Source of the DNA: Aureliella helgolandensis | GTDB lineage: Bacteria > Planctomycetota > Planctomycetia > Pirellulales > Pirellulaceae | Assembly (NCBI RefSeq): GCF_007752135.1 | Contig: NZ_CP036298.1 | Location: 1,612,001-1,676,000 of the forward strand | Direction of reading: 5' to 3' | Length of the DNA: 64,000 nucleotides | Part shown: one piece after another, positions 1 through 64,000 of the stretch | How the letters are laid out: each line of letters opens with the position of its first letter | How positions within the stretch are numbered: the first letter of the stretch is position 1 | Translations under genes and position numbers: made by a program | The notes under the pieces: model-generated | Database searches by the model: none | The model's input: only the letters and a program-made list of their open reading frames with translations | What the model was told of the DNA's origin: nothing

Positions 1-1031
1 GGGTTTTCGGCATTGATGCGGCACTCCATCGACACGCCGTTAAGTCGGATGTCTTCCTGTTGGAAGGGGAGTGGAACGCCTGCGGCCACGCGAATCTGGG
101 TTTGGATGAGGTCGATGCCGGTAACCATTTCGGTCACTGGGTGTTCGACTTGGATGCGGGCATTGACTTCGATGAAGTAGAAATTGTCGTCTTGGTCGAC
201 GATGAACTCGACGGTGCCTGCATTTTGGTAGTCCGCGTTGCGAACCAAGCGAGCAGCCGCTTCACAGATTGCCGTTCTGGTTTTGGACGACAGCAGGGGC
301 GACGGGCTTTCCTCGATCAGTTTTTGGTGACGCCGTTGGGCAGAGCAATCGCGTTCGAACAGGTGGCAGACGTTGCCGTGGTTGTCGGCGATGACCTGGA
401 CTTCGACGTGGCGGGGGCGGTCGATAAACTTCTCGAGATAGACGCCTGCATTGCCAAAGGCCGCTTGGGCTTCTTGCTGAGCTTGCTGGAGGGCAGTCCG
501 CAGCGATTGTTCATTGGGAGCGACCCGCATTCCCTTGCCACCGCCACCGGCGGTGGCTTTGATCAGGACCGGGTATCCAATGGTTTGGGCGCTCTCAATG
601 GCATGCGCTTCATCGGCGAGCAGTCCATCGCTACCGGGGACGACTGGCACGTTGGCCGCGATGGCGACGGCGCGGGCGGTAGCCTTGTCCCCAAGCTGAG
701 TCATGGCCTCGGGCGAGGGGCCGATGAAGTCAAATTCGCTACTGCGGCAGACTTCATTGAAGTACGCGTTTTCGGCTAAGAAGCCATAGCCGGGGTGGAT
801 GGCTTCCGCCCCACTGACTTCCGCAGCGCTGATGATATTTTCGATGCGCAGGTAGCTATCGGCAGAGCGGCTGGGGCCGATGCAATAGGCGTCGTCCGCG
901 TAGCGCACGTGAGCCGAGTCGCGATCCGCCTCGCTGAATACAGCAACGGATTCGACTCCCATTTCTTTACATGCGCGAACAATGCGAAGAGCAATTTCGC
1001 CACGATTTGCGATTAGAATGCGGTTGTACAT
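1..1031 (-). CDS. accC: Biotin carboxylase subunit of acetyl-CoA carboxylase (3' end outside window)
   Basis: ATP-dependent carboxylation of the biotin on AccB, the first half-reaction of malonyl-CoA formation for fatty acid synthesis, in the cytoplasm. The minus strand read from the ATG at 1031 gives [20 protein letters not shown], the standard AccC start, then the [10 protein letters not shown] motif, the glycine-rich ATP-grasp loop ([12 protein letters not shown]), [16 protein letters not shown] and [17 protein letters not shown], all diagnostic of biotin carboxylase. About 343 of the usual 445-450 codons are present; the reading frame is still open at base 1, so the C-terminal part lies outside. 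It begins 11 bases after the accB stop, so the two are almost certainly cotranscribed. No clear Shine-Dalgarno is seen. Confidence 0.97.
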
Positions 1032-1042
1032 GCCGTGTGAGA

Positions 1043-1525
1043 TTACCCGCGGGTGTCGACCTTGAACAGGGGCCGGCCAAAATCGACCGCCTCTTCGTTA
1101 CTGGCTAAAATTTCAACGATCTTCCCACTGATCTCAGCTGGAATTTCGTTGAAAACCTTCATCGCTTCGACAATACAGACAACCGTATCCGCCGAGACGC
1201 TGGAGCCTACGGTTACAAAGTCTGGACTCTTTGGATTGGCTTTGGTGTAGAAGGTCCCGACCATGGGAGAGGCGATGATTTTGATGTGCTCAGCATCGGC
1301 CGCCGCCGATGGTGGAGTGGCGGGTGCGGCCGCCACGGGGGGCAAGCTCGCAGCTGGCAGGGCCACGGGTTGCGCAACGCCCCGCGCCAAGCGAACCTGT
1401 TGCTCACCCTGGCGCAAGTCCACTTCGCTGAGCCCGCGTTCTTCCATTAGATCGATCAATTCGCGGATTCTCGCGAGATCAAACACGTCGCCGTCGGACG
1501 AGTTTTTGCCAGCCTCTTTAGCCAT
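1043..1525 (-). CDS. accB: Biotin carboxyl carrier protein of acetyl-CoA carboxylase
   Basis: Carries the covalently bound biotin that AccC carboxylates and the carboxyltransferase discharges onto acetyl-CoA. The protein has 160 residues, normal for AccB. It has the N-terminal helical segment ([21 protein letters not shown]), a Pro/Ala-rich hinge at about residues 50-77, and a C-terminal biotinyl domain with SPMVGTFY and the biotinylation motif EAMKVFNEI, where Lys123 is the attachment site. The order aminopeptidase-accB-accC on one strand, with 78 and 11 bases between genes, points to one operon; the pepP/efp-accB-accC neighbourhood is common in bacteria. Confidence 0.97.
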
Positions 1526-1603
1526 GAATATTCCTAAGCTCTCGCGTAATTCAGTAACAGTTGGCGGTCGTCGTGCCCCAAGCAGTTCCGCTGGGGATAC
1601 GGT

Positions 1604-2743
1604 CTACGGTCCATCTAACAACTCGACTTGGTTGGCCTCTAACTCGCGTGGAAGCGAGCTCAGGACCTCACAGCCGCGGTCGGTGATCAGCACATCATCT
1701 TCGATACGCACACCACCAAAGCCTGGATAATACACCCCAGGCTCGACGGTGACGACCATACCACTTTCCAGTGGCCTATCTTCGTTCTTGCCGAGCCGAG
1801 GCGCTTCGTGGATGTCGAGGCCGATTCCATGCCCCAGTCCGTGCGTGAAACGCTTCCCCATGCCGGCCGAAGCAATCGATTCGCGTGCAATTCGATCGAT
1901 TTCGCTGACCAAAACTCCGGGCCGCAACGCGTCGATGGCTGCTTGCTGGGCTGTCAAAACCGTCTCGTAAATACGTGCAAATTTGGCGGGGATTTTACTA
2001 GTCACTAGTACACGCGTCAAGTCGCTACGGTATCCCCCCAGCGTGGCTCCCCAGTCAATTAGCACAAAGGGGCTAGAGTCGAGGGTGCTTTCCCCGGGGA
2101 CCGCATGCGGGAGGGCAGCGCGGGCCCCGACGGCTACAATCGGCTTGAAACTACAGCCGCTGCCCCCCATCTTCCTCACCAAGCGGTCGAGTTCATGGGC
2201 GAGCTCACGCTCGGTCTGCTTGCCGCTTAGCTGAGCTCGGATCGAGGTGAAGGCGCGTTCGGCAATCGAGACCGCGCGGCGTAGCAACGCAATTTCGGTC
2301 GCATCCTTAAGCATTCTCAAGGCTTCGACCTGTCCATGCCCCTTGATCAACTCCGGGATGCCAGATTCTGCTTGCAAATGGTCAAAAAGGTTGACCGAGA
2401 CATGCTCACCCTCGATCAATAAATTCGGTAGCGAAAGTTTCCGCAGGGTGGCACAGGTTACCTTTAGCAGCAGTTCCGTCGGCTTGCGGATGAGTGCTTC
2501 CAGTCCTGGGCACTCCTCCCCGATTTGCTGGTCGTAACGCGGGTCGCTGAGGAGCAGTGCCCCCTGGGGGCTGAGCAGTAGGTAGCTATCGTCACCGGTA
2601 AAACCAGTGAGATACGTAACGTTCGTCGCGTGAGTAACCAGCATTGCCTCGGCGCCACGCTCGCGCAAGGAGGCTTGGAGTCGTTTGCGGCGACCAGCAA
2701 AGTCAGTCATGGTGCTCATTTCTGGTGTTGACGTCTGGGGCAT
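1604..2743 (-). CDS. M24 family Xaa-Pro aminopeptidase
   Basis: Cytoplasmic dimetal aminopeptidase that removes N-terminal residues preceding proline (aminopeptidase P/prolidase family). The N-terminal creatinase-like domain (about residues 12-145) has the typical NVTYLTGFTGDDSYLLL stretch. The C-terminal pita-bread domain has the metal ligands in family order: Asp in LIDWGA, Asp in RSDLTRV, His in HGLGHGIGLDIHE, Glu in TVEPGVYY and Glu in RIEDDVLIT. Its 379 residues are close to the 350-380 usual for the short PepQ/YpdF-like enzymes. Three in-frame ATGs (2743, 2719, 2710) compete and none has a good ribosome-binding site; homology to the family would favour the last (MTDFAGRRKRLQ). It lies upstream of accB on the same strand. 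The choice between PepP and PepQ cannot be made from motifs alone. Confidence 0.93.
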   Translation of the reverse strand: MPQTSTPEMSTMTDFAGRRKRLQASLRERGAEAMLVTHATNVTYLTGFTGDDSYLLLSPQGALLLSDPRYDQQIGEECPGLEALIRKPTELLLKVTCATLRKLSLPNLLIEGEHVSVNLFDHLQAESGIPELIKGHGQVEALRMLKDATEIALLRRAVSIAERAFTSIRAQLSGKQTERELAHELDRLVRKMGGSGCSFKPIVAVGARAALPHAVPGESTLDSSPFVLIDWGATLGGYRSDLTRVLVTSKIPAKFARIYETVLTAQQAAIDALRPGVLVSEIDRIARESIASAGMGKRFTHGLGHGIGLDIHEAPRLGKNEDRPLESGMVVTVEPGVYYPGFGGVRIEDDVLITDRGCEVLSSLPRELEANQVELLDGP

Positions 2744-2836
2744 TATCTTGCTACTTGCTCTAGGGAGCAGTCAGACTCACTCTAATCATAACCCACGCTT
2801 TGAACACCCACGTTCCGTACCAGGGAGAATCCACGT

Positions 2837-3190
2837 ATGTATGCCAGAAGAATTTGGCTCAAAGTCGCTCTGGCTACCATCGTCGGCTTTGTCAGCGCTC
2901 GAGTGTCCCATGCACAGCAGGGGCGTGGTAGCAACGGAGCGGAACGCCAAAGCAATTCTCATGCGGCGAGCCTCGAAGACCAATTGCACTACGGATTGCG
3001 AGCGGTAACCCCAGCTCAACTCAAGTTTGTCAAAACCGTCGTGCAATATGTCGACGAGGGACGCATTCCGCGAGCGATGGTCAATATGGTCTTCACGTGG
3101 GCGCGGGAGCGCAATCCACGCGTGCCGTTTCCCTATTTCGAGTTTGCAATGCGCGAACTCACCAAACGCCGCGGAACCACGCTGCCTTAG
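2837..3190 (+). CDS. Small secreted protein of unknown function
   Basis: A 117-residue protein I do not recognise. Residues 1-26 form a clear Sec signal peptide (basic start, hydrophobic core LATIVGFVSA, cleavage after SHA). The mature part is basic and helical, with a segment RAVTPAQLKFVKTVVQYVDEGRIPRAMVNMVFTWARERNPRVPFPYFEF that resembles short periplasmic proteins of Pirellulaceae. The ATG at 2837 is preceded by GGGAGA at a workable distance (2822-2827). It is divergent from the aminopeptidase gene and followed after 31 bases by the asparaginase-like gene on the same strand. Confidence 0.72.
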   Translation: MYARRIWLKVALATIVGFVSARVSHAQQGRGSNGAERQSNSHAASLEDQLHYGLRAVTPAQLKFVKTVVQYVDEGRIPRAMVNMVFTWARERNPRVPFPYFEFAMRELTKRRGTTLP

Positions 3191-3221
3191 GTCGCCGTGT
3201 TATCTACCAGCTTGAGGAATC

Positions 3222-3728
3222 ATGTCGCGACCTGCTGAGGAAATTCATGTTCAGATCTTTTCCTGTGGGGGAACGATCGACAAGGTCTATTTCGACGCGA
3301 AGAGTGAGTACGAAGTGGGCGAGCCGCAGATCGCGACGATCTTCCGTACCGCCAATGTCACCTTTGCCTACTCCATCGAGTCGCTGTTCCGCAAGGACAG
3401 CTTGGAGATGCAGGTGGAGGATCGCGCGTTGATTCGGCAACGCATCGAAGCTTGTTCAGGGCGCTATGTGCTGTTGACGCACGGTACCGACACCATGCCT
3501 GAAACGGCCTGCGCCCTCGGCGGCATACCTGACAAAGTCATTGTGCTGACCGGCTCCATGACTCCAGCCCGGTTTCAAGTGTCGGATGCGGAATTCAATA
3601 TTGGCTGCGCAGTTGGAGCGCTTTGGAGCCAACCGCCAGGGGTCTACATCGCCATGAATGGCCGCGTTTTTTCGGGGCTCAATGTCAGGAAGAACCGCGA
3701 GGCGGGACGCTTCGAAGAGTTGGCCTAA
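3222..3728 (+). CDS. Short (single-domain) asparaginase
   Basis: Predicted to hydrolyse L-asparagine or a related amide. The 168 residues match only the N-terminal domain of type I/II asparaginases: SCGGTIDKVY contains the first catalytic Thr, LLTHGTDTMPETA holds the second catalytic Thr-Asp pair, and LTGSMTP and FNIGCAVGAL follow in family order. The C-terminal domain of about 150 residues found in ordinary L-asparaginases (about 330 residues) is absent. The stop is followed by non-coding sequence with no hint of a frameshifted remainder, so this looks like the naturally short asparaginase family rather than a broken gene. ATG 3222 has GAGGA five bases upstream. Cytoplasmic; no signal peptide. 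Confidence 0.88.
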   Translation: MSRPAEEIHVQIFSCGGTIDKVYFDAKSEYEVGEPQIATIFRTANVTFAYSIESLFRKDSLEMQVEDRALIRQRIEACSGRYVLLTHGTDTMPETACALGGIPDKVIVLTGSMTPARFQVSDAEFNIGCAVGALWSQPPGVYIAMNGRVFSGLNVRKNREAGRFEELA

Positions 3729-3868
3729 GCCGGGCGGTGAGGGGATGCTGGCGAGTTTGGCAGCCGTTCGGGTACGGCAGGACTCGCCGTTCGCGGTCTG
3801 ATGCGTTTCGCTCGCAAGAATGCGCAAGCCGAATCAATCAACAGACCTTATTAGGATGGGTGGGACAG

Positions 3869-4771
3869 CTAGGGTGTCAATGGGAAACCGCAGCCACTGC
3901 TGTAGGATTGTATTTTGGCCGGCGGTGCCTGCAATTCCGCCATCGCGTTCTGCACCATCCCGAAGTGCCGCAGAGGGTTGCCTTGACTACGGTTCAAAAT
4001 ATCCAACAACGCAGCCACTTCCAACTGAGTGCGGGTAGGGGCTAATACGACCAGCAATGCCCGCTGCTGAGTCACCAGCGGGGTGAGCGAATTTGTGCCA
4101 CCACTCTCAATCCAATCATTCGTGTGGATGCATTTGGTTAGGACCTCTAGCAAGGAAGCATACGAGTTTTGGTACTCGTCATCGAGTGTCGGCAAGCCTC
4201 CTGTGGGACGCCAACGCACTATGGGAGCGACGTCATAGATGCGAACTAATTGAGATAACTCCGTTGCATCTCGAGTCGTCAGTGCGAGGCATTCTGGTCG
4301 CAGTTCAAAGGTCAACTCTAGTGGTTCGAGCACCAGTTGTAAGCGCGTGCCTATTGAGCTGTCGGGGAGATACGTGGAGTCCAGTGGAGTCTGCATGTCG
4401 ATTCCCTGGAGTTGGAGTTCAGTAATAGCGACGAAGACAGGAATTTGTTCGGACAGGTAGGCCTCGAGATCTCCCAGGGTCCAGCCTGCCCAGGAGGAAT
4501 TATCCGGTTGAGCTAGGAAGCTCAAGATTCGTTGTTCTCTTTCTGACGAGGCGTGAAAGTTCGCAGTTAGGGAGCCCACGCCAGTACGCGTGCTGCTCAA
4601 CGCAATGGAGGCTGGTATTTGAGCTCCCCAGGAAGATGGCTGCGACGGTGCGAGGGACGGGAACAGATGGACTGCGGTAATCGCAAGCAGCAAAATGCAA
4701 CACGCGCTGCAAAGTGCGACACAAGTATTGGCACGCAGCAGCGGAGTCGAAGTCGGTTCATTGCTAGACAT
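3869..4771 (-). CDS. Membrane-anchored hypothetical protein
   Basis: Unrecognised protein of about 300 residues. The start is placed at the ATG at 4771 (MSSNEPTSTPLLRANT), just before a single strong transmembrane helix (ALCSACCILLLAITAVHLFP); an in-frame ATG at 4858 would add 29 residues with no typical features. The rest is predicted to be outside the cytoplasm and contains segments such as QRILSFLAQPDN and LLVVLAPTRTQLEVAALLDILN, the latter resembling the short alpha/beta N-domains of planctomycete secretin-like proteins. This resemblance is weak. It is convergent with the asparaginase gene and divergent from the GMC oxidoreductase gene. Confidence 0.65.
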   Translation of the reverse strand: MSSNEPTSTPLLRANTCVALCSACCILLLAITAVHLFPSLAPSQPSSWGAQIPASIALSSTRTGVGSLTANFHASSEREQRILSFLAQPDNSSWAGWTLGDLEAYLSEQIPVFVAITELQLQGIDMQTPLDSTYLPDSSIGTRLQLVLEPLELTFELRPECLALTTRDATELSQLVRIYDVAPIVRWRPTGGLPTLDDEYQNSYASLLEVLTKCIHTNDWIESGGTNSLTPLVTQQRALLVVLAPTRTQLEVAALLDILNRSQGNPLRHFGMVQNAMAELQAPPAKIQSYSSGCGFPLTP

Positions 4772-5224
4772 AGGTTGTATCTCTCTAACTACAAACGAGC
4801 GATCGGGGAATCCAGCAAGCACTAACGCGAATGGCAGGCGAAAACTGACCTCTCGCACGTGGTCGCTTCACTTCGTTGGCTTTCTGAAGGAGTCTCCGAA
4901 AAGGGGCTGACAACACGTCGGAAATCGATTCGCCCCTCGCCTAGCTGCAAACGAAATGCCAACTGCATTTAGCACCAACCTCAGTAGCTTGATTGGTGGT
5001 CGAGTTTGACGATTGTTGAATTTGAACCAATCAATCCTAGAAAACGGGTTTGGAGGGGGACGGTGGGTCGATATAGCGGAGGTACCCACTTTGCGCCATC
5101 GACGGCTGTGACTGAGAATTCGAGCGTCTCAACTCCCTCCGTCATTGTGGTTGACACAGGTTCCAATGGACTTGCAAGCAAGGGGGCACTCGCGGTTCAA
5201 TCGCCCCTTCCGCAATTTGAGGAT
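4772..5224. other. Intergenic region between divergent genes
   Basis: About 450 bases with no convincing gene. The oxidoreductase frame is open through most of it (a TTG at 5006 in frame), but the extra residues are low in hydrophobicity, unlike an export signal, and precede an apparent Tat signal, so I regard them as non-coding or 5' leader. It should hold promoters for both flanking genes. A short inverted repeat GTGGGT...ACCCAC lies around 5063-5090. No RNA gene was recognised. Confidence 0.5.
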
Positions 5225-7129
5225 ATGATGCGTCCACGCCCCCTGAAGAACTCGACGGCTGCGTTCGGTCTTGAGCGAAAACGCTCGGAGCTCACGCGTC
5301 GCAGCGCGGTGAAGTTGGGGGCGGCGGCGGTAGTCGGCTCGGGTGGCTCGGTCGTTTCTGCTGCGCCCGTTGGTGGGGCTCTGCGTGATTTTCTGGGACG
5401 CCGGCAAAGCGGTCCATCGATTCTCAAGCAGAAAGCAATTGAAGACTATCGAGCCAATATGCTACCGTTGGGTGGCAGCCTCGCCTCTCCGTCTCAGCAG
5501 TTGCTCAGACCCATTGCTCGTGGAGTGCCCTGGCAGTTTGAAGTGTTGGTTATCGGATCTGGGTACGGTGCGGCAGTGACCGCCGCTCGCCTCGCTCCGC
5601 GCCTGCGCCCAGGGCAGCGCATGGCGGTGGTCGAACGAGGCCGGGAGTGGGTTCCCGGGACCTTTCCGGACCGGTTCCCCGACCTGCTCGATGCTGCACG
5701 CCTTAAGCCGACTGGGCTCAAGCAGGGGCAGCTTGAGAATCCATTGGGCTTGTTCAATGTTCAGCGGTTTCAAGAAATTGCGGTTCTGAGCGGCAGCGGA
5801 CTCGGCGGTGGGTCTCTCATCAACGCCAGCGTGGCCTACAGGCCCAACCGGGACGTCTTCTGCCAAGCCGCTTGGCCAGTACCTCTGCGCAGTCGTGAGG
5901 TTCTCGATCCCTACTACGAGCTGGCTGAGTTTGAATTGGGCGTAGAGCGTGAACCGTGGGATCATACGGCCAAGATGAGAGCGCAGCGGATGGCGGTGGA
6001 GAGGCTCGCTGCCAGCGGCGCGCACTTTGAGCCGGCCCGCTTGGCAATCCAACGCGCTTCCGCCGAATTACCGGTGCTCAATCGTCAGGGAATGCGACAG
6101 CGTGGTTGTACCGATTGCGGCGATTGTTTGACGGGATGCAATGTCGGGGCCAAGAATACCCTGGCAAACAATTACCTGCCACTGGCGCGTCGGGCGGGTT
6201 GCGAGATCTTCACGCAGACCGAAGTGCATCGGCTGGAAAAGTGTGGGGATTACTACCGCATCTACTTTACGCACCATGCGCACGATGGGCAGGGAGCACT
6301 CTGCCAACAACACGGTATGACGACGGCGCGAGTGGTCGTGTTGAGCGCTGGTAGCTTGGGAAGTAGCGAGATTCTCTTGCGGTCCCAAAGCCACCAGCTG
6401 CAGCTTACCGATCAACTCGGCTGCAGGTGGACGGGGAATGGGGATGCGTTGGGCTTCATCCGCAACGGCCAGCCTGCGGCCAACATCGCGGGGTTCAGCG
6501 CCTATCCCGACACAGGGGAACCGGTTGGGCCGATCATCGAAACCAATTTAACCTATCCCCACCGCAGTTTGGCCGGCCGCGTGCTGATTCAAGAGGGGGC
6601 CGCAGCGCGTTCCTATGCCAATATTGCTAGCCTACTCATGCGCGATCTCAATCTCGATGACACGCGCATTCTGCTAGGCATGGGGCACGATGGTGCGGCA
6701 GGCCGCATCCAACTGGATGACCAGGGCTATGCCGAAGTGCATTGGCCCGGCTTGCTTGAGAGCGACTACCGAAAGCTCATTCGCGGAGAATTCAAGAGAT
6801 TGGCGGCAGCGCATGGTGGGCAGTACCATTTTCTACGACTCTTTGGAGATCGCATGATCTCGGTGCACCCCTTGGGCGGCTGTGCCATGGCCGATACGCC
6901 GCACAGTGGGGTCGTCAATCATCAAGGGCAGGTCTTCGATGCAGCCCATGGCGGAGACATCGATCCCGCCACTGGAACGCACCGCGTCCACACGGGGCTG
7001 TATGTCTGCGACGGGGCGATCCTACCTACCTCGATTGCCTGCAATCCGCTCCTAACCATTACCGCTTTGGCGGAGCGCAATGCAGACCTGATGTTGCAAT
7101 CGCCCCAGTTGGCTGATCTGTTTCATTAA
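5225..7129 (+). CDS. Tat-exported GMC family oxidoreductase (cholesterol-oxidase-like)
   Basis: FAD-dependent alcohol/sugar/sterol dehydrogenase or oxidase of the glucose-methanol-choline family, predicted periplasmic. From ATG 5225 it has 634 residues. Residues 22-50 look like a Tat signal (LTRRSAVKLGAAAVVG). The FAD-binding Rossmann motif VIGSGYGAAVTAARLA lies near residue 107, then SGSGLGGGSLINASVAYRP, and at the C terminus HPLGGCAMADTPHSG (active-site region) and GLYVCDGAILPTSIACNPLLTITALAER. A CxxCxxCxxxC cluster (Cys295, 298, 301, 305) precedes NVGAKNTLANNYLPLA. This cysteine pattern is seen in the cholesterol-oxidase-like branch, but the spacing also fits a 4Fe-4S site. The substrate is unknown. 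Weak GAGG ribosome-binding site just before the start. Confidence 0.9.
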   Translation: MMRPRPLKNSTAAFGLERKRSELTRRSAVKLGAAAVVGSGGSVVSAAPVGGALRDFLGRRQSGPSILKQKAIEDYRANMLPLGGSLASPSQQLLRPIARGVPWQFEVLVIGSGYGAAVTAARLAPRLRPGQRMAVVERGREWVPGTFPDRFPDLLDAARLKPTGLKQGQLENPLGLFNVQRFQEIAVLSGSGLGGGSLINASVAYRPNRDVFCQAAWPVPLRSREVLDPYYELAEFELGVEREPWDHTAKMRAQRMAVERLAASGAHFEPARLAIQRASAELPVLNRQGMRQRGCTDCGDCLTGCNVGAKNTLANNYLPLARRAGCEIFTQTEVHRLEKCGDYYRIYFTHHAHDGQGALCQQHGMTTARVVVLSAGSLGSSEILLRSQSHQLQLTDQLGCRWTGNGDALGFIRNGQPAANIAGFSAYPDTGEPVGPIIETNLTYPHRSLAGRVLIQEGAAARSYANIASLLMRDLNLDDTRILLGMGHDGAAGRIQLDDQGYAEVHWPGLLESDYRKLIRGEFKRLAAAHGGQYHFLRLFGDRMISVHPLGGCAMADTPHSGVVNHQGQVFDAAHGGDIDPATGTHRVHTGLYVCDGAILPTSIACNPLLTITALAERNADLMLQSPQLADLFH

Positions 7130-7152
7130 GTCCGCGAGTGAAGCCGCTTTGT

Positions 7153-8028
7153 TTAGTGAGCCGGTTGCAGGTGACTTAGCGGCACGTAGAACTTGCGATA
7201 TCTCTGTCCGTCGTCGTAGAGTTGCCCAGTTGGGTGGGCCACGAGCACGGTGGCTCGGCGGGTGATCCGGTTCACCGTACCGATATAGTGTTCCCCTTCA
7301 TGTTTGAAGCCGACGCGGGAGCCGACCCGTATATTGAACTTTCGGGCGGCGCGCTCTTGCTGGGTGATGAGGTCGTGCTTGTGCTCAGTATGGCCGAACA
7401 GGCGTTGGGCAATCGACTGGAAGCGAGGGGCCGCGCAGCAGCTGTCTTCCCACACGAGCATCTCCACTAGGTGGATCAGCTCGTGTTCCATGATCCGTTG
7501 CATGGCTTGAAGGCGGTTGGTGCATAGGATGCCGGTCACTCGGATCGAGCGTTTCAGATCGCTGAAGGTCTGGAACAGGAGCGTGGCGGAAAGCACGATT
7601 TCGTAGCGTGTCTGTTGCTTTTGCGTTTGACGATCGGTGTAGATTGTACGCACCGTCTTCCCGCCGGTACTGGTCATCCGCTTGGACCAACGAAATTGAA
7701 TTCCGTAGTGGCGAGCCAGGGCTAGGCAGTGGCCGCCATAAAAGTATTGGTCGTATTGCTCGGCCATGGTCTGAAGATCGGCTGAGCCTGCCATGACGAA
7801 GTTGTTCGATTGCATGACGCGAGAGCTCGACAGCACGCGCTGTCCGATGGCGTCGACGAGTTTCTTGCGTTGGGCATCGTCAATGGATTGGTAGCTGACG
7901 ATCTCTTTGAGCGCGGCAGTGCGTTGAAGGACGACTGCTGCTGGCAGGATTCGCGGTCCACCGCGATTCGCTGACGATTGACTTTGAATTGGGGCGCGTC
8001 CAAGGGGCTGCGGAAGCGTGCTTGCCAT
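7153..8028 (-). CDS. SprT-like zinc metalloprotease domain protein
   Basis: A 291-residue protein with an SprT/Spartan-like core. RIMEHELIHLVEMLVW carries the HExxH zinc motif, and a later histidine-rich segment (FGHTEHKHDL) probably supplies the third ligand. The preceding stretch YEIVLSATLLFQTFSDLKRSIRVTGILCTNRLQAMQ has the usual strand-helix layout. The C terminus has a small beta domain (RVGSRVGFKHEGEHYIGTVNRITRRATVLV) with KOW/SH3 character that could bind nucleic acid. SprT homologues in eukaryotes cleave DNA-protein crosslinks; the bacterial role is unclear, so the function here is open. ATG 8028 is preceded by GGAGA at good spacing. The gene ends 23 bases from the convergent oxidoreductase. 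Confidence 0.82.
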   Translation of the reverse strand: MASTLPQPLGRAPIQSQSSANRGGPRILPAAVVLQRTAALKEIVSYQSIDDAQRKKLVDAIGQRVLSSSRVMQSNNFVMAGSADLQTMAEQYDQYFYGGHCLALARHYGIQFRWSKRMTSTGGKTVRTIYTDRQTQKQQTRYEIVLSATLLFQTFSDLKRSIRVTGILCTNRLQAMQRIMEHELIHLVEMLVWEDSCCAAPRFQSIAQRLFGHTEHKHDLITQQERAARKFNIRVGSRVGFKHEGEHYIGTVNRITRRATVLVAHPTGQLYDDGQRYRKFYVPLSHLQPAH

Positions 8029-8524
8029 AACTTCTCCAAGTTGTAGGCCGATCGACGATCTTGGGTCGACGAGTTGCAGAGCAGATTTCGCTTCCCCTTA
8101 CACAGGACGCGATGCTATGACTGCAAGTTGCAGGAGAGCGGCGGTTATCCACCATCGCTCTCCTATGCATCGCATTCTAAGAAATATCTGACATGGAAAG
8201 CTAGTCAAGAGAGAAAAATCTTCAGGCAAGTTTTGCGCGGTGGAGAACTGAATTGCGAAAACGCTTGACACTACCAGAGGGATTCGTTAGGCGATTGCTG
8301 AGGCTAAGTCGGTTCCCCTGCTCCCTATTCTGATTGCCATCGACGCGCTGCGGAGGGGCCGTGCAAGCATGCCGGAGCCCGTTACTTCGACACGCTTGCT
8401 GCCGGTCTGGAGTGCGATTGACCCAGGCGTGCCTTGAGCGGCACAGCTCGGGCGCCTTCCACCGCGTCGTTGGATGAAAGCTCATTTAACGCAAGGTTGC
8501 ACCGCCAGGCTGGCATGCGTTGCG
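8029..8524. other. Intergenic region with nested palindromes
   Basis: About 500 bases between topA and the SprT-like gene, both on the minus strand. The only structure I see is CTGCAAGTTGCAG (8121-8133), a 13-base perfect palindrome, abutting a 9-bp hairpin AGGAGAGCG/CGCTCTCCT (8132-8140 and 8156-8164). The short open frames here have no family features. It presumably holds the SprT-like gene promoter and the end of the topA transcript. Confidence 0.5.
8121..8164. repeat. Palindrome plus hairpin upstream of SprT-like gene
   Basis: CTGCAA-G-TTGCAG at 8121-8133 is an exact palindrome around one base and overlaps the left arm of a perfect 9-bp inverted repeat (arms 8132-8140 and 8156-8164, 15-base loop). 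It lies about 95-135 bases upstream of the SprT-like start. No T-run follows on either strand, so it is not a classical terminator; an operator or RNA hairpin is possible. Confidence 0.55.
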
Positions 8525-11338
8525 TCATGATTCCTCTGCCGCCACATCGCTGGCTGCAGGGGACGCCTTTTTCTTGCTGGCCTTTTTCTTGGCAGCTTTC
8601 TTTTTCGCAGGCGCTTTTTTAGCAGCCTTCTTCGTCGTTTTTTTGGCAGCTTTCTTTTTGGCGGGAGCCTTCTTCGCCTTTTTCTTCTTCTTGCTACCGC
8701 CGGCAGCGGCGCGGACTGCAAGCAAGTCAAGGGCTTGCTCGAATGTTAAGTCTTCCTGCTTCATGTCGCGTGGGAGACTCGCGTTGGTCTCGCCATCGGT
8801 AACATAGGGACCATAGCGGCCTTCGAGCAGTTGCACTGGCGCGGAGGTGACTGGAGAGGGATCGAATGTCTTGATCGGTTCCTTCTTAGCACCGCGTCCG
8901 CGTCCAGCTGCCTTAGGCTGGGCCAAGAGCGCCAACGCCTGCTCTAGCGAAACATCCATGGGAGATACCTCGGCAGGCAGGCTGCGCGTTTCGGTTCCGC
9001 ATTTGACGTAGGGGCCAAAGCGTCCGTTGCTGGCCACCACGTCTTCTTGGGATTCGGGATGGGGGCCCAGGTTTCGAGGCAGGGAGAGGAGTTTGAGTGC
9101 CACGTCGAGCGTGACGTCTTCGACCTGCATCCCCTTCATCAGTCCCGCGTTCTTCGGTTTCTCCTCTTCATCGGGATGTCCCAATTGAACGTAGGGGCCA
9201 AACCGTCCCGTTTTAATGAAGACAGGCTTGCCGGTGTCGGGGCAGTGGCCCAGTGGCTCGTCGCCCTTGGCAGCATCGGCCAGCAGTTCGAGTGCTTTGG
9301 TGAGTGAGACTTCGTCCGGGGGCAGCATGTCTGGCAGGCTTGCTTTGCGTTCTCCCTGCTCGACGAATGGACCGTAGCGGCCGACGCGAACAAAGACTTC
9401 CTCTTTAAATTCTCCCTCTTCGGGAGCGCCCAGCGAAAAGCGGCTGGTGACGCGTGGGTCGATCTCTTGGACCTTGGATGCCAAAAGCGGCCGAAGTCCC
9501 GTTGGGGCTGGGGCACCGGGTTGCCGAACCGCCGTTCCCTCGGTGCCAGCTTCGGCTTCGGCTGCTGCGAGCAGTCGTTCCGCGGCATCGCCAAAGTAGA
9601 AGTTTTGCAAGTACTCGAGAAAGCCCTTTTCATTGCGGCTGATCTCATCCAGGTAATCTTCCATTTGGGCGGTGAAGTCGTAGTTCACCAGCGTGCCCAA
9701 GTGCTCTTCGAGCAGTCGTATGACGGAGAAGGCGGTCCAGCTTGGGACCAACGCGTTGCCTTTCTTAAATACGTAGTCTCGCTGTTGGATGGTGTCGATG
9801 ATTGAGGCGTACGTACTGGGGCGGCCAATCCCCTTCTCTTCCAGCGTGCGGGTTAGGGAGGCTTCCGTGAAGCGCGCCGGCGGCTGGGTCGTGTGCGATT
9901 TGGCCGTCAGGGCTTTGCACTCCAGGACCTGCCCTTGAACCATCGGCGGCAAGAGGACCTCCTGTTGCGCGATGGCGTCGGCGGGATTATCGCTGCCCTC
10001 CACGTAGGCTCGAAGGAAGCCTTCGAATTCAATGGTCGTACCGGAGGCTTGAAATAGTGCTCCGGCTGCCTCCACCGTAACGGTCATCCGCTTCTTGCGC
10101 GCATCGGACATTTGGCACGCGATGGTGCGCTTCCAAATCAGATCGAACAGACGGAATTGCTCGTCGCTGAGTTTGCTGCGTAGGTTCTGGGGTAGTTGGA
10201 AGGGAGCACCTGCGGGGCGAATCGCCTCGTGAGCCTCCTGAGCATTTTTGACCTTGGTCGAGTAGGTGCGTTCGTCGGGGTGTAGGAAGTCGGCTCCATA
10301 CTCCTGCAGCACCAAGTCGCGGGAGGCCTTGACCGCTTCCTTCGACAGCGTCGTCGAATCGGTACGCATGTAGGTAATGTAACCATTTTCGTACAAGCTC
10401 TGTGCGACCTGCATCGTCCGCCGGGCTGTAAAGCCGAACTTGCGGTTGGCCTCCTGCTGCAGTGTACTGGTGGTAAACGGGGGCTTGGGTTTCTCTCGAA
10501 AGGGTTTCTCCTCGACCGAAGCGACATTGAATGTGGCTTCCTTGAGTTTGGCAGCCAGCTCGCTAGCCTGCTGCTCATTCATCAAGAGCAGGGAGGGATC
10601 CTTGATTTTCCCGGTTGCCGCGTCAAAGTCCTTGCCGCTGGGCAAACGCCGTCCCTCGTAGCTGACCATCCCCGCATCGAATTGTGCATTGGCAGCCGCC
10701 GTCAGAGTGGCAAGCAGGTCGGAATACGTGGCGCTATGAAACGCCATGCGGTCCCGTTCCCGTTCCACGATGACACGCACGGCCACGCTTTGCACCCGCC
10801 CGGCGGAGAGCTTGGGGCCGACTTTTTTCCAGAGTAGTTGCGACACGTCGTAACCGAAAAGACGGTCTAGGATGCGTCGCGTCTCCTGAGCCCGTACTAA
10901 GGCTTCGTCGATTTGCCGAGGATTCGAGAGGGCGTTTTGAATCGCTTCCTTGGTGATTTCGTGGAAGACGAGGCGGTGGACCGGAACCTTGGGCTTAAGG
11001 ACTTCGTGCAAGTGCCACGAGATGGCCTCCCCCTCGCGGTCTTCGTCCGTCGCCAGATAGAGAGCGTCGCACTCTTTTAACTGCTGCTTCAGCTTGGTGA
11101 CATGTTTCTTTTTGTCGGCCGGCACGATGTAGACGGGTTGAAAATCGTCGTCTACATTGACCCCCAGGTAGGCCCAAGACTCTTTCTTGTACTGTTCCGG
11201 CAGCTCTTTGCTGCCCTTGGGCAGATCCCGAATGTGCCCGATACTAGCTTCGACGACGTAGTCCGCTCCCAGAAATTTGGAGATGGTGCGGGCTTTAGCC
11301 GGAGATTCGACAATTACAAGTGATTTGGCTTTGCTCAT
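8525..11338 (-). CDS. topA: DNA topoisomerase I
   Basis: Type IA topoisomerase that relaxes negatively supercoiled DNA through a 5'-phosphotyrosine. The 937-residue protein opens with the Toprim domain (VIVESPAKARTISKFLG, then DREGEAISWHL), followed by the central topoisomerase domain (ETRRILDRLFGYDVSQLLWKKV, GLSAGRVQS-like LSAGRVQSVAVR). The active-site Tyr is residue 323 in GYITYMRTDST. Residues from about 620 hold several Toprim-C repeats (VRVGRYGPFVEQGE, IKTGRFGPYVQLGH, NGRFGPYVKCG, EGRYGPYVTDGE) rather than Cys4 zinc fingers. The last 55 residues are a Lys/Ala-rich tail like histone H1 C termini, expected to bind DNA non-specifically. It is probably essential. The ATG at 11338 begins MSKAKSLVIVESPAKA. 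Confidence 0.97.
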   Translation of the reverse strand: MSKAKSLVIVESPAKARTISKFLGADYVVEASIGHIRDLPKGSKELPEQYKKESWAYLGVNVDDDFQPVYIVPADKKKHVTKLKQQLKECDALYLATDEDREGEAISWHLHEVLKPKVPVHRLVFHEITKEAIQNALSNPRQIDEALVRAQETRRILDRLFGYDVSQLLWKKVGPKLSAGRVQSVAVRVIVERERDRMAFHSATYSDLLATLTAAANAQFDAGMVSYEGRRLPSGKDFDAATGKIKDPSLLLMNEQQASELAAKLKEATFNVASVEEKPFREKPKPPFTTSTLQQEANRKFGFTARRTMQVAQSLYENGYITYMRTDSTTLSKEAVKASRDLVLQEYGADFLHPDERTYSTKVKNAQEAHEAIRPAGAPFQLPQNLRSKLSDEQFRLFDLIWKRTIACQMSDARKKRMTVTVEAAGALFQASGTTIEFEGFLRAYVEGSDNPADAIAQQEVLLPPMVQGQVLECKALTAKSHTTQPPARFTEASLTRTLEEKGIGRPSTYASIIDTIQQRDYVFKKGNALVPSWTAFSVIRLLEEHLGTLVNYDFTAQMEDYLDEISRNEKGFLEYLQNFYFGDAAERLLAAAEAEAGTEGTAVRQPGAPAPTGLRPLLASKVQEIDPRVTSRFSLGAPEEGEFKEEVFVRVGRYGPFVEQGERKASLPDMLPPDEVSLTKALELLADAAKGDEPLGHCPDTGKPVFIKTGRFGPYVQLGHPDEEEKPKNAGLMKGMQVEDVTLDVALKLLSLPRNLGPHPESQEDVVASNGRFGPYVKCGTETRSLPAEVSPMDVSLEQALALLAQPKAAGRGRGAKKEPIKTFDPSPVTSAPVQLLEGRYGPYVTDGETNASLPRDMKQEDLTFEQALDLLAVRAAAGGSKKKKKAKKAPAKKKAAKKTTKKAAKKAPAKKKAAKKKASKKKASPAASDVAAEES

Positions 11339-11925
11339 GGATCGCTTAATACTTCTATGGGATTTGTCGAAAGTCAGACTTGCGGCTATTTTGGGTGGGC
11401 TGTTTGGACTGTTCGAGGTCTAACGGCAACTAGTGCACTGTAAACACAGAGGTCCTACCTAGTAAAGCGGGGTTGGAAAGTCGCCTAGCTGGATGAGGTG
11501 GAGGTTTAGGTGGTTTAGGACGCTTGTCCGCCTGCCAGTTTTCTCAGTTCCTAGCAACCTCGTATCTGCAAAAACGGAAAACCTTGCTATCCTGTGTGGT
11601 TCTGCAGGCGTAGACACTTAGTACTGCCTCCTTCTGCCCGGCGCTCGCATGCTGGGGGATGTTTGCGTGTTGGGGATATAAATGTGTCCCACAACCACGC
11701 GAGCTGGGCTGTCCCCCGGTGGGGAGGCCACTAGAAGAGGATGCACGACAAAAGTGTGATTGCCTGAAGGAACCCATGTCTGAGGCGGCATCTTTCCGAT
11801 TGTTTGGGGCTGCTTTCATCCACCAATCCCTACGGGTGGATCAATTGTCAAACAATGCAAAATGCGTACGGCAAGTACGACAGAATCAACTACCATGAAA
11901 CGGCTGTAAGTTAGGAAACTACTGG
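11339..11925. other. Intergenic region between divergent topA and SurA/PpiD-like gene
   Basis: Nearly 600 bases without a credible gene. Short frames on both strands (such as 11544-11819 and 11659-11898) lack any family feature and have atypical composition for this genome. It must contain the divergent promoters; I could not assign -35/-10 boxes with confidence. No tRNA-like fold was recognised. Confidence 0.45.
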
Positions 11926-14430
11926 ATGTCTACCCCTTTTGCAATCTTCCGCAAAAACCAAACGTTCTGGATGGCAGGCCTTGTCCTGCTCTCGTTGCTG
12001 GCTTTCGTCGTGGCCCCTGCCATTGAGACCGCATCTCAAGCCTTCCGCGGTGCGACGGGAGATGAAGCAGTCGTCGTGAAGTGGGAGGGCGGACTGATTA
12101 CGGTAGCCGATCTCAACCATAACACGCAAAAACATGGCAATTTGGTCCGTTTCCTCAACAGCCTGGCCGAAGAGGTCGTCGCTGCCGGAGGCGTTCCGCA
12201 GGTTCCCGGATTTGAGTACGATCCGCAAACCCGCCAAATTGTCGGCCTCGGCATCCAGTCGAGCACCAATCAGCTCGATATTTGTCGCGGTCGCATTCTG
12301 GCTACGGAAGCCGAGCGATTGGGGATTACCTTCAGCGACGATTCGATCGACGAATTTATCCGTTTGTTTTGCGATCGGAAAATAACCAACAAGCGTTTGG
12401 CGGAGATTTTGCAGGAGTCGACCAGTGGCCGACTGAGCAATTTTGATCTTCGTGAAATGCTCAAGCGTGAGCTCTCGGCACTGGTGGTCGGGCAAATTGC
12501 GCGGGCTGGAATCTACGCCCAACCTCCTGGCAAAACCTTCCGTGATTTTGAAAAACTGAATCAGACTGCCAAGGTCGAAGCTTTCCCGGTCTTCGTGGAT
12601 CAGTACATCAGCCAGGTAACTGGTGAGCCTACGGAAGCGGAAATTCAAACCATTTATCAAGCCGGATCGCAGTCTGCTCCCGATCCCACCTCGCCCAACC
12701 CCGGCTTCGTGCGACGCTATCAAGCCAACGTTGAGTACGTTGAAGCGAATCTCACGGAATGGACTGAGCGCGCCAAGGCCGACATCACCGAAGAGCAGTT
12801 GCGAGAGGAATACGAACAGCGAAAGCTGATGGGACGATTGCAGGTTCCCGTTACTGAGGATGAAGGTGACGCAGGTACCGCGGAAGCACCTGCAGCCGAG
12901 ACGCCAGCGACCGAGGCCACCACCGCTGAGGAAGCGGCCACGCCCAGCCAGCCAGCTGCGGAAGAGCCGTCGGCAGTAGAGGCTCCAGCCGCTGAAACTC
13001 AGTCCACTGAAACCCCAGCAGCTGAGACGCCGGCGAGCGATGAGCAGAGTCGTGCTGGGACGCGAGGCACGGCGGTGCGGTTGGTGAACTTCGTCCAATC
13101 GGAAACGGCGCCGGGCAGCGATCTACCGCCGCCTGTTGTTCAGCCGCCCCAGTTGGGCCAAGACGCTGCCAACGCTGCCGCTGAAGCTGCGGAGGCCTCG
13201 GAGCCAGCCAACGCAACTGAGGAGGCAGCCCCGGCCGCCGATAAGGCACCCGCTGAGGCTGAAGCTCCACAGACGCCCGGAGCTGCCGACGAGCCAGCGG
13301 AGACCCCTGAAGATGCGTCTACCGAAGCTGCTGCGGCAGAGGTGGCCTCGCCGAGTGAAGCGGATCCCAACGCACCGGGGCTGGCTGCAGATGCTGAAGC
13401 AGCAGCCGAAGAGGCTGCTCCCGCCATGCGAGATCAAACTTTTGAAGAGGCTCGCGAAGAAATTTTGGAGTCCCTTGCCCGCGACGCCGCTAGTCCAGCG
13501 ATGCAGCAGGCGTTGGAAGAGCTTGTCAACAAGCACATGAATCCTTACTACGCTGCCTATCGTCAGTACGAAGCGTTCAGCAATAACGATGAGCTGGCGG
13601 ACAAGGATGAAGAAGAGTCCCGGACACCGCCCGCGCGGCCTGACATCAAGAAGATTGCTACGGAATTAGGGCTGAAGTATGTGGAAACCGGCATGGTGGA
13701 TATCACCACTCTTTCGCAGACGCAGTTCGGTGGCGGTCCCGTCAATGGCGATGGGCTGTCGGGAACGGTCGCCGAAAATTTGATGACACCGCAGTTGCTC
13801 GAGCTTTTCCGCCCCGTGCAAAGCATTTATTACGATCAGCAAGCACTGATGACTGGGGGGAATTTTGATTTCCTGCAGTTCATTTCCTGGAAGACCGCGG
13901 AGCGACTACCCTATGCTCCGGAATTGCCGGAAGTGCGCGACGAGGTCGTTGATGCGTGGAAGCGTCAGCAGGCTCGAGTGCTGGCAAGTGCTGCTGCAAG
14001 CGTGTTAGCGAAGAAGGTAACGACAGGCGAATCCGCCTGGCAAGCGGCCCTCGATACCAACGAGCAAGCCTTGGTCGTGCAAACGGCTCCGTTTACTTGG
14101 ATGACCCGCTTCAATGAATACATCATGCCCTCCAACGTGCCAACTTTGGACACGGTGGGTACGGAGTTTATGCGAGCGGTGTTTAGTGCTAAAGTGGGGC
14201 AGCCATTCGTCGCCCCCAACCAGCCGCAATCCGCTTACTACGTGACGCGAGTCCTCGAGTTTGCACCCTCGGAGCAGGAGTTGCAGGAACGGTTCAATGC
14301 CGATCCGACGAAGAGCGGACCGCTGGGCATTGCGCGTCAGGAAGTCAACGAAACCTTCCTGGACTGGTACCAGAATCTAGAGCGTCGCTTAGGGGTTGAA
14401 TGGCAGATTAACCCAGGTTCCATCAACTAG
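11926..14430 (+). CDS. Membrane-anchored SurA/PpiD-like protein with long Ala/Glu/Pro-rich insert
   Basis: An 834-residue protein with one N-terminal transmembrane helix (residues about 14-33, FWMAGLVLLSLLAFVVAPAI) and a large periplasmic part. Residues about 40-260 (VVVKWEGGLITVADLNHNTQ, EAERLGITFSDDSIDEFIRLF, SNFDLREMLKRELSALVVGQI) resemble the SurA/PpiD N-terminal chaperone fold. Residues about 300-500 are a low-complexity Ala/Glu/Pro/Thr stretch, likely disordered. The C-terminal third has charged helices and SAYYVTRVLEFAPSEQELQERF. I cannot find a clear parvulin active site, so PPIase activity is doubtful and a chaperone-like role is more likely. The next gene starts 17 bases downstream and is probably cotranscribed. 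A 395-codon frame runs antisense to its first half (see rejected list). Confidence 0.78.
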   Translation: MSTPFAIFRKNQTFWMAGLVLLSLLAFVVAPAIETASQAFRGATGDEAVVVKWEGGLITVADLNHNTQKHGNLVRFLNSLAEEVVAAGGVPQVPGFEYDPQTRQIVGLGIQSSTNQLDICRGRILATEAERLGITFSDDSIDEFIRLFCDRKITNKRLAEILQESTSGRLSNFDLREMLKRELSALVVGQIARAGIYAQPPGKTFRDFEKLNQTAKVEAFPVFVDQYISQVTGEPTEAEIQTIYQAGSQSAPDPTSPNPGFVRRYQANVEYVEANLTEWTERAKADITEEQLREEYEQRKLMGRLQVPVTEDEGDAGTAEAPAAETPATEATTAEEAATPSQPAAEEPSAVEAPAAETQSTETPAAETPASDEQSRAGTRGTAVRLVNFVQSETAPGSDLPPPVVQPPQLGQDAANAAAEAAEASEPANATEEAAPAADKAPAEAEAPQTPGAADEPAETPEDASTEAAAAEVASPSEADPNAPGLAADAEAAAEEAAPAMRDQTFEEAREEILESLARDAASPAMQQALEELVNKHMNPYYAAYRQYEAFSNNDELADKDEEESRTPPARPDIKKIATELGLKYVETGMVDITTLSQTQFGGGPVNGDGLSGTVAENLMTPQLLELFRPVQSIYYDQQALMTGGNFDFLQFISWKTAERLPYAPELPEVRDEVVDAWKRQQARVLASAAASVLAKKVTTGESAWQAALDTNEQALVVQTAPFTWMTRFNEYIMPSNVPTLDTVGTEFMRAVFSAKVGQPFVAPNQPQSAYYVTRVLEFAPSEQELQERFNADPTKSGPLGIARQEVNETFLDWYQNLERRLGVEWQINPGSIN

Positions 14431-14447
14431 CTCTAACTGGTATTTCG

Positions 14448-16034
14448 ATGATGCTATCCACTTCACCTTGTGAGCAAATTCGGGACATCGCTGGAGACCC
14501 GGCGGCGAATCAAACAGAGGTTGCTCATAAGGGAAGGGGGACGCGGCAGAGTGGTCGGGCCTTGCGGAAGAGCTTGCGGCTGGGATTGTCGCGCTGGCAG
14601 ATTGGCCTAGCGCTGTTCACCCTGTCTGCCACTCTCTCGTTGACTGCTTGTGCGCAGGATGCCCCCAGCTCAACGCCAGCGGCAGACTCGCCGCCTGCTG
14701 CTGCATTAGACGCTCCCCAAGGGGCCGAGCAGGAAATTCAGTTCACCCGTACCGCCGGCAGCGACTGGACTGCGTTTCTGGGGCCCAATGGCGATGGCAC
14801 GTCTCCCGAGACGGGCGTGCGGCCGGACCTATGGAGCCCACACCCAGCCATCCGCTGGTCCATGCCGTTGGGCGTCAGCTATGGTGGTCCGACGATCTGT
14901 CAGGGCCGGTTGCTGCAGTTTGACCGCTTTGGTAATCAGGAACGCTTGACCTGCTTTGAAGCGGAGACCGCGCGGGAATTGTGGAGGTTTGAGTCCAGCG
15001 TTGAGTACGACGATATGTATGGGTACAACAACGGTCCCCGTTGTTCGCCGATCGTGGATGGTGATCTCATTTACACCTATGGCGTTACCGGCCGGCTGAG
15101 CTGTGTTGAACTCAAGACGGGCAAGCGAGTTTGGTCGAAGGATATGGTGCTGGACTACGACGTGGTGCAGAACTTTTTCGGCGTTGCCAGTTCGCCATTT
15201 GTCTTCCAGGACCTGTTGTTGGTCATGGTGGGCGGTAGTACGAAAGAGTCGCTCTCGTTGCCCCCAGGCCGCCTGGATCAGGTGGAACCCAGCGGCTCTG
15301 CCATCGTTGCACTAGATAAACGGACTGGCCAGGAGGTTTACCGCCTTGGGGATGATCTGGCGAGCTACGCTTCGCTCACGGTACGCGAGATTGAAGGAGA
15401 GCCGACTGGTCTAGCCTTCTTGCGAAACGGTTTGTTGGCCTGGGAGCCGCAGTCGGGCAAGCAAAGGTTTGCTTATCCCTGGCGGGCACCGATGCTGGAG
15501 AGTGTCAATGCTGCGCTGCCGGTCACGAGTGGGGATCGCATCCTGCTATCCGAGGCCTACGAAGTTGGCAGCGTATTATTAGAATCCGTTGAGGGGAGCC
15601 CCGAGGTTGTCTGGAAAGATAGCGGCCCACGCAACAAATGCAGCTTTCGGGCTCACTGGTCAACCCCGGTCTTGATTGACGGCTATCTCTACGGCTGCAA
15701 CGGCCGCAATCAGCCCGATAGTGACTTGCGGTGTGTCCGCTTGGCGGATGGGGAGGTCCAGTGGATGGATCGTCGCCATGAACGCAGTAGCGTGCTGGCC
15801 GTGGATGGTTATTTGATCGTCCTCGGAGAGTATGGTCGGCTGGATTTGATTCGCCCGAACCCAGAGAAACTGGAGGTGGTCCGCACCGTTGATTTGAGTG
15901 AAATCGTGGATCCGGTGGATGGGCTGCCCTTGCTGGATTATCCCTGTTGGGCTGCACCCGTGTTGTCTCACGGGCAGCTCTACCTGCGTGGCAATCGTCA
16001 CCTGGTGAGTTTCGACCTGATACCCGGCACGTAG
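14448..16034 (+). CDS. PQQ-like beta-propeller repeat protein, probable lipoprotein
   Basis: A 528-residue exported protein. A basic N-terminal stretch precedes a hydrophobic segment (WQIGLALFTLSATLSLTAC) ending in a plausible lipobox (LTAC), so it may be lipid-anchored in the periplasm; the signal sits about 55 residues in, so the true start may be downstream of 14448. The mature part has repeats typical of PQQ-binding-like propellers (LTCFEAETARELWRFE, LSCVELKTGKRVWSKD, IVALDKRTGQEVYRLG, WEPQSGKQRFAYPW). In planctomycetes such proteins are widespread and mostly uncharacterised; cofactor binding cannot be inferred. It follows the SurA/PpiD-like gene by 17 bases, an arrangement that would fit outer-membrane protein handling (BamB is also a propeller lipoprotein), but that link is inference. 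Confidence 0.82.
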   Translation: MMLSTSPCEQIRDIAGDPAANQTEVAHKGRGTRQSGRALRKSLRLGLSRWQIGLALFTLSATLSLTACAQDAPSSTPAADSPPAAALDAPQGAEQEIQFTRTAGSDWTAFLGPNGDGTSPETGVRPDLWSPHPAIRWSMPLGVSYGGPTICQGRLLQFDRFGNQERLTCFEAETARELWRFESSVEYDDMYGYNNGPRCSPIVDGDLIYTYGVTGRLSCVELKTGKRVWSKDMVLDYDVVQNFFGVASSPFVFQDLLLVMVGGSTKESLSLPPGRLDQVEPSGSAIVALDKRTGQEVYRLGDDLASYASLTVREIEGEPTGLAFLRNGLLAWEPQSGKQRFAYPWRAPMLESVNAALPVTSGDRILLSEAYEVGSVLLESVEGSPEVVWKDSGPRNKCSFRAHWSTPVLIDGYLYGCNGRNQPDSDLRCVRLADGEVQWMDRRHERSSVLAVDGYLIVLGEYGRLDLIRPNPEKLEVVRTVDLSEIVDPVDGLPLLDYPCWAAPVLSHGQLYLRGNRHLVSFDLIPGT

Positions 16035-16068
16035 GTTCATCAGGCGGGGCGTCAACTTCGAAGTCGGC

Positions 16069-16629
16069 CTACTCGTCGTTGATGTCGATCAACGTAAAGG
16101 TCGAGTCGGTCTTGAGCAGTGCTTTGTCATCAGGGAAGGTATGGATGGCTTGCACGTGCATGCTGCGTAGCCGATGCTCCACGTGGATAAAGCTCAAGCC
16201 ACCAATCGCAATGCGGCCGCTCGAGTCAAAGAGTTGGAGCAGTTCGTGGTTCTGGGAGGCCTCGCCCAGCTGCTTTTGAAGCATCCAGAACATTTCTGCG
16301 GGGACCCGTTCGAGTTCGAACTTGTACTGGTAGTCAATTCCCTTGCGGACTTCCAGTTTGTCCTGCTGCCCGTGGGTCATGGGGAGGGTAAGGATGCGTC
16401 TTCCCTGAGGGAGCAGTTGGTGGTTGGAGGCTGCGACCTCAGTAATCGTCCCGTTCTCACAAGCCCAGCTGACAACATGCCCATCCACCGTGATGTGAAT
16501 TTGGGCGGTGAAGTTCTCCCGCTCGATGCGTTGGGATTTGTAAATGTGGAAGAGTTCGGGGTGGACTGATCTCCCAAGCAGTTGAAAAGTCAACTGAGCT
16601 ACTTTGGGACGAACGGTAGACAAGTCCAT
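16069..16629 (-). CDS. DUF2617-like hypothetical protein
   Basis: A cytoplasmic protein of about 186 residues starting MDLSTVRPKVAQLTFQLLGR (ATG 16629; an ATG at 16674 would add 15 residues, and neither has a good ribosome-binding site). It has SVHPELFHIYKSQRIERENFTAQIHITVDGHVVSW near the start, and GGLSFIHVEHRLRSMHVQAIHTFPDDKALLKTDSTF at the end. The layout resembles DUF2617, a family of unknown function in planctomycetes and actinobacteria; I make this match from memory. It is convergent with the PQQ protein gene. Confidence 0.68.
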   Translation of the reverse strand: MDLSTVRPKVAQLTFQLLGRSVHPELFHIYKSQRIERENFTAQIHITVDGHVVSWACENGTITEVAASNHQLLPQGRRILTLPMTHGQQDKLEVRKGIDYQYKFELERVPAEMFWMLQKQLGEASQNHELLQLFDSSGRIAIGGLSFIHVEHRLRSMHVQAIHTFPDDKALLKTDSTFTLIDINDE

Positions 16630-16674
16630 AGGGTGCAGTTCCTGGCAGTCAGACGAGGAGAGACGAGGGGGCAT

Positions 16675-17045
16675 TCTAACAAGATCTGGATCAATTTTGG
16701 CAGGATGCGCCGATGGAAAGTGACCGAGATATCACGAAATGTTTGAGAAGGGCCCTAATGACTCCGTTGGCCGCAGTCCATTATAGGCAGAGGCGTATAA
16801 ATGTACCAAGAGCACATGGAGAGCCAATTTGCTAAAGTTAAACGATCGCAGCAATCGCCCAGGGGGGGGCAAATGCTTTTTGGATTTCAGGCTCGATAGA
16901 CAATGCATTCATTGGCAATCTCGACTACATTGCGGGTAATGCAATGTTTTAAGAGACAAATACTTTCCGTTGGACAACTCCGACTCGCCAAATTGTGTTG
17001 GCCTCGTAGGCGGTTGTCACTCATCCAAGTTGAGCATCAAGAGCC
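16675..17045. other. Intergenic region upstream of glgA
   Basis: About 370 bases (415 if the shorter downstream gene start at 16629 is used) between divergent genes. AT-richer than its surroundings; no gene, hairpin or RNA recognised. Expected to hold the promoter for glgA-galT. Confidence 0.4.
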
Positions 17046-18536
17046 GTGAAACCAATCCATGTTGTAACAATCTCCAGTGAGATGGTGCCGTTTGCCAAGA
17101 CTGGTGGGCTAGGGGATGTCTGTGGCGCTCTGCCGGTAGCGCTTGAGGCGAGTGGTTGTCGTTGTAGCGCGTTTCTGCCTGCGTATCGCAGTGTGCTCCG
17201 CAGCGGATTGGCCATCGAACCGACTCCACTTACCTTCACCATCTACATCGCTGGGCGGCATGTGGCTTGCCGAGTTCTGAAAGCAACCTACCCAGGAAGC
17301 AATGTCGATGTCTACCTGATCGACCAGCCCCAGTACTTTGACCGGGATGGACTCTATTCCGATCGTGCTGGGGAGTATCGGGACAACTGCGAGCGGTTTT
17401 CCTTCTATTGCCGAGCAGTGGTGGAAGCGATCGACCGCTTGGGCTTGGAAATCGACATCGCCCACTGCCATGATTGGCAAACGGGGCTGATTCCTGCGTA
17501 CATCAAAGCCCGCCGCAACCAGTATGCATGGATGAACAATGTCAAATCGGTGATGACGATCCACAATCTGGCTTATCAAGGACGATTTTGGCATTTGGAC
17601 ATGCCCCTCACCGGCCTCGATTGGAAGTATTTCAATTGGGAGCAGATGGAGTTTCATGGCGATTTGAATTTAATGAAGACGGGTATTGTCTTCGCCGATA
17701 CCGTGACCACGGTCAGTCCCACCTACGCCCGCGAGATCACCGAACCGGAACTTGGCTGTGGCCTTGATTCCATTCTCAAAGGGCGCGGGCCGGACCTCGT
17801 GGGGATTGTCAACGGTGTCGATTACACGTTGTGGGACCCCAGCACCGATTGTCATTTGCCTCAGAACTACTCTGTGGAAAATTGGCGCGATGGAAAATCG
17901 GTTTGCAAAGCGCAGCTTCAAGCAGAGCTGGGGCTGGAAGTTCGCGCTGAGGTGCCTTTGCTGGGCATCGTGAGCCGTCTCGCGGACCAGAAGGGTTGGG
18001 ATCTCATTATCCCTCTCCTAAAGGATTGGGCGCGCAGCCGTGATGTGCAGTGGGCCATCCTGGGAACGGGAGATCCTCGCTATGAGCAACAGCTGCAGGC
18101 ACTCGCCCAGGAACATCCGACGCGGGTGGGTGTGCGACTTGAGTTTTCGGAAGCGGTTGCACACCGTATCGAAGCGGCTTGCGACATGTTCCTAATGCCG
18201 AGTCGCTATGAGCCGTGTGGTTTGAACCAGTTGTATAGTCTAAAGTACGGCTCGGTGCCTGTGGTGACGTCGACCGGAGGTCTGGCAGATACCGTCGTTG
18301 ATGCCAGTGAAGAAAACCTTGCCAAGGGGCAAGCCACTGGTTTTCGATTCGATGAGTATTCGCAGGTGGGGTTAGATAGTGCTTTGCACCGCGCTATCGA
18401 TGTTTTTCGACATAATCCATCACGGTGGGGCTATATTGTAGAGGCTGGAATGCGCGACGATTGGTCGTGGGGTCAGAGTGCCAAACATTATAAGGAGGTT
18501 TATGACAGGGTGATGCACCGGGAAGTGGCGTGTTAG
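17046..18536 (+). CDS. glgA: Glycogen synthase (ADP-glucose, GT5 family)
   Basis: Adds glucose from ADP-glucose (or UDP-glucose) to alpha-1,4-glucan chains. The 496-residue protein begins with the GT5 hallmark MVPFAKTGGLGDVCGALPVAL (Lys18 of KTGG binds the nucleotide sugar), then DIAHCHDWQTGLIPAY, NNVKSVMTIHNLAYQGRF, VTTVSPTYAREI and GIVNGVDYTLWDP. The C-terminal half has GIVSRLADQKGWDLI and MPSRYEPCGLNQLYSLKYGSVPVVTSTGGL, with the conserved E-x7-E-like region. The GTG start (17046) is fixed by the family N terminus. It overlaps galT by seven bases, so the pair forms an operon for glycogen and galactose/nucleotide-sugar metabolism. Confidence 0.96.
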   Translation: MKPIHVVTISSEMVPFAKTGGLGDVCGALPVALEASGCRCSAFLPAYRSVLRSGLAIEPTPLTFTIYIAGRHVACRVLKATYPGSNVDVYLIDQPQYFDRDGLYSDRAGEYRDNCERFSFYCRAVVEAIDRLGLEIDIAHCHDWQTGLIPAYIKARRNQYAWMNNVKSVMTIHNLAYQGRFWHLDMPLTGLDWKYFNWEQMEFHGDLNLMKTGIVFADTVTTVSPTYAREITEPELGCGLDSILKGRGPDLVGIVNGVDYTLWDPSTDCHLPQNYSVENWRDGKSVCKAQLQAELGLEVRAEVPLLGIVSRLADQKGWDLIIPLLKDWARSRDVQWAILGTGDPRYEQQLQALAQEHPTRVGVRLEFSEAVAHRIEAACDMFLMPSRYEPCGLNQLYSLKYGSVPVVTSTGGLADTVVDASEENLAKGQATGFRFDEYSQVGLDSALHRAIDVFRHNPSRWGYIVEAGMRDDWSWGQSAKHYKEVYDRVMHREVAC

Positions 18537-19663
18537 GCGGGATGTATTTGGTGACAAATCGCGACTCAGTGGATTCAGGTGAATTGATGTCGAGAATGCG
18601 AGAGGACGTGACGTCCAGTGAAATGCGCCACGATTGGCTAGCCGATCGGTGGGTGATTATTGCTCCGCAACGGACAGCCCGGCCCTGCGATTTCGATTTG
18701 GTATTTGACGAACCGTCGGGCGTCGGCGATTGCCCGTTTTGCTGCGGGCATGAGGCGGAGACTCCACTCGCTGTGGCTAGCTATCCGGCGATCTCTGCCA
18801 ATCGTAAGAAGGAGAGCTGCGCAGAGTGGTCGGTGCGAGTGGTGCCCAATAAATTTCCGGCCGTCAATATTCCGGGCACCCGTCCACCGATGCGGTATGC
18901 AACTCACCCGGCTAGCCCCGTTCCCACCAATGGCATCAATCTGTTTAAACGCCGTGGCCTGTCTGGCGGACATGAGGTCATCGTGGAGAGCCCCGAGCAT
19001 CTCTACTCCATTTCCCAGCTGGACCCCGAATCAACGCAAACCGTCTTCCGCGCCTATCGCGATCGCTTGCGTTATTGGTTGACGGAGCGCGAGATATGCT
19101 ACGCGGTCGTTTTCAAAAACGTAGGGCAGGATGCAGGAGCCTCGCTGGTTCATACCCATTCGCAACTCATTGCCACCGATATTTTACCACCCGACGTGCA
19201 GCGGGCCGCCGAACGCATGCAACTGTTCTACGAACAGGAAAACGAATGTTTGATGTGCCGCATGATTTCCGATGAAGTGGAACTAGGCGTGCGAATTGTT
19301 GAGCAGACTCCTGACTTTGTTGCGTTTTGCCCGTTCGCCAGCCGCCTGCCTGCGCTGATCACCATCCTTCCCAGGCAACATCAGAGCCAGTTTGAGAAAC
19401 TCAATGACCAGGAGTTGGAGCAGGTCTCTTGGTTGACTCACCGAACGATCCGTCGCCTGGAGAAACTCTACCCCGCAGTGGCCTACAACTTCGTGATTCA
19501 AACGGCCCCCAGTTGCCGCAAGGATTCCGCTTCCTTCCACTGGCGTCTGGAATTGTTCCCACGACTTACCAAGGTGGCTGGTTTTGAATGGGGCAGCGAT
19601 TGTTTTATCAATCCCTTGGCACCCGAGGATGCGGCCCGCGCCCTGCGGCAGGCTGGAGTCTAA
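18530..19663 (+). CDS. galT: Galactose-1-phosphate uridylyltransferase
   Basis: Transfers UMP between UDP-glucose and galactose-1-phosphate (Leloir pathway) through a uridylyl-histidine. The frame gives up to 377 residues. MRHDWLADRWVIIAPQRTARP is the typical N terminus, CPFCCGHEAETP holds the zinc cysteines, VRVVPNKFPAV follows, and the catalytic motif is HTHSQ (His208, His210, Gln212) where many enzymes have HPHGQ. CLMCRMISDE and a C-terminal HWRLELFPRLTKVAGFEWGS complete the family pattern. Some family members of this type act on other NDP-sugars or are ADP-glucose phosphorylases, and the glgA neighbour makes that worth considering. The start is uncertain: GTG 18530 overlaps glgA, ATG 18542 is possible, and ATG 18587 has AGGTGA just upstream. 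Confidence 0.9.
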   Translation: MLGGMYLVTNRDSVDSGELMSRMREDVTSSEMRHDWLADRWVIIAPQRTARPCDFDLVFDEPSGVGDCPFCCGHEAETPLAVASYPAISANRKKESCAEWSVRVVPNKFPAVNIPGTRPPMRYATHPASPVPTNGINLFKRRGLSGGHEVIVESPEHLYSISQLDPESTQTVFRAYRDRLRYWLTEREICYAVVFKNVGQDAGASLVHTHSQLIATDILPPDVQRAAERMQLFYEQENECLMCRMISDEVELGVRIVEQTPDFVAFCPFASRLPALITILPRQHQSQFEKLNDQELEQVSWLTHRTIRRLEKLYPAVAYNFVIQTAPSCRKDSASFHWRLELFPRLTKVAGFEWGSDCFINPLAPEDAARALRQAGV

Positions 19664-19839
19664 GGCCGGGTGAGTCAGAGCTGGTTTGAGGACGGTGTCC
19701 CTTCAGGTTAGTGTCCCGTCAGCCTGGGGACGCTTCGGGGAGCATTTACTGAGGTGCGCCCGCTGTCGCAGTGTCTCGGGATCGGTCACACCGTTGCTGC
19801 CGGTATGTTTTCCCATGGGGAGATCCGTCCGGTTGCAGC

Positions 19840-20730
19840 CTAATTGCTCACCAGTCGATTTCTGCCATCTGCTTTGGCGCGATAGAGTGCTTGATCGGCA
19901 CGCAGTAACGCGGCATCGAAACTATCGCCGTCGCGGACTTGGGTTATGCCAGCACTTACGGTGACATGCAGGATCTGCTCGCGGACATGAATCGACCTGT
20001 CCTCGATGGTTTGCAGCAACTCACCGATTCGCTGTTCCGCCGCAGCTAAAGGATCTTGCAGGAGAAACACAAACTCCTCACCACCGTATCGAAATACTTG
20101 GTGCGGTGATTCGGCGGTGTTTCGCATGGACTGACTGAGCTGGCGGAGAACCTCATCGCCCGCGAGATGCCCGTATCGGTCATTGACTGCCTTGAAATGG
20201 TCGACATCCAATAGAGCTGCGGATAGAGGTACATGCGAGGAATCTTGCGTGTGCAAGTCAAGAAACGCCTTCTGTAGGTTCCGACGATTCTTCAGTCCGG
20301 TTAACGGGTCAACATCGGCCGCAGCCTCCAGACCAAGAAGCTTGGCTTGGCGTTTTTGGGCAAAGAATAGCGCTCTCGGAAGCATGCCTCCACTCAACGC
20401 ATGCTTGCTAATGAAGTCCTGAGCACCTGACGCTACCGCTTCTAGAGCGATTGCATGGTCATCAACACCACTCAGCACGACGATGGGTAGTCGCGCGTCA
20501 CAGGCGTGCAGTTGGCGCAACGAATCCATGCCTTGACTGTCAGGAAGCCCCAGATCTAGCAAGGCAGCATCAAAATCGCCCTGTTGGATTGTCTGAATAG
20601 CTTCCTGCAGCGAGGAAACTCGCTGTGTGGTAATCGTAACGAGGGGATAGCGATGCAACAATCGCTCGATGAGCAGGCTGTCCTCCGCATCGTCTTCGAT
20701 CAATAGAACGTGAAGTGATGTAATGTTCAT
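19840..20730 (-). CDS. Response regulator with GGDEF (diguanylate cyclase) domain
   Basis: A two-domain signalling protein of 296 residues. Residues 4-120 are a receiver domain: acidic pocket IEDD (11-14), phospho-acceptor Asp59 in LLDLGLPD, Ser in VLSG and Lys in FISKHAL. Residues about 135-290 are a GGDEF domain (DPLTGLKNRRNLQKAF, LLDVDHFKAVNDRYGHLAGDEVL, RYGGEEFVFLL at 214-224) with an intact GGEEF active site, so c-di-GMP synthesis is likely. The RxxD allosteric inhibition site normally just before the active site is absent. ATG 20730 begins the receiver fold directly; an ATG at 20787 is also in frame. The cognate kinase is not in the window. Confidence 0.93.
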   Translation of the reverse strand: MNITSLHVLLIEDDAEDSLLIERLLHRYPLVTITTQRVSSLQEAIQTIQQGDFDAALLDLGLPDSQGMDSLRQLHACDARLPIVVLSGVDDHAIALEAVASGAQDFISKHALSGGMLPRALFFAQKRQAKLLGLEAAADVDPLTGLKNRRNLQKAFLDLHTQDSSHVPLSAALLDVDHFKAVNDRYGHLAGDEVLRQLSQSMRNTAESPHQVFRYGGEEFVFLLQDPLAAAEQRIGELLQTIEDRSIHVREQILHVTVSAGITQVRDGDSFDAALLRADQALYRAKADGRNRLVSN

Positions 20731-21116
20731 GCAATCCGTCGGACTGGCAAGCGTGGCTCGGTTGGGAGCGGATTGGACATGAGCCAACGCGAAAATGCCA
20801 TTGTTTGAACTATGCCAGCATTAGGCGAGATGAGGTTAACCAGTCTATTAACAAGTTTAGGTAGTGTGTATACCACGCAGTAATAGGCCTGCAGGCGAGC
20901 CCCTTGGCGGAGGGCCGAAAATGTGCGTTCTCAGTCATCCAGGGATCCGGTTCTAAGTCTTGTTCCTATTGCTTTGCCAGTTTTACCTAAATTGCTATTG
21001 GGAAAACCGGACGAGGTGTGGTATTTTCTTGCGCGACCCTAGAAACCTTGCGCTTGCGACCCCAGATCTCTCGTGCCAGGATGTGACACAGAAGTTAGGC
21101 ATAAGGAGGAGCCTTC
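20731..21116. other. Intergenic region upstream of RecF/YhaN-like gene
   Basis: About 385 bases between divergent genes. AT-rich around 20820-20890, a plausible promoter area for both sides. The only clear element is AAGGAGGA just before ATG 21117. No gene or RNA recognised. Confidence 0.45.
21103..21112 (+). promoter_or_regulatory. Strong ribosome-binding site fixing the start at 21117
   Basis: AAGGAGGA lies a few bases before ATG 21117, one of the strongest Shine-Dalgarno sites in the window; most genes here have weak or none. It decides the start of the coiled-coil ATPase gene and suggests efficient translation. Confidence 0.75.
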
Positions 21117-24100
21117 ATGCAATTAGTAAACATGGACGTTGAGCGTCTTGGAAACATCACGGCCGGAAATCGCGGGCAAATCGAGTCGATTCGCTGGCAA
21201 TTGGGGCCATTCTCTCCCGGTTTGAATGCGATTTACGGCCCTCGTGGAGCGGGGAAGACAACCCTCCTGCATTGGCTCAGAACGGTCACTTCCGAGCAAT
21301 ATGGGGCAAGTTATGTGCCGCCTCAGTGGGCCATTCAACCCCAGGCATTAACCGGTATGGTGGAGATCGTAGATCGCCAACAGCACTACCGTGCCAGTAG
21401 CGATCGCAATGGTGCAGTACGCGTCGAGCTGCTCGACCCGGCGCATCGAGTGTGGCCCGCACAACCCTTTTCGCGGTTTGAGGCGAACGGATACCAACGG
21501 CAGCTCTCCCCACAACAACTAACTGCATTTTCCGCGTTGAATGGCGCTCACGGAAATTCCGACACCGAATCGAATTTGCGAGAGATCGCATCGCGTCTGG
21601 GCTTGGATGAGGCGACCGAGCGTCCCTATGCATCCGAGCGACAGCAGTTACTTGCTAGAAAATCGGAACTGCAACGCCGTGTCGAAGACCTAGCCAGCGT
21701 CCCCCAGTCCCGTGAATACTTAGCTGCAAGACGGAGCGAGTTGGAGCGAGAGCTGAGCAGTATTCGCAATGGCATTGCTCCCTACCGCAGTGATGAGGCT
21801 GCTACGGACTATCATCGCTTTGATGAGCGAATGACGGTCATCCAACGCGAGCTGCAGCAAGCACTGGACGAAGTCAATTCACTGGACTCTGAGCTCGCCA
21901 ACTGCCAAGCTGAACTCAAGGCCACCCCTACAGAAGCGGCGCCAGTGAATGTGGACGAATCGTATCGTCTGCAATTGCAACAATTGGACGATCGGCTCAA
22001 TCGTTGGCGACAAACCCTGCGAGATTTGAAGGCGCATCGCGAACGCATTGAGCACGATGCAACCGACGCGCAGCTCGACAAGCAAATCGGCGAACAGTTG
22101 TCGGTGACGAAGGATTCCGATCCACGAGCTGCACTTCGTTCGCTCGAAGTGCAAATTGTGAGCACTCGCAAGCAAATCGATGAGCTGATCGGACGCTACG
22201 GTGGTATGGAGTCGCTGGCCGCTCCACAAGCGTACGACGTCGTCCGAGATGCCAATGGGGAAACTCGCATCGCTTACACCGATGCACATCGACACCTTCC
22301 TGAGTCTCTCGCTTTGCCAGAAACCTTGAGAGCCATGCAGAAAGATCTGTATGAGGTCTGTCAGCAACTGGCTCGGCACGAATCTCAGTCGACTTGTGAA
22401 ACCCTCAAGACGCAAGCCTTGCAACTAAAGCGGGCTGAGTCTGAGTTGCTAGAATCCGTACAAAAGCTCATCGAAGAACGAGCCGCTTTGCTACGTAGGA
22501 TTGCAGCCGAATATCATCTGTCTGTCGATCAATTGACTTTAGCCTTCGGGGAATGGTGCCAGTGCCAAGACCACCCGCACCTTCAGGATTGGTTGCTCAG
22601 TGATGAGTCGGGCAAAGCAAGTGCGTGTGGCGTGGGAACGCAAACCACGCGTCACGGCATTGCGGAGCAAATCGCTTCGATCACGTCTCGCCGCAAGCAG
22701 GCTATGCTGCGCGTGGAAGACTGCCGCCGACAATTGCGTGACGCTGACATCTACCGCCAACAAGCACGCGGCGTGCAGCACGAGGTCATGGGCCGTCGCG
22801 AAGTGGATCTACTGCGAGAGCTCGATCAGCAGGCTGCCCAATTGAAAGACTGGGAAACGCGTGATCGCCTGACCGCAGAGCTCCATGAAGTCGAGCGACA
22901 ACTCGATCGCACTCCCGTGGATTCACCAGCGGTCAATTCCACGAGCTTTCAAACGCGGTACAACGGCCATGTTGCCGCTTTGATGGGCCGCATCGAACGC
23001 CAGTCAGCCGATCGTAGCTATCGAACACCCGCGGCGCACCGCTTCGATTTGGTGGACGGAGTCGTCCGCGATGGGCACGCTCAGTACGAGACTTACGAGA
23101 AGGTGGTTCCCAATGCGATTGTGCGTTTGGCGCTGCGTTTAGCGATTGCTGAGTCGCTATTGCAACGCGGCGAGAGCATCTGCTTGCTGCTGGACGATGC
23201 ACTGTCCGAACTTACCCGCGAGCATCAACAGCGGGCAATTGCGCACCTAGCAACCGTAGCTAGTACAGGACAACAGGTTATTCTGCTGACGAGTGATCGG
23301 GCTCTGGCCGAACTCGTCCGCGAATGCCAAGGTTGGGTTGGTAATCTGATTCCAGACCGGGCTCCAGTTCGTCAGGGGCCTGATATCAACCAACAATTGT
23401 CAGCCATCGCCAACGATCATGAGGCCGATAAGTGGTATCAGCCAGACTGGGCCAACGGCAATCATCGGGAAGTCCGCAGTGAGTACTACCTGACCGAGCA
23501 TTCTCCCATCGATGATGCTCCCTCCATCGATGCGAACTCGGCCAGTCGCTGTCGTGGGCTAGGGGTCGTATGCATCGGAGATTTGCTAGACATTGAACCG
23601 AATTGGTTAGCAGAAAACCTGCGGATCGAAGGGATTCACGCCTCGACTGTCACTCGCTGGCAGGCAGAGGTGCGACTGTTGTGTTCTGTGCGAAAGCTGC
23701 GTCCCTTTGATGCCCGCGTGCTGGTCGGTGCCGGAATACGCTCGCCGCAGCAATTGGCAGAAGTCCACCCGAGTCATCTTTTGCAACGCGTTGAAAAGTT
23801 CCTAACGACCGAGCGTGGGCGCCGGATCATGAATAGCGGTAGCAGTCGTGAACTTTCGCGAATTACGACTTGGATCGCTTCGGCTAAGAGTGGTCCCACC
23901 CGTTACGAACGCACTAGCATCATCGATGACTTGCCCGATGATTACGTGGAATACGAATCCGCGGGACGCTCGGAATATGAGAGTTCCGATGAAAGTGACT
24001 ACACACGGAGCGCCCGCAGTTCCAGTTCGAAATCTCGCTCGAGATCCAGCGGTCAACGCCGCTCAAGCAATGGGGCATCTGACTCCAGCGGCAATCAGCG

Positions 24101-24761
24101 GCGTCGAACCGAAGATTCCCGGGATGCCTCACGGTCCAGCCGCAATGGGACTCGCGCATCGCGACAGGCGTTTCCCAAACTACGGCAGCCCGAATTGAAC
24201 GGTTCGGGGCGAGCTGCAGCTTCGAACGGGGCCCATCGAGAATCGACTGAGTCCTCTCATGGGCGAGCAAGCTCACGCGAGACGGTTCGCATCGTGGCTG
24301 AAACGGCGGAGCCCGAAAGCCAATTGAAATTCTACTTGGAGTTGTCGAGTCCCGTCGTCGATGCACCTTCGATCGGTCCTCGGATGGCAACCCGCTTGGA
24401 AAAGGTTGGTATCTTCACGGTCGACCAACTCCTCGCGGCCGACCCCGAGTTCTTAGCCGACAAGCTCGACAATCGACGCGTTAGCTCAGATACCGTCTTG
24501 GCTTGGCAATTGCAGGCTCAATTGGTATGTCGCATCCCCAATCTACGCGGACACGACGCTCAAATGCTGGTGGCTTGCGAGTTGACCGCCCCCGAGGAGT
24601 TGATGGATATCGATCCTCAGGACTTGCTGGACAGCGTCGTAGCGTACGCACAAAGCACCGAAGGGCAGCGTATCCTACGTGGCAGCAAGGAGCCTGATCT
24701 GGAGGAAGTCAACAACTGGATTAGCTGGGCAGCGAGTTGTCGTTCCTTGAATGCCGCTTGA
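21117..24761 (+). CDS. RecF/YhaN-like coiled-coil ATPase with two DUF4332 modules
   Basis: A 1,214-residue ABC-type ATPase of the SMC/RecF/RecN class. Walker A is GPRGAGKTT (residues 41-49), preceded by the SMC-like LGPFSPGLNAIY. Residues about 160-650 are heptad-rich coiled coil. The C-terminal ATPase half has VRLALRLAIAESLLQRGE and a Walker B/D-loop ICLLLDDALSELTREHQQRA at about 686-705, very like the RecF signature LLDDVLSELD. Two homologous helical modules follow, at about 797-920 and 1077-1200 (VVDAPSIGPRMATRLEKVGIFTVDQLLAADPEFLADKL), matching DUF4332, which has helix-hairpin-helix character. They are joined by a Ser/Arg/Glu-rich disordered linker. Likely DNA binding or repair; the exact role is unknown. 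Monocistronic, strong ribosome-binding site. Confidence 0.85.
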   Translation: MQLVNMDVERLGNITAGNRGQIESIRWQLGPFSPGLNAIYGPRGAGKTTLLHWLRTVTSEQYGASYVPPQWAIQPQALTGMVEIVDRQQHYRASSDRNGAVRVELLDPAHRVWPAQPFSRFEANGYQRQLSPQQLTAFSALNGAHGNSDTESNLREIASRLGLDEATERPYASERQQLLARKSELQRRVEDLASVPQSREYLAARRSELERELSSIRNGIAPYRSDEAATDYHRFDERMTVIQRELQQALDEVNSLDSELANCQAELKATPTEAAPVNVDESYRLQLQQLDDRLNRWRQTLRDLKAHRERIEHDATDAQLDKQIGEQLSVTKDSDPRAALRSLEVQIVSTRKQIDELIGRYGGMESLAAPQAYDVVRDANGETRIAYTDAHRHLPESLALPETLRAMQKDLYEVCQQLARHESQSTCETLKTQALQLKRAESELLESVQKLIEERAALLRRIAAEYHLSVDQLTLAFGEWCQCQDHPHLQDWLLSDESGKASACGVGTQTTRHGIAEQIASITSRRKQAMLRVEDCRRQLRDADIYRQQARGVQHEVMGRREVDLLRELDQQAAQLKDWETRDRLTAELHEVERQLDRTPVDSPAVNSTSFQTRYNGHVAALMGRIERQSADRSYRTPAAHRFDLVDGVVRDGHAQYETYEKVVPNAIVRLALRLAIAESLLQRGESICLLLDDALSELTREHQQRAIAHLATVASTGQQVILLTSDRALAELVRECQGWVGNLIPDRAPVRQGPDINQQLSAIANDHEADKWYQPDWANGNHREVRSEYYLTEHSPIDDAPSIDANSASRCRGLGVVCIGDLLDIEPNWLAENLRIEGIHASTVTRWQAEVRLLCSVRKLRPFDARVLVGAGIRSPQQLAEVHPSHLLQRVEKFLTTERGRRIMNSGSSRELSRITTWIASAKSGPTRYERTSIIDDLPDDYVEYESAGRSEYESSDESDYTRSARSSSSKSRSRSSGQRRSSNGASDSSGNQRRRTEDSRDASRSSRNGTRASRQAFPKLRQPELNGSGRAAASNGAHRESTESSHGRASSRETVRIVAETAEPESQLKFYLELSSPVVDAPSIGPRMATRLEKVGIFTVDQLLAADPEFLADKLDNRRVSSDTVLAWQLQAQLVCRIPNLRGHDAQMLVACELTAPEELMDIDPQDLLDSVVAYAQSTEGQRILRGSKEPDLEEVNNWISWAASCRSLNAA

Positions 24762-25214
24762 AGAGATCTGGATTGATCGGGCGAGCCCTGACGCTTAAGG
24801 GTGTCATGGGCTTGCCTGTTTTTCGCACTGCTTGTCAGCTTGTCTTCGCTGTTGCTCGCCGGTTGAGAGCGAAGGCGGAGTTCTTAGAACAATGGTTCTT
24901 CGGAAGGGGGCGTCTTAGGTGTGTGCCAGCTGGCAACTCCTGAGTACCCCTGTTGATCCGGGGTCGCCCTGCTTCGCGCATGTGAAAGACGGAGGGCGGA
25001 AAGAGCGACAGCCTCGGTCAGGGCTGTTCCAAGGCAGAACCCGCGCGCGAACGGGCTGTCGAAATAGTAACCCGCCGCGCGAGCAAGGAAAGATAACCTC
25101 CGCTACAAGTCAATTAAGGTCGCAACCGCCGCGTTAAAATTCAAATTGCTATGAAATCAACAGCCCCCGAAGCAACGGGCATTCAGGCAAATCCCGCGTC
25201 GCGAATTGCCAACG
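24762..25214. other. Intergenic region between convergent ATPase gene and T2SS cluster
   Basis: About 450 bases where two convergent transcripts end. No coding sequence with family features and no clear T-tailed terminator hairpin found on either strand. Confidence 0.45.
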
Positions 25215-26414
25215 CTAATCCGCTTTGCTCTTCTCGAACGCGGCAGCCAGAGAGGAATCCATTCCAACGGTCCAGTGAGCTCCATCGGTCTCAAATTCAA
25301 TAAAGCCCTCTTGGACGTTGATGCTCACCACTTTGGCTTTGATGGAGCCAACTTCGATTTCTTGACCGGGGGTTAGGTCGAAGCGGTTGTTGTCCGTCCG
25401 CGAGCGAACCATCGCTTCGGGGCCATTCCGACCACTGACCAGTGCCGACACGAACGTTTGCGTGGCAACGTCAAACTTGGGTGGCTCCACTTTCTCCTCT
25501 GGCTTGGGGGGATCGACGACGACTAAGGTGAGCTTCTTTTCAACCGAGCGTCGTGGCCATCCGCCATCGCTGACCTCCACGGTAACCTCAAACTCTCCGA
25601 CTTCCTCGGGCTTCCACTTCAGCCGATTGCCTTGCAGTTCAAGGCCCTTGGGGGAATCGGTGGAGACCAGTGCGAAGTCGATGGGGTGGGCTTCCGGATC
25701 CTTGGCGGCTAATTCTTCGCTCCAAGACTCGCCACGCGTCAGGGTCAATTTGCTAGCCGTGCTGAGGCTCGGCGGTTGATTCGGGGGGGAGAATGGATTG
25801 CGATTCAGGATCACCTCTTTGTATTCGTCGATCGACATGGCCAGGCGACCCGATGCCGAATCGCTAGGTTCTTGCGTTGGCGATGCACCCTTCAATGCCA
25901 GGGCGTTGGCGGCGATGGAAATGCTGAATAGATTGCCCTCTTTGCCCGCAGGAGTCAGTTTGATGCTGGCCAAGGTGTGTAGGTAGTCTTTGCTGTAAAA
26001 CTTGCCCAAGAACTCGATGGCCTCATCGGTTCGGCATTCGCCAGTGAGCTTGAAATTGTAGATTTCATACGCCGAATTCGAGATGGCTAGAGCATTTGAC
26101 GGCGGTATCGATTTAATGTTTTCAATGCCTGCTGCTTCGCTAATTTTGATGAGCCAGTCCCCATATTGCGCGATCGCAGCTTGGGAGTCGGTAGGGAGCG
26201 ATTTGCGAGTCAGTTCGCCGATCTTTTTCGACGCGATCATCCCGTCGGTCATCGTGCGACGCAAATCATCGCTCTTGTCTTTCTCAACTTTGAGAAGATC
26301 CTGTTTGAGCTCGAGGGCCCCGCGCAGGGAACTGACACCATACTGAATGCCGAATAACCCGACGACTACGCTCACACCAATTGCCAAATATCGTTCTCGT
26401 TGAGTCATCGCCAT
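25215..26414 (-). CDS. GspM/PilO-like protein with Ig-like and PilP/GspC-like domains
   Basis: Last gene of the T2SS-like cluster, 399 residues. A single transmembrane helix lies near the N terminus (YLAIGVSVVVGLFGIQYGV). Residues about 30-170 are a coiled coil plus a ferredoxin-like fold typical of PilO/GspM. MSIDEYKEVILNRNPFSPPN leads to an Ig/cadherin-like module at about 222-310 (LTLTRGESWSEELAAKDPEAHPIDFALVS...VTVEVSDGGWP). The last 80 residues (FVSALVSGRNGPEAMVRSRT, then FDLTPGQEIEVGSIKAKVVSI) resemble the small beta domain of PilP/GspC. It would sit in the inner-membrane platform with the GspL-like protein encoded 122 bases upstream. The PilO assignment is supported by position and topology more than by sequence. 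Confidence 0.75.
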   Translation of the reverse strand: MAMTQRERYLAIGVSVVVGLFGIQYGVSSLRGALELKQDLLKVEKDKSDDLRRTMTDGMIASKKIGELTRKSLPTDSQAAIAQYGDWLIKISEAAGIENIKSIPPSNALAISNSAYEIYNFKLTGECRTDEAIEFLGKFYSKDYLHTLASIKLTPAGKEGNLFSISIAANALALKGASPTQEPSDSASGRLAMSIDEYKEVILNRNPFSPPNQPPSLSTASKLTLTRGESWSEELAAKDPEAHPIDFALVSTDSPKGLELQGNRLKWKPEEVGEFEVTVEVSDGGWPRRSVEKKLTLVVVDPPKPEEKVEPPKFDVATQTFVSALVSGRNGPEAMVRSRTDNNRFDLTPGQEIEVGSIKAKVVSINVQEGFIEFETDGAHWTVGMDSSLAAAFEKSKAD

Positions 26415-26536
26415 AGTAGGTTCTGTGTGTCAAAAGGTCTGGGGGATGAGCGTAGCGCGTGGACTGCGGCCGGAGGAACGGGCCAAGCGAGCATTTTGCA
26501 AATGTGTTCGCTGCACCATCGATTCACGTTGGCGAT

Positions 26537-28339
26537 TTAGGCCGCAGGTTTTTTAATTGGTTTCAATGCGGCTTGTTTCTGGGGATCGCTAACTGGAGCC
26601 GCAGGCGTTGGGGGGCTCGCCTTGCTTTCGCTTTCCTCGGTGGGAGAAGCTTCCTTGGCCGGAGTGGGTGTCTGCGAGTTACTGTCACCGTCCGCTCCGG
26701 CGGCTTGGCTGGCTGGTCCCGGCGGTGCAACTTCGGATTCATCGATCACTGCATCGCTGGCTTCTTCCTGCCCAGTTGCCTCTGCCGCCTCTGTGGGCGT
26801 TTCTGGCAGAGCCTCCGCTGGCGGTGTATCGTTCGCCGCCCCAAGCTCCGTCATGGCTTCATCGAGTGTCCAACCACGGTTGACCAGTGAAATCGTTTCG
26901 GTGACTTGCCAGGTATAGCCGTCGACAGGAGTGGAAATCTGCATTTTTGAAGTGCCATGGACGATATGGTCTTCATCCAACAAGGCCGCTTCCAGTTCGC
27001 TAATCGTTTCAGAGCGGTCTGCGTACACGGTGCCGATGCGGATGTGAGGAGGGCTCGAGTTGAGTTGGAGGTTTGCGATTTTTACTTTGTTGGCGGGGGG
27101 TAAGCGTTTGGCGATGTAGGTGACTTCATCGAGCCAATTGGGAGACGAAGCGAGAAAGTTTTCGATCTGCTTGAGCTCTTTGACTTTCAATTCCGCCTTG
27201 GCAACCGACTCCTTTTGTTCAGCGTTCCTAGCTCGGGTGAATTGAATTTCTTCATCGAGTGCGGCATTCGTAGAACGCCACCAGAAAACGCCACCGATCA
27301 ACAGCAACGCAGCGGCGCTGGCGGCCAACACGTAGGTAACGGTCTTCTTTTCCTTGGGGGGACGCTTCTTGGGATTCTTGAAATCGAAAGTCGCTTGCTT
27401 GTCGGCCTGGGAGAATACGACCGCCCCCGCCATGGCAGAGATGCGGGGGCCGCTGAGATGTGCCAGTGCGTGCCGATTCTCTGTTTCAACGGGCAGGACA
27501 CTCGCCGGATCGACCACTGCCACGGTCGCCCCCGTAGCATCCGCCACAATCTCTTCGATCGTGGCGGCCAGTTCTGGTGCGGCAATGAGAACGACTTGGG
27601 TTAGTGGTTCATTGCCCAATTGGCTTGAGGCGGCCATTAGACTTCGGCGAATCTCACCGTTAATGGCCGACGCAAATTGCTCGGACGATGCCGGGAGTTT
27701 GGTACCTCGCACCTGCACGACGCGACCGTCTCGCACAATCATGAAATCTGCGGTGGTTTCGGACACCGAAACGACCATTGCGCGTCCGCTGCTGGGCAAT
27801 CCAGCTGAGGTCAAAGCGAAGCGGGCGGTTTCAATCGGCCGCAGCGCCACATTTTCCAAGCTCAGCCCCGCACTGGTACAGACGGAATCGAGTTCTGCCA
27901 AATGGGCCGGAGAGATCACTCCAGCCAGCACCGTCAACATCTCTTGCCCAGGTTCATCGGGGAGCAATATGTAGTCGAGCGCCCAGCTGTCGCCCATGTT
28001 GGACAGCTGACGTTGCGCTTGAAAGCGAATGATGTCGGGCAACTCGCTAGCCTCGACGCGCGGCACCGTGACGGTACGCAATTCTACGATTTCGCGGGAG
28101 GCGATGACAATGGCCTCACCCTTGATACCACCCAGTTCGGCGACGGCGCGATGCAATGCCATTTCGGCATTGGTGTTCTGAGGCAACTCTGATTCAGGAT
28201 CCGAGTCACCCTGCTGTTCGTCGTGGTCTACGATAGGCTGGCAGTTCACCTTGTCCAACACGATTTTGCCGGAGCGCTGTGAACCGGTGGCTACGATCAA
28301 ACCGTCGCGTTGCCAGTCAATGATAATTTGCTTTGACAC
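26537..28339 (-). CDS. gspL: GspL-like inner-membrane platform protein (PilM-PilN fusion architecture)
   Basis: A 600-residue protein starting at GTG 28339 (MSKQIIIDWQRDGLIVATG). Residues 1-320 form an actin-like PilM/GspL cytoplasmic domain (PRVEASELPDIIRFQAQRQL, VVSVSETTADFMIVRDGRV, SGPRISAMAGAV). A transmembrane helix follows (TYVLAASAAALLLIGGVFWW), then a PilN-like coiled coil and fold (about 355-480, KELKQIENFLASSPNWLDEV and VYADRSETISELEAAL). The final 110 residues are Pro/Ala/Glu-rich and probably disordered in the periplasm. It recruits the GspE ATPase to the membrane and pairs with the PilO/GspM-like protein. Located between gspK (84 bases upstream) and the gspM-like gene. Confidence 0.85.
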   Translation of the reverse strand: MSKQIIIDWQRDGLIVATGSQRSGKIVLDKVNCQPIVDHDEQQGDSDPESELPQNTNAEMALHRAVAELGGIKGEAIVIASREIVELRTVTVPRVEASELPDIIRFQAQRQLSNMGDSWALDYILLPDEPGQEMLTVLAGVISPAHLAELDSVCTSAGLSLENVALRPIETARFALTSAGLPSSGRAMVVSVSETTADFMIVRDGRVVQVRGTKLPASSEQFASAINGEIRRSLMAASSQLGNEPLTQVVLIAAPELAATIEEIVADATGATVAVVDPASVLPVETENRHALAHLSGPRISAMAGAVVFSQADKQATFDFKNPKKRPPKEKKTVTYVLAASAAALLLIGGVFWWRSTNAALDEEIQFTRARNAEQKESVAKAELKVKELKQIENFLASSPNWLDEVTYIAKRLPPANKVKIANLQLNSSPPHIRIGTVYADRSETISELEAALLDEDHIVHGTSKMQISTPVDGYTWQVTETISLVNRGWTLDEAMTELGAANDTPPAEALPETPTEAAEATGQEEASDAVIDESEVAPPGPASQAAGADGDSNSQTPTPAKEASPTEESESKASPPTPAAPVSDPQKQAALKPIKKPAA

Positions 28340-28423
28340 AGTTCAAGAATCTCTCTAGCTGTTGTAGTTGCTCGTGAAGGACTACCTGGAATCCTATTGT
28401 AATTGCTGTGAGGGGAAAATGAG

Positions 28424-30457
28424 CTACTGCATCATGGAACCACCAGGTAAAGTTGCGTCGAGTCGCTGACCGAGGGTGGGAATGTCGAAGCCGCGTCCCA
28501 AATGGTCCATGCGACGGAAAAACAGGATTTCAGGGATGTCCCCTGCCCCGCTGACAATCGCCTCTATTCTGGAAAAACTTGCACTCCCCTCCAAATATCC
28601 CACGATCTGGGCTTTGAAGACATCTCCCCCACAGGTGATGAGTGGCAGCAAGGCACGCATTTCGTCCATAGTGATTAACCCCTCAACTACCAGCCAAGTT
28701 TCGTAGTTTCGCGTCTCACTGTCGGAACCGTCGGTGCGGGCAATCAGAATCTCGTCGACAATTTCATCGCTGAGCCCCGGTATTCCACGCAAAATTTCAT
28801 GCGGGCAATTCATAATATCGATCCGACCGGGAATCGCCGTCGCATCCACGGTCGTGAGATTTTCCATCAATAGCGGAGTTGAAAAAGCTAGTTCAATTGG
28901 GCCAGATGCAAACGGGGATGTGTAGGTCACCTCATTGTTGCCCTGTGGGAGCGTGATCGTGCCATCGATGACATCCAAGACTTGGTTGAAGGTGACACTC
29001 CCGGCCTGGGTCAGATCGATGGCATCGAAGGCAGCCATCGACCAAGGCTGCGCCTGCCCTTGGTCCGCAGCGTTGAGCTGTTCACCCGCTGCTTGAAGGG
29101 ATCCGAGCTGGCTGCCCAATGCTCCATCTTCGGCAGAGCTGTCGGCGGCGGCCATGCTAGCCAGTGTCACCAAAGGGCTGCTGCCATTGCCTCCCGGCTT
29201 ACCACCAAAGCGATAGGCGACGATAAAACTGGCCCACTCCTCATTTCCCAGGACTTCCACCAACTCTGCGTAGAGTGTTTCGAGATCGTCACCATTGATG
29301 TTGATGCGTGGCAAACCGTACGCATCGACGTTCTTTTCCATGCTGTGCAGCGTTAGGTATTGCGCCCAGCCCAGCGGCGGTGGAGGCGTTGCATTGGGAT
29401 CCATGTTCATAGTGGCGGCCTGCCCGGGCATCGCTCCGGCCATCATGCCATTGTTCATCCGCGTCGTCTCAGCCTGGTCCAAGAAGCCGTTCCGATCCGC
29501 GTCGTAGCCAAACAGCAATTCCGCAGTGACCCCACGTACCAAGAGCAATTGTTCGATGGATTCGATCGGTCCATTGGCGGGTTTGTAGGGTGTTTGAACC
29601 TGCGAGTAGTAGTCGTCGAATTCCGCACCGTAGGGGCGCGGTAGATCGTCCTCGTCGATCCAATCCAGGATGGCATCGGCAATATCTTCGGTCATACCCG
29701 GTAGAGCCAAGAGCATGTTGGTGGCGAAGCTCGATGCGGTCGTGGCGGTTGCTTCGCTGGCTAAGCCGGACAGCAGGTCTTCGGCGCCCGCTTCACTCGC
29801 CAAACCATCCAGTCCTGCGGTATCGCCCCCCGCGAGTTCGCTGGTGGCGCTGGCCGCCAAATCACCACTGGCCGCTAATGAATCCAGCTGCACAAGCGTG
29901 TTGAGGTTGAGCTTGGCCGACTCATTCTGCAGGCCGTAGCGAATTCCGGTGTAGTTGCCCATTTCGTCCAAGGCTGGCGAAATGATGGTGTAGTTGCCGC
30001 GGCGGGCGGCCGCCGTATCGGGAATGACATTGCGTGCGTAGAACAAATCGTTCTCCCAGGTCCCCCCCTGCTCAAGCCGCTCATTCTTGGTGTAGGAGAG
30101 AAATAGCCGGACGGCCTGCGCACCCGATTCGGCGCACATTCGAGCTTGCAATCGCGAACTCGACAATTGAGCCGATTCGTGCGAGTTCAGCATGGACCGA
30201 GAGAAATTCAAGGCGGCCAAGGAGGCCATTACCACGACGATGAGTACCAACAGGAGGATGAAGGCCGGTCGTCGGGGAGCGCGTCTCGGGCGCCAGCTTC
30301 GGCCTCTCAGCGGTGCGGCTCGACTGGGCTGTCGGTGTGTTCCCGATGCCGGTATCGCCCTACCAAAATCACCCGCTGGTGGCTGCCCAAGGTGAACCGT
30401 TGTTCGTTGGCTGGAGCGCGTTGTCAAAGTTGCCTTGGCATTGGTATTCATGATCAT
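28424..30457 (-). CDS. gspK: Type II secretion minor pseudopilin GspK-like, with EF-hand loop
   Basis: Tip pseudopilin, 677 residues, about twice the usual GspK length. An unusually long basic N-terminal leader (about 65 residues) precedes the prepilin site and hydrophobic helix RRPAFILLLVLIVVVMASLA; Glu at +5 is missing, as expected for GspK, and the residue before the cleavage site is Ala rather than Gly. The body has KLNLNTLVQLD, helix-hairpin-helix-like segments (LLALPGMTEDIADAILDWIDEDD, LRGIPGLSDEIVDEILIAR) typical of GspK, and inserted disordered Ala/Gly/Ser regions. A canonical EF-hand loop DADRNGFLDQAE lies at 29468-29503. ATG at 30457 overlaps the gspJ stop (ATGA), implying translational coupling. 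Confidence 0.9.
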   Translation of the reverse strand: MIMNTNAKATLTTRSSQRTTVHLGQPPAGDFGRAIPASGTHRQPSRAAPLRGRSWRPRRAPRRPAFILLLVLIVVVMASLAALNFSRSMLNSHESAQLSSSRLQARMCAESGAQAVRLFLSYTKNERLEQGGTWENDLFYARNVIPDTAAARRGNYTIISPALDEMGNYTGIRYGLQNESAKLNLNTLVQLDSLAASGDLAASATSELAGGDTAGLDGLASEAGAEDLLSGLASEATATTASSFATNMLLALPGMTEDIADAILDWIDEDDLPRPYGAEFDDYYSQVQTPYKPANGPIESIEQLLLVRGVTAELLFGYDADRNGFLDQAETTRMNNGMMAGAMPGQAATMNMDPNATPPPPLGWAQYLTLHSMEKNVDAYGLPRININGDDLETLYAELVEVLGNEEWASFIVAYRFGGKPGGNGSSPLVTLASMAAADSSAEDGALGSQLGSLQAAGEQLNAADQGQAQPWSMAAFDAIDLTQAGSVTFNQVLDVIDGTITLPQGNNEVTYTSPFASGPIELAFSTPLLMENLTTVDATAIPGRIDIMNCPHEILRGIPGLSDEIVDEILIARTDGSDSETRNYETWLVVEGLITMDEMRALLPLITCGGDVFKAQIVGYLEGSASFSRIEAIVSGAGDIPEILFFRRMDHLGRGFDIPTLGQRLDATLPGGSMMQ

Positions 30458-31512
30458 AGCCCCATCGAACTCATCCCCGAGGCCGCGTCCAGAGAGGCGG
30501 TATCGGCTGGTTTCAGTTGTGCTCCAGGAATGGCCACCACCAACTCGTAAATGTTGATTCCATAAGTCTCGCGATCAGTCTGTGTCAGCGTACTGACCGA
30601 AGTCCCAGCGGGTAGAACGGCAGTCTGACTCCCCGATTCCGATTGCATGGCTAGTGTGATTTGAATCAACCAAGGGAGCGATTGGGTGGAGGAGTCCCAT
30701 TCGGTCAGCCATTGAGTGCCGTCGTAGTAGGCGAATTCAAGCATCAACACTTCAGGCGCAACGAGGTCGCCCGTGCGATACAAACTCTGGGTATCTCCCA
30801 TTTCCTCGGCATAGGCGATCACTCCGCGATCGAGTTGCCGTCGGACAAGACCCGATGAAAATCCTTGGCTGAGGCTGGCGGCACTCGCGGATGTAACATC
30901 TCGGGAGAAGTTGGCCATGGCATCGTCGACACCCTGGGCTGTCGCCTCCTGGACGTAGTAGGTTACCGTCTTCATGTCTCCCGGCACGTCAGCGATAATG
31001 CTATCGGTAATCGAAGCCTGTTGGGGAGTGTATTCGTCGGGGCGCGGAATACGGCTCACATCAATCATCAATGAATATTGGTCTCCATAGATGCCTGGTG
31101 GCATGGCCGTTGAAATCGTTGCGCCGAGGGTGTCTGAGTCGCTCGTGACGCTGGTGACAGTGGTCGTGCTTGAGGAGTCGAGGCCTGCAGTACCGCTATC
31201 GAGCTCGGAAGTTTCAGCACCGGTTGTCGTGGCACTTCCGCCACCTGAGGCACCGACGAGCTGCTCCAGGACTGAGGTGTCGTACTCCTGTTCCATCACC
31301 ACGCTGCGGATATCATCCGCCATCATGGTGAGGATGCTCCGCGCCAGTTGCTGGCGGCGAATATCGGCCCCGCGACTGGCGAAATTGCGAGCATACATTT
31401 GCATCAAGCTGCCAATGAGTGCCGTGGCAACGACCACTAACGAGAGGGCGAGCATCAGTTCGACCAGCGTAAAACCACCTCGTCGTATTCTGGGGGAATC
31501 GTTATTGGGCAT
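30454..31512 (-). CDS. gspJ: Type II secretion minor pseudopilin GspJ-like
   Basis: Minor pseudopilin of 352 residues. The start is set at ATG 31512 (MPNNDSPRIRRGGFTLVELM), one base after the gspI stop and preceded by GGGGAGG; the frame remains open upstream but that part is antisense to nothing useful and out of family. RGG|FTLVELMLALSLVVVATALIGSL is a textbook prepilin site with Gly at -1 and Glu at +5. QQLARSILTMMADDIRSVVMEQE is the GspJ-like region after the helix; later EVLMLEFAYYDGTQWLTEWDS matches the GspJ body. A Thr/Ser-rich insertion lies at about 95-150. It assembles with GspK, GspI and GspH at the pseudopilus tip. Confidence 0.88.
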   Translation of the reverse strand: MPNNDSPRIRRGGFTLVELMLALSLVVVATALIGSLMQMYARNFASRGADIRRQQLARSILTMMADDIRSVVMEQEYDTSVLEQLVGASGGGSATTTGAETSELDSGTAGLDSSSTTTVTSVTSDSDTLGATISTAMPPGIYGDQYSLMIDVSRIPRPDEYTPQQASITDSIIADVPGDMKTVTYYVQEATAQGVDDAMANFSRDVTSASAASLSQGFSSGLVRRQLDRGVIAYAEEMGDTQSLYRTGDLVAPEVLMLEFAYYDGTQWLTEWDSSTQSLPWLIQITLAMQSESGSQTAVLPAGTSVSTLTQTDRETYGINIYELVVAIPGAQLKPADTASLDAASGMSSMGL

Positions 31513-31513
31513 C

Positions 31514-32143
31514 TTAGTTACCTCCCCGCCCACCGGCTGTGGCGGCACCAGCTGCGGAGGAAGTGCCGCTCGTCGCAGAACTGCCCGCACTGGCTGCGTT
31601 GCTCGAGCTGGCTGCACTGCTCGAGCTGCTCGAAGAAGAGCTGCTCATCTCCTCCTCGAGTTCTTCTTCGGGAGGAGTGTCGAGTCCTAGGGTGGGATCG
31701 ATCATCCAGCGATTGACGGACAGGTCATAGGAGGACTCGTTAAAACCTCCGCTATTCGGATCGGCATACTGTACGGCAACTTGAATTCCCACCATTCCCG
31801 TGACTTCACTGGGAACGCTGAGGATTTGGTACATCCACCCCTGTTGCGCGGCGAGTGACATGCCGCTTGGGGAAAGGTAATCGGTCCAAGTCACTGGCTG
31901 CGCTGGAATGACGCCCGCGATCACTTGGTTCATGACACTCTCAGCGACCATTTCGGCTTGAGTGATTCTTTGTGCCTTGAGGGCGTTCTGTGTGGCGATC
32001 CGCATTCCCTGGGAAATATAGGCCGATGCAATCGCCAAGATGGTCAATGCCAGTACGACTTCCAAGAGCGACAAGCCGCTGCGTGGAGCGGTAGAATCGC
32101 TCGTAGCCGAGCGTCGCTGGAAAGAGGTTGAGACGTTGCGCAT
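31514..32143 (-). CDS. gspI: Type II secretion minor pseudopilin GspI-like, Ser-rich tail
   Basis: A 209-residue protein with a prepilin site SG|LSLLEVVLALTILAIASAYI, followed by the GspI-typical stretch ALKAQRITQAEMVAESVMNQVIAG. The pilin body ends at about residue 160; the last 45 residues are almost only Ser, Ala, Gly and Thr with a run of ten serines, probably disordered. The tail is encoded by a repetitive stretch at 31520-31650. It starts 51 bases after the gspH stop and its stop is one base from the gspJ start. Confidence 0.85.
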   Translation of the reverse strand: MRNVSTSFQRRSATSDSTAPRSGLSLLEVVLALTILAIASAYISQGMRIATQNALKAQRITQAEMVAESVMNQVIAGVIPAQPVTWTDYLSPSGMSLAAQQGWMYQILSVPSEVTGMVGIQVAVQYADPNSGGFNESSYDLSVNRWMIDPTLGLDTPPEEELEEEMSSSSSSSSSSAASSSNAASAGSSATSGTSSAAGAATAGGRGGN

Positions 32144-32194
32144 CGCGTAGGCCCGTATCGAATTTCTATGGAATCGTTGAATCTTCGGCAGGGG

Positions 32195-32875
32195 TCACTG
32201 CGCTTCATCTCCAGAAGCGACGTTGGAGACCTCGATGGATCGAGTGTGGCCGGTCAAACCTCGCATTTGGACCGCCTTCACATCGCCGCGACTGTTCTTG
32301 ATCTGCACTTCGGCGGTGCTGGTGCTGCCATCAGCATAGAAGATTACCCTCTGTCCGATGTTGCTCGTGTTAAGGTCGTTCACGCCACTGCCGCCGGAGA
32401 GCGACTCCTGCGTTATCGAATAGGCACGCATGTCACCGACGACCAGGCATTGAACGAAGGTAATCGTTTCTTCGAGTGTTTCACCTTGGAATTCTTCCGT
32501 GTCGGCACTCGTCATAAAACCGTTGTCTTGCGTTTCGACCAATGCTCCGCCACTGAGTAGCGTAGCGCCCGTACCCGCGGTGGTCGTGTCGGCTTGGAGA
32601 ACAAGTGGTTTGACACTGAAGTTCCCAGTTCCCGGCTCGCACTCGAAGACTTGGTTTTGGCCGGTCCGCATGGCTTCCAAGCGAGCTTGGTCCCACCGCA
32701 AGCGGAGTGCATCGGTGGCACCCCGCAGTTTGCTGCGTTCCCACATGGCTCCCAGGGAGGGAGTCACTATGGCCCCGATCGCGGCGATAATCGCTAGCAC
32801 AAGCATCAACTCAAGCAGCGTGAACCCTGAACGTTGGGTACGCTGCGAAGCACGGGTTGGAGTCGATGCGATCAT
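32195..32875 (-). CDS. gspH: Type II secretion minor pseudopilin GspH-like
   Basis: A 226-residue pseudopilin with the site RSG|FTLLELMLVLAIIAAIGAIV (Gly -1, Glu +5). The hydrophobic helix is followed by PSLGAMWERSKLRGATDALRLRWDQARLEAMRTGQNQVFE, the usual GspH helix and first strand, and by IGQRVIFYADGSTSTAEVQIKNSRG, matching the conserved C-terminal GspH signature in which a predicted polypeptide strand contains F-x-x-DG. It begins 12 bases after the gspG stop, so is almost certainly cotranscribed. Confidence 0.88.
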   Translation of the reverse strand: MIASTPTRASQRTQRSGFTLLELMLVLAIIAAIGAIVTPSLGAMWERSKLRGATDALRLRWDQARLEAMRTGQNQVFECEPGTGNFSVKPLVLQADTTTAGTGATLLSGGALVETQDNGFMTSADTEEFQGETLEETITFVQCLVVGDMRAYSITQESLSGGSGVNDLNTSNIGQRVIFYADGSTSTAEVQIKNSRGDVKAVQMRGLTGHTRSIEVSNVASGDEAQ

Positions 32876-32887
32876 GGTCCTGGAGGC

Positions 32888-33310
32888 CTAACTTTCGATG
32901 TCATCTTCGGTACCGCTTTGTCCGTCGGGGCCCATTGATTTCAACTCATAGGTGGCACCGTCGGAGGTGTATTCGTACTCATGACCCCAAGGATCTGGTT
33001 TGATCGGTTCCTTGGATTGTTGGAACCACTTGCTCTCATCTGCCAAGTCGGATGGTTTTTCATACAGGGCATCGAGACTCTGTGGGTACGAGAAGGCTTC
33101 CAGTTTGTAGGAATCGAGCAGGACTTCGTAATTGTCCATCTGCGCCTTGGCCGCCTTGGTTAACGCTCGAGTTTGAAAACCACCGATATTGACCACTGCA
33201 ATGCCTGCGATGGCAGCGATGATCACCAACACCAGCATGACTTCGAGCAACGTAAAGGCACTGCGACGGCCAGAGCGTCGAGCTGACGAGTGACTTAGTT
33301 TGCGTGGCAT
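32888..33310 (-). CDS. gspG: Type II secretion major pseudopilin GspG
   Basis: Main subunit of the pseudopilus, 140 residues. ATG 33310 is chosen because GGAGAGA lies six bases upstream and the leader MPRKLSHSSARRSGRRSA fits a prepilin leader; the frame is open further upstream. Helix FTLLEVMLVLVIIAAIAGIAV has Glu at +5. The body KAAKAQMDNYEVLLDSYKLEAFSYPQSLDAL, KPDPWGHEYEY and the C terminus SMGPDGQSGTEDDI are the GspG calcium-site signature. The residue before cleavage is Ala instead of the near-universal Gly. Located between gspF (80 bases upstream) and gspH. Confidence 0.95.
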   Translation of the reverse strand: MPRKLSHSSARRSGRRSAFTLLEVMLVLVIIAAIAGIAVVNIGGFQTRALTKAAKAQMDNYEVLLDSYKLEAFSYPQSLDALYEKPSDLADESKWFQQSKEPIKPDPWGHEYEYTSDGATYELKSMGPDGQSGTEDDIES

Positions 33311-33389
33311 GATTCTCTCCATAACAAAATTCAATCTTTCAGTGCCCAAGCGGGGTTGCGATTGCGATGAACTCTTCGCAGGCAACTCT

Positions 33390-34589
33390 TTAAACCGCGC
33401 CGGAGCTGTTAAGTAGCGGCACCATGAGTGCCAAAACAATAAAAAACACGACGCCAGCCATGAGGAGCAACATCATCGGCTCCAACAAGCGGACGAGCAT
33501 GTCCATCCTGCGGAAGGTTGTTCGTTCCAGGCTGTCGGATATTTGTATCATAACTCGATCGAGCGAATTGGATTCCTCCGCCACCGAGATCATTTCCACC
33601 ACTTGATTGGGAAAATGCCCTGAGGCAGCTAGGGGAGTCGCTAGTTTTTCTCCTGCGGTGATATTCTCGCTGGCCTTTTTAATCGAGGCTGACAGGATGC
33701 GATTTCCGGCTGCGGCCCGACTAATTTCCAACGAACGCAAGATGGGGACACCGTTGTTCAACAAGGTGCCCAGGACGCGGCAAAAGCGGGCGACAGCCAA
33801 GCTCAGGAAGATCGAGCCAAACAGCGGAAACTTGATCTTCGCCCAATCCAACCAATACTTTCCCTTGTCCGTCCGCAAAAAGCTAACGGCGCTAAACAAG
33901 CCGATGCAGATGGTGGCAATCAGCAACCACCAATAGTTTTGCAGGAACGCACTAAAGGCCAGGAGCATGTCGGTTGCGGCGGGGAGTTGTCCCTTCTCGC
34001 GCAAGGTTGCGAAAAGGGGCTCAAACTTGGGGACGAAAAAGATAATCAAGACCGTGACCACCGCCGTTCCCACGCATCCCAAAAAGACGGGATAGGCCAA
34101 GGCGCCTGCGGCCCGCCCCTTCATGTCTTCCTGTTGTTCGGTAAAGGCGGCGACTCGTTCCAAGGCATCTTCGAGGAAGCCGCCTTCAGTGCCAGCCCGC
34201 ACCATGTTGACTGCCATGTCATTGAACACGCGAGGAAAACGCGCCATGGCGACTGGGAGCGGTTCTCCCTCCTCGACCTTGGACTTGATTTCCACCAAGA
34301 CCGCTTTGAGAGCCGGCTTACTCGCCTGACTGCTCATGACCGTGAGGGCCCGCATCAACGGAACACCGCTGCGGAGCAGGGAGGCAAGCTGATTGTACGC
34401 ATTGGCCATCACTTGCCCGCTCACCCGCTTGGAACGCGCGTCACCGGATCCCTTGGCTGGCGTGATCTCGACCGGCATTAACGACATGCCATCCAACATG
34501 CTCAACACATCGCGTTGGCTGTTGGCGGTGAGGACTCCTGTTTTGCGCTGCCCGCGCATGTCGCGAGCCACGTAGGCATAGTCAGGCAT
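33390..34589 (-). CDS. gspF: Type II secretion inner-membrane platform protein GspF
   Basis: Polytopic membrane protein, 399 residues, the normal GspF length. Two homologous T2SF domains are visible: the first contains LASLLRSGVPLMRALTVM and EGEPLPVAMARFPRVFNDMAVNMVRAGTEGGFLEDALERVA, the second VARFCRVLGTLLNNGVPILRSLEISRAAAGN and ASGHFPNQVVEMISVAEESNSLDRVMIQIS. Three transmembrane segments follow the expected pattern (about 170-195, 215-240 and 370-395). GspF couples GspE to pseudopilus growth. The gene starts 197 bases after gspE. Confidence 0.96.
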   Translation of the reverse strand: MPDYAYVARDMRGQRKTGVLTANSQRDVLSMLDGMSLMPVEITPAKGSGDARSKRVSGQVMANAYNQLASLLRSGVPLMRALTVMSSQASKPALKAVLVEIKSKVEEGEPLPVAMARFPRVFNDMAVNMVRAGTEGGFLEDALERVAAFTEQQEDMKGRAAGALAYPVFLGCVGTAVVTVLIIFFVPKFEPLFATLREKGQLPAATDMLLAFSAFLQNYWWLLIATICIGLFSAVSFLRTDKGKYWLDWAKIKFPLFGSIFLSLAVARFCRVLGTLLNNGVPILRSLEISRAAAGNRILSASIKKASENITAGEKLATPLAASGHFPNQVVEMISVAEESNSLDRVMIQISDSLERTTFRRMDMLVRLLEPMMLLLMAGVVFFIVLALMVPLLNSSGAV

Positions 34590-34645
34590 GGAGCGTAGTC
34601 GGGTGAAAGGATTTCAGTAGGGTAATGGATGGTGTTATCGGGACT

Positions 34646-34660
34646 CCAGGCTCTGCCTGG
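34646..34660. repeat. GC-rich hairpin between gspE and gspF
   Basis: CCAGGC-TCT-GCCTGG, a perfect 6-bp stem with a 3-base loop in the 197-base gap downstream of gspE. No T-run follows, so it may be a processing or attenuation site rather than a terminator. Confidence 0.4.
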
Positions 34661-34786
34661 GTAGCCGCCGTGTTGCGGGCCGTGTCTGTTGGGCTTGGGA
34701 GGGCTTGCTGGCCGAGCCTCCCGCGCAAAGCCTCGCTAGGCGGGCTCTGGCAGCGCGGTGCATTCTAGGGGCTGTGCCTCGAGGCG

Positions 34787-36493
34787 TTAGCTCAATCGGT
34801 CTCCCTTGGTGACTCGCAAGACCTCTTCAACGCTGGTGCGACCCTCGATGGCTTTGTCCCAGGCATCCATTCGCAAGGTTCTCATGCCAGCCTTCAAAGC
34901 GGCTTGCTTGATGTCCCAAGTGCTCACTCGCTCGTGCGCTAATGCTTTGATATCTTCGTTGGTGACCAGCAATTCATAAATCCCCATTCGGCCGGTATAG
35001 CCGACATTGCGGCAGGTTCGACAACCGGCATGGTGGTACATCGGCTGACCAGCCAGTTTGTCCCAGGGGAAGTCATCGGGGAGGTCTTCTTGGGAAGGGG
35101 TATACGCTACTTTGCAGGCAGGGCATAGGCGTCGTAAAAGTCGCTGTGCCATGATGCCTTCCACGGTACTCGAAACCAAAAATGGCTCAATCCCCATATC
35201 GACAATCCGAGTGAAGGCACCCGCCGCATCGTTGGTGTGAAGGGTACTGAAAACCAAGTGACCGGTCAGCGAAGCTTGAATGGCGTTCTCCGCAGTTTCT
35301 TGATCTCGAATTTCTCCCACCAGCACCACATCGGGGTCATGCCGCAAGATGCTCCGCAGCGATGCCGCAAACGTGAGGCCAATCTTGCTGTGCACCTGAA
35401 TCTGATTGATCCCATCCAGCTGATATTCGACAGGATCCTCGGTTGTAATAATCTTATTCTCAGGGCTGCGGATTTCCAGCAGTGAGCTGTACAGCGTGGT
35501 GGTTTTTCCAGACCCGGTCGGACCGGTTACCAGCACGATTCCGTGCGGCAAGCGAATTAGCTGGCTGAATAATCGGTGGGTGTAGGGGTCCATTCCCAAG
35601 CCCTGCAAGTCAAACTTCATGGCCCCCTTGTCGAGAATACGCATGACCAAGCTTTCGCCGTGAATCATGGGAATGACGGACAAGCGAATGTCGATCTCGC
35701 GGCCGTGGACTTTGAGCTTAATACGCCCGTCCTGAGGAAGGCGTTTCTCCGCGATATTCAATTTGGCCATGATCTTCAAACGGCTGATAATTGCCGCTTG
35801 AAAGCGATTGATCTCGGGCGGAACGGGTTGGTCTCCTAGGATGCCGTCAATCCGGTAGCGAACCTTGATCCCCGAAGCTTGCGATTCAATGTGCACGTCA
35901 CTAGAACGCGAATCGACCGCTTCAACCAGGATTTCGTTCACCAGTCGGACCACCGAGGCTTCCTGAGCCATTTCGCTCAGTTCGCTGCCGTCGGTTTCGA
36001 GATCTTCCAACAACTGGATCTCGCCATCCTCTTCGCGAGCTGCCATTAGCCCTTCGACCGTCTCCGAACCGACCCCCAAGTGCTTCTTCATCAGTCGCGC
36101 GATTTCCGCCCGCTCGGCGACGACTGGCACGATGGTCAGGCCGGTTGCAGCGCTGGCTTCGTCAATTGCATAGACGTCAAGCGGATCAGCGGTAGCCAGC
36201 GTGAGTGAGTCGTCGTTGCGGCTCAGGGGGAATAACGCGTGTCGGTAGATCAGCTTCTGAGGGAAGGTTTTGAGCAGTTCCAGGTCGACTTCGGCGTTGC
36301 GAAGGTCGACGAAATCCATTCCCAACTCTTCACCCAAGGCGCGCAGGGCTGGCTCTTCCTCGCACATGCCTTGCGTAATTGCCGAATTGATCAATTCCCC
36401 AGCTCCGACCGCTTGTGCACGCAACTGCCCGAGTTGCTCGCTGTCCAGCAGGCCGCGTTTAAAGAGGATTTCACCAGCTTCGAGCATTACCAT
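34787..36493 (-). CDS. gspE: Type II secretion assembly ATPase GspE
   Basis: Hexameric cytoplasmic ATPase that drives pseudopilus assembly; 568 residues. The N-terminal domain (about 1-150, EAGEILFKRGLLDSEQL...GMDFVDLRN) is of the MshEN/GspE type that in some homologues binds c-di-GMP. Residues about 180 on form the ATPase: VVRLVNEILVEAVDSRSSDVHIE, Walker A GPTGSGKTTT (about 323-332), Asp box ITTEDPVEYQLDGINQIQVH, Walker B LRHDPDVVLVGEIRDQETAENAI and His box LTGHLVFSTLHTNDA. A four-Cys zinc site (CPAC...CRTC) lies near the C terminus, as in true GspE. Two ATGs, 36493 and 36487, are possible. It is 492 bases from gspD. Confidence 0.97.
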   Translation of the reverse strand: MVMLEAGEILFKRGLLDSEQLGQLRAQAVGAGELINSAITQGMCEEEPALRALGEELGMDFVDLRNAEVDLELLKTFPQKLIYRHALFPLSRNDDSLTLATADPLDVYAIDEASAATGLTIVPVVAERAEIARLMKKHLGVGSETVEGLMAAREEDGEIQLLEDLETDGSELSEMAQEASVVRLVNEILVEAVDSRSSDVHIESQASGIKVRYRIDGILGDQPVPPEINRFQAAIISRLKIMAKLNIAEKRLPQDGRIKLKVHGREIDIRLSVIPMIHGESLVMRILDKGAMKFDLQGLGMDPYTHRLFSQLIRLPHGIVLVTGPTGSGKTTTLYSSLLEIRSPENKIITTEDPVEYQLDGINQIQVHSKIGLTFAASLRSILRHDPDVVLVGEIRDQETAENAIQASLTGHLVFSTLHTNDAAGAFTRIVDMGIEPFLVSSTVEGIMAQRLLRRLCPACKVAYTPSQEDLPDDFPWDKLAGQPMYHHAGCRTCRNVGYTGRMGIYELLVTNEDIKALAHERVSTWDIKQAALKAGMRTLRMDAWDKAIEGRTSVEEVLRVTKGDRLS

Positions 36494-36985
36494 TGCACAA
36501 GAACCTTTTCGAGACTGTTTCTGAGTAGGCGGAGGGAGGGGGAAAGTAACTCGTGGCGATCCCCGTTTTGCCCATTGCTTCTAGGTTGCCTAATTGAATG
36601 CAGATTCATCAGGCCCAAGGAAAGGGGGGGCGTTACCGTTGGTGGGCTAGGCGGGCCCTACATTATGACACAACTACCTTGAAAATGCGCCTAAAACTTA
36701 TTTCGGTGCTTTGGGCTGGTCCTCAAACAATGCCTGGGGACCGGTCGTCCGGCAGGTTGCCGGACCCTAGGTCGAGCCCCCTCGTCGGGTTGCCGCCTGC
36801 AGCCAGCTGTCGATTTCAACGCGTTCTTCGCCAGGAAGTCGGAAGCCGTGCTCCTAATCGCCTCGTAGCGTCAGCCATGCAGGGTCGCCCAGGCGGTGGG
36901 TCGCTATTTCAGCGGGCCTGTTAGCGCCAGGGCGCTCGCGACATAGCCAGCGTCCATGTGTCCACCGCTCGGTAGCGTCGTGGGG
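36494..36985. other. Long spacer between gspD and gspE
   Basis: About 490 bases between two genes on the same strand, long for this compact cluster. Contains a GC-rich 8-bp hairpin (36747-36765). No family-like coding frame; the 108-codon plus-strand frame at 36598 has no recognisable features. It probably holds a promoter for gspE-M or a regulatory element. Confidence 0.45.
36747..36765. repeat. GC-rich inverted repeat between gspD and gspE
   Basis: GTCCGGCA-ACC/GGT-TGCCGGAC: an 8-bp perfect stem with a 3-base loop. It sits about 220 bases past the gspD stop and 250 before gspE. There is no U-tract; a transcript-stabilising or processing hairpin is as likely as a terminator. Confidence 0.45.
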
Positions 36986-39900
36986 TTAGCGGCCTCCACC
37001 GCCTCCACCGCCCCGTCCGCCGCGGTCTCCACCGCCACCACCGCCGCCGCCGCGTCCGCCGCGGTCGCCGCCACCGCCGCCGCCGCCGCCAAATCCACCG
37101 CGTGAACGCATGGCTTCAAAGAAAGCGGCTCTGCGCGCTTGCGTGGCGGCATCATCGCTCGATCCGCCCCCCCCGGAGGTCGCCTCTGGAGTGGAGGCGG
37201 TAGTCGTACTGCCAGCAGCGGTTACGTTTGCTTGAACGCTTGGTCCCATGATGCGTGCGATACTGGATTGGAACACGGTTCCGCTGATCACGCCATCGAG
37301 TGTGGCGTACCCCAGCCCTTCCTCTTCAGCGGCACCCGCCTCATCGAGCAACGCGACCAAATTCCTCAGCTCTTGGATTTGGGCCGGTTGGGCGATGACC
37401 AGTAGCATATTGGTCTTCGTATCGGCGCTCAAGGAGATTTTGGCTTCGGCCAGCGAAGAGGAGCTTCCTCCGCCTCCTCCGCCTCCACCGCCGCGACCGC
37501 CTCGACCACCACCCCGCAGGGCCTCAATGATGGCCGCCGGATCGGGTTGTCCACCGCCACCTCCGCCACGCGAACTGCCACCTCCGACACCCTCGATGCG
37601 GTCACCGTACAATCCCTTGATCATGTTCAATACTTGGGTGACATCCTGGGTGACGACCGGAATCATGGCAACTTGGCCCCGCGTTTCGATCGAAAAGGGG
37701 CTCTCCACTTGATCGATCACTGTCAGCAATTGTTCGATCATCATCATGTCCCCGGGACTTGCTTTGACGATCAGGCAGTTGAGTCTTGGATCGGCGGTAA
37801 TGGAATAGTCTCCACTGGCAATCCCACTCGAGCTGGAACCGAGCAAGTCGTCGCCCCCGCCTCCCAGCAGGGCACCGAACATGCCGCCGCCCATCATTGC
37901 CCCGGCCATATCGCCGAGCAGTCCGCCGCCTCCACCGGAGGTTGACGCGGTTCCACTCAAGATTGTTTCTAGTAGCTCTTTGGCGGAAGCGGCTTTGATG
38001 TTGGAAAGGTAGATGACCGTTGGCTCTCCAGTGCTCATCGCAGCTTGATCTGCCAGTAATTGCAGTAGCTTGTCGAACTCCGCCAATGCCTCTTTGTCTT
38101 CTGAGGCCACGATTAAACCGCCGGGCCCTTCCATGATCGTAATGGGGCTTCCCTTGCCAGGCCGAGCTGGCTTGGCGGTAGCGGCGGTAGCGGCGGTAGC
38201 ATCTGCCACGGCGTCATCGGAAGCTGTTGCTTCGGCAGTCGCCTCTGCCGTTTGCTGAACGAAGGTGAGTCGTCCGGCAGGGATGGATTGCGAATTATGA
38301 GCGGAAGCCGAGCTAGCGGACGCCGCGGACTGCGAATCTGGCGCGGAATCCTCATCTCGCTCCGTAGCGCGGCGCGCTTGCGGAGTGGTGGCTCCTGGAG
38401 TTGACGTCGGAGCAAAGGAACGCTGCGGTAGCAGTGGGCCACGGCCGTCGGCTGCTGGAGGAGCAACGACACGTATGGGATTCACGTCTCCCTTGCGAGT
38501 CTTCCAAAGCAATTCCAGTTGTTCGAGGGTTTGCTGTGCGTTGCGACCGCTCAAGCCTGGGTAGGTCTTGATGGTGTCACCAAACAAATCGCTCGTGGCG
38601 GCATTCGACTCAAGCGTCTTCAGGAGTTCCTTGATCTGTGCAACCTGGGTGGATGAGCCCTTGACCCAAACTTGGCGTTGCAGCAGGTCGCCGTCAATCA
38701 CCGGTGCGCCGCTGGCAGCATCGGCGGTGTCGGTCAACCCAAAGAACTTCTTAATAGCGGCAATTGCCATTTGAGTGTCGAGTCGGTCCAATTGAATCAC
38801 TTGGAAGTCTGAGCTCTCGCCCGCTAGTTCCTGCAGGGTTTTGCCCACCAAATCATGTTCGGAAGGACGGGCTTGCAGGATTAGCTGATTGGACACCGCG
38901 TTCTGTGCGAGTCGCACGTCGGGGGAGCCTGCCAGCATTTGCGATACAATTTCGTAAGCGGTCTGCAATTCGATTCCGACCACTTGATGCCGCTGCAGCA
39001 CGGGGACTTCGGTGGTACCACTAATCGACTCGTCGGCGTCGGGCATCAGGTCCATCCGCGTTACCAAATCCTTCAGGATCTGAATCTTCGCCGGTTCGCC
39101 CTTGGAGTAAATCGTTGTGCCGAAGGTGTTGATCGAGATGCTGATTTCGTCACTAACGTTAATGCCTTCTTCGAGCCCCAGCAGTGGTCGAGCTACCGAT
39201 AGGATTTCTTCGGCATTGATGTGTTTCAAGTCCCAACTCTGAACCGCTGAGCCGCGCGAGGAAGTGGGATCCTCGGCACGTTCAATCAACGCGGCGATGG
39301 CGCGAACGTTGCCTGCCATGTCGGTTACGATCAATTGCCCTGAGGTTGGTAGGCTGACCACTTTGCCTTGCAAACTGATCAATTGTTCAACATCCGCTTT
39401 GACATCTTCCGGATTGAGTCGCTCCAGGGTGAACATGAACTTGACTGGTTCGAAATGCCCGCGTCGTTGCAGTTCATCACGGTCGACATAGTCGGCGATT
39501 TCCGAGATGAACTCGCCGGCCTTGTCTTGATCCTGCTCGAAATCAACGCATCGCAGCATTCTACCTTGACGCATTAGAGTGTGTCCGGTGTTCAGCAGAG
39601 CCGCATTCATGATGTCCATTGCTTCGGTCACACTATAGTCTCGCGAGCGATCCCGGAAGCTGAAGGAACCAGGCGGGATCGTGTCGTTCTGTACGGAGAA
39701 GTCCCCCTGTTCAGCGAGCCATGCGATAACGTCGCTCCAAGGGACACCGCGGAAATTCATCTGCAAACGGATTTCGTCGACGGGCAATTCGGAATTGTCC
39801 AGTACTCGCGTCTCTCCCATCGCATCGCTAGGAGAGTTGGCAGCGACAGCGGAAGCTTGAACCTCAGCGGCCCGCTCGGGCGGCGTGGGCTCTCCGACTT

Positions 39901-40465
39901 CATTGCGAGCCACTTGCCCAGCCATGACCTGCCATTCGGCCCACTGAGAATCGGACAGTTCTTGACGAATGGCACGCTGCGCCTCATCGCGCACACGATC
40001 GGCCGCCGGGGTGCGCCGCGCCGCCTTAACCCTTTCCGTCCAGTCACCGATAACCTCCTTTTGGAGCTCGTCTAAATTGAGTGCCTGTGCCACCTCGGGA
40101 GCATCGAGCGACAGCATGCCCCGCCATTCGATGCGATACTTTGCTAGCTTGGCTTGCTGCTCTGGATTGAGCAGCTCAAAGGCTAGCTTCTCCGATTCGG
40201 CACCAAAATCAGCACGCAGCGTATCCTGCTGAGCTAGTGGAGCCTCTCTCAAAGCTTGCCCCAACCCAATCGCAGCGCTCATGCGACTCCGTCGCAATTG
40301 CTGCAGTTGCTCTTGCTGTGCTTCTGTCAGCTCAAGCTTCTCAGCCGATTCGGGTTTGAGCATTTCGCCCAAGACGCCAAGGTAGTCCTGAGCCTCCACC
40401 AGAGTGTCGCCTGAGAAGGTCAGTACAAGCAGCAGAAGTAGAAAAGTTCGAATACGGAGTAGCAT
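36986..40465 (-). CDS. Secretin N-domain protein in the GspD position, no visible secretin barrel
   Basis: First gene of the T2SS-like cluster, 1,159 residues from ATG 40465 (an in-frame TTG lies six bases upstream). A signal peptide (LLRIRTFLLLLLVLTFSGDTLVEAQ) is followed by an LTxxQ/CpxP-like helical domain (KLELTEAQQEQLQQLRRSRM, ELLNPEQQAKLAKY). Several secretin N-domains follow (LQMNFRGVPWSDVIAWLAEQGDFSV, then FTLERLNPEDVKADVEQLISLQGKVVSLPTSGQLIVTD, and two or three further N1-like repeats such as IYLSNIKAASAKELLETIL and IPVVTQDVTQVLNMIKGLYG). The C-terminal secretin motif (V-P-x-L-G-D-I-P type) and barrel strands are missing; instead the protein ends with Gly/Arg-rich repeats. It is probably periplasmic; channel formation is doubtful. 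Confidence 0.82.
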   Translation of the reverse strand: MLLRIRTFLLLLLVLTFSGDTLVEAQDYLGVLGEMLKPESAEKLELTEAQQEQLQQLRRSRMSAAIGLGQALREAPLAQQDTLRADFGAESEKLAFELLNPEQQAKLAKYRIEWRGMLSLDAPEVAQALNLDELQKEVIGDWTERVKAARRTPAADRVRDEAQRAIRQELSDSQWAEWQVMAGQVARNEVGEPTPPERAAEVQASAVAANSPSDAMGETRVLDNSELPVDEIRLQMNFRGVPWSDVIAWLAEQGDFSVQNDTIPPGSFSFRDRSRDYSVTEAMDIMNAALLNTGHTLMRQGRMLRCVDFEQDQDKAGEFISEIADYVDRDELQRRGHFEPVKFMFTLERLNPEDVKADVEQLISLQGKVVSLPTSGQLIVTDMAGNVRAIAALIERAEDPTSSRGSAVQSWDLKHINAEEILSVARPLLGLEEGINVSDEISISINTFGTTIYSKGEPAKIQILKDLVTRMDLMPDADESISGTTEVPVLQRHQVVGIELQTAYEIVSQMLAGSPDVRLAQNAVSNQLILQARPSEHDLVGKTLQELAGESSDFQVIQLDRLDTQMAIAAIKKFFGLTDTADAASGAPVIDGDLLQRQVWVKGSSTQVAQIKELLKTLESNAATSDLFGDTIKTYPGLSGRNAQQTLEQLELLWKTRKGDVNPIRVVAPPAADGRGPLLPQRSFAPTSTPGATTPQARRATERDEDSAPDSQSAASASSASAHNSQSIPAGRLTFVQQTAEATAEATASDDAVADATAATAATAKPARPGKGSPITIMEGPGGLIVASEDKEALAEFDKLLQLLADQAAMSTGEPTVIYLSNIKAASAKELLETILSGTASTSGGGGGLLGDMAGAMMGGGMFGALLGGGGDDLLGSSSSGIASGDYSITADPRLNCLIVKASPGDMMMIEQLLTVIDQVESPFSIETRGQVAMIPVVTQDVTQVLNMIKGLYGDRIEGVGGGSSRGGGGGGQPDPAAIIEALRGGGRGGRGGGGGGGGGSSSSLAEAKISLSADTKTNMLLVIAQPAQIQELRNLVALLDEAGAAEEEGLGYATLDGVISGTVFQSSIARIMGPSVQANVTAAGSTTTASTPEATSGGGGSSDDAATQARRAAFFEAMRSRGGFGGGGGGGGDRGGRGGGGGGGGDRGGRGGGGGGGR
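36989..37095. repeat. Gly-rich tandem repeat at the 3' end of the secretin-like gene
   Basis: The last 35 or so codons repeat a 39-base unit encoding eight glycines then DRGGR, twice plus a partial third. It gives an RGG-like tail. A related Gly/Arg run is encoded at about 37470-37520. Such GC-rich repeats are prone to length change by slippage. Confidence 0.8.
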
Positions 40466-40694
40466 GTTCAATCTCGTACAGAGAGTCTGTTAATGGCGGG
40501 GAATCCCACCTAAGCTGCGTGCGGCGCTGAGTAAACCGTAGTTGGTGCGCCCGGATCGGCTGTTCCAATCTAATTGGCGTGCAAGAATATGCAGCCAAGA
40601 AGTTTAGCAAAGTATCGATTTAGGTCGTGCGGAACTACCGAGTTTACCAATTAACTACCCAATCCAACCCAATAGTTTCTGCAAAGTTTCGTCG

Positions 40695-42053
40695 TTGTAT
40701 TGTGACAATTTGCACGTCCGGCAGTCATCGGACAACTCCCGCACCGTTCTACCCGTTGCCATTGGCTACTCGGCCCGAGCTCTGGCTGAAGCGATCTGCA
40801 GTGCTGGCGGTTCTCCAATCGTGTTGGATCACTTTGGCGATTGCGATACGTTAGCTGCTGCTGCTCAATTTCAGGCTGTGCCTCATTGGGGGCACAACCC
40901 ACCTAGCGTGCAATATGACCGCCTGCTGGAGCAGCTCCAACAATGCGTCCAGAGCGTATCGCCTGTTCACCGTAAAGGTGCGTATCCTTGGTGTGGAGGT
41001 GTTTTTCTGGGCGGTGGCATGGAGAATTGGCCAGAGTTGTTGGAAGCGATTGCCACTCACTTCCTGATCCTCGGCCCCAGCGCGGCGCAGATAACGCAAC
41101 TTCGCAGTCTCGAATTTCTACTTCGTTCCGCCGCTGCCGCCGGTGTGCGCGTTCCGCCAACACTCGCCCAAAATACTCCTGCTGCATCTTCCATGAACTC
41201 AAATTCCCAATGGATTTGGAAGCCTTTCCAGGGTGCTGGTGGTCTCAAAATTAATCGTCTCAGTACCGATTTGTTACAAAGCGTTACAAGCAGCCCTCTG
41301 ACGGCCGACCGCGCATCGCCGGGGTATTGGCAGCAATTCCAAAGGGGACGCGTTGTCGGCGCCACCTGCATCCTCGATGACGATTCCGTCGAATTCGTGG
41401 GAGCAACCGAAAGCTACCTGAAAGAGGATTGGGCAGGCCCGAGCGAGTTCATTTATCGCGGTAGTTGGGGCCCACTCCCGCTGTCTCCTCAGTTGCGTGG
41501 GCGGATCGTGGCGTTGGCCGAGTACGCGCGGCAGGAAATCGGCTTGCGCGGCTGGTTGCAAATGGACCTTGTCGTGGATGATGCTCAGCGCCCTTGGCTA
41601 TTGGAATACAACCCTCGTTGGACCGCCGGCATGGAGGTTCTGGTCGCCACCGGACGCAACCCTGTTGCGGCACACTGTCGCGCTTATCGCGTGCACTTGG
41701 CCCCCTCGTGTAAACGCACCAAGAGCAAGCCGAGCGATGGCGTCTTGCCGGTTGAACACCGCTTTGCCAAAGCCGTCTACTATGCAGAGCAAGATATCGA
41801 GCTAACGCCCCGTGGGCTCGACGCATTGCATCGACTGGGGTGGCATCAAATTGGCGATTTGCCTTCACGAGATTCGCTGGCGACGGTTATTCCCCAAGGA
41901 CATCCCCTGCTCACTCTCAAGGCCTCCTGCAGTCATTCAGCGAGTCCCGCATCTTTGAGCTCGGACGCCGAATTCAGCCAGTCCGTTGTGCGGCGCTTGT
42001 TGCTGGATCGCCTGGATGGGGTGCGCACGCGAGTCGAGCAGGCCATCGACTAG
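40695..42053 (+). CDS. ATP-grasp domain protein (carboligase-like)
   Basis: A cytoplasmic ATP-grasp ligase of up to 452 residues. A Rossmann-like N-terminal domain (VAIGYSARALAEAICSAGGSPIVLDHFGD) is followed by the ATP-grasp fold: WIWKPFQGAGGLKI (ATP-binding Lys and glycine loop), YWQQFQRGRVVGATCIL, GLRGWLQMDLVVDDAQRPWLLEYNPRWTAGMEVL (the Glu-x-Asn-Pro-Arg metal site). This arrangement resembles the COG2232 carboligases, which in planctomycetes and methylotrophs are found near genes for tetrahydromethanopterin-linked C1 transfer; no other such gene lies here, so that role is only a suggestion. The only early start is TTG 40695 with no ribosome-binding site. Divergent from the secretin-like gene, 229 bases away. 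Confidence 0.8.
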   Translation: MYCDNLHVRQSSDNSRTVLPVAIGYSARALAEAICSAGGSPIVLDHFGDCDTLAAAAQFQAVPHWGHNPPSVQYDRLLEQLQQCVQSVSPVHRKGAYPWCGGVFLGGGMENWPELLEAIATHFLILGPSAAQITQLRSLEFLLRSAAAAGVRVPPTLAQNTPAASSMNSNSQWIWKPFQGAGGLKINRLSTDLLQSVTSSPLTADRASPGYWQQFQRGRVVGATCILDDDSVEFVGATESYLKEDWAGPSEFIYRGSWGPLPLSPQLRGRIVALAEYARQEIGLRGWLQMDLVVDDAQRPWLLEYNPRWTAGMEVLVATGRNPVAAHCRAYRVHLAPSCKRTKSKPSDGVLPVEHRFAKAVYYAEQDIELTPRGLDALHRLGWHQIGDLPSRDSLATVIPQGHPLLTLKASCSHSASPASLSSDAEFSQSVVRRLLLDRLDGVRTRVEQAID

Positions 42054-42232
42054 CGGGATTGCTTGCGCGGGTAGGCTACGGCAGCTCTGTGCCGCATGGC
42101 ATGGTCTCGGCCAGGGTGTGGCAATTCTGTTGGCAGCTTGCTGCTCCCTCCCCAGCTCGCCCGGCTATCGGAGCCCTGTCTCTAGTGCGCTAGGCCTCTC
42201 GTGTGCTACGACCAGGGGAGGCTGCGGCAGCA

Positions 42233-42252
42233 CAGGTTGATTTTTCAACCTG
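42233..42252. terminator. Hairpin that may end the ATP-grasp transcript
   Basis: CAGGTTGA-TTTT-TCAACCTG, a perfect 8-bp stem with a four-T loop, about 180 bases past the ATP-grasp stop. It is not followed by a T-run, so intrinsic termination is uncertain. Confidence 0.35.
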
Positions 42253-42436
42253 CTAAATACACACGGGGAACTCCCCTAATCCACGGGTACGTGAGCGCGC
42301 CCCACAATCGCAGTTTCCAATTGAGCAGGTTGAGGTGTGGTACAATTGAGAGTTTGCCTTGCTGCCGGCGCGGTCGAGTGCGCGAACGTTGGTTCCACGA
42401 GCAATTATTATCACGATGCAGGCGAAGAGTTGGCGA

Positions 42437-42444
42437 AGGAGGAA
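42437..42444 (+). promoter_or_regulatory. Ribosome-binding site fixing the GTG start at 42450
   Basis: AAGGAGGA lies five bases before GTG 42450. This decides the start of the DUF1549/DUF1553 gene, whose frame is open about 250 bases further upstream, and places its signal peptide at the very N terminus. Confidence 0.75.
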
Positions 42445-42449
42445 TTGGT

Positions 42450-45400
42450 GTGAGCACGAGTGCCTATACAACCTTTTTATCAGTGGCGTTGTGTTTCCTC
42501 ACGATCTCTTGCGCCTGTTCATCGGAGGGAACAACGTCGAAAGTTTCCCAGGAGGAATTCTTTCGCGAGCGGGTGGCACCAATCCTTCAGCGGCGCTGTT
42601 TGAGCTGCCACAACCATGCTGAGCGCAAGGGCGATTTTTCTCTACAGTCGTTCGCCACGTTGCTTGAGAGCTCGTTTTTAGAGCCTGGTGACGCCGCAGC
42701 CAGCCACTTGATGGAGGTTATCGCTCCGTCGGCCGGGGCGCCTGAGATGCCCAAGGACTCCGATCCACTGACCGAGCAGCAAATCACAGACATTCGGACA
42801 TGGATTGACGCTGGAGCTGTATGGCCTAGCGAGTTTGAATTGGAGCCCCTAACCATCGAGGATTACGATTGGTGGTCCTACCAACCGGTCGTCGCCCCAG
42901 CCGTACCTCGCACGTCGGCCCCCTGGGGACGTACGGTAGTGGATCAATTCATCCTCAAATCGCTCAAGCAACAGGGACTAGCACCGAGCCCTGAAGCGGA
43001 TCGGCGGACTCTGATCCGACGGCTCACATTTGATTTGGTGGGGTTGCCTCCTTCACCCGCGGAGGTGGAGGAATTCGTTAACGATCCCGATCCGCTGGCC
43101 TACGAGGCCCTCGTTGACCGTTTGTTGGAATCGGAGCGTTACGGTGAGCGCTGGGCACGACATTGGTTGGACGTTGTCAAATACGCCGATACTTGTGGGT
43201 ACGATAAAGACAAGCTGCGACCCAATGCTTGGCCCTACCGAGATTACGTCATTCGCTCTTTCAATGAAGATAAGCCGTATGGGCGGTTCGTGCAGGAGCA
43301 AATTGCCGGCGATGCGCTTTTCCCGGGCACCGCCGATGGAATTTTAGGGTTGGGATTCATTGCTGCAGGACCTTGGGACTTTATCGGCCATGTGGAAGTT
43401 CCCGAGTCTAAAATTGACGGGCAAGTAGCGCGAAATCTCGATCGCGATGACATGGTATCGAACGTCTTCAACACCTTCTGCAGTGTCACCATTCAATGTG
43501 CGCGATGCCACAACCATAAATTCGATCCCATTACTCAAGAAGATTACTACGGCCTGCAAGCGATGTTTGCGGCGGTCGACCGAGCCGATCGTCCCTACGA
43601 TCTTGACCCCAGTGTTGAACGGCAGCGGCAGGAATTGGTCGCTCAGCAGCGGCAACTCAAGCAGAGTTTGCAGCAGCTCGAACAGGAGATGGCCAGCGCA
43701 GGGGGGCAACCGCTGCTTGATCTCAAGCACGAGATCGAACAATCGCACAAGAGCTTGAATCTCGAAAAGCAGCCCGCGTTCGGGTACCACAGCCAACTGG
43801 TTCAACAACCTTCCACGGAGAAGTGGATCGAGTTGCAATGCGAAACCGTCCAAGAGATTGGCACCGTAGTGCTGCATCCCTGCCACGACGACTATGCCTC
43901 CATCGGTGCGGGGTTTGGCTTTCCCATCCGTTTCAAGTTGGAAGCGGCGCGGGAGGACGGGGAGTGGCAACTACTGTTTGATCACACACAAGAGGATTTT
44001 TCGAATCCTGGACTCACGGAATTGAAGGTCGCTGTGGGGCATTGCCAAACCGATCGAATCCGTCTGACGGCAACGAAGCTGGCCGAACGCAAAGGCGATT
44101 TCTTTTTAGCGATGGCAGAGATCGAATTGTTGAACTCTAGCGGTCGATCGGTGTCGGTTGGAGCGGTGCAAGCGCTGGATTCGATTGAAGCGGCTCCCCG
44201 CTGGGCAGCTGACAATGTCCTGGATGGCGTTTGGCCAATGTATAGCGATCCCCGCGGGGCTCAGCGACTGTCGCAGGCGATGCAGGAGCGAGATGCGTTG
44301 TTGCGTGCGATAGAAACACCGGAACGCATCGCTCAGCGAACTGCTTGGCTAGCCGATCTGCAGCGCGTCGATCGCAAGTTGTCAGCCTTGCCTGCCGGTA
44401 AAATGGTATATGCGGCAGCGACGCATTTCTCGCCCCAAGGCAATTTCAAACCGACCAATGGCAAGCCAAGGCAAGTCCATGTGCTGCATCGCGGAAACGT
44501 GCAGCAACCACTGCAGGTTGCCACCCCTCGCGTCCTGAAGCTGAATTCGGGTGAGGACACGCCGTCGAACTTGGAATTGGATTCCGTGGAGGAGGAGGCG
44601 CAGCGTCGCGTTGCACTCGCCCAATGGTTGACGCGCCCCGATCATCCGCTGGTGTGGCGCTCGATCGTGAATCGCGTTTGGCAATATCATTTTGGTGAAG
44701 GCCTGGTTGCAACGCCGAACGATTTTGGCCGCATGGGGGCCCGGCCCACCCATCCCAAACTTCTCGACTGGCTCGCAGCCGACTTTCGCGACCATGGACA
44801 ATCATTCAAACGCCTGCACCGGTTGCTCGTCACCAGCAGTGTGTATCGCCAGTCCTCTCAAGGGGACGTAACGCAGGAAGCCATCGATGGAGGGAATCAG
44901 TACTGGTGGCGAATGAATCGCCGGAGATTGGCAGCGGAGGAGGTTCGCGATTCGATTCTATCGGTTAGCGGAGCTTTGAATCTCGAGATGGGAGGTCCTG
45001 GATTTTACCTGTTTGAATTGGAAAAGCCGGAGCACTCACCCCACTTCGAGTACCACAAATTTGATCCGGCCACGTCGGCTAGCCATCGCCGCAGCATCTA
45101 CCGATTCGTCGTGCGTTCGCAGCCCGATCCCTGGATGACTACCCTGGACTGTGCCGATTCGTCGCAAAGCACTCCACGTCGCACGGAAACCCTCACGTCG
45201 CTGCAAGCCCTCTCGCTGCTAAACAATCCCTTCAATCTGCACATGGCAGAGCAGTTTGCGGAGCGTGTGGGAGGCCGTACCGCTGGCGATTCGTCTGCGT
45301 CCACTCAGCCGAGCGATTCGCAGTTTGCGGAGCCCGCCGAACAATTGCAGGGGCAGGTCGAGCAGGCGTTTCGCTTAGTGACCCAACGACAGCCAAGTGA

Positions 45401-45500
45401 ATCAGAGTTGTCGGAGATGACGCACTACGCGGCCGAGCACGGTTTAGCGAATCTGTGCCGTATGTTGTTCAACTTGCATGAGTTCGTTTTCTTAGATTGA
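42450..45500 (+). CDS. Exported cytochrome-c-like protein with DUF1549 and DUF1553 (pair 1)
   Basis: A 1,016-residue planctomycete-type protein. An N-terminal export signal (TTFLSVALCFLTISCAC, possibly a lipoprotein) precedes a PSCyt1 haem domain with CLSCH at residues 50-54. DUF1549 follows ([87 protein letters not shown]) and then a beta-rich insert resembling a discoidin/F5-8C domain (about 440-570). DUF1553 closes the protein (PLVWRSIVNRVWQYHFGEGLVATPNDFGRMG...LTSLQALSLLNNPF...LFNLHEFVFLD). Function is unknown; such genes are nearly always followed by DUF1501 genes, as here, and are frequent near sulfatases. Confidence 0.93.
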   Translation: MSTSAYTTFLSVALCFLTISCACSSEGTTSKVSQEEFFRERVAPILQRRCLSCHNHAERKGDFSLQSFATLLESSFLEPGDAAASHLMEVIAPSAGAPEMPKDSDPLTEQQITDIRTWIDAGAVWPSEFELEPLTIEDYDWWSYQPVVAPAVPRTSAPWGRTVVDQFILKSLKQQGLAPSPEADRRTLIRRLTFDLVGLPPSPAEVEEFVNDPDPLAYEALVDRLLESERYGERWARHWLDVVKYADTCGYDKDKLRPNAWPYRDYVIRSFNEDKPYGRFVQEQIAGDALFPGTADGILGLGFIAAGPWDFIGHVEVPESKIDGQVARNLDRDDMVSNVFNTFCSVTIQCARCHNHKFDPITQEDYYGLQAMFAAVDRADRPYDLDPSVERQRQELVAQQRQLKQSLQQLEQEMASAGGQPLLDLKHEIEQSHKSLNLEKQPAFGYHSQLVQQPSTEKWIELQCETVQEIGTVVLHPCHDDYASIGAGFGFPIRFKLEAAREDGEWQLLFDHTQEDFSNPGLTELKVAVGHCQTDRIRLTATKLAERKGDFFLAMAEIELLNSSGRSVSVGAVQALDSIEAAPRWAADNVLDGVWPMYSDPRGAQRLSQAMQERDALLRAIETPERIAQRTAWLADLQRVDRKLSALPAGKMVYAAATHFSPQGNFKPTNGKPRQVHVLHRGNVQQPLQVATPRVLKLNSGEDTPSNLELDSVEEEAQRRVALAQWLTRPDHPLVWRSIVNRVWQYHFGEGLVATPNDFGRMGARPTHPKLLDWLAADFRDHGQSFKRLHRLLVTSSVYRQSSQGDVTQEAIDGGNQYWWRMNRRRLAAEEVRDSILSVSGALNLEMGGPGFYLFELEKPEHSPHFEYHKFDPATSASHRRSIYRFVVRSQPDPWMTTLDCADSSQSTPRRTETLTSLQALSLLNNPFNLHMAEQFAERVGGRTAGDSSASTQPSDSQFAEPAEQLQGQVEQAFRLVTQRQPSESELSEMTHYAAEHGLANLCRMLFNLHEFVFLD

Positions 45501-45511
45501 GTTTCGTAAGC

Positions 45512-46951
45512 ATGTTTGACCGCCGACAATTTCTTTCCGATTGCGGTGCCGGCTTGGGTGGCCTGGCGCTGTCGACGATGTTGCATCAAGCCGCTGAGGG
45601 GGCAGGTGCAGTCAAAGTACTTCATCACCCCCCTAAAGCTCGGCGAGTCGTGCAGCTGTTTATGGCGGGTGGCGCAAGTCACATGGACTTGTGGGATCAC
45701 AAGCCGATGCTCGAGAAACACCATGGCGAAGAAGCCGATTTTGGTGAGCCGGTGGAAGCCTTCCAAGACGGCTTAGGACCTTGGATGAAGTCCCCGTTTG
45801 CCTTCGCCCCCTATGGGCAAGCGGGGAAGATGCTGAGCGAAGTCGTGCAACCGCTGGGAGCTTGCGTAGACGACATCGCCTTCATTCACAATATGGTCAG
45901 TACGACTGGGGTCCATTCCCAGGCAACGTACTTGCAGGCCACCGGATTTCAGTTGCCGGGGTTCCCCGGTATGGGCTCCTGGGTAAGTTACGGGCTTGGA
46001 GCGATTACCGACAACTTGCCGACGTTCGTCGTCTTGCCTGATCATCGTGGGTTTGCCAGCAATGGTCCGAAGAACTGGGCGTCGGCGTTCCTGCCTGCCA
46101 GCGCGCAGGGGACAGCTATTTTTCCGCAGCGTGAAAACGCCATCGAAGATCTGCAGGCGCGGGCCGATTTCGTGACCGAACAAGGCGACCGGGCTGGCTT
46201 GTCCTTGCTCAAACGCCTTAACTCGCAATATTCGGCTCAACGCGCCGAGGATTCACGACTGGACGCACGCATCCGCTCCTACGAACTGGCGGCCCGGCTG
46301 CAATTGAGTGCTCCCGAGGCGCTCGACCTCTCCCAGGAACCGGCGCATGTCATGAAAATGTACGGACTCGACCGCCTGGGTGCCACTTACCCCTCCGAGA
46401 TCAATCCAGCCGAAGAGGCCGAGTACTTTGGACGCAAGTGTTTGATCGCGCGGCGTCTGCTGGAACGTGGCGTGCGGTTTGTACAGGTCTGGTCGGGGAA
46501 CGACAATAGCTTCCCCCGCCGCAATTGGGATAGCCATGAAGACATCGCTCGCGATCACGGGCCGCTAGCGCGGGGTATGGCTGTGGGGGCAGCAGCCTTA
46601 TTGAAAGACCTCAAGCAATCGGGAATGTTGGACGACACGATCGTGCTGTGGACCACCGAGTTCGGACGGATGCCCAGTACTCAAGGATCCACGGGGCGTG
46701 ACCACAATCCATTCGTGTTTACCAATTGGCTAAGTGGTGGTGGGATCCAGGGAGGTATCAGCCATGGAGCCTCTGATGTCTGGGGATACAAGCCCCTTGA
46801 TCGAGATAATCCGACGCAAGTGTACGATATTCATGCAACGATTCTGCACTTGCTGGGAATTGACCACCGTCGATTGACCGTGCGAAACAATGGCATCGAC
46901 CGCCGCCTGACCGACGTTCATGGGCATGTGATCCATCAAATCCTGGCTTAA
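45512..46951 (+). CDS. DUF1501 protein with Tat signal (pair 1)
   Basis: A 479-residue protein of the DUF1501 family, which has an alkaline-phosphatase/sulfatase-like fold. The N terminus MFDRRQFLSDCGAGLGGLAL is a Tat signal, so the folded protein is exported. Motifs include [100 protein letters not shown] and the C terminus RLTDVHGHVIHQIL. ATG 45512 is 11 bases after the stop of the DUF1549/1553 gene; a TTG at 45497 would overlap that stop. The two are surely cotranscribed. Substrate unknown. Confidence 0.94.
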   Translation: MFDRRQFLSDCGAGLGGLALSTMLHQAAEGAGAVKVLHHPPKARRVVQLFMAGGASHMDLWDHKPMLEKHHGEEADFGEPVEAFQDGLGPWMKSPFAFAPYGQAGKMLSEVVQPLGACVDDIAFIHNMVSTTGVHSQATYLQATGFQLPGFPGMGSWVSYGLGAITDNLPTFVVLPDHRGFASNGPKNWASAFLPASAQGTAIFPQRENAIEDLQARADFVTEQGDRAGLSLLKRLNSQYSAQRAEDSRLDARIRSYELAARLQLSAPEALDLSQEPAHVMKMYGLDRLGATYPSEINPAEEAEYFGRKCLIARRLLERGVRFVQVWSGNDNSFPRRNWDSHEDIARDHGPLARGMAVGAAALLKDLKQSGMLDDTIVLWTTEFGRMPSTQGSTGRDHNPFVFTNWLSGGGIQGGISHGASDVWGYKPLDRDNPTQVYDIHATILHLLGIDHRRLTVRNNGIDRRLTDVHGHVIHQILA

Positions 46952-47073
46952 CTGGACAGGGACGCGTCGCTTCGCGACTCACGCGATGCAGCCCGGGCCT
47001 GGCCGGCCGTACAAGGCTCCGCCTAGTGCATTGTCAACACTAAAAATTAGGGTTTAGCGAGCGTTCGGAAAAA

Positions 47074-47108
47074 GGTGTCCGACACGAATGGCACTTAATC
47101 GGCGTAAG
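47074..47108 (+). repeat. Left terminal inverted repeat of the IS
   Basis: Starts GGTGTCCGACACGAATGGCA and runs to the transposase stop region. Inverse of 48591-48625 with two mismatches in 35 bases. Confidence 0.88.
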
Positions 47109-47110
47109 TC

Positions 47111-48487
47111 CTATGCCTCCCCGGGTTTGTATTCGCTTCTTGGCTTTTGCATCAGCTTGTATTTCTTCGGTCTTCGCTTGAGCACCCTGGGCTCGTAGCG
47201 GTCCGGTCGATTGCCAACTGCGTGTTGCAAGCAGCAGCGGTACAACACAGTGCATAATTCATCGGCGTTGCTGATTAGGCCTAGAACCGGAAGCATATCC
47301 GTCACCGTTGTCAGTGTTGACTTGAAACTGATATGCCAAGGTTGAACGTCGCCTTCGACGGCCGCTTCAGACATCACCCCGCGAATCAAATTGTAAGCCA
47401 ACATGTGCGTCCGAATTTCGTTCCGCACTCGATGCGGCTTTTTACAGCGCAAGTGTTCCATCTGCATGACCGTTTTCAAGCTCCGTAAATGAAGTTCTGC
47501 TTGCCACCTTCTACGGAACAGGGCCGCGATGTCCTCCCTCGTGTACTCCGTATCGTCCGACAGCGATGTGTGAACGATAATCTCGCGAGTGCGAAATCCG
47601 TTGTTCTCAACTCGGATACGGATCTCGCGAATGGTGATGAAGTCCGGGTACGTCTCGTACTCTTCAATGCTCATCCAGTCGGGACGAGCTGGCTTGTCGA
47701 TTTGGATGGAGTGATCGTCTTTGCCGTAACGAATTCCAGTCCGAAAATCTGACTTGCGCAACTGGTGTTTGCGAACAACGACGTGTGCACCACGTTGAAT
47801 CATCCTCGCCATCTCGAACCAACCCGCATAGGCGCGATCAGCTAGGAAAACATCGGTTTCTTCGATGATTGCGTCGATCTGACGAAACAAACTTACTTCG
47901 TGAGTGAACTTACCTTTGTATCGGCCCATCGCCATGTCGAGCACAACGCCAGTCGACAACGCGAACAGTACAACGACTCGCAAGATCGGAAATCCACAAC
48001 CGGGTGCTTGACTACTAAGTTGCGGGTAGGCGGCTTGATTCTCCGACGTGTCTGCCATCGTGACGGTGGCACCATCGGCGGTGATCACGCGGTGCCCCAG
48101 CCATCGCCAATGGTCGGGACTGCTGTCTTCAATCGCAAGTCCGCTGGCCGTCACAAGACGTTGCATGGATTGCTCGTCGATTTTGTCTCGAGCAATGCAG
48201 TAAGCACCGGTTTCGGCAGAGCAAGCAGTTTGGTTGTTGGCGACTCGATGGGTGATCAGCTTGGCGACCGCAGAGACGCAGCCGTGGTGGATGCTCATGA
48301 CTTGCGAGAGGAAGACCCACAGCGTGACCGATGTGTTGTAAACTCTGGCCGAATCGAGAATGGCACTTGCATTGCCAAAGACTGACGCGATAGTCTCTTT
48401 GGAGATCAAGGCGGCGAAGTAAAGATCGCCGTGTTGGCGCGCATGTTGGACTCGACAGCGGAACGAATCAAACGGATGATGGCACAC
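47111..48487 (-). CDS. IS4-family transposase
   Basis: A 458-residue DDE transposase, apparently intact, beginning at GTG 48487. It shows ADGATVTMADTSENQ (first Asp), DVFLADRAYAGWFEMARMI (second Asp) and the IS4 YREK-type signature near LFRRRWQAELHLRSLKTVMQMEHLRCK, where the spacing R-x3-E-x6-K is exact and Phe replaces the usual Tyr. The N-terminal part (FYFAALISKETIASVFGNAS, VWVFLSQVMS-like LWVFLSQVMSIHHGCVSAVAKL) matches long IS4-group proteins common in Rhodopirellula and relatives. Base composition is slightly lower in GC than the neighbouring genes. The stop lies three bases inside the left inner repeat. Confidence 0.92.
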   Translation of the reverse strand: MCHHPFDSFRCRVQHARQHGDLYFAALISKETIASVFGNASAILDSARVYNTSVTLWVFLSQVMSIHHGCVSAVAKLITHRVANNQTACSAETGAYCIARDKIDEQSMQRLVTASGLAIEDSSPDHWRWLGHRVITADGATVTMADTSENQAAYPQLSSQAPGCGFPILRVVVLFALSTGVVLDMAMGRYKGKFTHEVSLFRQIDAIIEETDVFLADRAYAGWFEMARMIQRGAHVVVRKHQLRKSDFRTGIRYGKDDHSIQIDKPARPDWMSIEEYETYPDFITIREIRIRVENNGFRTREIIVHTSLSDDTEYTREDIAALFRRRWQAELHLRSLKTVMQMEHLRCKKPHRVRNEIRTHMLAYNLIRGVMSEAAVEGDVQPWHISFKSTLTTVTDMLPVLGLISNADELCTVLYRCCLQHAVGNRPDRYEPRVLKRRPKKYKLMQKPRSEYKPGEA

Positions 48488-48590
48488 GGGGGCTTCCTTG
48501 CTTGGTGTGTTCGGGAGGTAAGATTACCCAAACTCATCGCAAGTGAAGCCCCCTGCTGTCAATCGAACTTAACTCTAGAAGCACCAGTAC

Positions 48591-48625
48591 CTTAGGCCGA
48601 TTAAGTGCCATTCGTGTCCGACACC
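48591..48625 (-). repeat. Right terminal inverted repeat of the IS
   Basis: Inverse of the left repeat (33/35 identical). Its outer 12 bases form the left arm of the larger palindrome at 48614-48674. Confidence 0.88.
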
Positions 48626-48674
48626 AAAAGTGCAAAGCACCCGAAGGGCCGTACCGGCTTTTGGTGTCGGACAC
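48614..48674. repeat. Long palindromic element at the right IS end
   Basis: GTGTCCGACACCAAAAG (48614-48630) and CTTTTGGTGTCGGACAC (48658-48674) are perfect 17-bp inverted arms around a 27-base loop. A half-copy of the same unit (AAAAAGGTGTCCGACAC) forms the left IS end at 47069. This type of GTGTCGGACAC palindrome looks like a dispersed repeat of the genome. Confidence 0.85.
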
Positions 48675-48761
48675 CTTTTTCCGGGCAACCCGAAAATTAA
48701 ACTTTGCCAATGCACTATGTCCCGAGTGACTATGTCCCGCGCGATAAATCGTAGCCTTGCT

Positions 48762-49685
48762 CTAAAGCCGCGCTAAGAGTTCCGCTTTCTTGGCGGCGAA
48801 TTCTTCGTCGGTGATGTAGCCTTTTTCCTTGAGACCACCCAATCGATCAAGCGTTTCTAGAATGGCATCTCGGCTAGCTGCATCGGCGGGCGCCGCAGCG
48901 TTCGTCGCGGGTACCGAAGATCTCGTTTCGGCAGTGGGTTCAGAACTGCCTGAAGCTGAATTTCCCGGCGAGGGAGCGACTGGTGCTGGGGCATCCGGTG
49001 CGGGAGGAGTCGACGCGGCGTTGAGAGACGAATCGGGCGTGGGTTGCTGAGGAACGCCGCAGCGTGAGATGACGGGTAGTGTGGAGAGATTGACCGTGCC
49101 ATATTGACTGGTCAATGTGATCGAGCCACCAACTCCTTGCTGCTGACCAAAACCACCGATCTGATGATCCATCGTGTCGTATACCCAGACGTCGCCACCT
49201 GTGGTTACTGCCAAGCGACGTTGCGCGGGGAAGTAGGCGTAGCGAAGGTTGTTTTGCGAACCAATCGCAGCGGGAGGCCCGAACTCCGTTGGCCACCAAT
49301 TGGTGGTGGGATCGGGGACAAACAGGCTGTTGGTTGAGCCCATCGATCCGGAAGCTTGCGACTGTGCGGAGTTGCCGCCTTGACTTTGCGACTGCGAGGA
49401 GCCGCTGAATGCGATCAACTGATGATTGGCGAGCGCGTTGGAAAGGTCATTGCACAGATTGTCGACGCGACTCTTCAGTTGGTGATTGAAGAGATCGCTC
49501 ACCATGGTCATTCCGCCACGCATCCATTGGCCCGATCCACCAAACTCGGGATGCCCGAACTGCGCCATGGTCCCGTTGCCGTTGTTGACTGCGATCAGCA
49601 TATGAGTCACCGCATCAGTGGACAGGTTATGTCGCTGCGCGAGATCTTGGACGATTCGGGTTCCCTCTTCGGAAAGCTTGGGCAC
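48762..49685 (-). CDS. SHOCT-domain protein
   Basis: A 307-residue protein from GTG 49685. The N terminus (PKLSEEGTRIVQDLAQRHNLSTDAVTHMLIAVNNGNGTMAQFGHPEFGGSGQWMRGGMTMVSDLFNH) belongs to a recognisable family of bacterial SHOCT proteins; the central part is Ser/Gln-rich, then a beta-rich segment (LRYAYFPAQRRLAVTTGGDVWVYDTMDHQIGGFGQQQG), a Pro/Ala linker, and a C-terminal SHOCT motif (LETLDRLGGLKEKGYITDEEFAAKKAELLARL). SHOCT is a short helical oligomerisation motif of unknown biological role. GGGAG lies about ten bases upstream of the start. No signal peptide. Confidence 0.85.
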   Translation of the reverse strand: MPKLSEEGTRIVQDLAQRHNLSTDAVTHMLIAVNNGNGTMAQFGHPEFGGSGQWMRGGMTMVSDLFNHQLKSRVDNLCNDLSNALANHQLIAFSGSSQSQSQGGNSAQSQASGSMGSTNSLFVPDPTTNWWPTEFGPPAAIGSQNNLRYAYFPAQRRLAVTTGGDVWVYDTMDHQIGGFGQQQGVGGSITLTSQYGTVNLSTLPVISRCGVPQQPTPDSSLNAASTPPAPDAPAPVAPSPGNSASGSSEPTAETRSSVPATNAAAPADAASRDAILETLDRLGGLKEKGYITDEEFAAKKAELLARL

Positions 49686-50029
49686 GTTGTTGAAAACTCC
49701 CGCTAGGTGATCTAGCGTTTGAGGGACTTGGGGGCAGCAGAGAGGCTGTCAGTTGCGGATGGATTTAGACACGTGTCCGCTCTCTTTTGCCGAAACGGTC
49801 CCTACGGGGGCTCATCTACAAAAGACACTGGTCAGCTATTATCCGCACCTGTGTGCCTATTGTTCCGTCAAATGGCCCGCTAGGGAAGCGGAAAACTGCA
49901 GCTTTGGAGAGGTTCACTCTGGGAAAGCAGCTTGGGATGGGAGGATTCTGCCTGTAAGCTCGATTATTGGTCCTCGCGCACCACCGGTTGAGTTGGTGGC
50001 TCCCACACGCTAGCGACCCTTGCCTGGGC
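49686..50029. other. Intergenic region
   Basis: About 340 bases between the SHOCT gene and the metallophosphoesterase gene, same strand. No gene, RNA or strong hairpin seen; the 86-90 codon frames here lack features. Confidence 0.4.
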
Positions 50030-50998
50030 TCAGCCGAGTCGACGTTCGACGATTTCCGTCCCCAATTCGCTCCATTTGGGGAAACCACGCTCTTGTGGCG
50101 ACGGGGAGGCCCATGTGGATTGACTGCCGCGGATTTCGATCGATTGATCGGAACGGAACGTCAGGAATGTATAGAGCGGGTCTGTATAGGCCGCCATGCG
50201 GCCATAGGCATTGCCGACCCAATAGTAGGACGCACTGTTGATCCATACGTAGTGAATGCCCCCCCGCAATTGGTAGCGATCAAGGTGATGATGACCACAG
50301 AAGCAGGCTTTCACTTTCGCACCGCTGTCCGTCTTGGCTGCTTCCAAGATCGATTCAATAGCACCGGAGGCCGATTCGGGGGCAAGGCTCGCTTCCATTC
50401 CCAAGCCTTGATGCGCGAAAACCACTGTCGGTAGGCTGGTGCGTTCGAGATCTTCGCGCAGCCAGTCGAGTTGTTCCGGATCGGCAAATCCACGCAGCTG
50501 GCTGTCGACATAGAAATTCGCCTTCCCATAGTCGATGTAGCTGGCGGGGTGTGGCCGCAGGTGATTGCGATCTAAGACGATGAAATGCCAGCCACGGTGG
50601 TCAAACGAATAAAAGTTGTTAGGCATTTCCCAGTGGTCCACGATCTCTTGTTTCGTGACCTTGTCCATGTCATGGTTGCCCAAAACATGATATTTTGCGC
50701 CAGGAAATTGCTGCCATAAATCCATGCAATCCGTAGCGTCCACGCCGAAATTGAAATCACCCAGCTGCAAAATGCAATCGGGCGCATCGCTTTCCACTGC
50801 TTGCATGAATTGCTCCAAACGCGGTAGTGCGTCGGGAGCGAGCCCGTAGTGCAGGTCGGCAATTAATCCCATCTTCCAGGATTGGAGTGTCTCAGGTGCA
50901 GCGCCATGAGAAGTCTGGCCTGCTGAGCCGTGCAGGAGTAGGGAGCTGCCTGCAAGTTGCAGTAGAGTTCTTCGAGGCAGCGAGTGTGGAGTGGACAT
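50030..50998 (-). CDS. Tat-exported metallophosphoesterase
   Basis: A 322-residue calcineurin-like phosphoesterase. The signal LPRRTLLQLAGSSLLLHGSAG has the twin-arginine pattern, so it acts outside the cytoplasm. The dimetal motifs are in order: GLIADLHYG (D-x-H), LQLGDFN (GD), VLGNHDMD (GNHD), VFAHQGLG (H) and ACFCGHHHLDRY (GHxH). It lacks extra domains. Candidates are 3',5'-cyclic nucleotide or phosphate-ester hydrolysis; the substrate cannot be read from sequence. Same strand as the peptidase gene upstream, 98 bases away. Confidence 0.9.
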   Translation of the reverse strand: MSTPHSLPRRTLLQLAGSSLLLHGSAGQTSHGAAPETLQSWKMGLIADLHYGLAPDALPRLEQFMQAVESDAPDCILQLGDFNFGVDATDCMDLWQQFPGAKYHVLGNHDMDKVTKQEIVDHWEMPNNFYSFDHRGWHFIVLDRNHLRPHPASYIDYGKANFYVDSQLRGFADPEQLDWLREDLERTSLPTVVFAHQGLGMEASLAPESASGAIESILEAAKTDSGAKVKACFCGHHHLDRYQLRGGIHYVWINSASYYWVGNAYGRMAAYTDPLYTFLTFRSDQSIEIRGSQSTWASPSPQERGFPKWSELGTEIVERRLG

Positions 50999-51096
50999 GC
51001 AATGTTCTTTAGTAAGCAGGATGCGTGCTGCGGTGCAATTGTGGGCAGGACCTATCGTATCAATTGCCGCTGCCTGGAGGACGTTTTAACGCAAAC

Positions 51097-52071
51097 TTAA
51101 TTCTTGTATTCTTGTTGCCGTTGGTCGCCTTGATTCTTAACTTTTTCCAAGATCTGCTTCTTGCTCTCCTGCAATCGACTGGGCCACTCGAATTTTGGGG
51201 CTAGGGCTGGATCGTAGCCGGTGAGGTGCCCGGTGAGCCGGGTCGCTGGCTTGGTATACGACAATTCGGTCGTACCGAAGACCTCTTCGCATATGGCAGC
51301 GAGCCCTGGATCGTATTCCTTCAATTCCTTCCGCGTATCGACATGGTTGTGGTCGTGATCTGGCTGTCGATTGTTATCGAACCATGATTGGACACCTTCG
51401 GCAAAGTACTCGGCATGATTGGTGGATGCGTACTTTCCCTTCCACAGGCCTTGAGCCACCGCGTGATCATAGGTTTGCTGGAGACGGCCATCGAAAGTGG
51501 GGTCCAAATTCACCATGCCTCGCAAGTGGATGTTGTGCGCGAATTCATGAATCAGAATATTCTCGGTGGAATAGGGATCGCCGGTGAACGCCAGCAGGTT
51601 CTCTTCGGCGCAAGAGCAAACCGAGTCTTGCAGAGAGCCACCGAGTCCTCGGGCGCGTGCATCCCAGTAGTCTTTGGGACTCAGGTGAGCGTGCTCGGGA
51701 ATGTCTGTGGTGAACTCGTCGTGCGCCATGACAATCATTCGCGAATCATGTTCAACCATCGTTTTTCGAAGATCGGGGCGTTGGGCGAGCATCATGTCGA
51801 TTAAGTAAGCGGCTTCCTTGAGGGCGTAGTCGTTCACTTTTTCGGAGCTGATGATGGGATAGCCGCTGGCATTGACGTACTTGCGGTAGAACGGCGCCAG
51901 TTGCATGGACTCCGGCGGCTGCTCGACCCGGTACACCTGAGCGGATTCAGGGGCACTGGAAGATGCTTGGGAGGTGTCTTGCCAGGGCCGTGGTTCGGCT
52001 CTTATTGGCTGCGGCATGGTCAGCAGGGCAAGGCTTAGTAATGGTAAAACGGGACGGGGAATGCAGGGCAT
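51097..52071 (-). CDS. Secreted putative zinc metallopeptidase (HExxH)
   Basis: A 324-residue exported protein with a signal peptide at residues 1-25 (PVLPLLSLALLTMPQPIRA). The motif ILIHEFAHNIH (HEFAH at 175-179) fits a gluzincin-type zinc site, and STNHAEYFAEGVQSWFDNN about 50 residues later supplies a conserved Glu and a helix typical of the third ligand. I do not recognise the family by name; similar proteins occur in planctomycetes. It may degrade or process extracellular proteins. It precedes the metallophosphoesterase on the same strand. Confidence 0.78.
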   Translation of the reverse strand: MPCIPRPVLPLLSLALLTMPQPIRAEPRPWQDTSQASSSAPESAQVYRVEQPPESMQLAPFYRKYVNASGYPIISSEKVNDYALKEAAYLIDMMLAQRPDLRKTMVEHDSRMIVMAHDEFTTDIPEHAHLSPKDYWDARARGLGGSLQDSVCSCAEENLLAFTGDPYSTENILIHEFAHNIHLRGMVNLDPTFDGRLQQTYDHAVAQGLWKGKYASTNHAEYFAEGVQSWFDNNRQPDHDHNHVDTRKELKEYDPGLAAICEEVFGTTELSYTKPATRLTGHLTGYDPALAPKFEWPSRLQESKKQILEKVKNQGDQRQQEYKN

Positions 52072-52507
52072 GAGGACACTCGTTCTGTGCTATTTAAGAG
52101 GTTGTGGGAATGGAGCAATCAGCTCGAATTGCGAAGCAGACTCGAACTTCAAATAGCGTGATCGCTAGCAACTTGGAAAGCGGAGCGACCGTGCCGCAGG
52201 GTACTTCGAATCGAAAGCGTTCGCCAAACCGATCGCCAGTTCTTCGGGCTGACATTTGCATTGTCCCTGGCGCCTTGCAGGCTATTACTGTAACAGTTCA
52301 CGACCTTCCTTATCCATCAAGCAGCTTTAACCGTCGCTTCAGGTTTGAGTTTAAGTCGCAGACAATGGTGAACGGTTACCTGTCCCTTTTACTTCCACTC
52401 CCAATCGAACGCAATAATATTGTCAGTACGACTACGATCTCATTGAGCACGAGAACGGTCGAAGGGAAAACGCAGGCAATCACCGAGCAGCGTCGCTCTG
52501 CCTTGAT
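52072..52507. other. Intergenic region
   Basis: About 435 bases between the peptidase gene and the 3' end of the lyase-sulfatase gene. An open frame on the plus strand (from 52104) runs into the antisense of the sulfatase and has no family feature, so I treat it as non-coding. The only structure seen is a short palindrome TAGCG-TGAT-CGCTA near 52155. Confidence 0.45.
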
Positions 52508-54961
52508 TCAAAGCTGCAATGCTGCTGGGGGGATCTTGCTTTGGAAGCCTTCAATAACGGATTGCTGCTGGGGATCGCCCGACAAATCGGTCCATTCGTT
52601 GGGATCCTTGTTGAGGTCGTAGAGTTCTTGGGTGCCGTCCTGGTATTGAATGTACCGCCAGCGATCGGACCGCAGTGACACGTTGCCGGGATCAAAGGAT
52701 GTGACCACCACTCGCTCGGTGACTTGGGCTGGTTCGCGTAGCAGCGGAAGGAGACTCTGACCATCCATCGCGTGCGGTGCGGGTACTTGGCAAAGTTCGG
52801 TGAGGGTGGGATAGAGGTCAATCAAACCCACGGGGCTGTGGCAGCGTTGGCCAAGGTTGGGGTATTGTTCGGTCCTGTTTTTCGGGGGAACGATCGCGAG
52901 TAGAACCCGTGTCGAGCGTTCCCATCCCGTCCATTTGCCCCAATGCTGCTTCTCCCCCAAGTGCCACCCGTGATCGCTCCATAGGACAATGGTTGTGTTT
53001 TCGCCGTACTCGCTGTTATCCAGTGCATCCAATAGGCGTCCAATTTGCGCATCGACAAAGGTGGTGCAGGCCAAGTAGGCCTTGACCGCTTCCTCCCACT
53101 GGTCATGTTCGACAACCGTCGAGTGTAACCCAGCGGTTATCGCCTCCAAGGCCCACCGCCGGCTGGTCCCGTTGAGATCGTCCAAGTCCGAATTGGAGTA
53201 GGCAGGTCGTTGGACGGTCTTCCCTTCGAAGCGTGAAAAGTACTTTTTCGGAGCCCATAGAGGGATGTGCGGGCGGTAGAAACCGACGCCTAGAAAGAAG
53301 GGCCGTTGGTGGGAAGCTTGCAGCTGTTCAATGGCCCAGCTCGCACTCTGCGCGTCGCCCATTGCCGAGTCGGGGACGTCGATTGGTCCCCAATCGAACG
53401 ATTCTCCGCCCGGCGTATCGGGCCTCCGGTCCGAGGGCATGCCGTTCAATGGGAGAATGACTCTTGGAGGACCTTTGACTACGTGGCGCGGCGAGCTTGT
53501 CCGCTTGGAAGGTAGTTCTTGGTCACTGTAGTCGACGGCTCGCCGGGTGAAGGGACTCCAACGCTGTTCAACGTTGAAATGCTCTTGAAACAAGATGCGA
53601 TTGTCTGCAGCGCTGGAGTGCATCATCTTTCCCGTCCCGAGCGTGTGGTAACCTGCTTGGCCAAAGGCTTGGGGGAGTGTTTGGATTTGGGGATGTTGAG
53701 CAAACAGCTTTCGGCTGTCATTGGACCAGACGCCAGTATTCCATGGCATTTGACCACTGAAGAGGGCCGCCCGGGAAGGGTTGCACGCTGGGGAGGCGCA
53801 GTGCGCGTTTGTAAATAAAACGCCTCGCTTCGCCAGTCGATCAATGTGAGGTGTTTCCGCTTGCGGATGCCCTCCGAGGCATCCCACCCAGTCGTTCAAA
53901 TCATCGACGGCGATAAACAGAATGTTGGGAGCGGAGCGGCTCGAAGTGCTTTCGCGATTGACCCATTCTTGCCAATCCTGCGCAACGCGACTGCCGGAGG
54001 TTCCGTACCACGCGTATCCATTGCGTCTCTCCGGCTCGATCTCCGCCACATCGTATTTGATGATGCCATCGCGACCACTGAAAATGGGGCGATTGGTTTC
54101 GATCTCGTAGAACCGAGCCCATAGTGGCGGCGCGTTGGGATCGTGGATGACCTTGCGCTCGCCGTCGATTTCCTCATAACGAATTCCGGTTAGTTGCGCC
54201 GCTTCAAACCATTTCACCGCAGCTTCAATTGCTGTGCGAACTGCCTCCGACGGCTTCTCAATCGTCATGAGGAGTCTTGCGATCCCGGCGCTCTCACTGC
54301 CGCTGAGCGATGGGTGTTCGTAGGCCCGCGCTTTAGCCGCTTGGAGTGTTTCCCGGTCGTGCTGTGCACACCAGGCGGTCAATTGCCCATCGACTTTAAT
54401 CTGGCAATCGAGAATGCACTGGACACCTTGGTCGAAGGCATCTCTTGCTCGTTGGCGAGTGGCTGGGGAGACGAAGTCGTACAGCTCTTTTTCCGCAACC
54501 TCACGGAGGAAGGTCATCAGCCCTACCATGGTGCCGTCGTTGAAGGTGATGTGTTGCGAGTAGCCCCGTGGTTGCGGTCTTTGCGGCCAGCCGCCGTTGC
54601 TGTATTGGGCATTGAGGATCGCGTCGAGGCCGGCTTGGAATGCCGTCTGGTACCGGCTGTCATGAGTTGCCTGGAAGGCGAGTGCCAGCAGCTGCAATTC
54701 ATTCAGCGTGGCCCGATTATCAAAGGTTCCTTGCAGGTCCTGACGCTCTCCCGCGTAGGGTTGTTCGGAGGTGTCGAGATTCTTCGGCCAAGCCCCTGCA
54801 GGACTTTGGTGCGACAGTACATTGTCCAGTCGCTGGCGACCGGCGTCGGAGTGAAACCACGCGTCCGGTTGCTTGAGATGATCACGAATTTGGGCGGAGG
54901 CGATTGAAGTGCCCAGGAACACTCCAAGGCAAGCCAGCAGCCAGCGTTTCACGGGTGTCAT
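52508..54961 (-). CDS. Pectate lyase (PL10-like)-sulfatase fusion
   Basis: A secreted two-enzyme protein, 817 residues from ATG 54961 (AAAGG upstream; an ATG at 55024 is in frame but precedes the signal). Signal peptide RWLLACLGVFLGTSIASAQ. Residues about 35-335 match family 10 pectate lyases: WPKNLDT, FDNRATLNELQLLALAFQATHD, AQYSNGGWPQRPQP, ITFNDGTMVGLM, and the terminal RNGYAWYGT region. Residues about 344-805 are a sulfatase: NILFIAVDDLNDWVGCLGGHP (metal Asp pair), the formylglycine motif CNPSR at Cys393, GYHTLGTGKMMH, VGFYRPHIPLWAPKKY, and TTIVLWSDHGWHLGEKQHWGKW. The iduronate-2-sulfatase-like branch is suggested. Predicted to depolymerise and desulfate a sulfated uronate-containing polysaccharide. 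Confidence 0.88.
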   Translation of the reverse strand: MTPVKRWLLACLGVFLGTSIASAQIRDHLKQPDAWFHSDAGRQRLDNVLSHQSPAGAWPKNLDTSEQPYAGERQDLQGTFDNRATLNELQLLALAFQATHDSRYQTAFQAGLDAILNAQYSNGGWPQRPQPRGYSQHITFNDGTMVGLMTFLREVAEKELYDFVSPATRQRARDAFDQGVQCILDCQIKVDGQLTAWCAQHDRETLQAAKARAYEHPSLSGSESAGIARLLMTIEKPSEAVRTAIEAAVKWFEAAQLTGIRYEEIDGERKVIHDPNAPPLWARFYEIETNRPIFSGRDGIIKYDVAEIEPERRNGYAWYGTSGSRVAQDWQEWVNRESTSSRSAPNILFIAVDDLNDWVGCLGGHPQAETPHIDRLAKRGVLFTNAHCASPACNPSRAALFSGQMPWNTGVWSNDSRKLFAQHPQIQTLPQAFGQAGYHTLGTGKMMHSSAADNRILFQEHFNVEQRWSPFTRRAVDYSDQELPSKRTSSPRHVVKGPPRVILPLNGMPSDRRPDTPGGESFDWGPIDVPDSAMGDAQSASWAIEQLQASHQRPFFLGVGFYRPHIPLWAPKKYFSRFEGKTVQRPAYSNSDLDDLNGTSRRWALEAITAGLHSTVVEHDQWEEAVKAYLACTTFVDAQIGRLLDALDNSEYGENTTIVLWSDHGWHLGEKQHWGKWTGWERSTRVLLAIVPPKNRTEQYPNLGQRCHSPVGLIDLYPTLTELCQVPAPHAMDGQSLLPLLREPAQVTERVVVTSFDPGNVSLRSDRWRYIQYQDGTQELYDLNKDPNEWTDLSGDPQQQSVIEGFQSKIPPAALQL

Positions 54962-55123
54962 CGTATTGCCTTTGGAGAGGAGAGGCTTGGCAGGCAGTGG
55001 GCTAGGAATAGAACCCTCAACCAAAACGATCTTCTGCTTGCATTTCTGTTATAAACAGTTGCAGGATTCCCGAGAACAAGATCTTCTCGAATCGTTTCTC
55101 CAGGATAACACAGTTTGAATTCT

Positions 55124-56566
55124 ATGGTGAACACAAGACTTGCCCAATTGCTTGCGATCAGCAGCGTGTTTTTCGGTCTACTCGCTTCTGCTGGGAGAGC
55201 TGCCGAACCGGCGAGCCCAGAACGGCCCAATATTGTGCTGATCATGGCTGATGACGTTAGTTGGGAAGCCTTTGGGTGTTATGGCGCGGAAGAATATGCG
55301 ACGCCTCATCTCGATGCGCTCGCCGCAGGGGGAGTGCGATTCACGCATTGCTATTCAACACCTATTTGCACCACCAGTCGTGTTGAATTGATGACTGGCA
55401 AGTACAGTTTTCGGAACTACACGCATTTTGGATACCTCGATCCCCAGCAAAAGACTTTTGGCCATTTGCTCAAGCAAGCTGGCTACGAGACCGCAATTGC
55501 AGGCAAGTGGCAATTGAACGGCTTGTACAATAGTTTGCCAGGTCACGAGGACAGCAACCGTCCAGTGCAAGCCGGTTTTGACCAGTTCTTACTCTGGCAA
55601 TTGACGCGTGGCAGGCAGGAGAGTGATGGAGGTGGAGAGCGGTTTTGGAATCCTGTCTTGGAGCACAATGGACGCCTGCTAACTAGCCAAGAGAATGCCG
55701 GAAAATTTGGGCCTGATCTGCTGTGTGATTTCGTCTGCAATTTTATTCAGCAGCCAAGAGAGGCCGCCTTCTTCGTCTACTATCCCATGGTCCTAGTCCA
55801 TGATCCTTTTGTGCCGACGCCCGACACGATTGGTGACGCGGATCGAGCGACAGCCAACAAGCCCAAAGCCAGAGACAAGAAACGCAACTTCGTGGCTATG
55901 GTGAACTACATGGATAAATTGGTCGGTCGCATTGTTGACGAGCTGGAGACGAGTGGGCAGCTGGAAAATACGCTCCTTCTGTTTACCGCCGACAATGGAA
56001 CGAATCGGTCGATTACGTCGCAGTGGCAGGGACGGAGCATTCGTGGTGGTAAGGGAGGGATGACGAATATGGGAACGCATGTTCCTTTGATTGCAAGTTG
56101 GAAAGGCCGGACGGTCGCCGGATCCGTGGTGGACGAGCTGGTCGACTTCACCGATTTCTATCCTACGCTAGCGGCGGCTGCGGGCGTGGGGTTGGATGCC
56201 ACCGATCCGGTGGATGGCTATAGCTTTCTGAGCTCCATCGTCGGAGAATCCACCGTCGGAGAATCGAGCAAGGTGCGCCCGGCAGTCTTCCTGCACTATC
56301 AGCCCTATTGGAATCAGCTTCCTGGTCAATTTGCGCGCACTCAGCAATATAAACTCTATCGAGACGGGCGTTTTTTTGACGTCAGCCGAGATCTGGAGGA
56401 ACTCTTACCTTTGCAGCAGGAGTCGCTGGAGGAATCGGCCCGAGACGTACGGCAGAAGCTACAGCAACTCTTGGATCAGGCGCCGGAAGTACCTCTTGGA
56501 AAACGAGGAGGAAACTCGGGACCGCGCCCCATCCATCCAGATTGGAGTAGACTAGTTGGAGAGTGA
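55124..56566 (+). CDS. Secreted sulfatase with atypical CTTSR motif
   Basis: A 480-residue S1-type sulfatase. Signal peptide at residues 1-28 (AQLLAISSVFFGLLASAGRAA), then NIVLIMADDVSWEAFGCYGAEEYATPHLDALAAGGVRFTHCY. The formylglycine position is Cys82 in CTTSR, where the consensus has Pro or Ala at the third position. Metal and substrate motifs ETAIAGKWQL, VYYPMVLVHDPFVPTP, LLLFTADNGTNRSI and the Lys/His region GKGGMTNMGTHVPLIA are present. ATG 55124 is preceded by an in-frame TTG at 55115. Divergent from the lyase-sulfatase gene, about 160 bases apart, so shared regulation is likely. Confidence 0.9.
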   Translation: MVNTRLAQLLAISSVFFGLLASAGRAAEPASPERPNIVLIMADDVSWEAFGCYGAEEYATPHLDALAAGGVRFTHCYSTPICTTSRVELMTGKYSFRNYTHFGYLDPQQKTFGHLLKQAGYETAIAGKWQLNGLYNSLPGHEDSNRPVQAGFDQFLLWQLTRGRQESDGGGERFWNPVLEHNGRLLTSQENAGKFGPDLLCDFVCNFIQQPREAAFFVYYPMVLVHDPFVPTPDTIGDADRATANKPKARDKKRNFVAMVNYMDKLVGRIVDELETSGQLENTLLLFTADNGTNRSITSQWQGRSIRGGKGGMTNMGTHVPLIASWKGRTVAGSVVDELVDFTDFYPTLAAAAGVGLDATDPVDGYSFLSSIVGESTVGESSKVRPAVFLHYQPYWNQLPGQFARTQQYKLYRDGRFFDVSRDLEELLPLQQESLEESARDVRQKLQQLLDQAPEVPLGKRGGNSGPRPIHPDWSRLVGE

Positions 56567-56789
56567 TTCCCGCTAGCCGTTCCCATCTACTCCTTCGAGA
56601 CCGCTGGCAAGTGGCTGCACAATATTATCGCAGCCCGATTATCGCAGCCCGCTGCGTCGCATGGGGGGCGTTGCGTGGCACTCGAAGTTCGCCCTCAACA
56701 TTCATCGATCCATTTGGTAAAATGAATGGTCCAACCCGCCGCATTTGCCCCACATCCCCCGTAGGGCCCACCTATTTTTGAGTTGTCTA

Positions 56790-59700
56790 ATGTCCTGCCG
56801 CCTTGCCGCGTTGCTATTCTTGTGCCTGGTCCCCAGAGCTTTCGCGTTGGAGCCACCGCAGCTTGAGTTCTTTGAGGCTCGCATTCGTCCCGTTCTGGTC
56901 GAGTACTGCTATGAATGCCACAATTCGACCGACTCTACAGAAGCTGGACTTGCGCTGGATTATCGCGGGGGCATTTTAGAAGGCGGCGCTGGCGGCGCGA
57001 GTGTTTCGCTGGAGTCACCAGCATCCAGTTTGCTATTGGAGGTGATGCGGCATGACATCGATGGACTTGAAATGCCGCAAGGGGGACCGAAGCTTGAGCC
57101 TGAGATCTTAGCTGATTTTGAAAAATGGATTGGGATGGGACTTCCCGACCCACGCTCGGAGCCTCCCTCGGAATCCGAAATGGAGCAGTCCCAATCCTGG
57201 GAGTCGACTCTGAAACGTCGGCAGCAGTGGTGGAGCTTCCAACCGATTCAATCCATTGAGCCGCCCGCTTCGGTGGTCAGTGAGCGAGCAGGTGAGGTGT
57301 TGTCTCACCCGGTCGATCGATTCATTGATAAGAAGTTGCAGCAGGAGGATTTGGAGTTGGCCCCATTGGCCGAACCAACTGTTCTCGTGCGTCGCGTGTA
57401 TTACAGTCTGTTGGGGCTCCCCCCTACCGTCTCCGAAACCTTGCACTGGACATCGCGACTCGAGACCACCTCCCGCAGCGAACGCGATGCTGCCTGGGAA
57501 GCTCTAGTCCAGGAGTTGTTGGAACGCCCGCAATTCGGAGAGCGCTGGGCGAGGCATTGGATGGACTGGATTCGCTATGCAGAATCGCATGGTAGTGAAG
57601 GGGATCCAGCGATCGATCATGCATGGCTTTATCGCGACTATCTAATTCGGGCGTTGAATGCAGACGTTCCTCTCGACCAACTGTTGCGCGAGCACCTGGC
57701 GGGTGACCTGCTGGCGGCACCGCGAATCAATGAGGAGCTGAGAATCAACGAGTCGGCCATTGGTCCGGCGCACTTGCGGATGGTTTTTCATGGCTTTGCC
57801 CCCACCGATGCTATGGAAGAGAAGGTGCGTTTCACCGATGACCAAGTCAACGTTGTCTCCAAGGCTTTCTTGGGGCTGACGGTTTCCTGCGCCCGCTGCC
57901 ACAACCATAAATTTGATCCGATTAGTCAAGCTGACTACTACGCCATGTTCGGCATGCTGGGAGCTTGCCAGCCCGGCAGAACCGTGATCGATTTGCCGGA
58001 AGTCCAACAGCTCCATAGCCTCGCCCTGCAAGAACTGAAAACTCAACTTCGACCGGCACTTGCGCAGGATTGGCTCGCTAGTCTAGAGCGGCTGCCCCAG
58101 CGGCTGCTCCACGATACCGAGCTCCTTGCTCGTGCCGAGCAAGCGGATTCGATTCTGCGTCCCTTGGGGCAGCTCCTCAAGTCCCAAGACTCGGCGGCCG
58201 AGCTATCGGAAGCATGGCAAAAACTGGCTGCGGATCAAGCGACGCGCGCCAGCGCTTGGGCGAGCACGGAACAGGCGGAATACCTGCCGGCCTGGGATTT
58301 GGCGGAGGAACGCGACTACGCAACCTGGTTCCCCAAGGGGTTCGGGCTAGCCAGTTCGACTCCTGCTACTGCCGGAGAGTTCTCTGTGGCGGTGGACGGA
58401 ACGCAGGCTCTTACCGGAATCTATCCCTCCGGCGTGTACACCCATCAACTCAGTACCAAACACCCGGCTCGGCTTAGCTCGCCCAAGTTCTCGGTCGAGG
58501 ATGGTTCTGAGCTGTGGGTCTATAGTTGCGGATCTCCGAATGCCAGCCTGCGGTATGTCGTCCAAGACTACCCTCGCAATGGAACAGTTTATCCGGTCAA
58601 ACAACTGCAGCCGCAGTGGAAGTGGCAGCAATTCGATGTGGGCTACTGGAGTGGCGATCAATTGCATATCGAATTGGCTGCAGCTCAGGATGCTCCGCTG
58701 CTGGTTAAGTCGGATGACCGTTCGTGGTTTGGAGTGCGGGCTGCCGTGGTCCGCGCTACTGGGCAACCCGCTCCAGTAGAATCCGCCGAGCACTGGCAAC
58801 CGATCTTCGACGTGGCCAACGGGGCCGTTCCTACGACCACTGCGGAGGTTGCCAGACTGTACTGCGAAGCAATTCGCCGCGCCCTTGAAAATTGGAATGC
58901 CGGGAGTTGTAGCGAGGCCGAAGCGTTGCTGCTCGACGCCTGCCTACGCGAAGGCCTGTTGGCCAATCAGCTCGAGTCCCTGCCACTTGCTGAGCCAATA
59001 CTCCTGCAATATCGAACGCTGGAAAACGAAATTCCAATTCCAACTCGAGTGCCTGGGGTGGATGAAACCGTTGCGGCAGAGCAACCCTTGTTCGTGCGTG
59101 GCGACCACAAGCTGCTGGGCGAAATGGTGCCCCGGCGATTTTTGGAGGCGTTCGATGCGACTCCGTATCAATCGCGACAGAGCGGTCGACTTGAGTTCGC
59201 AGAGGATTTGCTGCGCGATGACAACCCACTCACGCGTCGCGTTTTAGTGAACCGCATTTGGCATCACTTGTTCGGGCAGGGAATTGTCCGAACTCCCGAC
59301 AATTTCGGACGCTTGGGAGATCTGCCCAGCCATCCTCAACTTCTCGATTACCTGGCGTTGCGATTTGACGAGCAGGGGTGGTCGGCCAAAGAATTGATTC
59401 GCTTTATCGTGACCTCCCAAACGTGGCAAGCAAGCTCGCAGGGGACCCCGCGAGCGTCGGAAGTCGATCCTGAAAATCGCTGGCTCTCTCACGCCAACGT
59501 ACGGCGTCTGGAGGCTGAAGCCATTCGTGATTCCATCTTGCAAGCGTCCGGAGGCCTCGATCTGCGGATGTTTGGTGAGCCTCAATCGAATACTCTGACG
59601 AGACGGAGTGTCTATGGGAACGTAATCCGCAATGCGTTAGATCCCTTCCTGCGAGTTTTTGATTTTCCAGAGCCCTTTAGTGCGGTTGGACGTCGGGATG

Positions 59701-60878
59701 TTACCAATGTGCCTGCCCAGTCCCTAACCATGCTCAACGATCCGCAGATTGACCGCTACGCAACTGACTGGGCGGAAAACTTGCTGGCCAACCCTGAGCT
59801 GAGCACTTTGGAACAACGCGTTCAGCAGATGTTCCTGGAATCCTTGAATCGGCCCGCCAGTCCGTCGGAAGTGGAGAGGCTCACTGAGTACCTGCACAAC
59901 TATCGAGGTGTCCTGGAGCAGGAGCTAAGGCAGGTCGCTGAACTCACCCTGAAACGAGAACAACGCGAACGCGAGTTAGCCAACATCCTCCAGCCAGTTC
60001 GGCAGCGACTCGAGGCAGAACTGAAGACCGCACGCGTCGCTGAGCCACCATTGCCTGTCCCGCTACCGATCGCCAGTTGGCAGTTCGAACAAGACGCTAC
60101 CGATGCGATCGGAGGGATGGACTGTAAACTGCAGGCAGACGCCGCGTTGCAGGATGGACGCCTGAGAGTCCAAGGGGGCGGTTATGCCGTCACTAGCACT
60201 TTGTCTCAGGATGTGAGTGTTAAAACGCTCGAAGCGTGGGTGCAGCTCGATCGACTGGACCAACGCGGCGGTGGAGTCATGTCGCTCCAAAGTCGCAATG
60301 GTGGCGTGTTCGATGCGATTGTTTTCGGAGAACAGAATCCGCGAGAATGGTTGGCGGGCAGCAACAGCTTTTCCCGTACCCAGGCATTTGCCGGCGCGGT
60401 AGAGTCGGACGCGCAAGAAAGACCCGTTCATGTGGCAATCGTCTACCATGCAGACGGACGCATTGTGGGGTATCGCAATGGCGAACCCTATGGCCAGCCC
60501 TACATGAGTGACGGGCCGACGCGATTCGAGGCGGGCGATGCCGTGGTCAGCTTCGGCGTGCGGCACTTGCCTGCTAGCGGAAATCGGCTGCTAAGCGGTG
60601 CGATACTGGGGGCCAATCTGTACGATCAAGCTCTGTCAGAAACTCAAATTGCCTACACGTCCCTGGCTGGGCCATGGATCGTGACCGATCGGCAAGTCCG
60701 GCAGGCGTTGTCGGAGAGCGATCAAGCCCTGGCCACACAGTTGAGGGAGGAGATCGAGCAACTTCGGCTCAGCTCCCAGGCGTTGCACGAGAAGTTGCCT
60801 CAAGATCTAGACGTTGGCATGTGGACTGCGTTGGCGAAAACCATTTTTACTCTCAAGGAATTTATCTATGTTCGTTAG
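56790..60878 (+). CDS. Cytochrome-c-like DUF1549/DUF1553 protein with LamG insertion (pair 2)
   Basis: A 1,362-residue exported protein from ATG 56790 (signal [17 protein letters not shown]). The PSCyt1 haem motif CYECH is at 40-44. DUF1549 ([89 protein letters not shown]) is followed by an unassigned beta-rich region, then DUF1553 ([48 protein letters not shown]). Near the C terminus a coiled coil and a LamG/concanavalin-like domain ([16 protein letters not shown]...[24 protein letters not shown]...[21 protein letters not shown]) are inserted before the last DUF1553 segment ([19 protein letters not shown]). The LamG module suggests carbohydrate binding. Confidence 0.93.
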
Positions 60879-62298
60879 ATCTCCACGACGCCAATTCCTT
60901 GAGCGATGTTCGACTGGCTTCGGCGCTATGGCTTTGAGCGGCTTGCTCCAGCAGGGGGCGACGGCTCAAACCGCTCTGCCCGCCTCCGCCGCACTGGCTC
61001 AAACACATCATCCCGCCAAAGCCAAGAGCGTCATTTTTTGTTACATGTCCGGCGGAGTGTCGCATGTCGATTCGTTCGATCCCAAGCCCGCCTTGGAGAA
61101 GTACCACGGGCAACCGATGCCGGTCAAAGTGGAACGGACACAGTTCAACAACAATGGGAATGTGCTCGCCAGTCCCTTTAAGTTTTCCCCGTCAGGGGAA
61201 TCGGGCCTGCCCATCAGCGACATGTTCCCACACATCGCTGCTGAAGCCGACGAATTGGCTGTGATACGTTCCATGACCACTTCAGTCAATGAGCATGCAC
61301 AGGGCAATTTCGCTATGCACTCCGGGTTTCCCTTCATGGGATTTCCAAGCGCGGGGGCCTGGGCCAGCTATGGACTGGGCAGCGAAAATGAGAACTTGCC
61401 TAGCTATGTCGTGCTCCAAAGTGGAACTGCAGTGCCGCCGCATGGTGGTGTCAGTTTGTTTAGCAATGGATTCCTCCCTGCACAGCATCAAGGTTCGATT
61501 CTCAAAGCCGATCGGCCAGAAGCGATTCGCAATGTGAGCCCCTATGATACGGTCAGCATTCAACAGCAACGCTTGCAGTTGGCTAGTGAGTTTGATGCGG
61601 AATTTCTAGCCAGGACAAATGCTGATGCGCAGGTTGACGCGGCTATTCGGAACTACGAAACCGCGTTTCGCATGCAGGCCGCCGTCCCTGATTTGTGTGA
61701 TATCTCTCAGGAGACTCGACAGACTCGGGAAATGTATGGCTTGGATGCAGAGGTGCCCGAGAAGGCGGCCTACGCGCGACAGTGCTTGCTAGCACGGCGA
61801 ATGGTGGAACGCGGCGTGCGGTTTATTGAGCTCAGTTGCCTTTCCCAGGGGATCGGCGCCGGCGGAGCGGCAAATCCTTGGGATCAACATAGCGATGTGG
61901 AAAAGGGACACCGTGCGATGGGGTTCCAAGTCGATCAGCCTATCGCCGCCTTGATCAAGGACTTGCGTCAACGTGGTTTACTGGACGAAACGCTCATCGT
62001 GTGGGCCGGAGAATTCGGCCGCACTCCGTTTTCGCAAGGCAGCACCGGTCGCGATCATAATCCATTCGGCTTTAGCGTGTGGCTAGCTGGTGGCGGCGTG
62101 CAAGGAGGATGCAGCTTGGGAGCCACCGATGAGTTTGGCTACCATGCCATTGAGAATCCTTGCACTGTCTATGACTTGTGGGCGACGGTACTGCATCAGT
62201 TGGGCATTGATCATGAACGACTGACGTACCGCTACAGTGGACGCGACTACCGGCTAACTGACGTTCATGGCAATGTGTTGCACAAAGTGCTAGCCTAA
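60868..62298 (+). CDS. DUF1501 protein with Tat signal (pair 2)
   Basis: A 476-residue DUF1501 protein. ATG 60868 overlaps the previous gene by 11 bases and has AAGGAA at good spacing, giving translational coupling. Tat signal [27 protein letters not shown]. Motifs parallel pair 1: [98 protein letters not shown] and [15 protein letters not shown]. It is the partner of the LamG-containing DUF1549/1553 protein; substrate unknown, but sulfatases lie directly upstream. Confidence 0.95.
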
Positions 62299-62822
62299 CT
62301 GGCTTAGCCTAGCGGGTTCTCCAGCGAATCTGCCGCTGTTCGAAGCCCCGAATACCAGTCCGTCCACTGAACACGGAGGACCACTCCATCAACAAACCGC
62401 TGGCGCCGCATCGCTGATAGTCGCAGGCCGAGTGCGGACTGGGGCAGAAGTGTTATGCGAATTCTTCCTGTGGGAATGTGCTGAGAAGGACTTCGGTGAG
62501 CTTGCATCGTCTGATAGTGAGGGGCTTATTTGCCTGAGCCCCATCTCTGCGTTGGTATCCCGAACCCGCCTCGCCCTCCCAGCTGGGCCACAGCTTCGGG
62601 GCACGCCATGAGAGGCATAAGAGCCGCTAGGGCCGCGGAGCGCACCGCGCCACTGGTGGCCGTCTGTAGCACGATGCCGTCGAGGAGACGGCCGTGCCCC
62701 TAATTTTACGCGGGATTGAATTCGGGCCAATTCTCAGCAGCCAGGTGTTTATTGAGGACGTGGAACTGCTTGCCTTGTTCGAGGAGAGCGATCCGTAGGA
62801 ATTCAACTAGCGAACGAGCGGC
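62299..62822. other. Intergenic region between convergent genes
   Basis: About 520 bases, longer than needed for two convergent gene ends. The minus-strand frame 62389-62730 (113 codons) has no family feature. A few small GC-rich inverted repeats such as GCCACTGGTGGC occur. No RNA recognised; could hold degraded sequence. Confidence 0.4.
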
Positions 62823-63809
62823 CTACCTCTGAACCGCAGGGGCCGTATCAATGGCGTTCACCGTTTTCTCGCTCAGGACCGGGAATTCTGCTGTATCCTC
62901 CAACCCCTCATCGAAGGCTATGGTAGCCTCTTGCAGCTGCACTTGCTTGGGCTCCGCTTCAGAGAAACGGGTCACGACCACGGTGGTGTTGTCTGTGCCG
63001 CCGGCCAAGTTGGCTTGGTCAATCAACTTTTGGCAGACGCTATTCGTCGGCAAATCTTCGGACAGAATTTGGCGGATGGTCGAATGGCTCAAGTGCTTGT
63101 TGAGACCATCGGTGCAGAGCAAGAGCGTGTCTCCCATCCGCAGCTCCAAAGCGGTCGCATCGGGGTGAGGTTCCTTGCCATCGCCGCCGATGACATTCCA
63201 GAGAATGTGCGACATCGCGTTATCGCCGTCGGGGGCGTCTTGATCGGTTGGACGTGGGCTGCCGCTCTCGTTGGCGACCGCTCCGGCCAATTCCGCCAAG
63301 GTGTGATCCCGCGTCAGTTGCTGAAGCACTCCATCGCGTAAGAGATAGCACCGGCTGTCGCCTACATGTACCAGAAACATTCTGGGCCAGACGATGTAGG
63401 CTAACGTTAAGGTCGACCCCATGCCACGGCGCTGAGGAATGGCCGCTGTTTCGCGATTAATTTGCCGTTGGCAAGCGATGAGTCCCTGTTTCAGTTGCGA
63501 TTGGAATTCGTCGTCATCGTCGCAACTCCCCTCAATAAACCAACTCAACCGATTGAGGGTGAAATCCACCATTGTATCGATTACCAGTTGACTGGCGCGC
63601 TCACCCGCTTCGTGCCCACCCATGCCGTCGGCAACCAACACGAGTTTCCCCTTGGTCTCACCGAACAGCCTTGTCTGATGGTCCAAGGCTAACGATGTCT
63701 GGTGGATCCTCATCGATTTAGAAACGTCACTAATCAAGAATTGGTCCTGATTGGACGAGCGTTCGCGTCCAATATCGGAACCACCACAGCAATCCATCAT
63801 CCCACTCAT
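62823..63809 (-). CDS. PP2C-type serine/threonine protein phosphatase
   Basis: A 328-residue PPM/PP2C phosphatase. Conserved motifs appear in order: DIGRERSSNQDQFLI, LVLVADGMGGHEAGERAS (metal Asp), RGMGSTLTLAYI, LVHVGDSRCYLLRDGVLQQLTRDHTLAEL, DTLLLCTDGLNKHLS and AGGTDNTTVVVTRF. It probably reverses Ser/Thr kinase action, in keeping with the many Hanks-type kinases of planctomycetes. GGAGG lies just upstream of tandem ATGs at 63812 and 63809; the better spacing favours 63809. A frame extending to 63881 overlaps the preceding gene and is unlikely. About 70 bases downstream of the partial gene at the window edge. Confidence 0.94.
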   Translation of the reverse strand: MSGMMDCCGGSDIGRERSSNQDQFLISDVSKSMRIHQTSLALDHQTRLFGETKGKLVLVADGMGGHEAGERASQLVIDTMVDFTLNRLSWFIEGSCDDDDEFQSQLKQGLIACQRQINRETAAIPQRRGMGSTLTLAYIVWPRMFLVHVGDSRCYLLRDGVLQQLTRDHTLAELAGAVANESGSPRPTDQDAPDGDNAMSHILWNVIGGDGKEPHPDATALELRMGDTLLLCTDGLNKHLSHSTIRQILSEDLPTNSVCQKLIDQANLAGGTDNTTVVVTRFSEAEPKQVQLQEATIAFDEGLEDTAEFPVLSEKTVNAIDTAPAVQR

Positions 63810-63877
63810 CATTGCCTCCAATTGGCCTGGCTGACCAAAGTTATCCGACTGTTGAAATCTACAGCACCGCGTTGGGT

Positions 63878-64000
63878 TCACCCCTCTCCGTTTACTGCAT
63901 CGTCCGCGTCGCGCAGCAAATCCTTCGAGTGGTCAATGGCGGAATCGGTGTCGTGCTGGATTTTGTCGGTCTGGACTTCCACCGACATGCGATTCCCGCT
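63878..64000 (-). CDS. C-terminal end of an unidentified protein (5' part outside window)
   Basis: An open frame enters from base 64000 on the minus strand and ends with TGA at 63880-63878, giving 40 residues (SVEVQTDKIQHDTDSAIDHS, then KDLLRDADDAVNGEG). The piece is acidic and helical, with no motif to name the protein. Being 69 bases ahead of the PP2C start on the same strand, it could be cotranscribed with the phosphatase. Confidence 0.6.
   Translation of the reverse strand, partial: SGNRMSVEVQTDKIQHDTDSAIDHSKDLLRDADDAVNGEG

What the first reader, a model, noticed from the sequence alone, without database searches (positions are those of the whole stretch)
36986..40465. GspD-position protein with secretin N-domains but no recognisable barrel
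In the place of gspD stands a 1,159-residue exported protein with an LTxxQ/CpxP-like N-terminal domain and several secretin N-domains. Reading to the stop, I find no secretin barrel signature; instead there is a Gly/Arg-rich tail. Canonical T2SS needs an outer-membrane pore. Either the pore is encoded elsewhere, or this planctomycete machine works differently, perhaps as a periplasmic or wall-less-envelope pilus-like system.
Basis: partly seen in the sequence, partly recalled or inferred. Interest (0 to 1): 0.72.

Follow-up and report, generated by a model that had tools for sequence, protein, structure and literature searches.

The report
Two-part secretion pore in planctomycetes
The protein standing where this planctomycete's secretion-pore gene should be lacks the membrane pore itself, but its relatives show that a second, separately encoded pore protein belongs to the same machine, so the channel appears to be built from two proteins, one lining the space between the membranes and one forming the outer-membrane hole.

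Summary
Observation confirmed. The minus-strand ORF 36986-40465 (1,159 aa, here D') opens a type II secretion (T2SS) operon D'-E-F-G-H-I-J-K-PilM/L-M. It has a GspD-type N0 domain, about seven N-type ring domains and a Gly/Arg tail, and no PF00263 match or predicted barrel.

The "no pore" reading is not supported. The complete genome (8.44 Mb) encodes four barrel secretins. One (1,196 aa, at 6.51 Mb) is the likely partner: its orthologs lie at the end of the same cluster, after K-L-M, in at least eight related clusters.

The two proteins are reciprocal: N0 in 30/30 D' and 0/30 partners; barrel in 30/30 partners and 0/30 D'. They co-occur across 60 genomes (Fisher p about 2e-7), and eight of the nine genomes lacking both also lack GspK. 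In a second planctomycete family the partner keeps its own N0. Giant D' versions (2,070-3,749 aa, 13-34 N-domains) occur with barrel partners. Other classes carry one 4,213-4,848 aa secretin with more than 40 N-domains.

Best reading: a bipartite secretin. Ring formation and D'-partner contact are inferred. Split secretins are known from mitochondria; I found no bacterial precedent.

The parts
36986..40465 (-). D': barrel-less secretin N-domain protein, 1,159 aa, first gene of the T2SS operon
   Evidence: orthologs immediately 5' of gspE in many relatives
39905..40378 (-). D' residues 30-187: helical domain with LTxxQ-type motifs
   Evidence: AlphaFold2 helices 31-182; motifs read from sequence; own HMM finds it in most orthologs, absent in three
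39536..39778 (-). D' residues 230-310: secretin N0 domain
   Evidence: VIA-align to ETEC GspD N0 4jtm Z 10.9, 78 residues, rmsd 2.0 A; own N0 HMM in 30/30 orthologs
37337..39448 (-). D' residues 340-1043: about seven N1-type ring-building domains, the last three with long low-confidence inserts
   Evidence: Pfam Secretin_N five stretches; AlphaFold2; Foldseek best hit PulD 6hcg
36989..37099 (-). D' residues 1123-1159: disordered Gly/Arg-rich C-terminal tail, preceded by a short helix (1105-1122)
34787..36493 (-). gspE-like ATPase (T2SSE plus MshEN)
   Evidence: Pfam 1.3e-133
33390..34589 (-). gspF-like platform protein
   Evidence: Pfam T2SSF 1.9e-57
32888..33439 (-). gspG-like major pseudopilin (start codon uncertain)
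   Evidence: Pfam T2SSG 3.2e-18; TIGR01710 4e-23
32195..32875 (-). gspH-like minor pseudopilin
   Evidence: XpsH 3e-10, GspH 3e-8
31514..32143 (-). gspI-like minor pseudopilin
   Evidence: GspI 2.6e-6
30454..31617 (-). gspJ-like minor pseudopilin
   Evidence: N_methyl 2e-4, T2SSJ 0.0012; GspJ 2e-4
28424..30457 (-). gspK-like minor pseudopilin
   Evidence: Pfam T2SSK_1st 7.4e-16
26537..28339 (-). PilM/GspL-like platform protein
   Evidence: Amuc_1101 PilM-like 1.6e-6, PilM 1.4e-4
25215..26414 (-). putative GspM/PilO-like platform protein, conserved as the gene after PilM/L
   Evidence: no family over cut-off; conserved position in relatives; single N-terminal hydrophobic helix plus coiled coil read from sequence

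Best explanation
The window encodes a T2SS-type secretion machine whose secretin function is divided between two proteins. D' (this gene) carries N0, about seven N-type ring domains and a basic disordered tail, but no pore. The pore is the separately encoded 1,196-aa secretin at 6,510,765-6,514,355 of the same chromosome, with eight N-type domains and a barrel but no detectable N0. SHOWN: the domain contents, the conserved operon position, the shared cluster in relatives and the co-occurrence. INFERRED: D' oligomerises into a stack of periplasmic rings; its N0 ring meets the inner-membrane platform (no GspC was found); the other end meets the lower rings of the barrel secretin; and the pseudopilus pushes folded cargo through the combined tube.
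For: Reciprocal domains: N0 in 30/30 D' and 0/30 partners, barrel in 30/30 partners and 0/30 D'. In G015, G016, G037, G048 and G053, D' and the barrel secretin lie in one cluster around E-F-G-H-I-J-K-L-M. A second, paralogous system in G018, G021 and G025 has the same arrangement with giant D'. All three linkages also occur separately: D' with the core (many), barrel with the core (G032, G042, G059), D' with the barrel (G055, about 1.7 kb). Over 60 genomes, D' vs barrel Fisher p=1.9e-7, and eight of nine genomes lacking both also lack GspK. Family f21 keeps D' plus a barrel secretin that still has N0. D' N0 superposes on GspD N0. T2SSC is absent from the genome at E<=1. The other own barrels belong with PilB/PilC-like or Tad-like genes, or are an orphan.
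Against: No direct evidence of contact, oligomerisation or secretion. In the window's own genome the partner is 4.9 Mb away, so pairing rests on relatives. G019, G046, G001, G030 and G058 show only one or neither of the two alongside GspK; some are incomplete assemblies, but not clearly all. Barrel secretins in f21 have both N0 and barrel and coexist with D', so D' need not complete an incomplete pore there. The co-occurrence test does not correct for shared ancestry. D' hits in some order-level genomes are weak and may include paralogs. The D' model has low overall pTM (0.30), so domain-domain arrangement is unknown.
Confidence: 0.66

Rival explanations
1. D' is not a channel segment but an accessory factor: a periplasmic assembly, targeting or anchoring protein (a GspB/GspC/TsaP-like role) that uses N0 and N-domains to touch the barrel secretin, with the helical domain and basic tail contacting peptidoglycan or lipid.
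For: No GspC match in the genome; an extra helical N-terminal domain and Arg/Gly tail not seen in the barrel partners; in f21 the barrel secretin has its own N0; in T2SS, GspB and GspC bind the secretin N0 (PMC9239104).
Against: Seven to 34 ring-building domains in tandem is far more than a docking factor needs; in the window's order N0 is left only in D'.
Confidence: 0.22
2. D' and the barrel secretin both belong to the machine but form alternative rather than joined structures, for example D' for a periplasmic pseudopilus-only function under other conditions.
For: In several lineages D' or the barrel gene is separated from the core operon.
Against: Shared clusters in several lineages and in a second paralogous system; joint absence.
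Confidence: 0.07
3. The machine has no outer-membrane pore and is a pilus-like or periplasmic system.
For: No barrel in this operon.
Against: A barrel secretin belongs to the same cluster in relatives and is present in this genome.
Confidence: 0.03
4. D' is a truncated, non-functional secretin remnant.
For: It lacks the pore and stands where gspD stands.
Against: Same architecture, gene position and tail in 30 orthologs down to about 28% identity.
Confidence: 0.01

Closest known systems
Type II secretion system with GspD secretin (PulD, XcpQ, ETEC GspD)
   Same: E, F, G-K order and families; N0 and N1-type domains with matching folds
   Different: N0 and barrel are on separate proteins in this order; many more N-domains; no T2SSC match; L is PilM-like; extra helical domain and Gly/Arg tail
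Split secretin of the mitochondrial T2SS-like system (GspD/GspDL plus GspDN1-3, PMC8134430)
   Same: Secretin_N domains encoded apart from the barrel; a Y2H interaction is reported there
   Different: There short single N-domains and a truncated barrel in protists, no N0; here long tandem N-domains plus N0, in bacteria
Thermus thermophilus PilQ (PMC5745081)
   Same: Extended stack of N-rings (N0-N5) in the periplasm, complex 35 nm long
   Different: One polypeptide carries rings and barrel
KilC secretin of the Myxococcus Tad-like Kil system (PMC8460266)
   Same: A barrel secretin reported to lack N0
   Different: Short; no separate N0/N-domain protein reported in the text read
DotD and Xanthomonas VirB7 (stand-alone N0-fold proteins of type IV secretion)
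   Same: N0 fold on a protein without barrel (structural match of D' N0 to DotD)
   Different: Small proteins of another machine, no tandem ring domains

Membership tests
Secretin (PF00263 barrel family) | C-terminal secretin barrel domain | tested here: not met
   No PF00263 match at E<=1 in the protein or at E<=10 at this locus; no C-terminal strands in the model. D' is not filed as a secretin.
Secretin N-domain proteins (PF03958) | Secretin_N domains over the curated cut-off | tested here: met
   134.5 bits against a cut-off of 28.2, five stretches
T2SS secretin GspD (TIGR02517) | Score over the family's curated cut-off | tested here: not met
   111.8 bits against 351.35; [quoted passage not shown]
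T2SS secretin GspD | N0 domain of GspD type | tested here: met
   4jtm Z 10.9, 78 of 81 residues, rmsd 2.0 A
Type II secretion system (operon) | GspE ATPase, GspF, GspG and GspK | tested here: met
   T2SSE, T2SSF, T2SSG, T2SSK_1st over cut-off
Type II secretion system (operon) | Minor pseudopilins H, I, J | tested here: inconclusive
   Matches below the curated cut-offs but in canonical order with prepilin motifs
Type II secretion system (operon) | Outer-membrane secretin | tested here: met
   Not in the operon here; ortholog of the 6.51 Mb barrel secretin is in the operon of relatives
Type II secretion system (operon) | GspC (PF11356) | tested here: not met
   No match in the whole genome at E<=1; the control rings in E. 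coli
Type II secretion system (operon) | Secretes folded periplasmic proteins | not testable with these tools
   Needs experiment
Split (bipartite) secretin | N-domains and barrel on separate, co-inherited genes of one system | tested here: met
Split (bipartite) secretin | Physical interaction of the two parts | not testable with these tools
   No multimer prediction or binding assay available

The most novel reading that the evidence does not exclude
Planctomycetes build the T2SS channel as two stacked protein tubes: a barrel-topped upper tube and a separately encoded lower tube (D') whose length is set by a variable number of ring domains (about 4 to 34 counted), an adaptation to an enlarged and variable periplasm. 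Other classes do the same with one giant secretin of more than 40 ring domains.
Probability: 0.38. Interest if true: 0.88.

Novelty: new variant of a known kind. Interest (0 to 1): 0.74.

Why it matters
How T2SS machines reach across the wide planctomycete envelope is an open question. A bipartite secretin, with ring stacks of very different length in related systems and giant single-chain secretins in sister classes, would make it testable whether secretin ring number sets channel length. It also explains why annotation by the barrel domain would call these operons pore-less, and gives a bacterial counterpart to the split GspD described for mitochondria.

Tried and rejected
A divergent N0-N2 alignment (A4) had no conserved stretch for a genome-contig scan; a genus-level alignment (A5) was used instead and found only close relatives. 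A first ORF script assumed plus-strand loci and failed. One alignment call used out-of-frame coordinates. The idea that the barrel might be fused in distant orthologs was checked: no D' ortholog has one, including complete giant ones. The idea that another own-genome secretin is the partner was set aside: one lies near PilB/PilC-like genes, one near a TadZ-like gene, one is an orphan, and none is linked to the GspK cluster in the relatives examined. A 51-domain N0 tree was too short to resolve whether D' arose by duplication of the barrel secretin; it only groups D' of both families loosely. VIA-align mostly tested residues 229-551, so the fold of the helical N-terminal domain was not resolved. 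Literature searches for planctomycete secretins, giant secretins or split secretins found no description of this arrangement; the library is partial.

Full report
WHAT IS THERE. The finding lies on the minus strand: ORF 36986-40465, 1,159 aa from ATG. It is the first gene of an operon-like run reading D'-gspE-gspF-gspG-gspH-gspI-gspJ-gspK-PilM/L-M (36986 down to 25215). Pfam finds five Secretin_N stretches (1.5e-39) and no PF00263 at E<=1. The GspD equivalog model scores 111.8 bits against a cut-off of 351. AlphaFold2 with 30 orthologs gives a helical domain (30-182), N0 (230-310), about seven N-type domains up to 1043, then short helices and a disordered tail; there is no strand after 1025. 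Foldseek's best hits are PulD, XcpQ and GspD. VIA-align puts residues 231-309 on ETEC GspD N0 at rmsd 2.0 A over 78 residues, Z 10.9.

THE PORE IS ELSEWHERE. The genome is one 8.44-Mb contig. It holds four PF00263 proteins over the cut-off: a 610-aa secretin beside PilB/PilC-like genes, a 584-aa one beside a TadZ-like gene, a 1,147-aa orphan, and a 1,196-aa protein at 6,510,765-6,514,355 with five Pfam Secretin_N stretches plus a barrel (eight N-type domains by the iterated HMM). AlphaFold2 draws barrel strands for the last one at 779-1051, and Foldseek matches it to GspD and PulD structures at about 1e-25 or better.

WHY THE 1,196-AA SECRETIN IS THE PARTNER. In five genomes of the order (G015, G016, G037, G048, G053) its ortholog lies in the same cluster as D', after or beside K, PilM/L and M. 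In three further genomes (G018, G021, G025) a second, paralogous T2SS cluster runs from a giant D' to a barrel secretin. Elsewhere the genes have drifted apart in different ways: barrel with core but D' apart (G032, G042, G059), D' with core but barrel apart (the window's genome and genus mates), D' beside the barrel with the core apart (G055). Across 60 related genomes D' and barrel co-occur (47 both, 9 neither, 2 and 2; Fisher p=1.9e-7), and eight of the nine genomes with neither also lack GspK. The test does not correct for ancestry, weak D' hits in some order-level genomes may include paralogs, and a few single absences may reflect draft assemblies.

RECIPROCAL DOMAINS. With HMMs built here, N0 is found in 30 of 30 D' and in none of 30 partners; the barrel is found in 30 of 30 partners and in no D'. 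These HMMs were built from the same protein sets, so the positive counts are partly by construction; the absences are the informative part. In a second family (f21) the cluster is D'-E-...-M-secretin, and there the secretin has its own N0 as well as a barrel. The simplest history is an extra N0-bearing, barrel-less copy in an ancestor of both, followed by N0 loss from the barrel protein in the window's order. A short N0 tree does not resolve this.

VARIABLE LENGTH. D' orthologs range from 990 aa with four counted N-domains to 3,749 aa with 34; complete giant ones at 2,070, 2,433, 2,603 and 2,608 aa also lack a barrel. In other classes of the phylum no D' was seen in the loci read; instead the cluster ends in one giant secretin: 4,848 aa with 41 Secretin_N stretches and 4,213 aa with 42, each with one barrel and an N0. 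For scale, Thermus PilQ with six rings is 35 nm long (PMC5745081). Members of the phylum are described as having an enlarged periplasmic space (PMC11958385 abstract). A length-setting role is my inference.

HOW IT LIKELY WORKS. In canonical T2SS, N0 faces the inner-membrane platform and binds GspC (PMC9239104). No T2SSC was found in this genome, and the only detected N0 of this system is in D'. I therefore place D' on the platform side as a ring stack, with the barrel secretin above it and the pseudopilus working inside. Contact, stoichiometry and cargo are untested. The main rival is that D' is an assembly or anchoring factor. The Arg-rich, Lys-poor Gly tail could bind acidic envelope surfaces; that too is a guess.

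KNOWN OR NEW. Split GspD is known from mitochondria, with a yeast two-hybrid contact reported (PMC8134430), and a secretin without N0 from Myxococcus Kil (PMC8460266). I found no report of a bacterial secretin divided in this way, or of secretins with more than 40 N-domains, in the library searched, which is partial. I rate it a new variant of a known kind.

Noticed in passing
L140:2650-17196 (4,848 aa) and L141:7096-19737 (4,213 aa): Giant single-chain secretins of other Planctomycetota classes: N0, 41-42 Pfam Secretin_N stretches and one barrel, after PilM/L and M genes. Similar open frames of 2,100-5,000 aa occur in several other genomes.
   Followed up: partly
L161+L162 (G021), L163+L164 (G018), L171+L172 (G025): A second, paralogous T2SS cluster with giant barrel-less D' (2,070-3,749 aa, 13-34 N-domains) and its own barrel secretin.
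   Followed up: partly
own genome at 4,541,600-4,544,200 (L136), 450,200-452,300 (L138), 6,377,900-6,379,100 (L139): Three further barrel-less Secretin_N proteins (856, 682, 386 aa), two with N0, of unknown partner; a fourth match lies at 4,554,672 (494-aa frame).
   Followed up: no
L010:5978-9421 (own genome about 1.82 Mb): Orphan 1,147-aa secretin with a barrel but no Pfam Secretin_N match and no pilus genes noticed nearby.
   Followed up: no
L134:4053-4976, L150:13158-13961, L155:12969-13916, L175:399-1187: A stand-alone protein resembling the D' helical (LTxxQ-motif) domain is encoded directly before gspE in several relatives.
   Followed up: no
window 47111-48487 (-): IS4-family transposase near the T2SS operon.
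   Followed up: no
window 42201-46951 (+): Planctomycete PSCyt1/PSCyt2/PSD1 protein followed by a DUF1501 protein.
   Followed up: no

Follow-up and report, generated by a model that had tools for sequence, protein, structure and literature searches.

Several enzymes are known in which a carbohydrate-active domain and a sulfatase occupy one polypeptide. In P36 of Formosa agariphila an S1_25 sulfatase is joined to a GH78 domain, and the two are described, in the available excerpt of the report, as taking consecutive steps on ulvan oligosaccharides (PMC8511951); the structure record 6hr5 is likewise named 'Alpha-L-rhamnosidase/sulfatase (GH78)'. Multi-domain sulfatases are also reported for the planctomycete Porphyra isolates P1 and P2, with an alginate lyase among the partners, and a fusion to PL10 or to a pectate lyase is not mentioned in the accessible portion of that account (PMC4807772). 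Pectate is the substrate of the PL10 enzymes that have been characterised to date, and for Pel10A the part of the source at hand gives Asp451 as a Ca ligand and Arg524 as the base, together with Glu535 (PMC10992409). The S1_7 sulfatase subfamily, according to an extract of the paper concerned, includes both iduronate-2-sulfatase and endo-4S-kappa-carrageenan sulfatase (PMC5066984).

We describe here a gene of Aureliella helgolandensis, located in a 64,000-nucleotide stretch of its genome (the window), in which a PL10 pectate lyase domain and a formylglycine (FGly)-type sulfatase domain form one chain that is predicted to be exported. It is like P36 in joining a carbohydrate-cleaving domain to an FGly sulfatase, but the cleaving domain is a lyase rather than a glycoside hydrolase, the sulfatase is of another subfamily, and the substrate to be expected of the lyase is pectate rather than ulvan. 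With the P1 and P2 sulfatases, so far as the excerpt describes them, it shares the joining of a sulfatase to other domains.

The fusion gene and its junction

The A. helgolandensis fusion is a single open frame of 817 amino acids with no internal stop. Its parts and its divergent neighbour are as follows.

52508..54961, minus strand: PL10-sulfatase fusion gene, from the ATG at 54961 to its end at 52508, stop codon included
54893..54961, minus strand: putative Sec signal peptide, residues 1-23, assigned by eye from the sequence
53984..54808, minus strand: PL10 pectate lyase domain, residues 52-326 (PF09492 and TIGR02474)
53930..53953, minus strand: spacer ESTSSRSA, residues 337-344 (the 1r76 PL10 alignment ends at 336 and PF00884 starts at 345)
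52790..53929, minus strand: FGly-type sulfatase domain, residues 345-724 (PF00884, E = 5.7e-45; solved relatives 6hhm, 5fql and 6ioz)
53771..53785, minus strand: formylglycine motif CNPSR, residues 393-397
52532..52957, minus strand: SGSH_C C-terminal sulfatase region, residues 669-810 (PF16347, E = 3.4e-12)
55115..56566, plus strand: second sulfatase, 483 amino acids, divergent neighbour of the fusion (PF00884, E = 1.2e-45; motif CTTSR)

Two complete domains lie in a single frame, as expected of a CAZyme-sulfatase fusion. An earlier sequence-only reading had proposed a PL10 lyase and a Cys-type sulfatase in one exported chain, and the Pfam and NCBIfam domains within one frame bear this out; export is predicted from a basic start, a hydrophobic core and the residues ASA before Gln24, all recognised by eye. 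The short Ser-rich linker of about ten residues that it described measures eight residues, four of them Ser, and the only omission in its observation was the strand of the gene, which is minus.

A missed stop codon or a sequencing error at residues 335-345 had been singled out as the hazard for this architecture, and the fusion survives inspection on that point: there is no stop or frameshift around these residues, both domains are complete and in the same frame, and GC3 stays level from one side of the junction to the other (0.57-0.72 per 60 codons). Stand-alone sulfatase homologues, which reach 68% identity, have an N-terminal hydrophobic leader of their own that immediately precedes PN(I/V)LF, and separate PL10s terminate near the point at which the spacer begins, so that the fusion lacks exactly one stop (that of the PL10) and one leader (that of the sulfatase). 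An error would therefore have had to remove the stop, the intergenic region and the whole leader, and yet to keep the frame. Given the uninterrupted frame and its uniform codon composition, we reject a missed stop codon or a sequencing error at the domain boundary, and an assembly error at the junction, judged from the assembly alone (a single 8.44-Mb contig, 99.82% complete), is unlikely. The PL10-sulfatase fusion is genuine.

The lyase and sulfatase halves

PF09492 (Pec_lyase) matches residues 52-326 over profile positions 1-291 of 292 (E = 5.8e-101; 338 bits against a cut-off of 22), and TIGR02474, the NCBIfam pectate-lyase equivalog, scores 311.6 bits against a curated cut-off of 189.8 (E = 6.2e-93). 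The HMM match to PL10 on which the proposal had been staked beforehand is thus present. In the alignment with Pel10A (1gxm), Asp142, Arg212, Glu223 and Asp81 correspond to Asp451, Arg524, Glu535 and Asp389, the last of which we take to be the fourth key position of PL10. Pel10A and PelA (1r76) are alike to the fusion in domain length, in these four catalytic or structural positions and in TIGR02474, but their chains cover only residues 42-327 and 29-336 of it, respectively, and leave the sulfatase half unmatched. The structure model of the fusion has pLDDT below 50 over residues 208-342, where the underlying alignment misplaces the PL10 rows, and is silent on the (alpha/alpha)3-barrel fold typical of PL10 as well as on packing; the short spacer does not imply that the two active sites are close, as had been suggested.

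PF00884 matches residues 345-724 with 154 bits against a cut-off of 25, over profile positions 1-299 of 301, and the motif CNPSR conforms to the C-x-P-S-R pattern of FGly-dependent (S1) sulfatases. The stretches DD, GK..H, RPHIP and SDHGW..GE...W.K, at residues 353, 442, 560 and 661, align with those of 6hhm and 5fql; the roles that we assign to single residues within these metal-binding and catalytic stretches are presumed ones. The nearest solved structures (5fql, 6ioz and 6hhm) are of iduronate-2-sulfatase or S1_7-like type and share PSR, DD, GK..H, PH(I/L)P and SDHG...GE...W.K with the fused half, but unlike the fusion the matched chains have no PL10 part. We take 6hhm, the record of which reads 'Arylsulfatase', to be the S1_7 sulfatase that acts on ulvan in Formosa. 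These nearest solved sequences point to an S1_7-like assignment, and since S1_7 covers both iduronate-2-sulfatase and endo-4S-kappa-carrageenan sulfatase, the resemblance leaves the substrate unfixed. There are four FGE-family matches in the genome, candidates for maturing the sulfatase half. As judged by alignment, the catalytic positions are conserved in both halves.

Search for other fusions

The whole protein was compared with 60 relatives, and 80 loci were kept from a genome-contig collection. Among the matches listed for the 60 relatives, each covers one half of the protein or the other and never both; a second PL10-sulfatase fusion is absent from the 80 loci, and none of 644 matching plasmid records covers 80% of the protein. 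Phyla outside Planctomycetota entered through the genome-contig collection and the plasmid records only. PL10 models matched 105 of 392 genomes at the level of the phylum (E <= 0.001), 66 of 397 in the class (E <= 1e-40) and 59 of 241 in the family (E <= 1e-30), and a PL10 model of our own matched 29 of 396 in the order (E <= 1e-100), counts that are not additive because the four sets overlap. All strong listed PL10 matches in frames of at least 700 amino acids, from all four surveys, were fetched and scanned for sulfatases (in-house HMM, E <= 1e-4), with weak matches (roughly 80 bits and below) left out. Among 122 distinct PL10 domains, some of which may be truncated at contig ends and could conceal fusions, only that of the window has a sulfatase in the same frame.

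The rarity claimed for the fusion therefore holds, the search for the same architecture in other genomes having turned up no second case among these domains, and a wider family of PL10-sulfatase fusions finds no support in the relatives, the genome-contig loci and the phylum, family, order and class surveys. Among the papers listed in searches of the open-licence PMC literature, no title or abstract opening names such a fusion. It is so far unique among the proteins examined, CAZyme-sulfatase fusions as a class being already known.

Both halves occur elsewhere as separate proteins, and both are found with other partners. Six long PL10 frames analysed with Pfam contain a Sde182_NH-like domain (two), BNR (two) or PL10 alone (two), and in all the PL10 fusions noted are with Sde182_NH-like (L143, L192 and L195), GDSL (L121) and BNR (L193 and L245) domains. 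Close relatives of the fused sulfatase are joined to an Exo_endo_phos domain (L016 1462-3771, minus strand) and to a 3-keto-disaccharide hydrolase domain (L018 760-3195, minus strand). The variety of partners on both sides indicates that these bacteria commonly shuffle domains, and the PL10-sulfatase pairing is so far a single instance of it.

Sulfatases beside related PL10 genes

The window PL10 clusters with seven Rubripirellula PL10s (FastTree support 0.998 with 95 domains and 0.975 with 105). Six of these have a sulfatase on the same strand, 54-181 bp upstream, with frames taken from stop to stop; the seventh (L213) is 76 bp from a contig end on its upstream side, and its neighbour is unreadable.

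L081 9929-12533: Rubripirellula sulfatase-PL10 gene pair (also in L211, L212, L214, L215 and L217)

In L081 the two genes of the pair lie at 9929-11296 and 11412-12533; a subtilase-PDZ gene comes after them, and beyond it are one gene each of the PSCyt/DUF1549-DUF1553 and DUF1501-like types. The sulfatases of the pairs are 69-82% identical to each other, are of the CSPTR type and, in the two compared, share about 24% identity with the fused sulfatase. The pairs resemble the fusion in that a sister PL10, 57-60% identical to that of the window, has a sulfatase close by, but they consist of two separate genes, with the sulfatase upstream rather than downstream and of a different type. The low sulfatase identity and the opposite gene order rule out the fusion being a collapsed Rubripirellula pair.

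Outside this clade, a sulfatase is found within 1 kb of 4 of 79 PL10s that have at least 2.5 kb on both sides, a count that stood at 1 of 64 before the addition of 18 loci chosen mainly for their long PL10 frames. L244, the PL10 that comes next outside the clade, lacks a sulfatase over a distance of about 7.7 kb. By a crude estimate, a random gene-sized interval in the A. helgolandensis genome has a sulfatase within 300 bp at a frequency of 0.7%. The genome encodes about 100 sulfatases (101 of 110 matches were judged good), so that a chance encounter of a PL10 with a sulfatase is not very rare; for its other PL10 (C1:5982621) the closest sulfatase is 3 kb away, on the opposite strand. Since the Rubripirellula pairs come from one genus and share an ancestor, we treat them as a single event. 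The window provides another, in which a different type of sulfatase is fused and a third sulfatase lies divergently alongside. These sequence comparisons support reading the tendency of this type of PL10 to work with sulfatases as real, and the clade-level proximity of sulfatases to the sister PL10s supports lyase-sulfatase coupling in the clade.

The relatives of the fused sulfatase give a different picture. No PL10 lies near them in any of 53 other loci (those whose sulfatase scores 500 bits or more against that of the fusion), and in 10 of the 53 another sulfatase is present within 400 bp. Ten neighbour proteins were scanned, and GH95, 3-keto-disaccharide hydrolase, PSCyt, carbamoyl-phosphate synthase and phosphofructokinase are among them; with contexts so mixed, and without a PL10, conserved partner genes around these sulfatases are rejected. 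The coupling of depolymerisation and desulfation proposed by the sequence-only reading is accordingly upheld from the side of the lyase, where the sister Rubripirellula PL10s stand directly behind a sulfatase gene, but not from the side of the sulfatase, whose relatives are never beside a PL10.

Discussion

We favour a model in which the protein is an exported two-activity enzyme, both halves of which act on one sulfated pectin-like (galacturonan) polymer, and we give this a probability of about 0.5. The PL10 half would make internal cuts in a backbone rich in galacturonate, with Arg212 acting as the base in a Ca-assisted beta-elimination. Conversion of Cys393 to formylglycine would activate the C-terminal sulfatase half, which would take sulfate esters off that polymer or off the freshly released oligosaccharides, and backbone cutting and desulfation would then occur in one particle. 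The P36 enzyme of Formosa offers a direct precedent for two such domains working one after the other. We infer the activity of each half, their common glycan and its identity as a sulfated galacturonan.

The substrate proposed earlier, a sulfated uronic-acid polysaccharide perhaps from algae, is not established: the characterised PL10s act on pectate, as far as the partial source goes, and the contexts of the sulfatase relatives are mixed; an algal origin is a guess. Sulfated homogalacturonan was not found in the literature searched, the available parts of which mention sulfated galactans and, separately, apiogalacturonans. Among pectin-type genes sought in the genome there are only one GH28 and two GH88/105 matches, none of them in the window. 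We also consider, as a rather doubtful extension of the shared-polymer model, that the PL10 clade comprising the window species and Rubripirellula is specialised on sulfated galacturonan of aquatic plants or microalgae, and that the fusion is its most compact form, with both halves on the same polymer. To our knowledge, no degradation pathway has been described for the sulfated pectin of aquatic plants or microalgae.

There are three other ways to account for the fusion. One that we regard as possible is a neutral or regulatory fusion by deletion, in which the two halves share secretion and expression and act on different glycans of one mixed diet. The free shuffling of these domains (the sulfatase with Exo_endo_phos and 3-keto-disaccharide hydrolase, the PL10 with Sde182_NH-like, GDSL and BNR), the occurrence of the fusion in one genome only, and the mixed, PL10-free neighbourhoods of the sulfatase relatives are all consistent with it. 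However, chance fusion does not predict an adjacent sulfatase in all six readable cases of the sister PL10 clade, and the catalytic positions are kept in both halves. It is unlikely, in our judgement, that the lyase half has exchanged pectate for a different uronic polymer, one resembling ulvan, a glycosaminoglycan or an exopolysaccharide, from which the sulfatase removes the 2-O- or 3-O-sulfate. The best solved sulfatase relatives, 6hhm and iduronate-2-sulfatase, would suit such a substrate, as would the span of S1_7 noted above, but the PL10 half lies above the TIGR02474 equivalog cut-off and keeps the four tested Pel10A positions, and we know of no ulvan or glycosaminoglycan lyase that belongs to PL10. 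That an assembly or base-calling error joined two genes would fit the occurrence of the fusion in one genome only but is highly improbable, since the fusion lies in a single complete contig, with even GC3 and a clean in-frame junction of a kind that no single-base error could give.

Returning to the shared-polymer model, the pattern of a PL10 beside a sulfatase in the sister clade is the part most deserving of test, and the conserved Rubripirellula pair offers an independent set of proteins that bears on the same idea. If both halves do share a polymer, the protein would lend itself to probing for a pectin-like glycan that carries sulfate, with two products, unsaturated galacturonate ends and free sulfate, reporting on one substrate, and lyase-sulfatase coupling in one chain would take its place beside the known GH78-S1_25 ulvan enzyme.

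The divergent sulfatase at 55115-56566 is only 27-30% identical to the Rubripirellula PL10-adjacent sulfatases, and its position suggests an association with the fusion. In its motif, CTTSR, a Thr replaces the usual Pro or Ala (four relatives have CSPSR, CTPTR, CGPSR and CTPTR), and to judge from this motif the enzyme may be poorly matured or inactive. Two pairs of cytochrome-type and DUF1501-type genes flank the region, at 42201-46951 and 56745-62298 (plus strand); the second consists of a PSCyt1-PSCyt2-PSD1-LamG gene (56745-60878) and a DUF1501 gene (60814-62298), and the first was assigned by homology. A DDE_Tnp_1 transposase gene (47111-48487, minus strand) lies about 4 kb from the 3' end of the fusion and is a possible agent of local rearrangement. 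Directly downstream of the fusion, 51097-52071 (minus strand) encodes a weakly M90-peptidase-like protein (PF06167 just below cut-off), homologues of which (66-72%) occur in four Rubripirellula loci (L054, L059, L060 and L063), with an S1_7-like sulfatase about 5-6 kb away.
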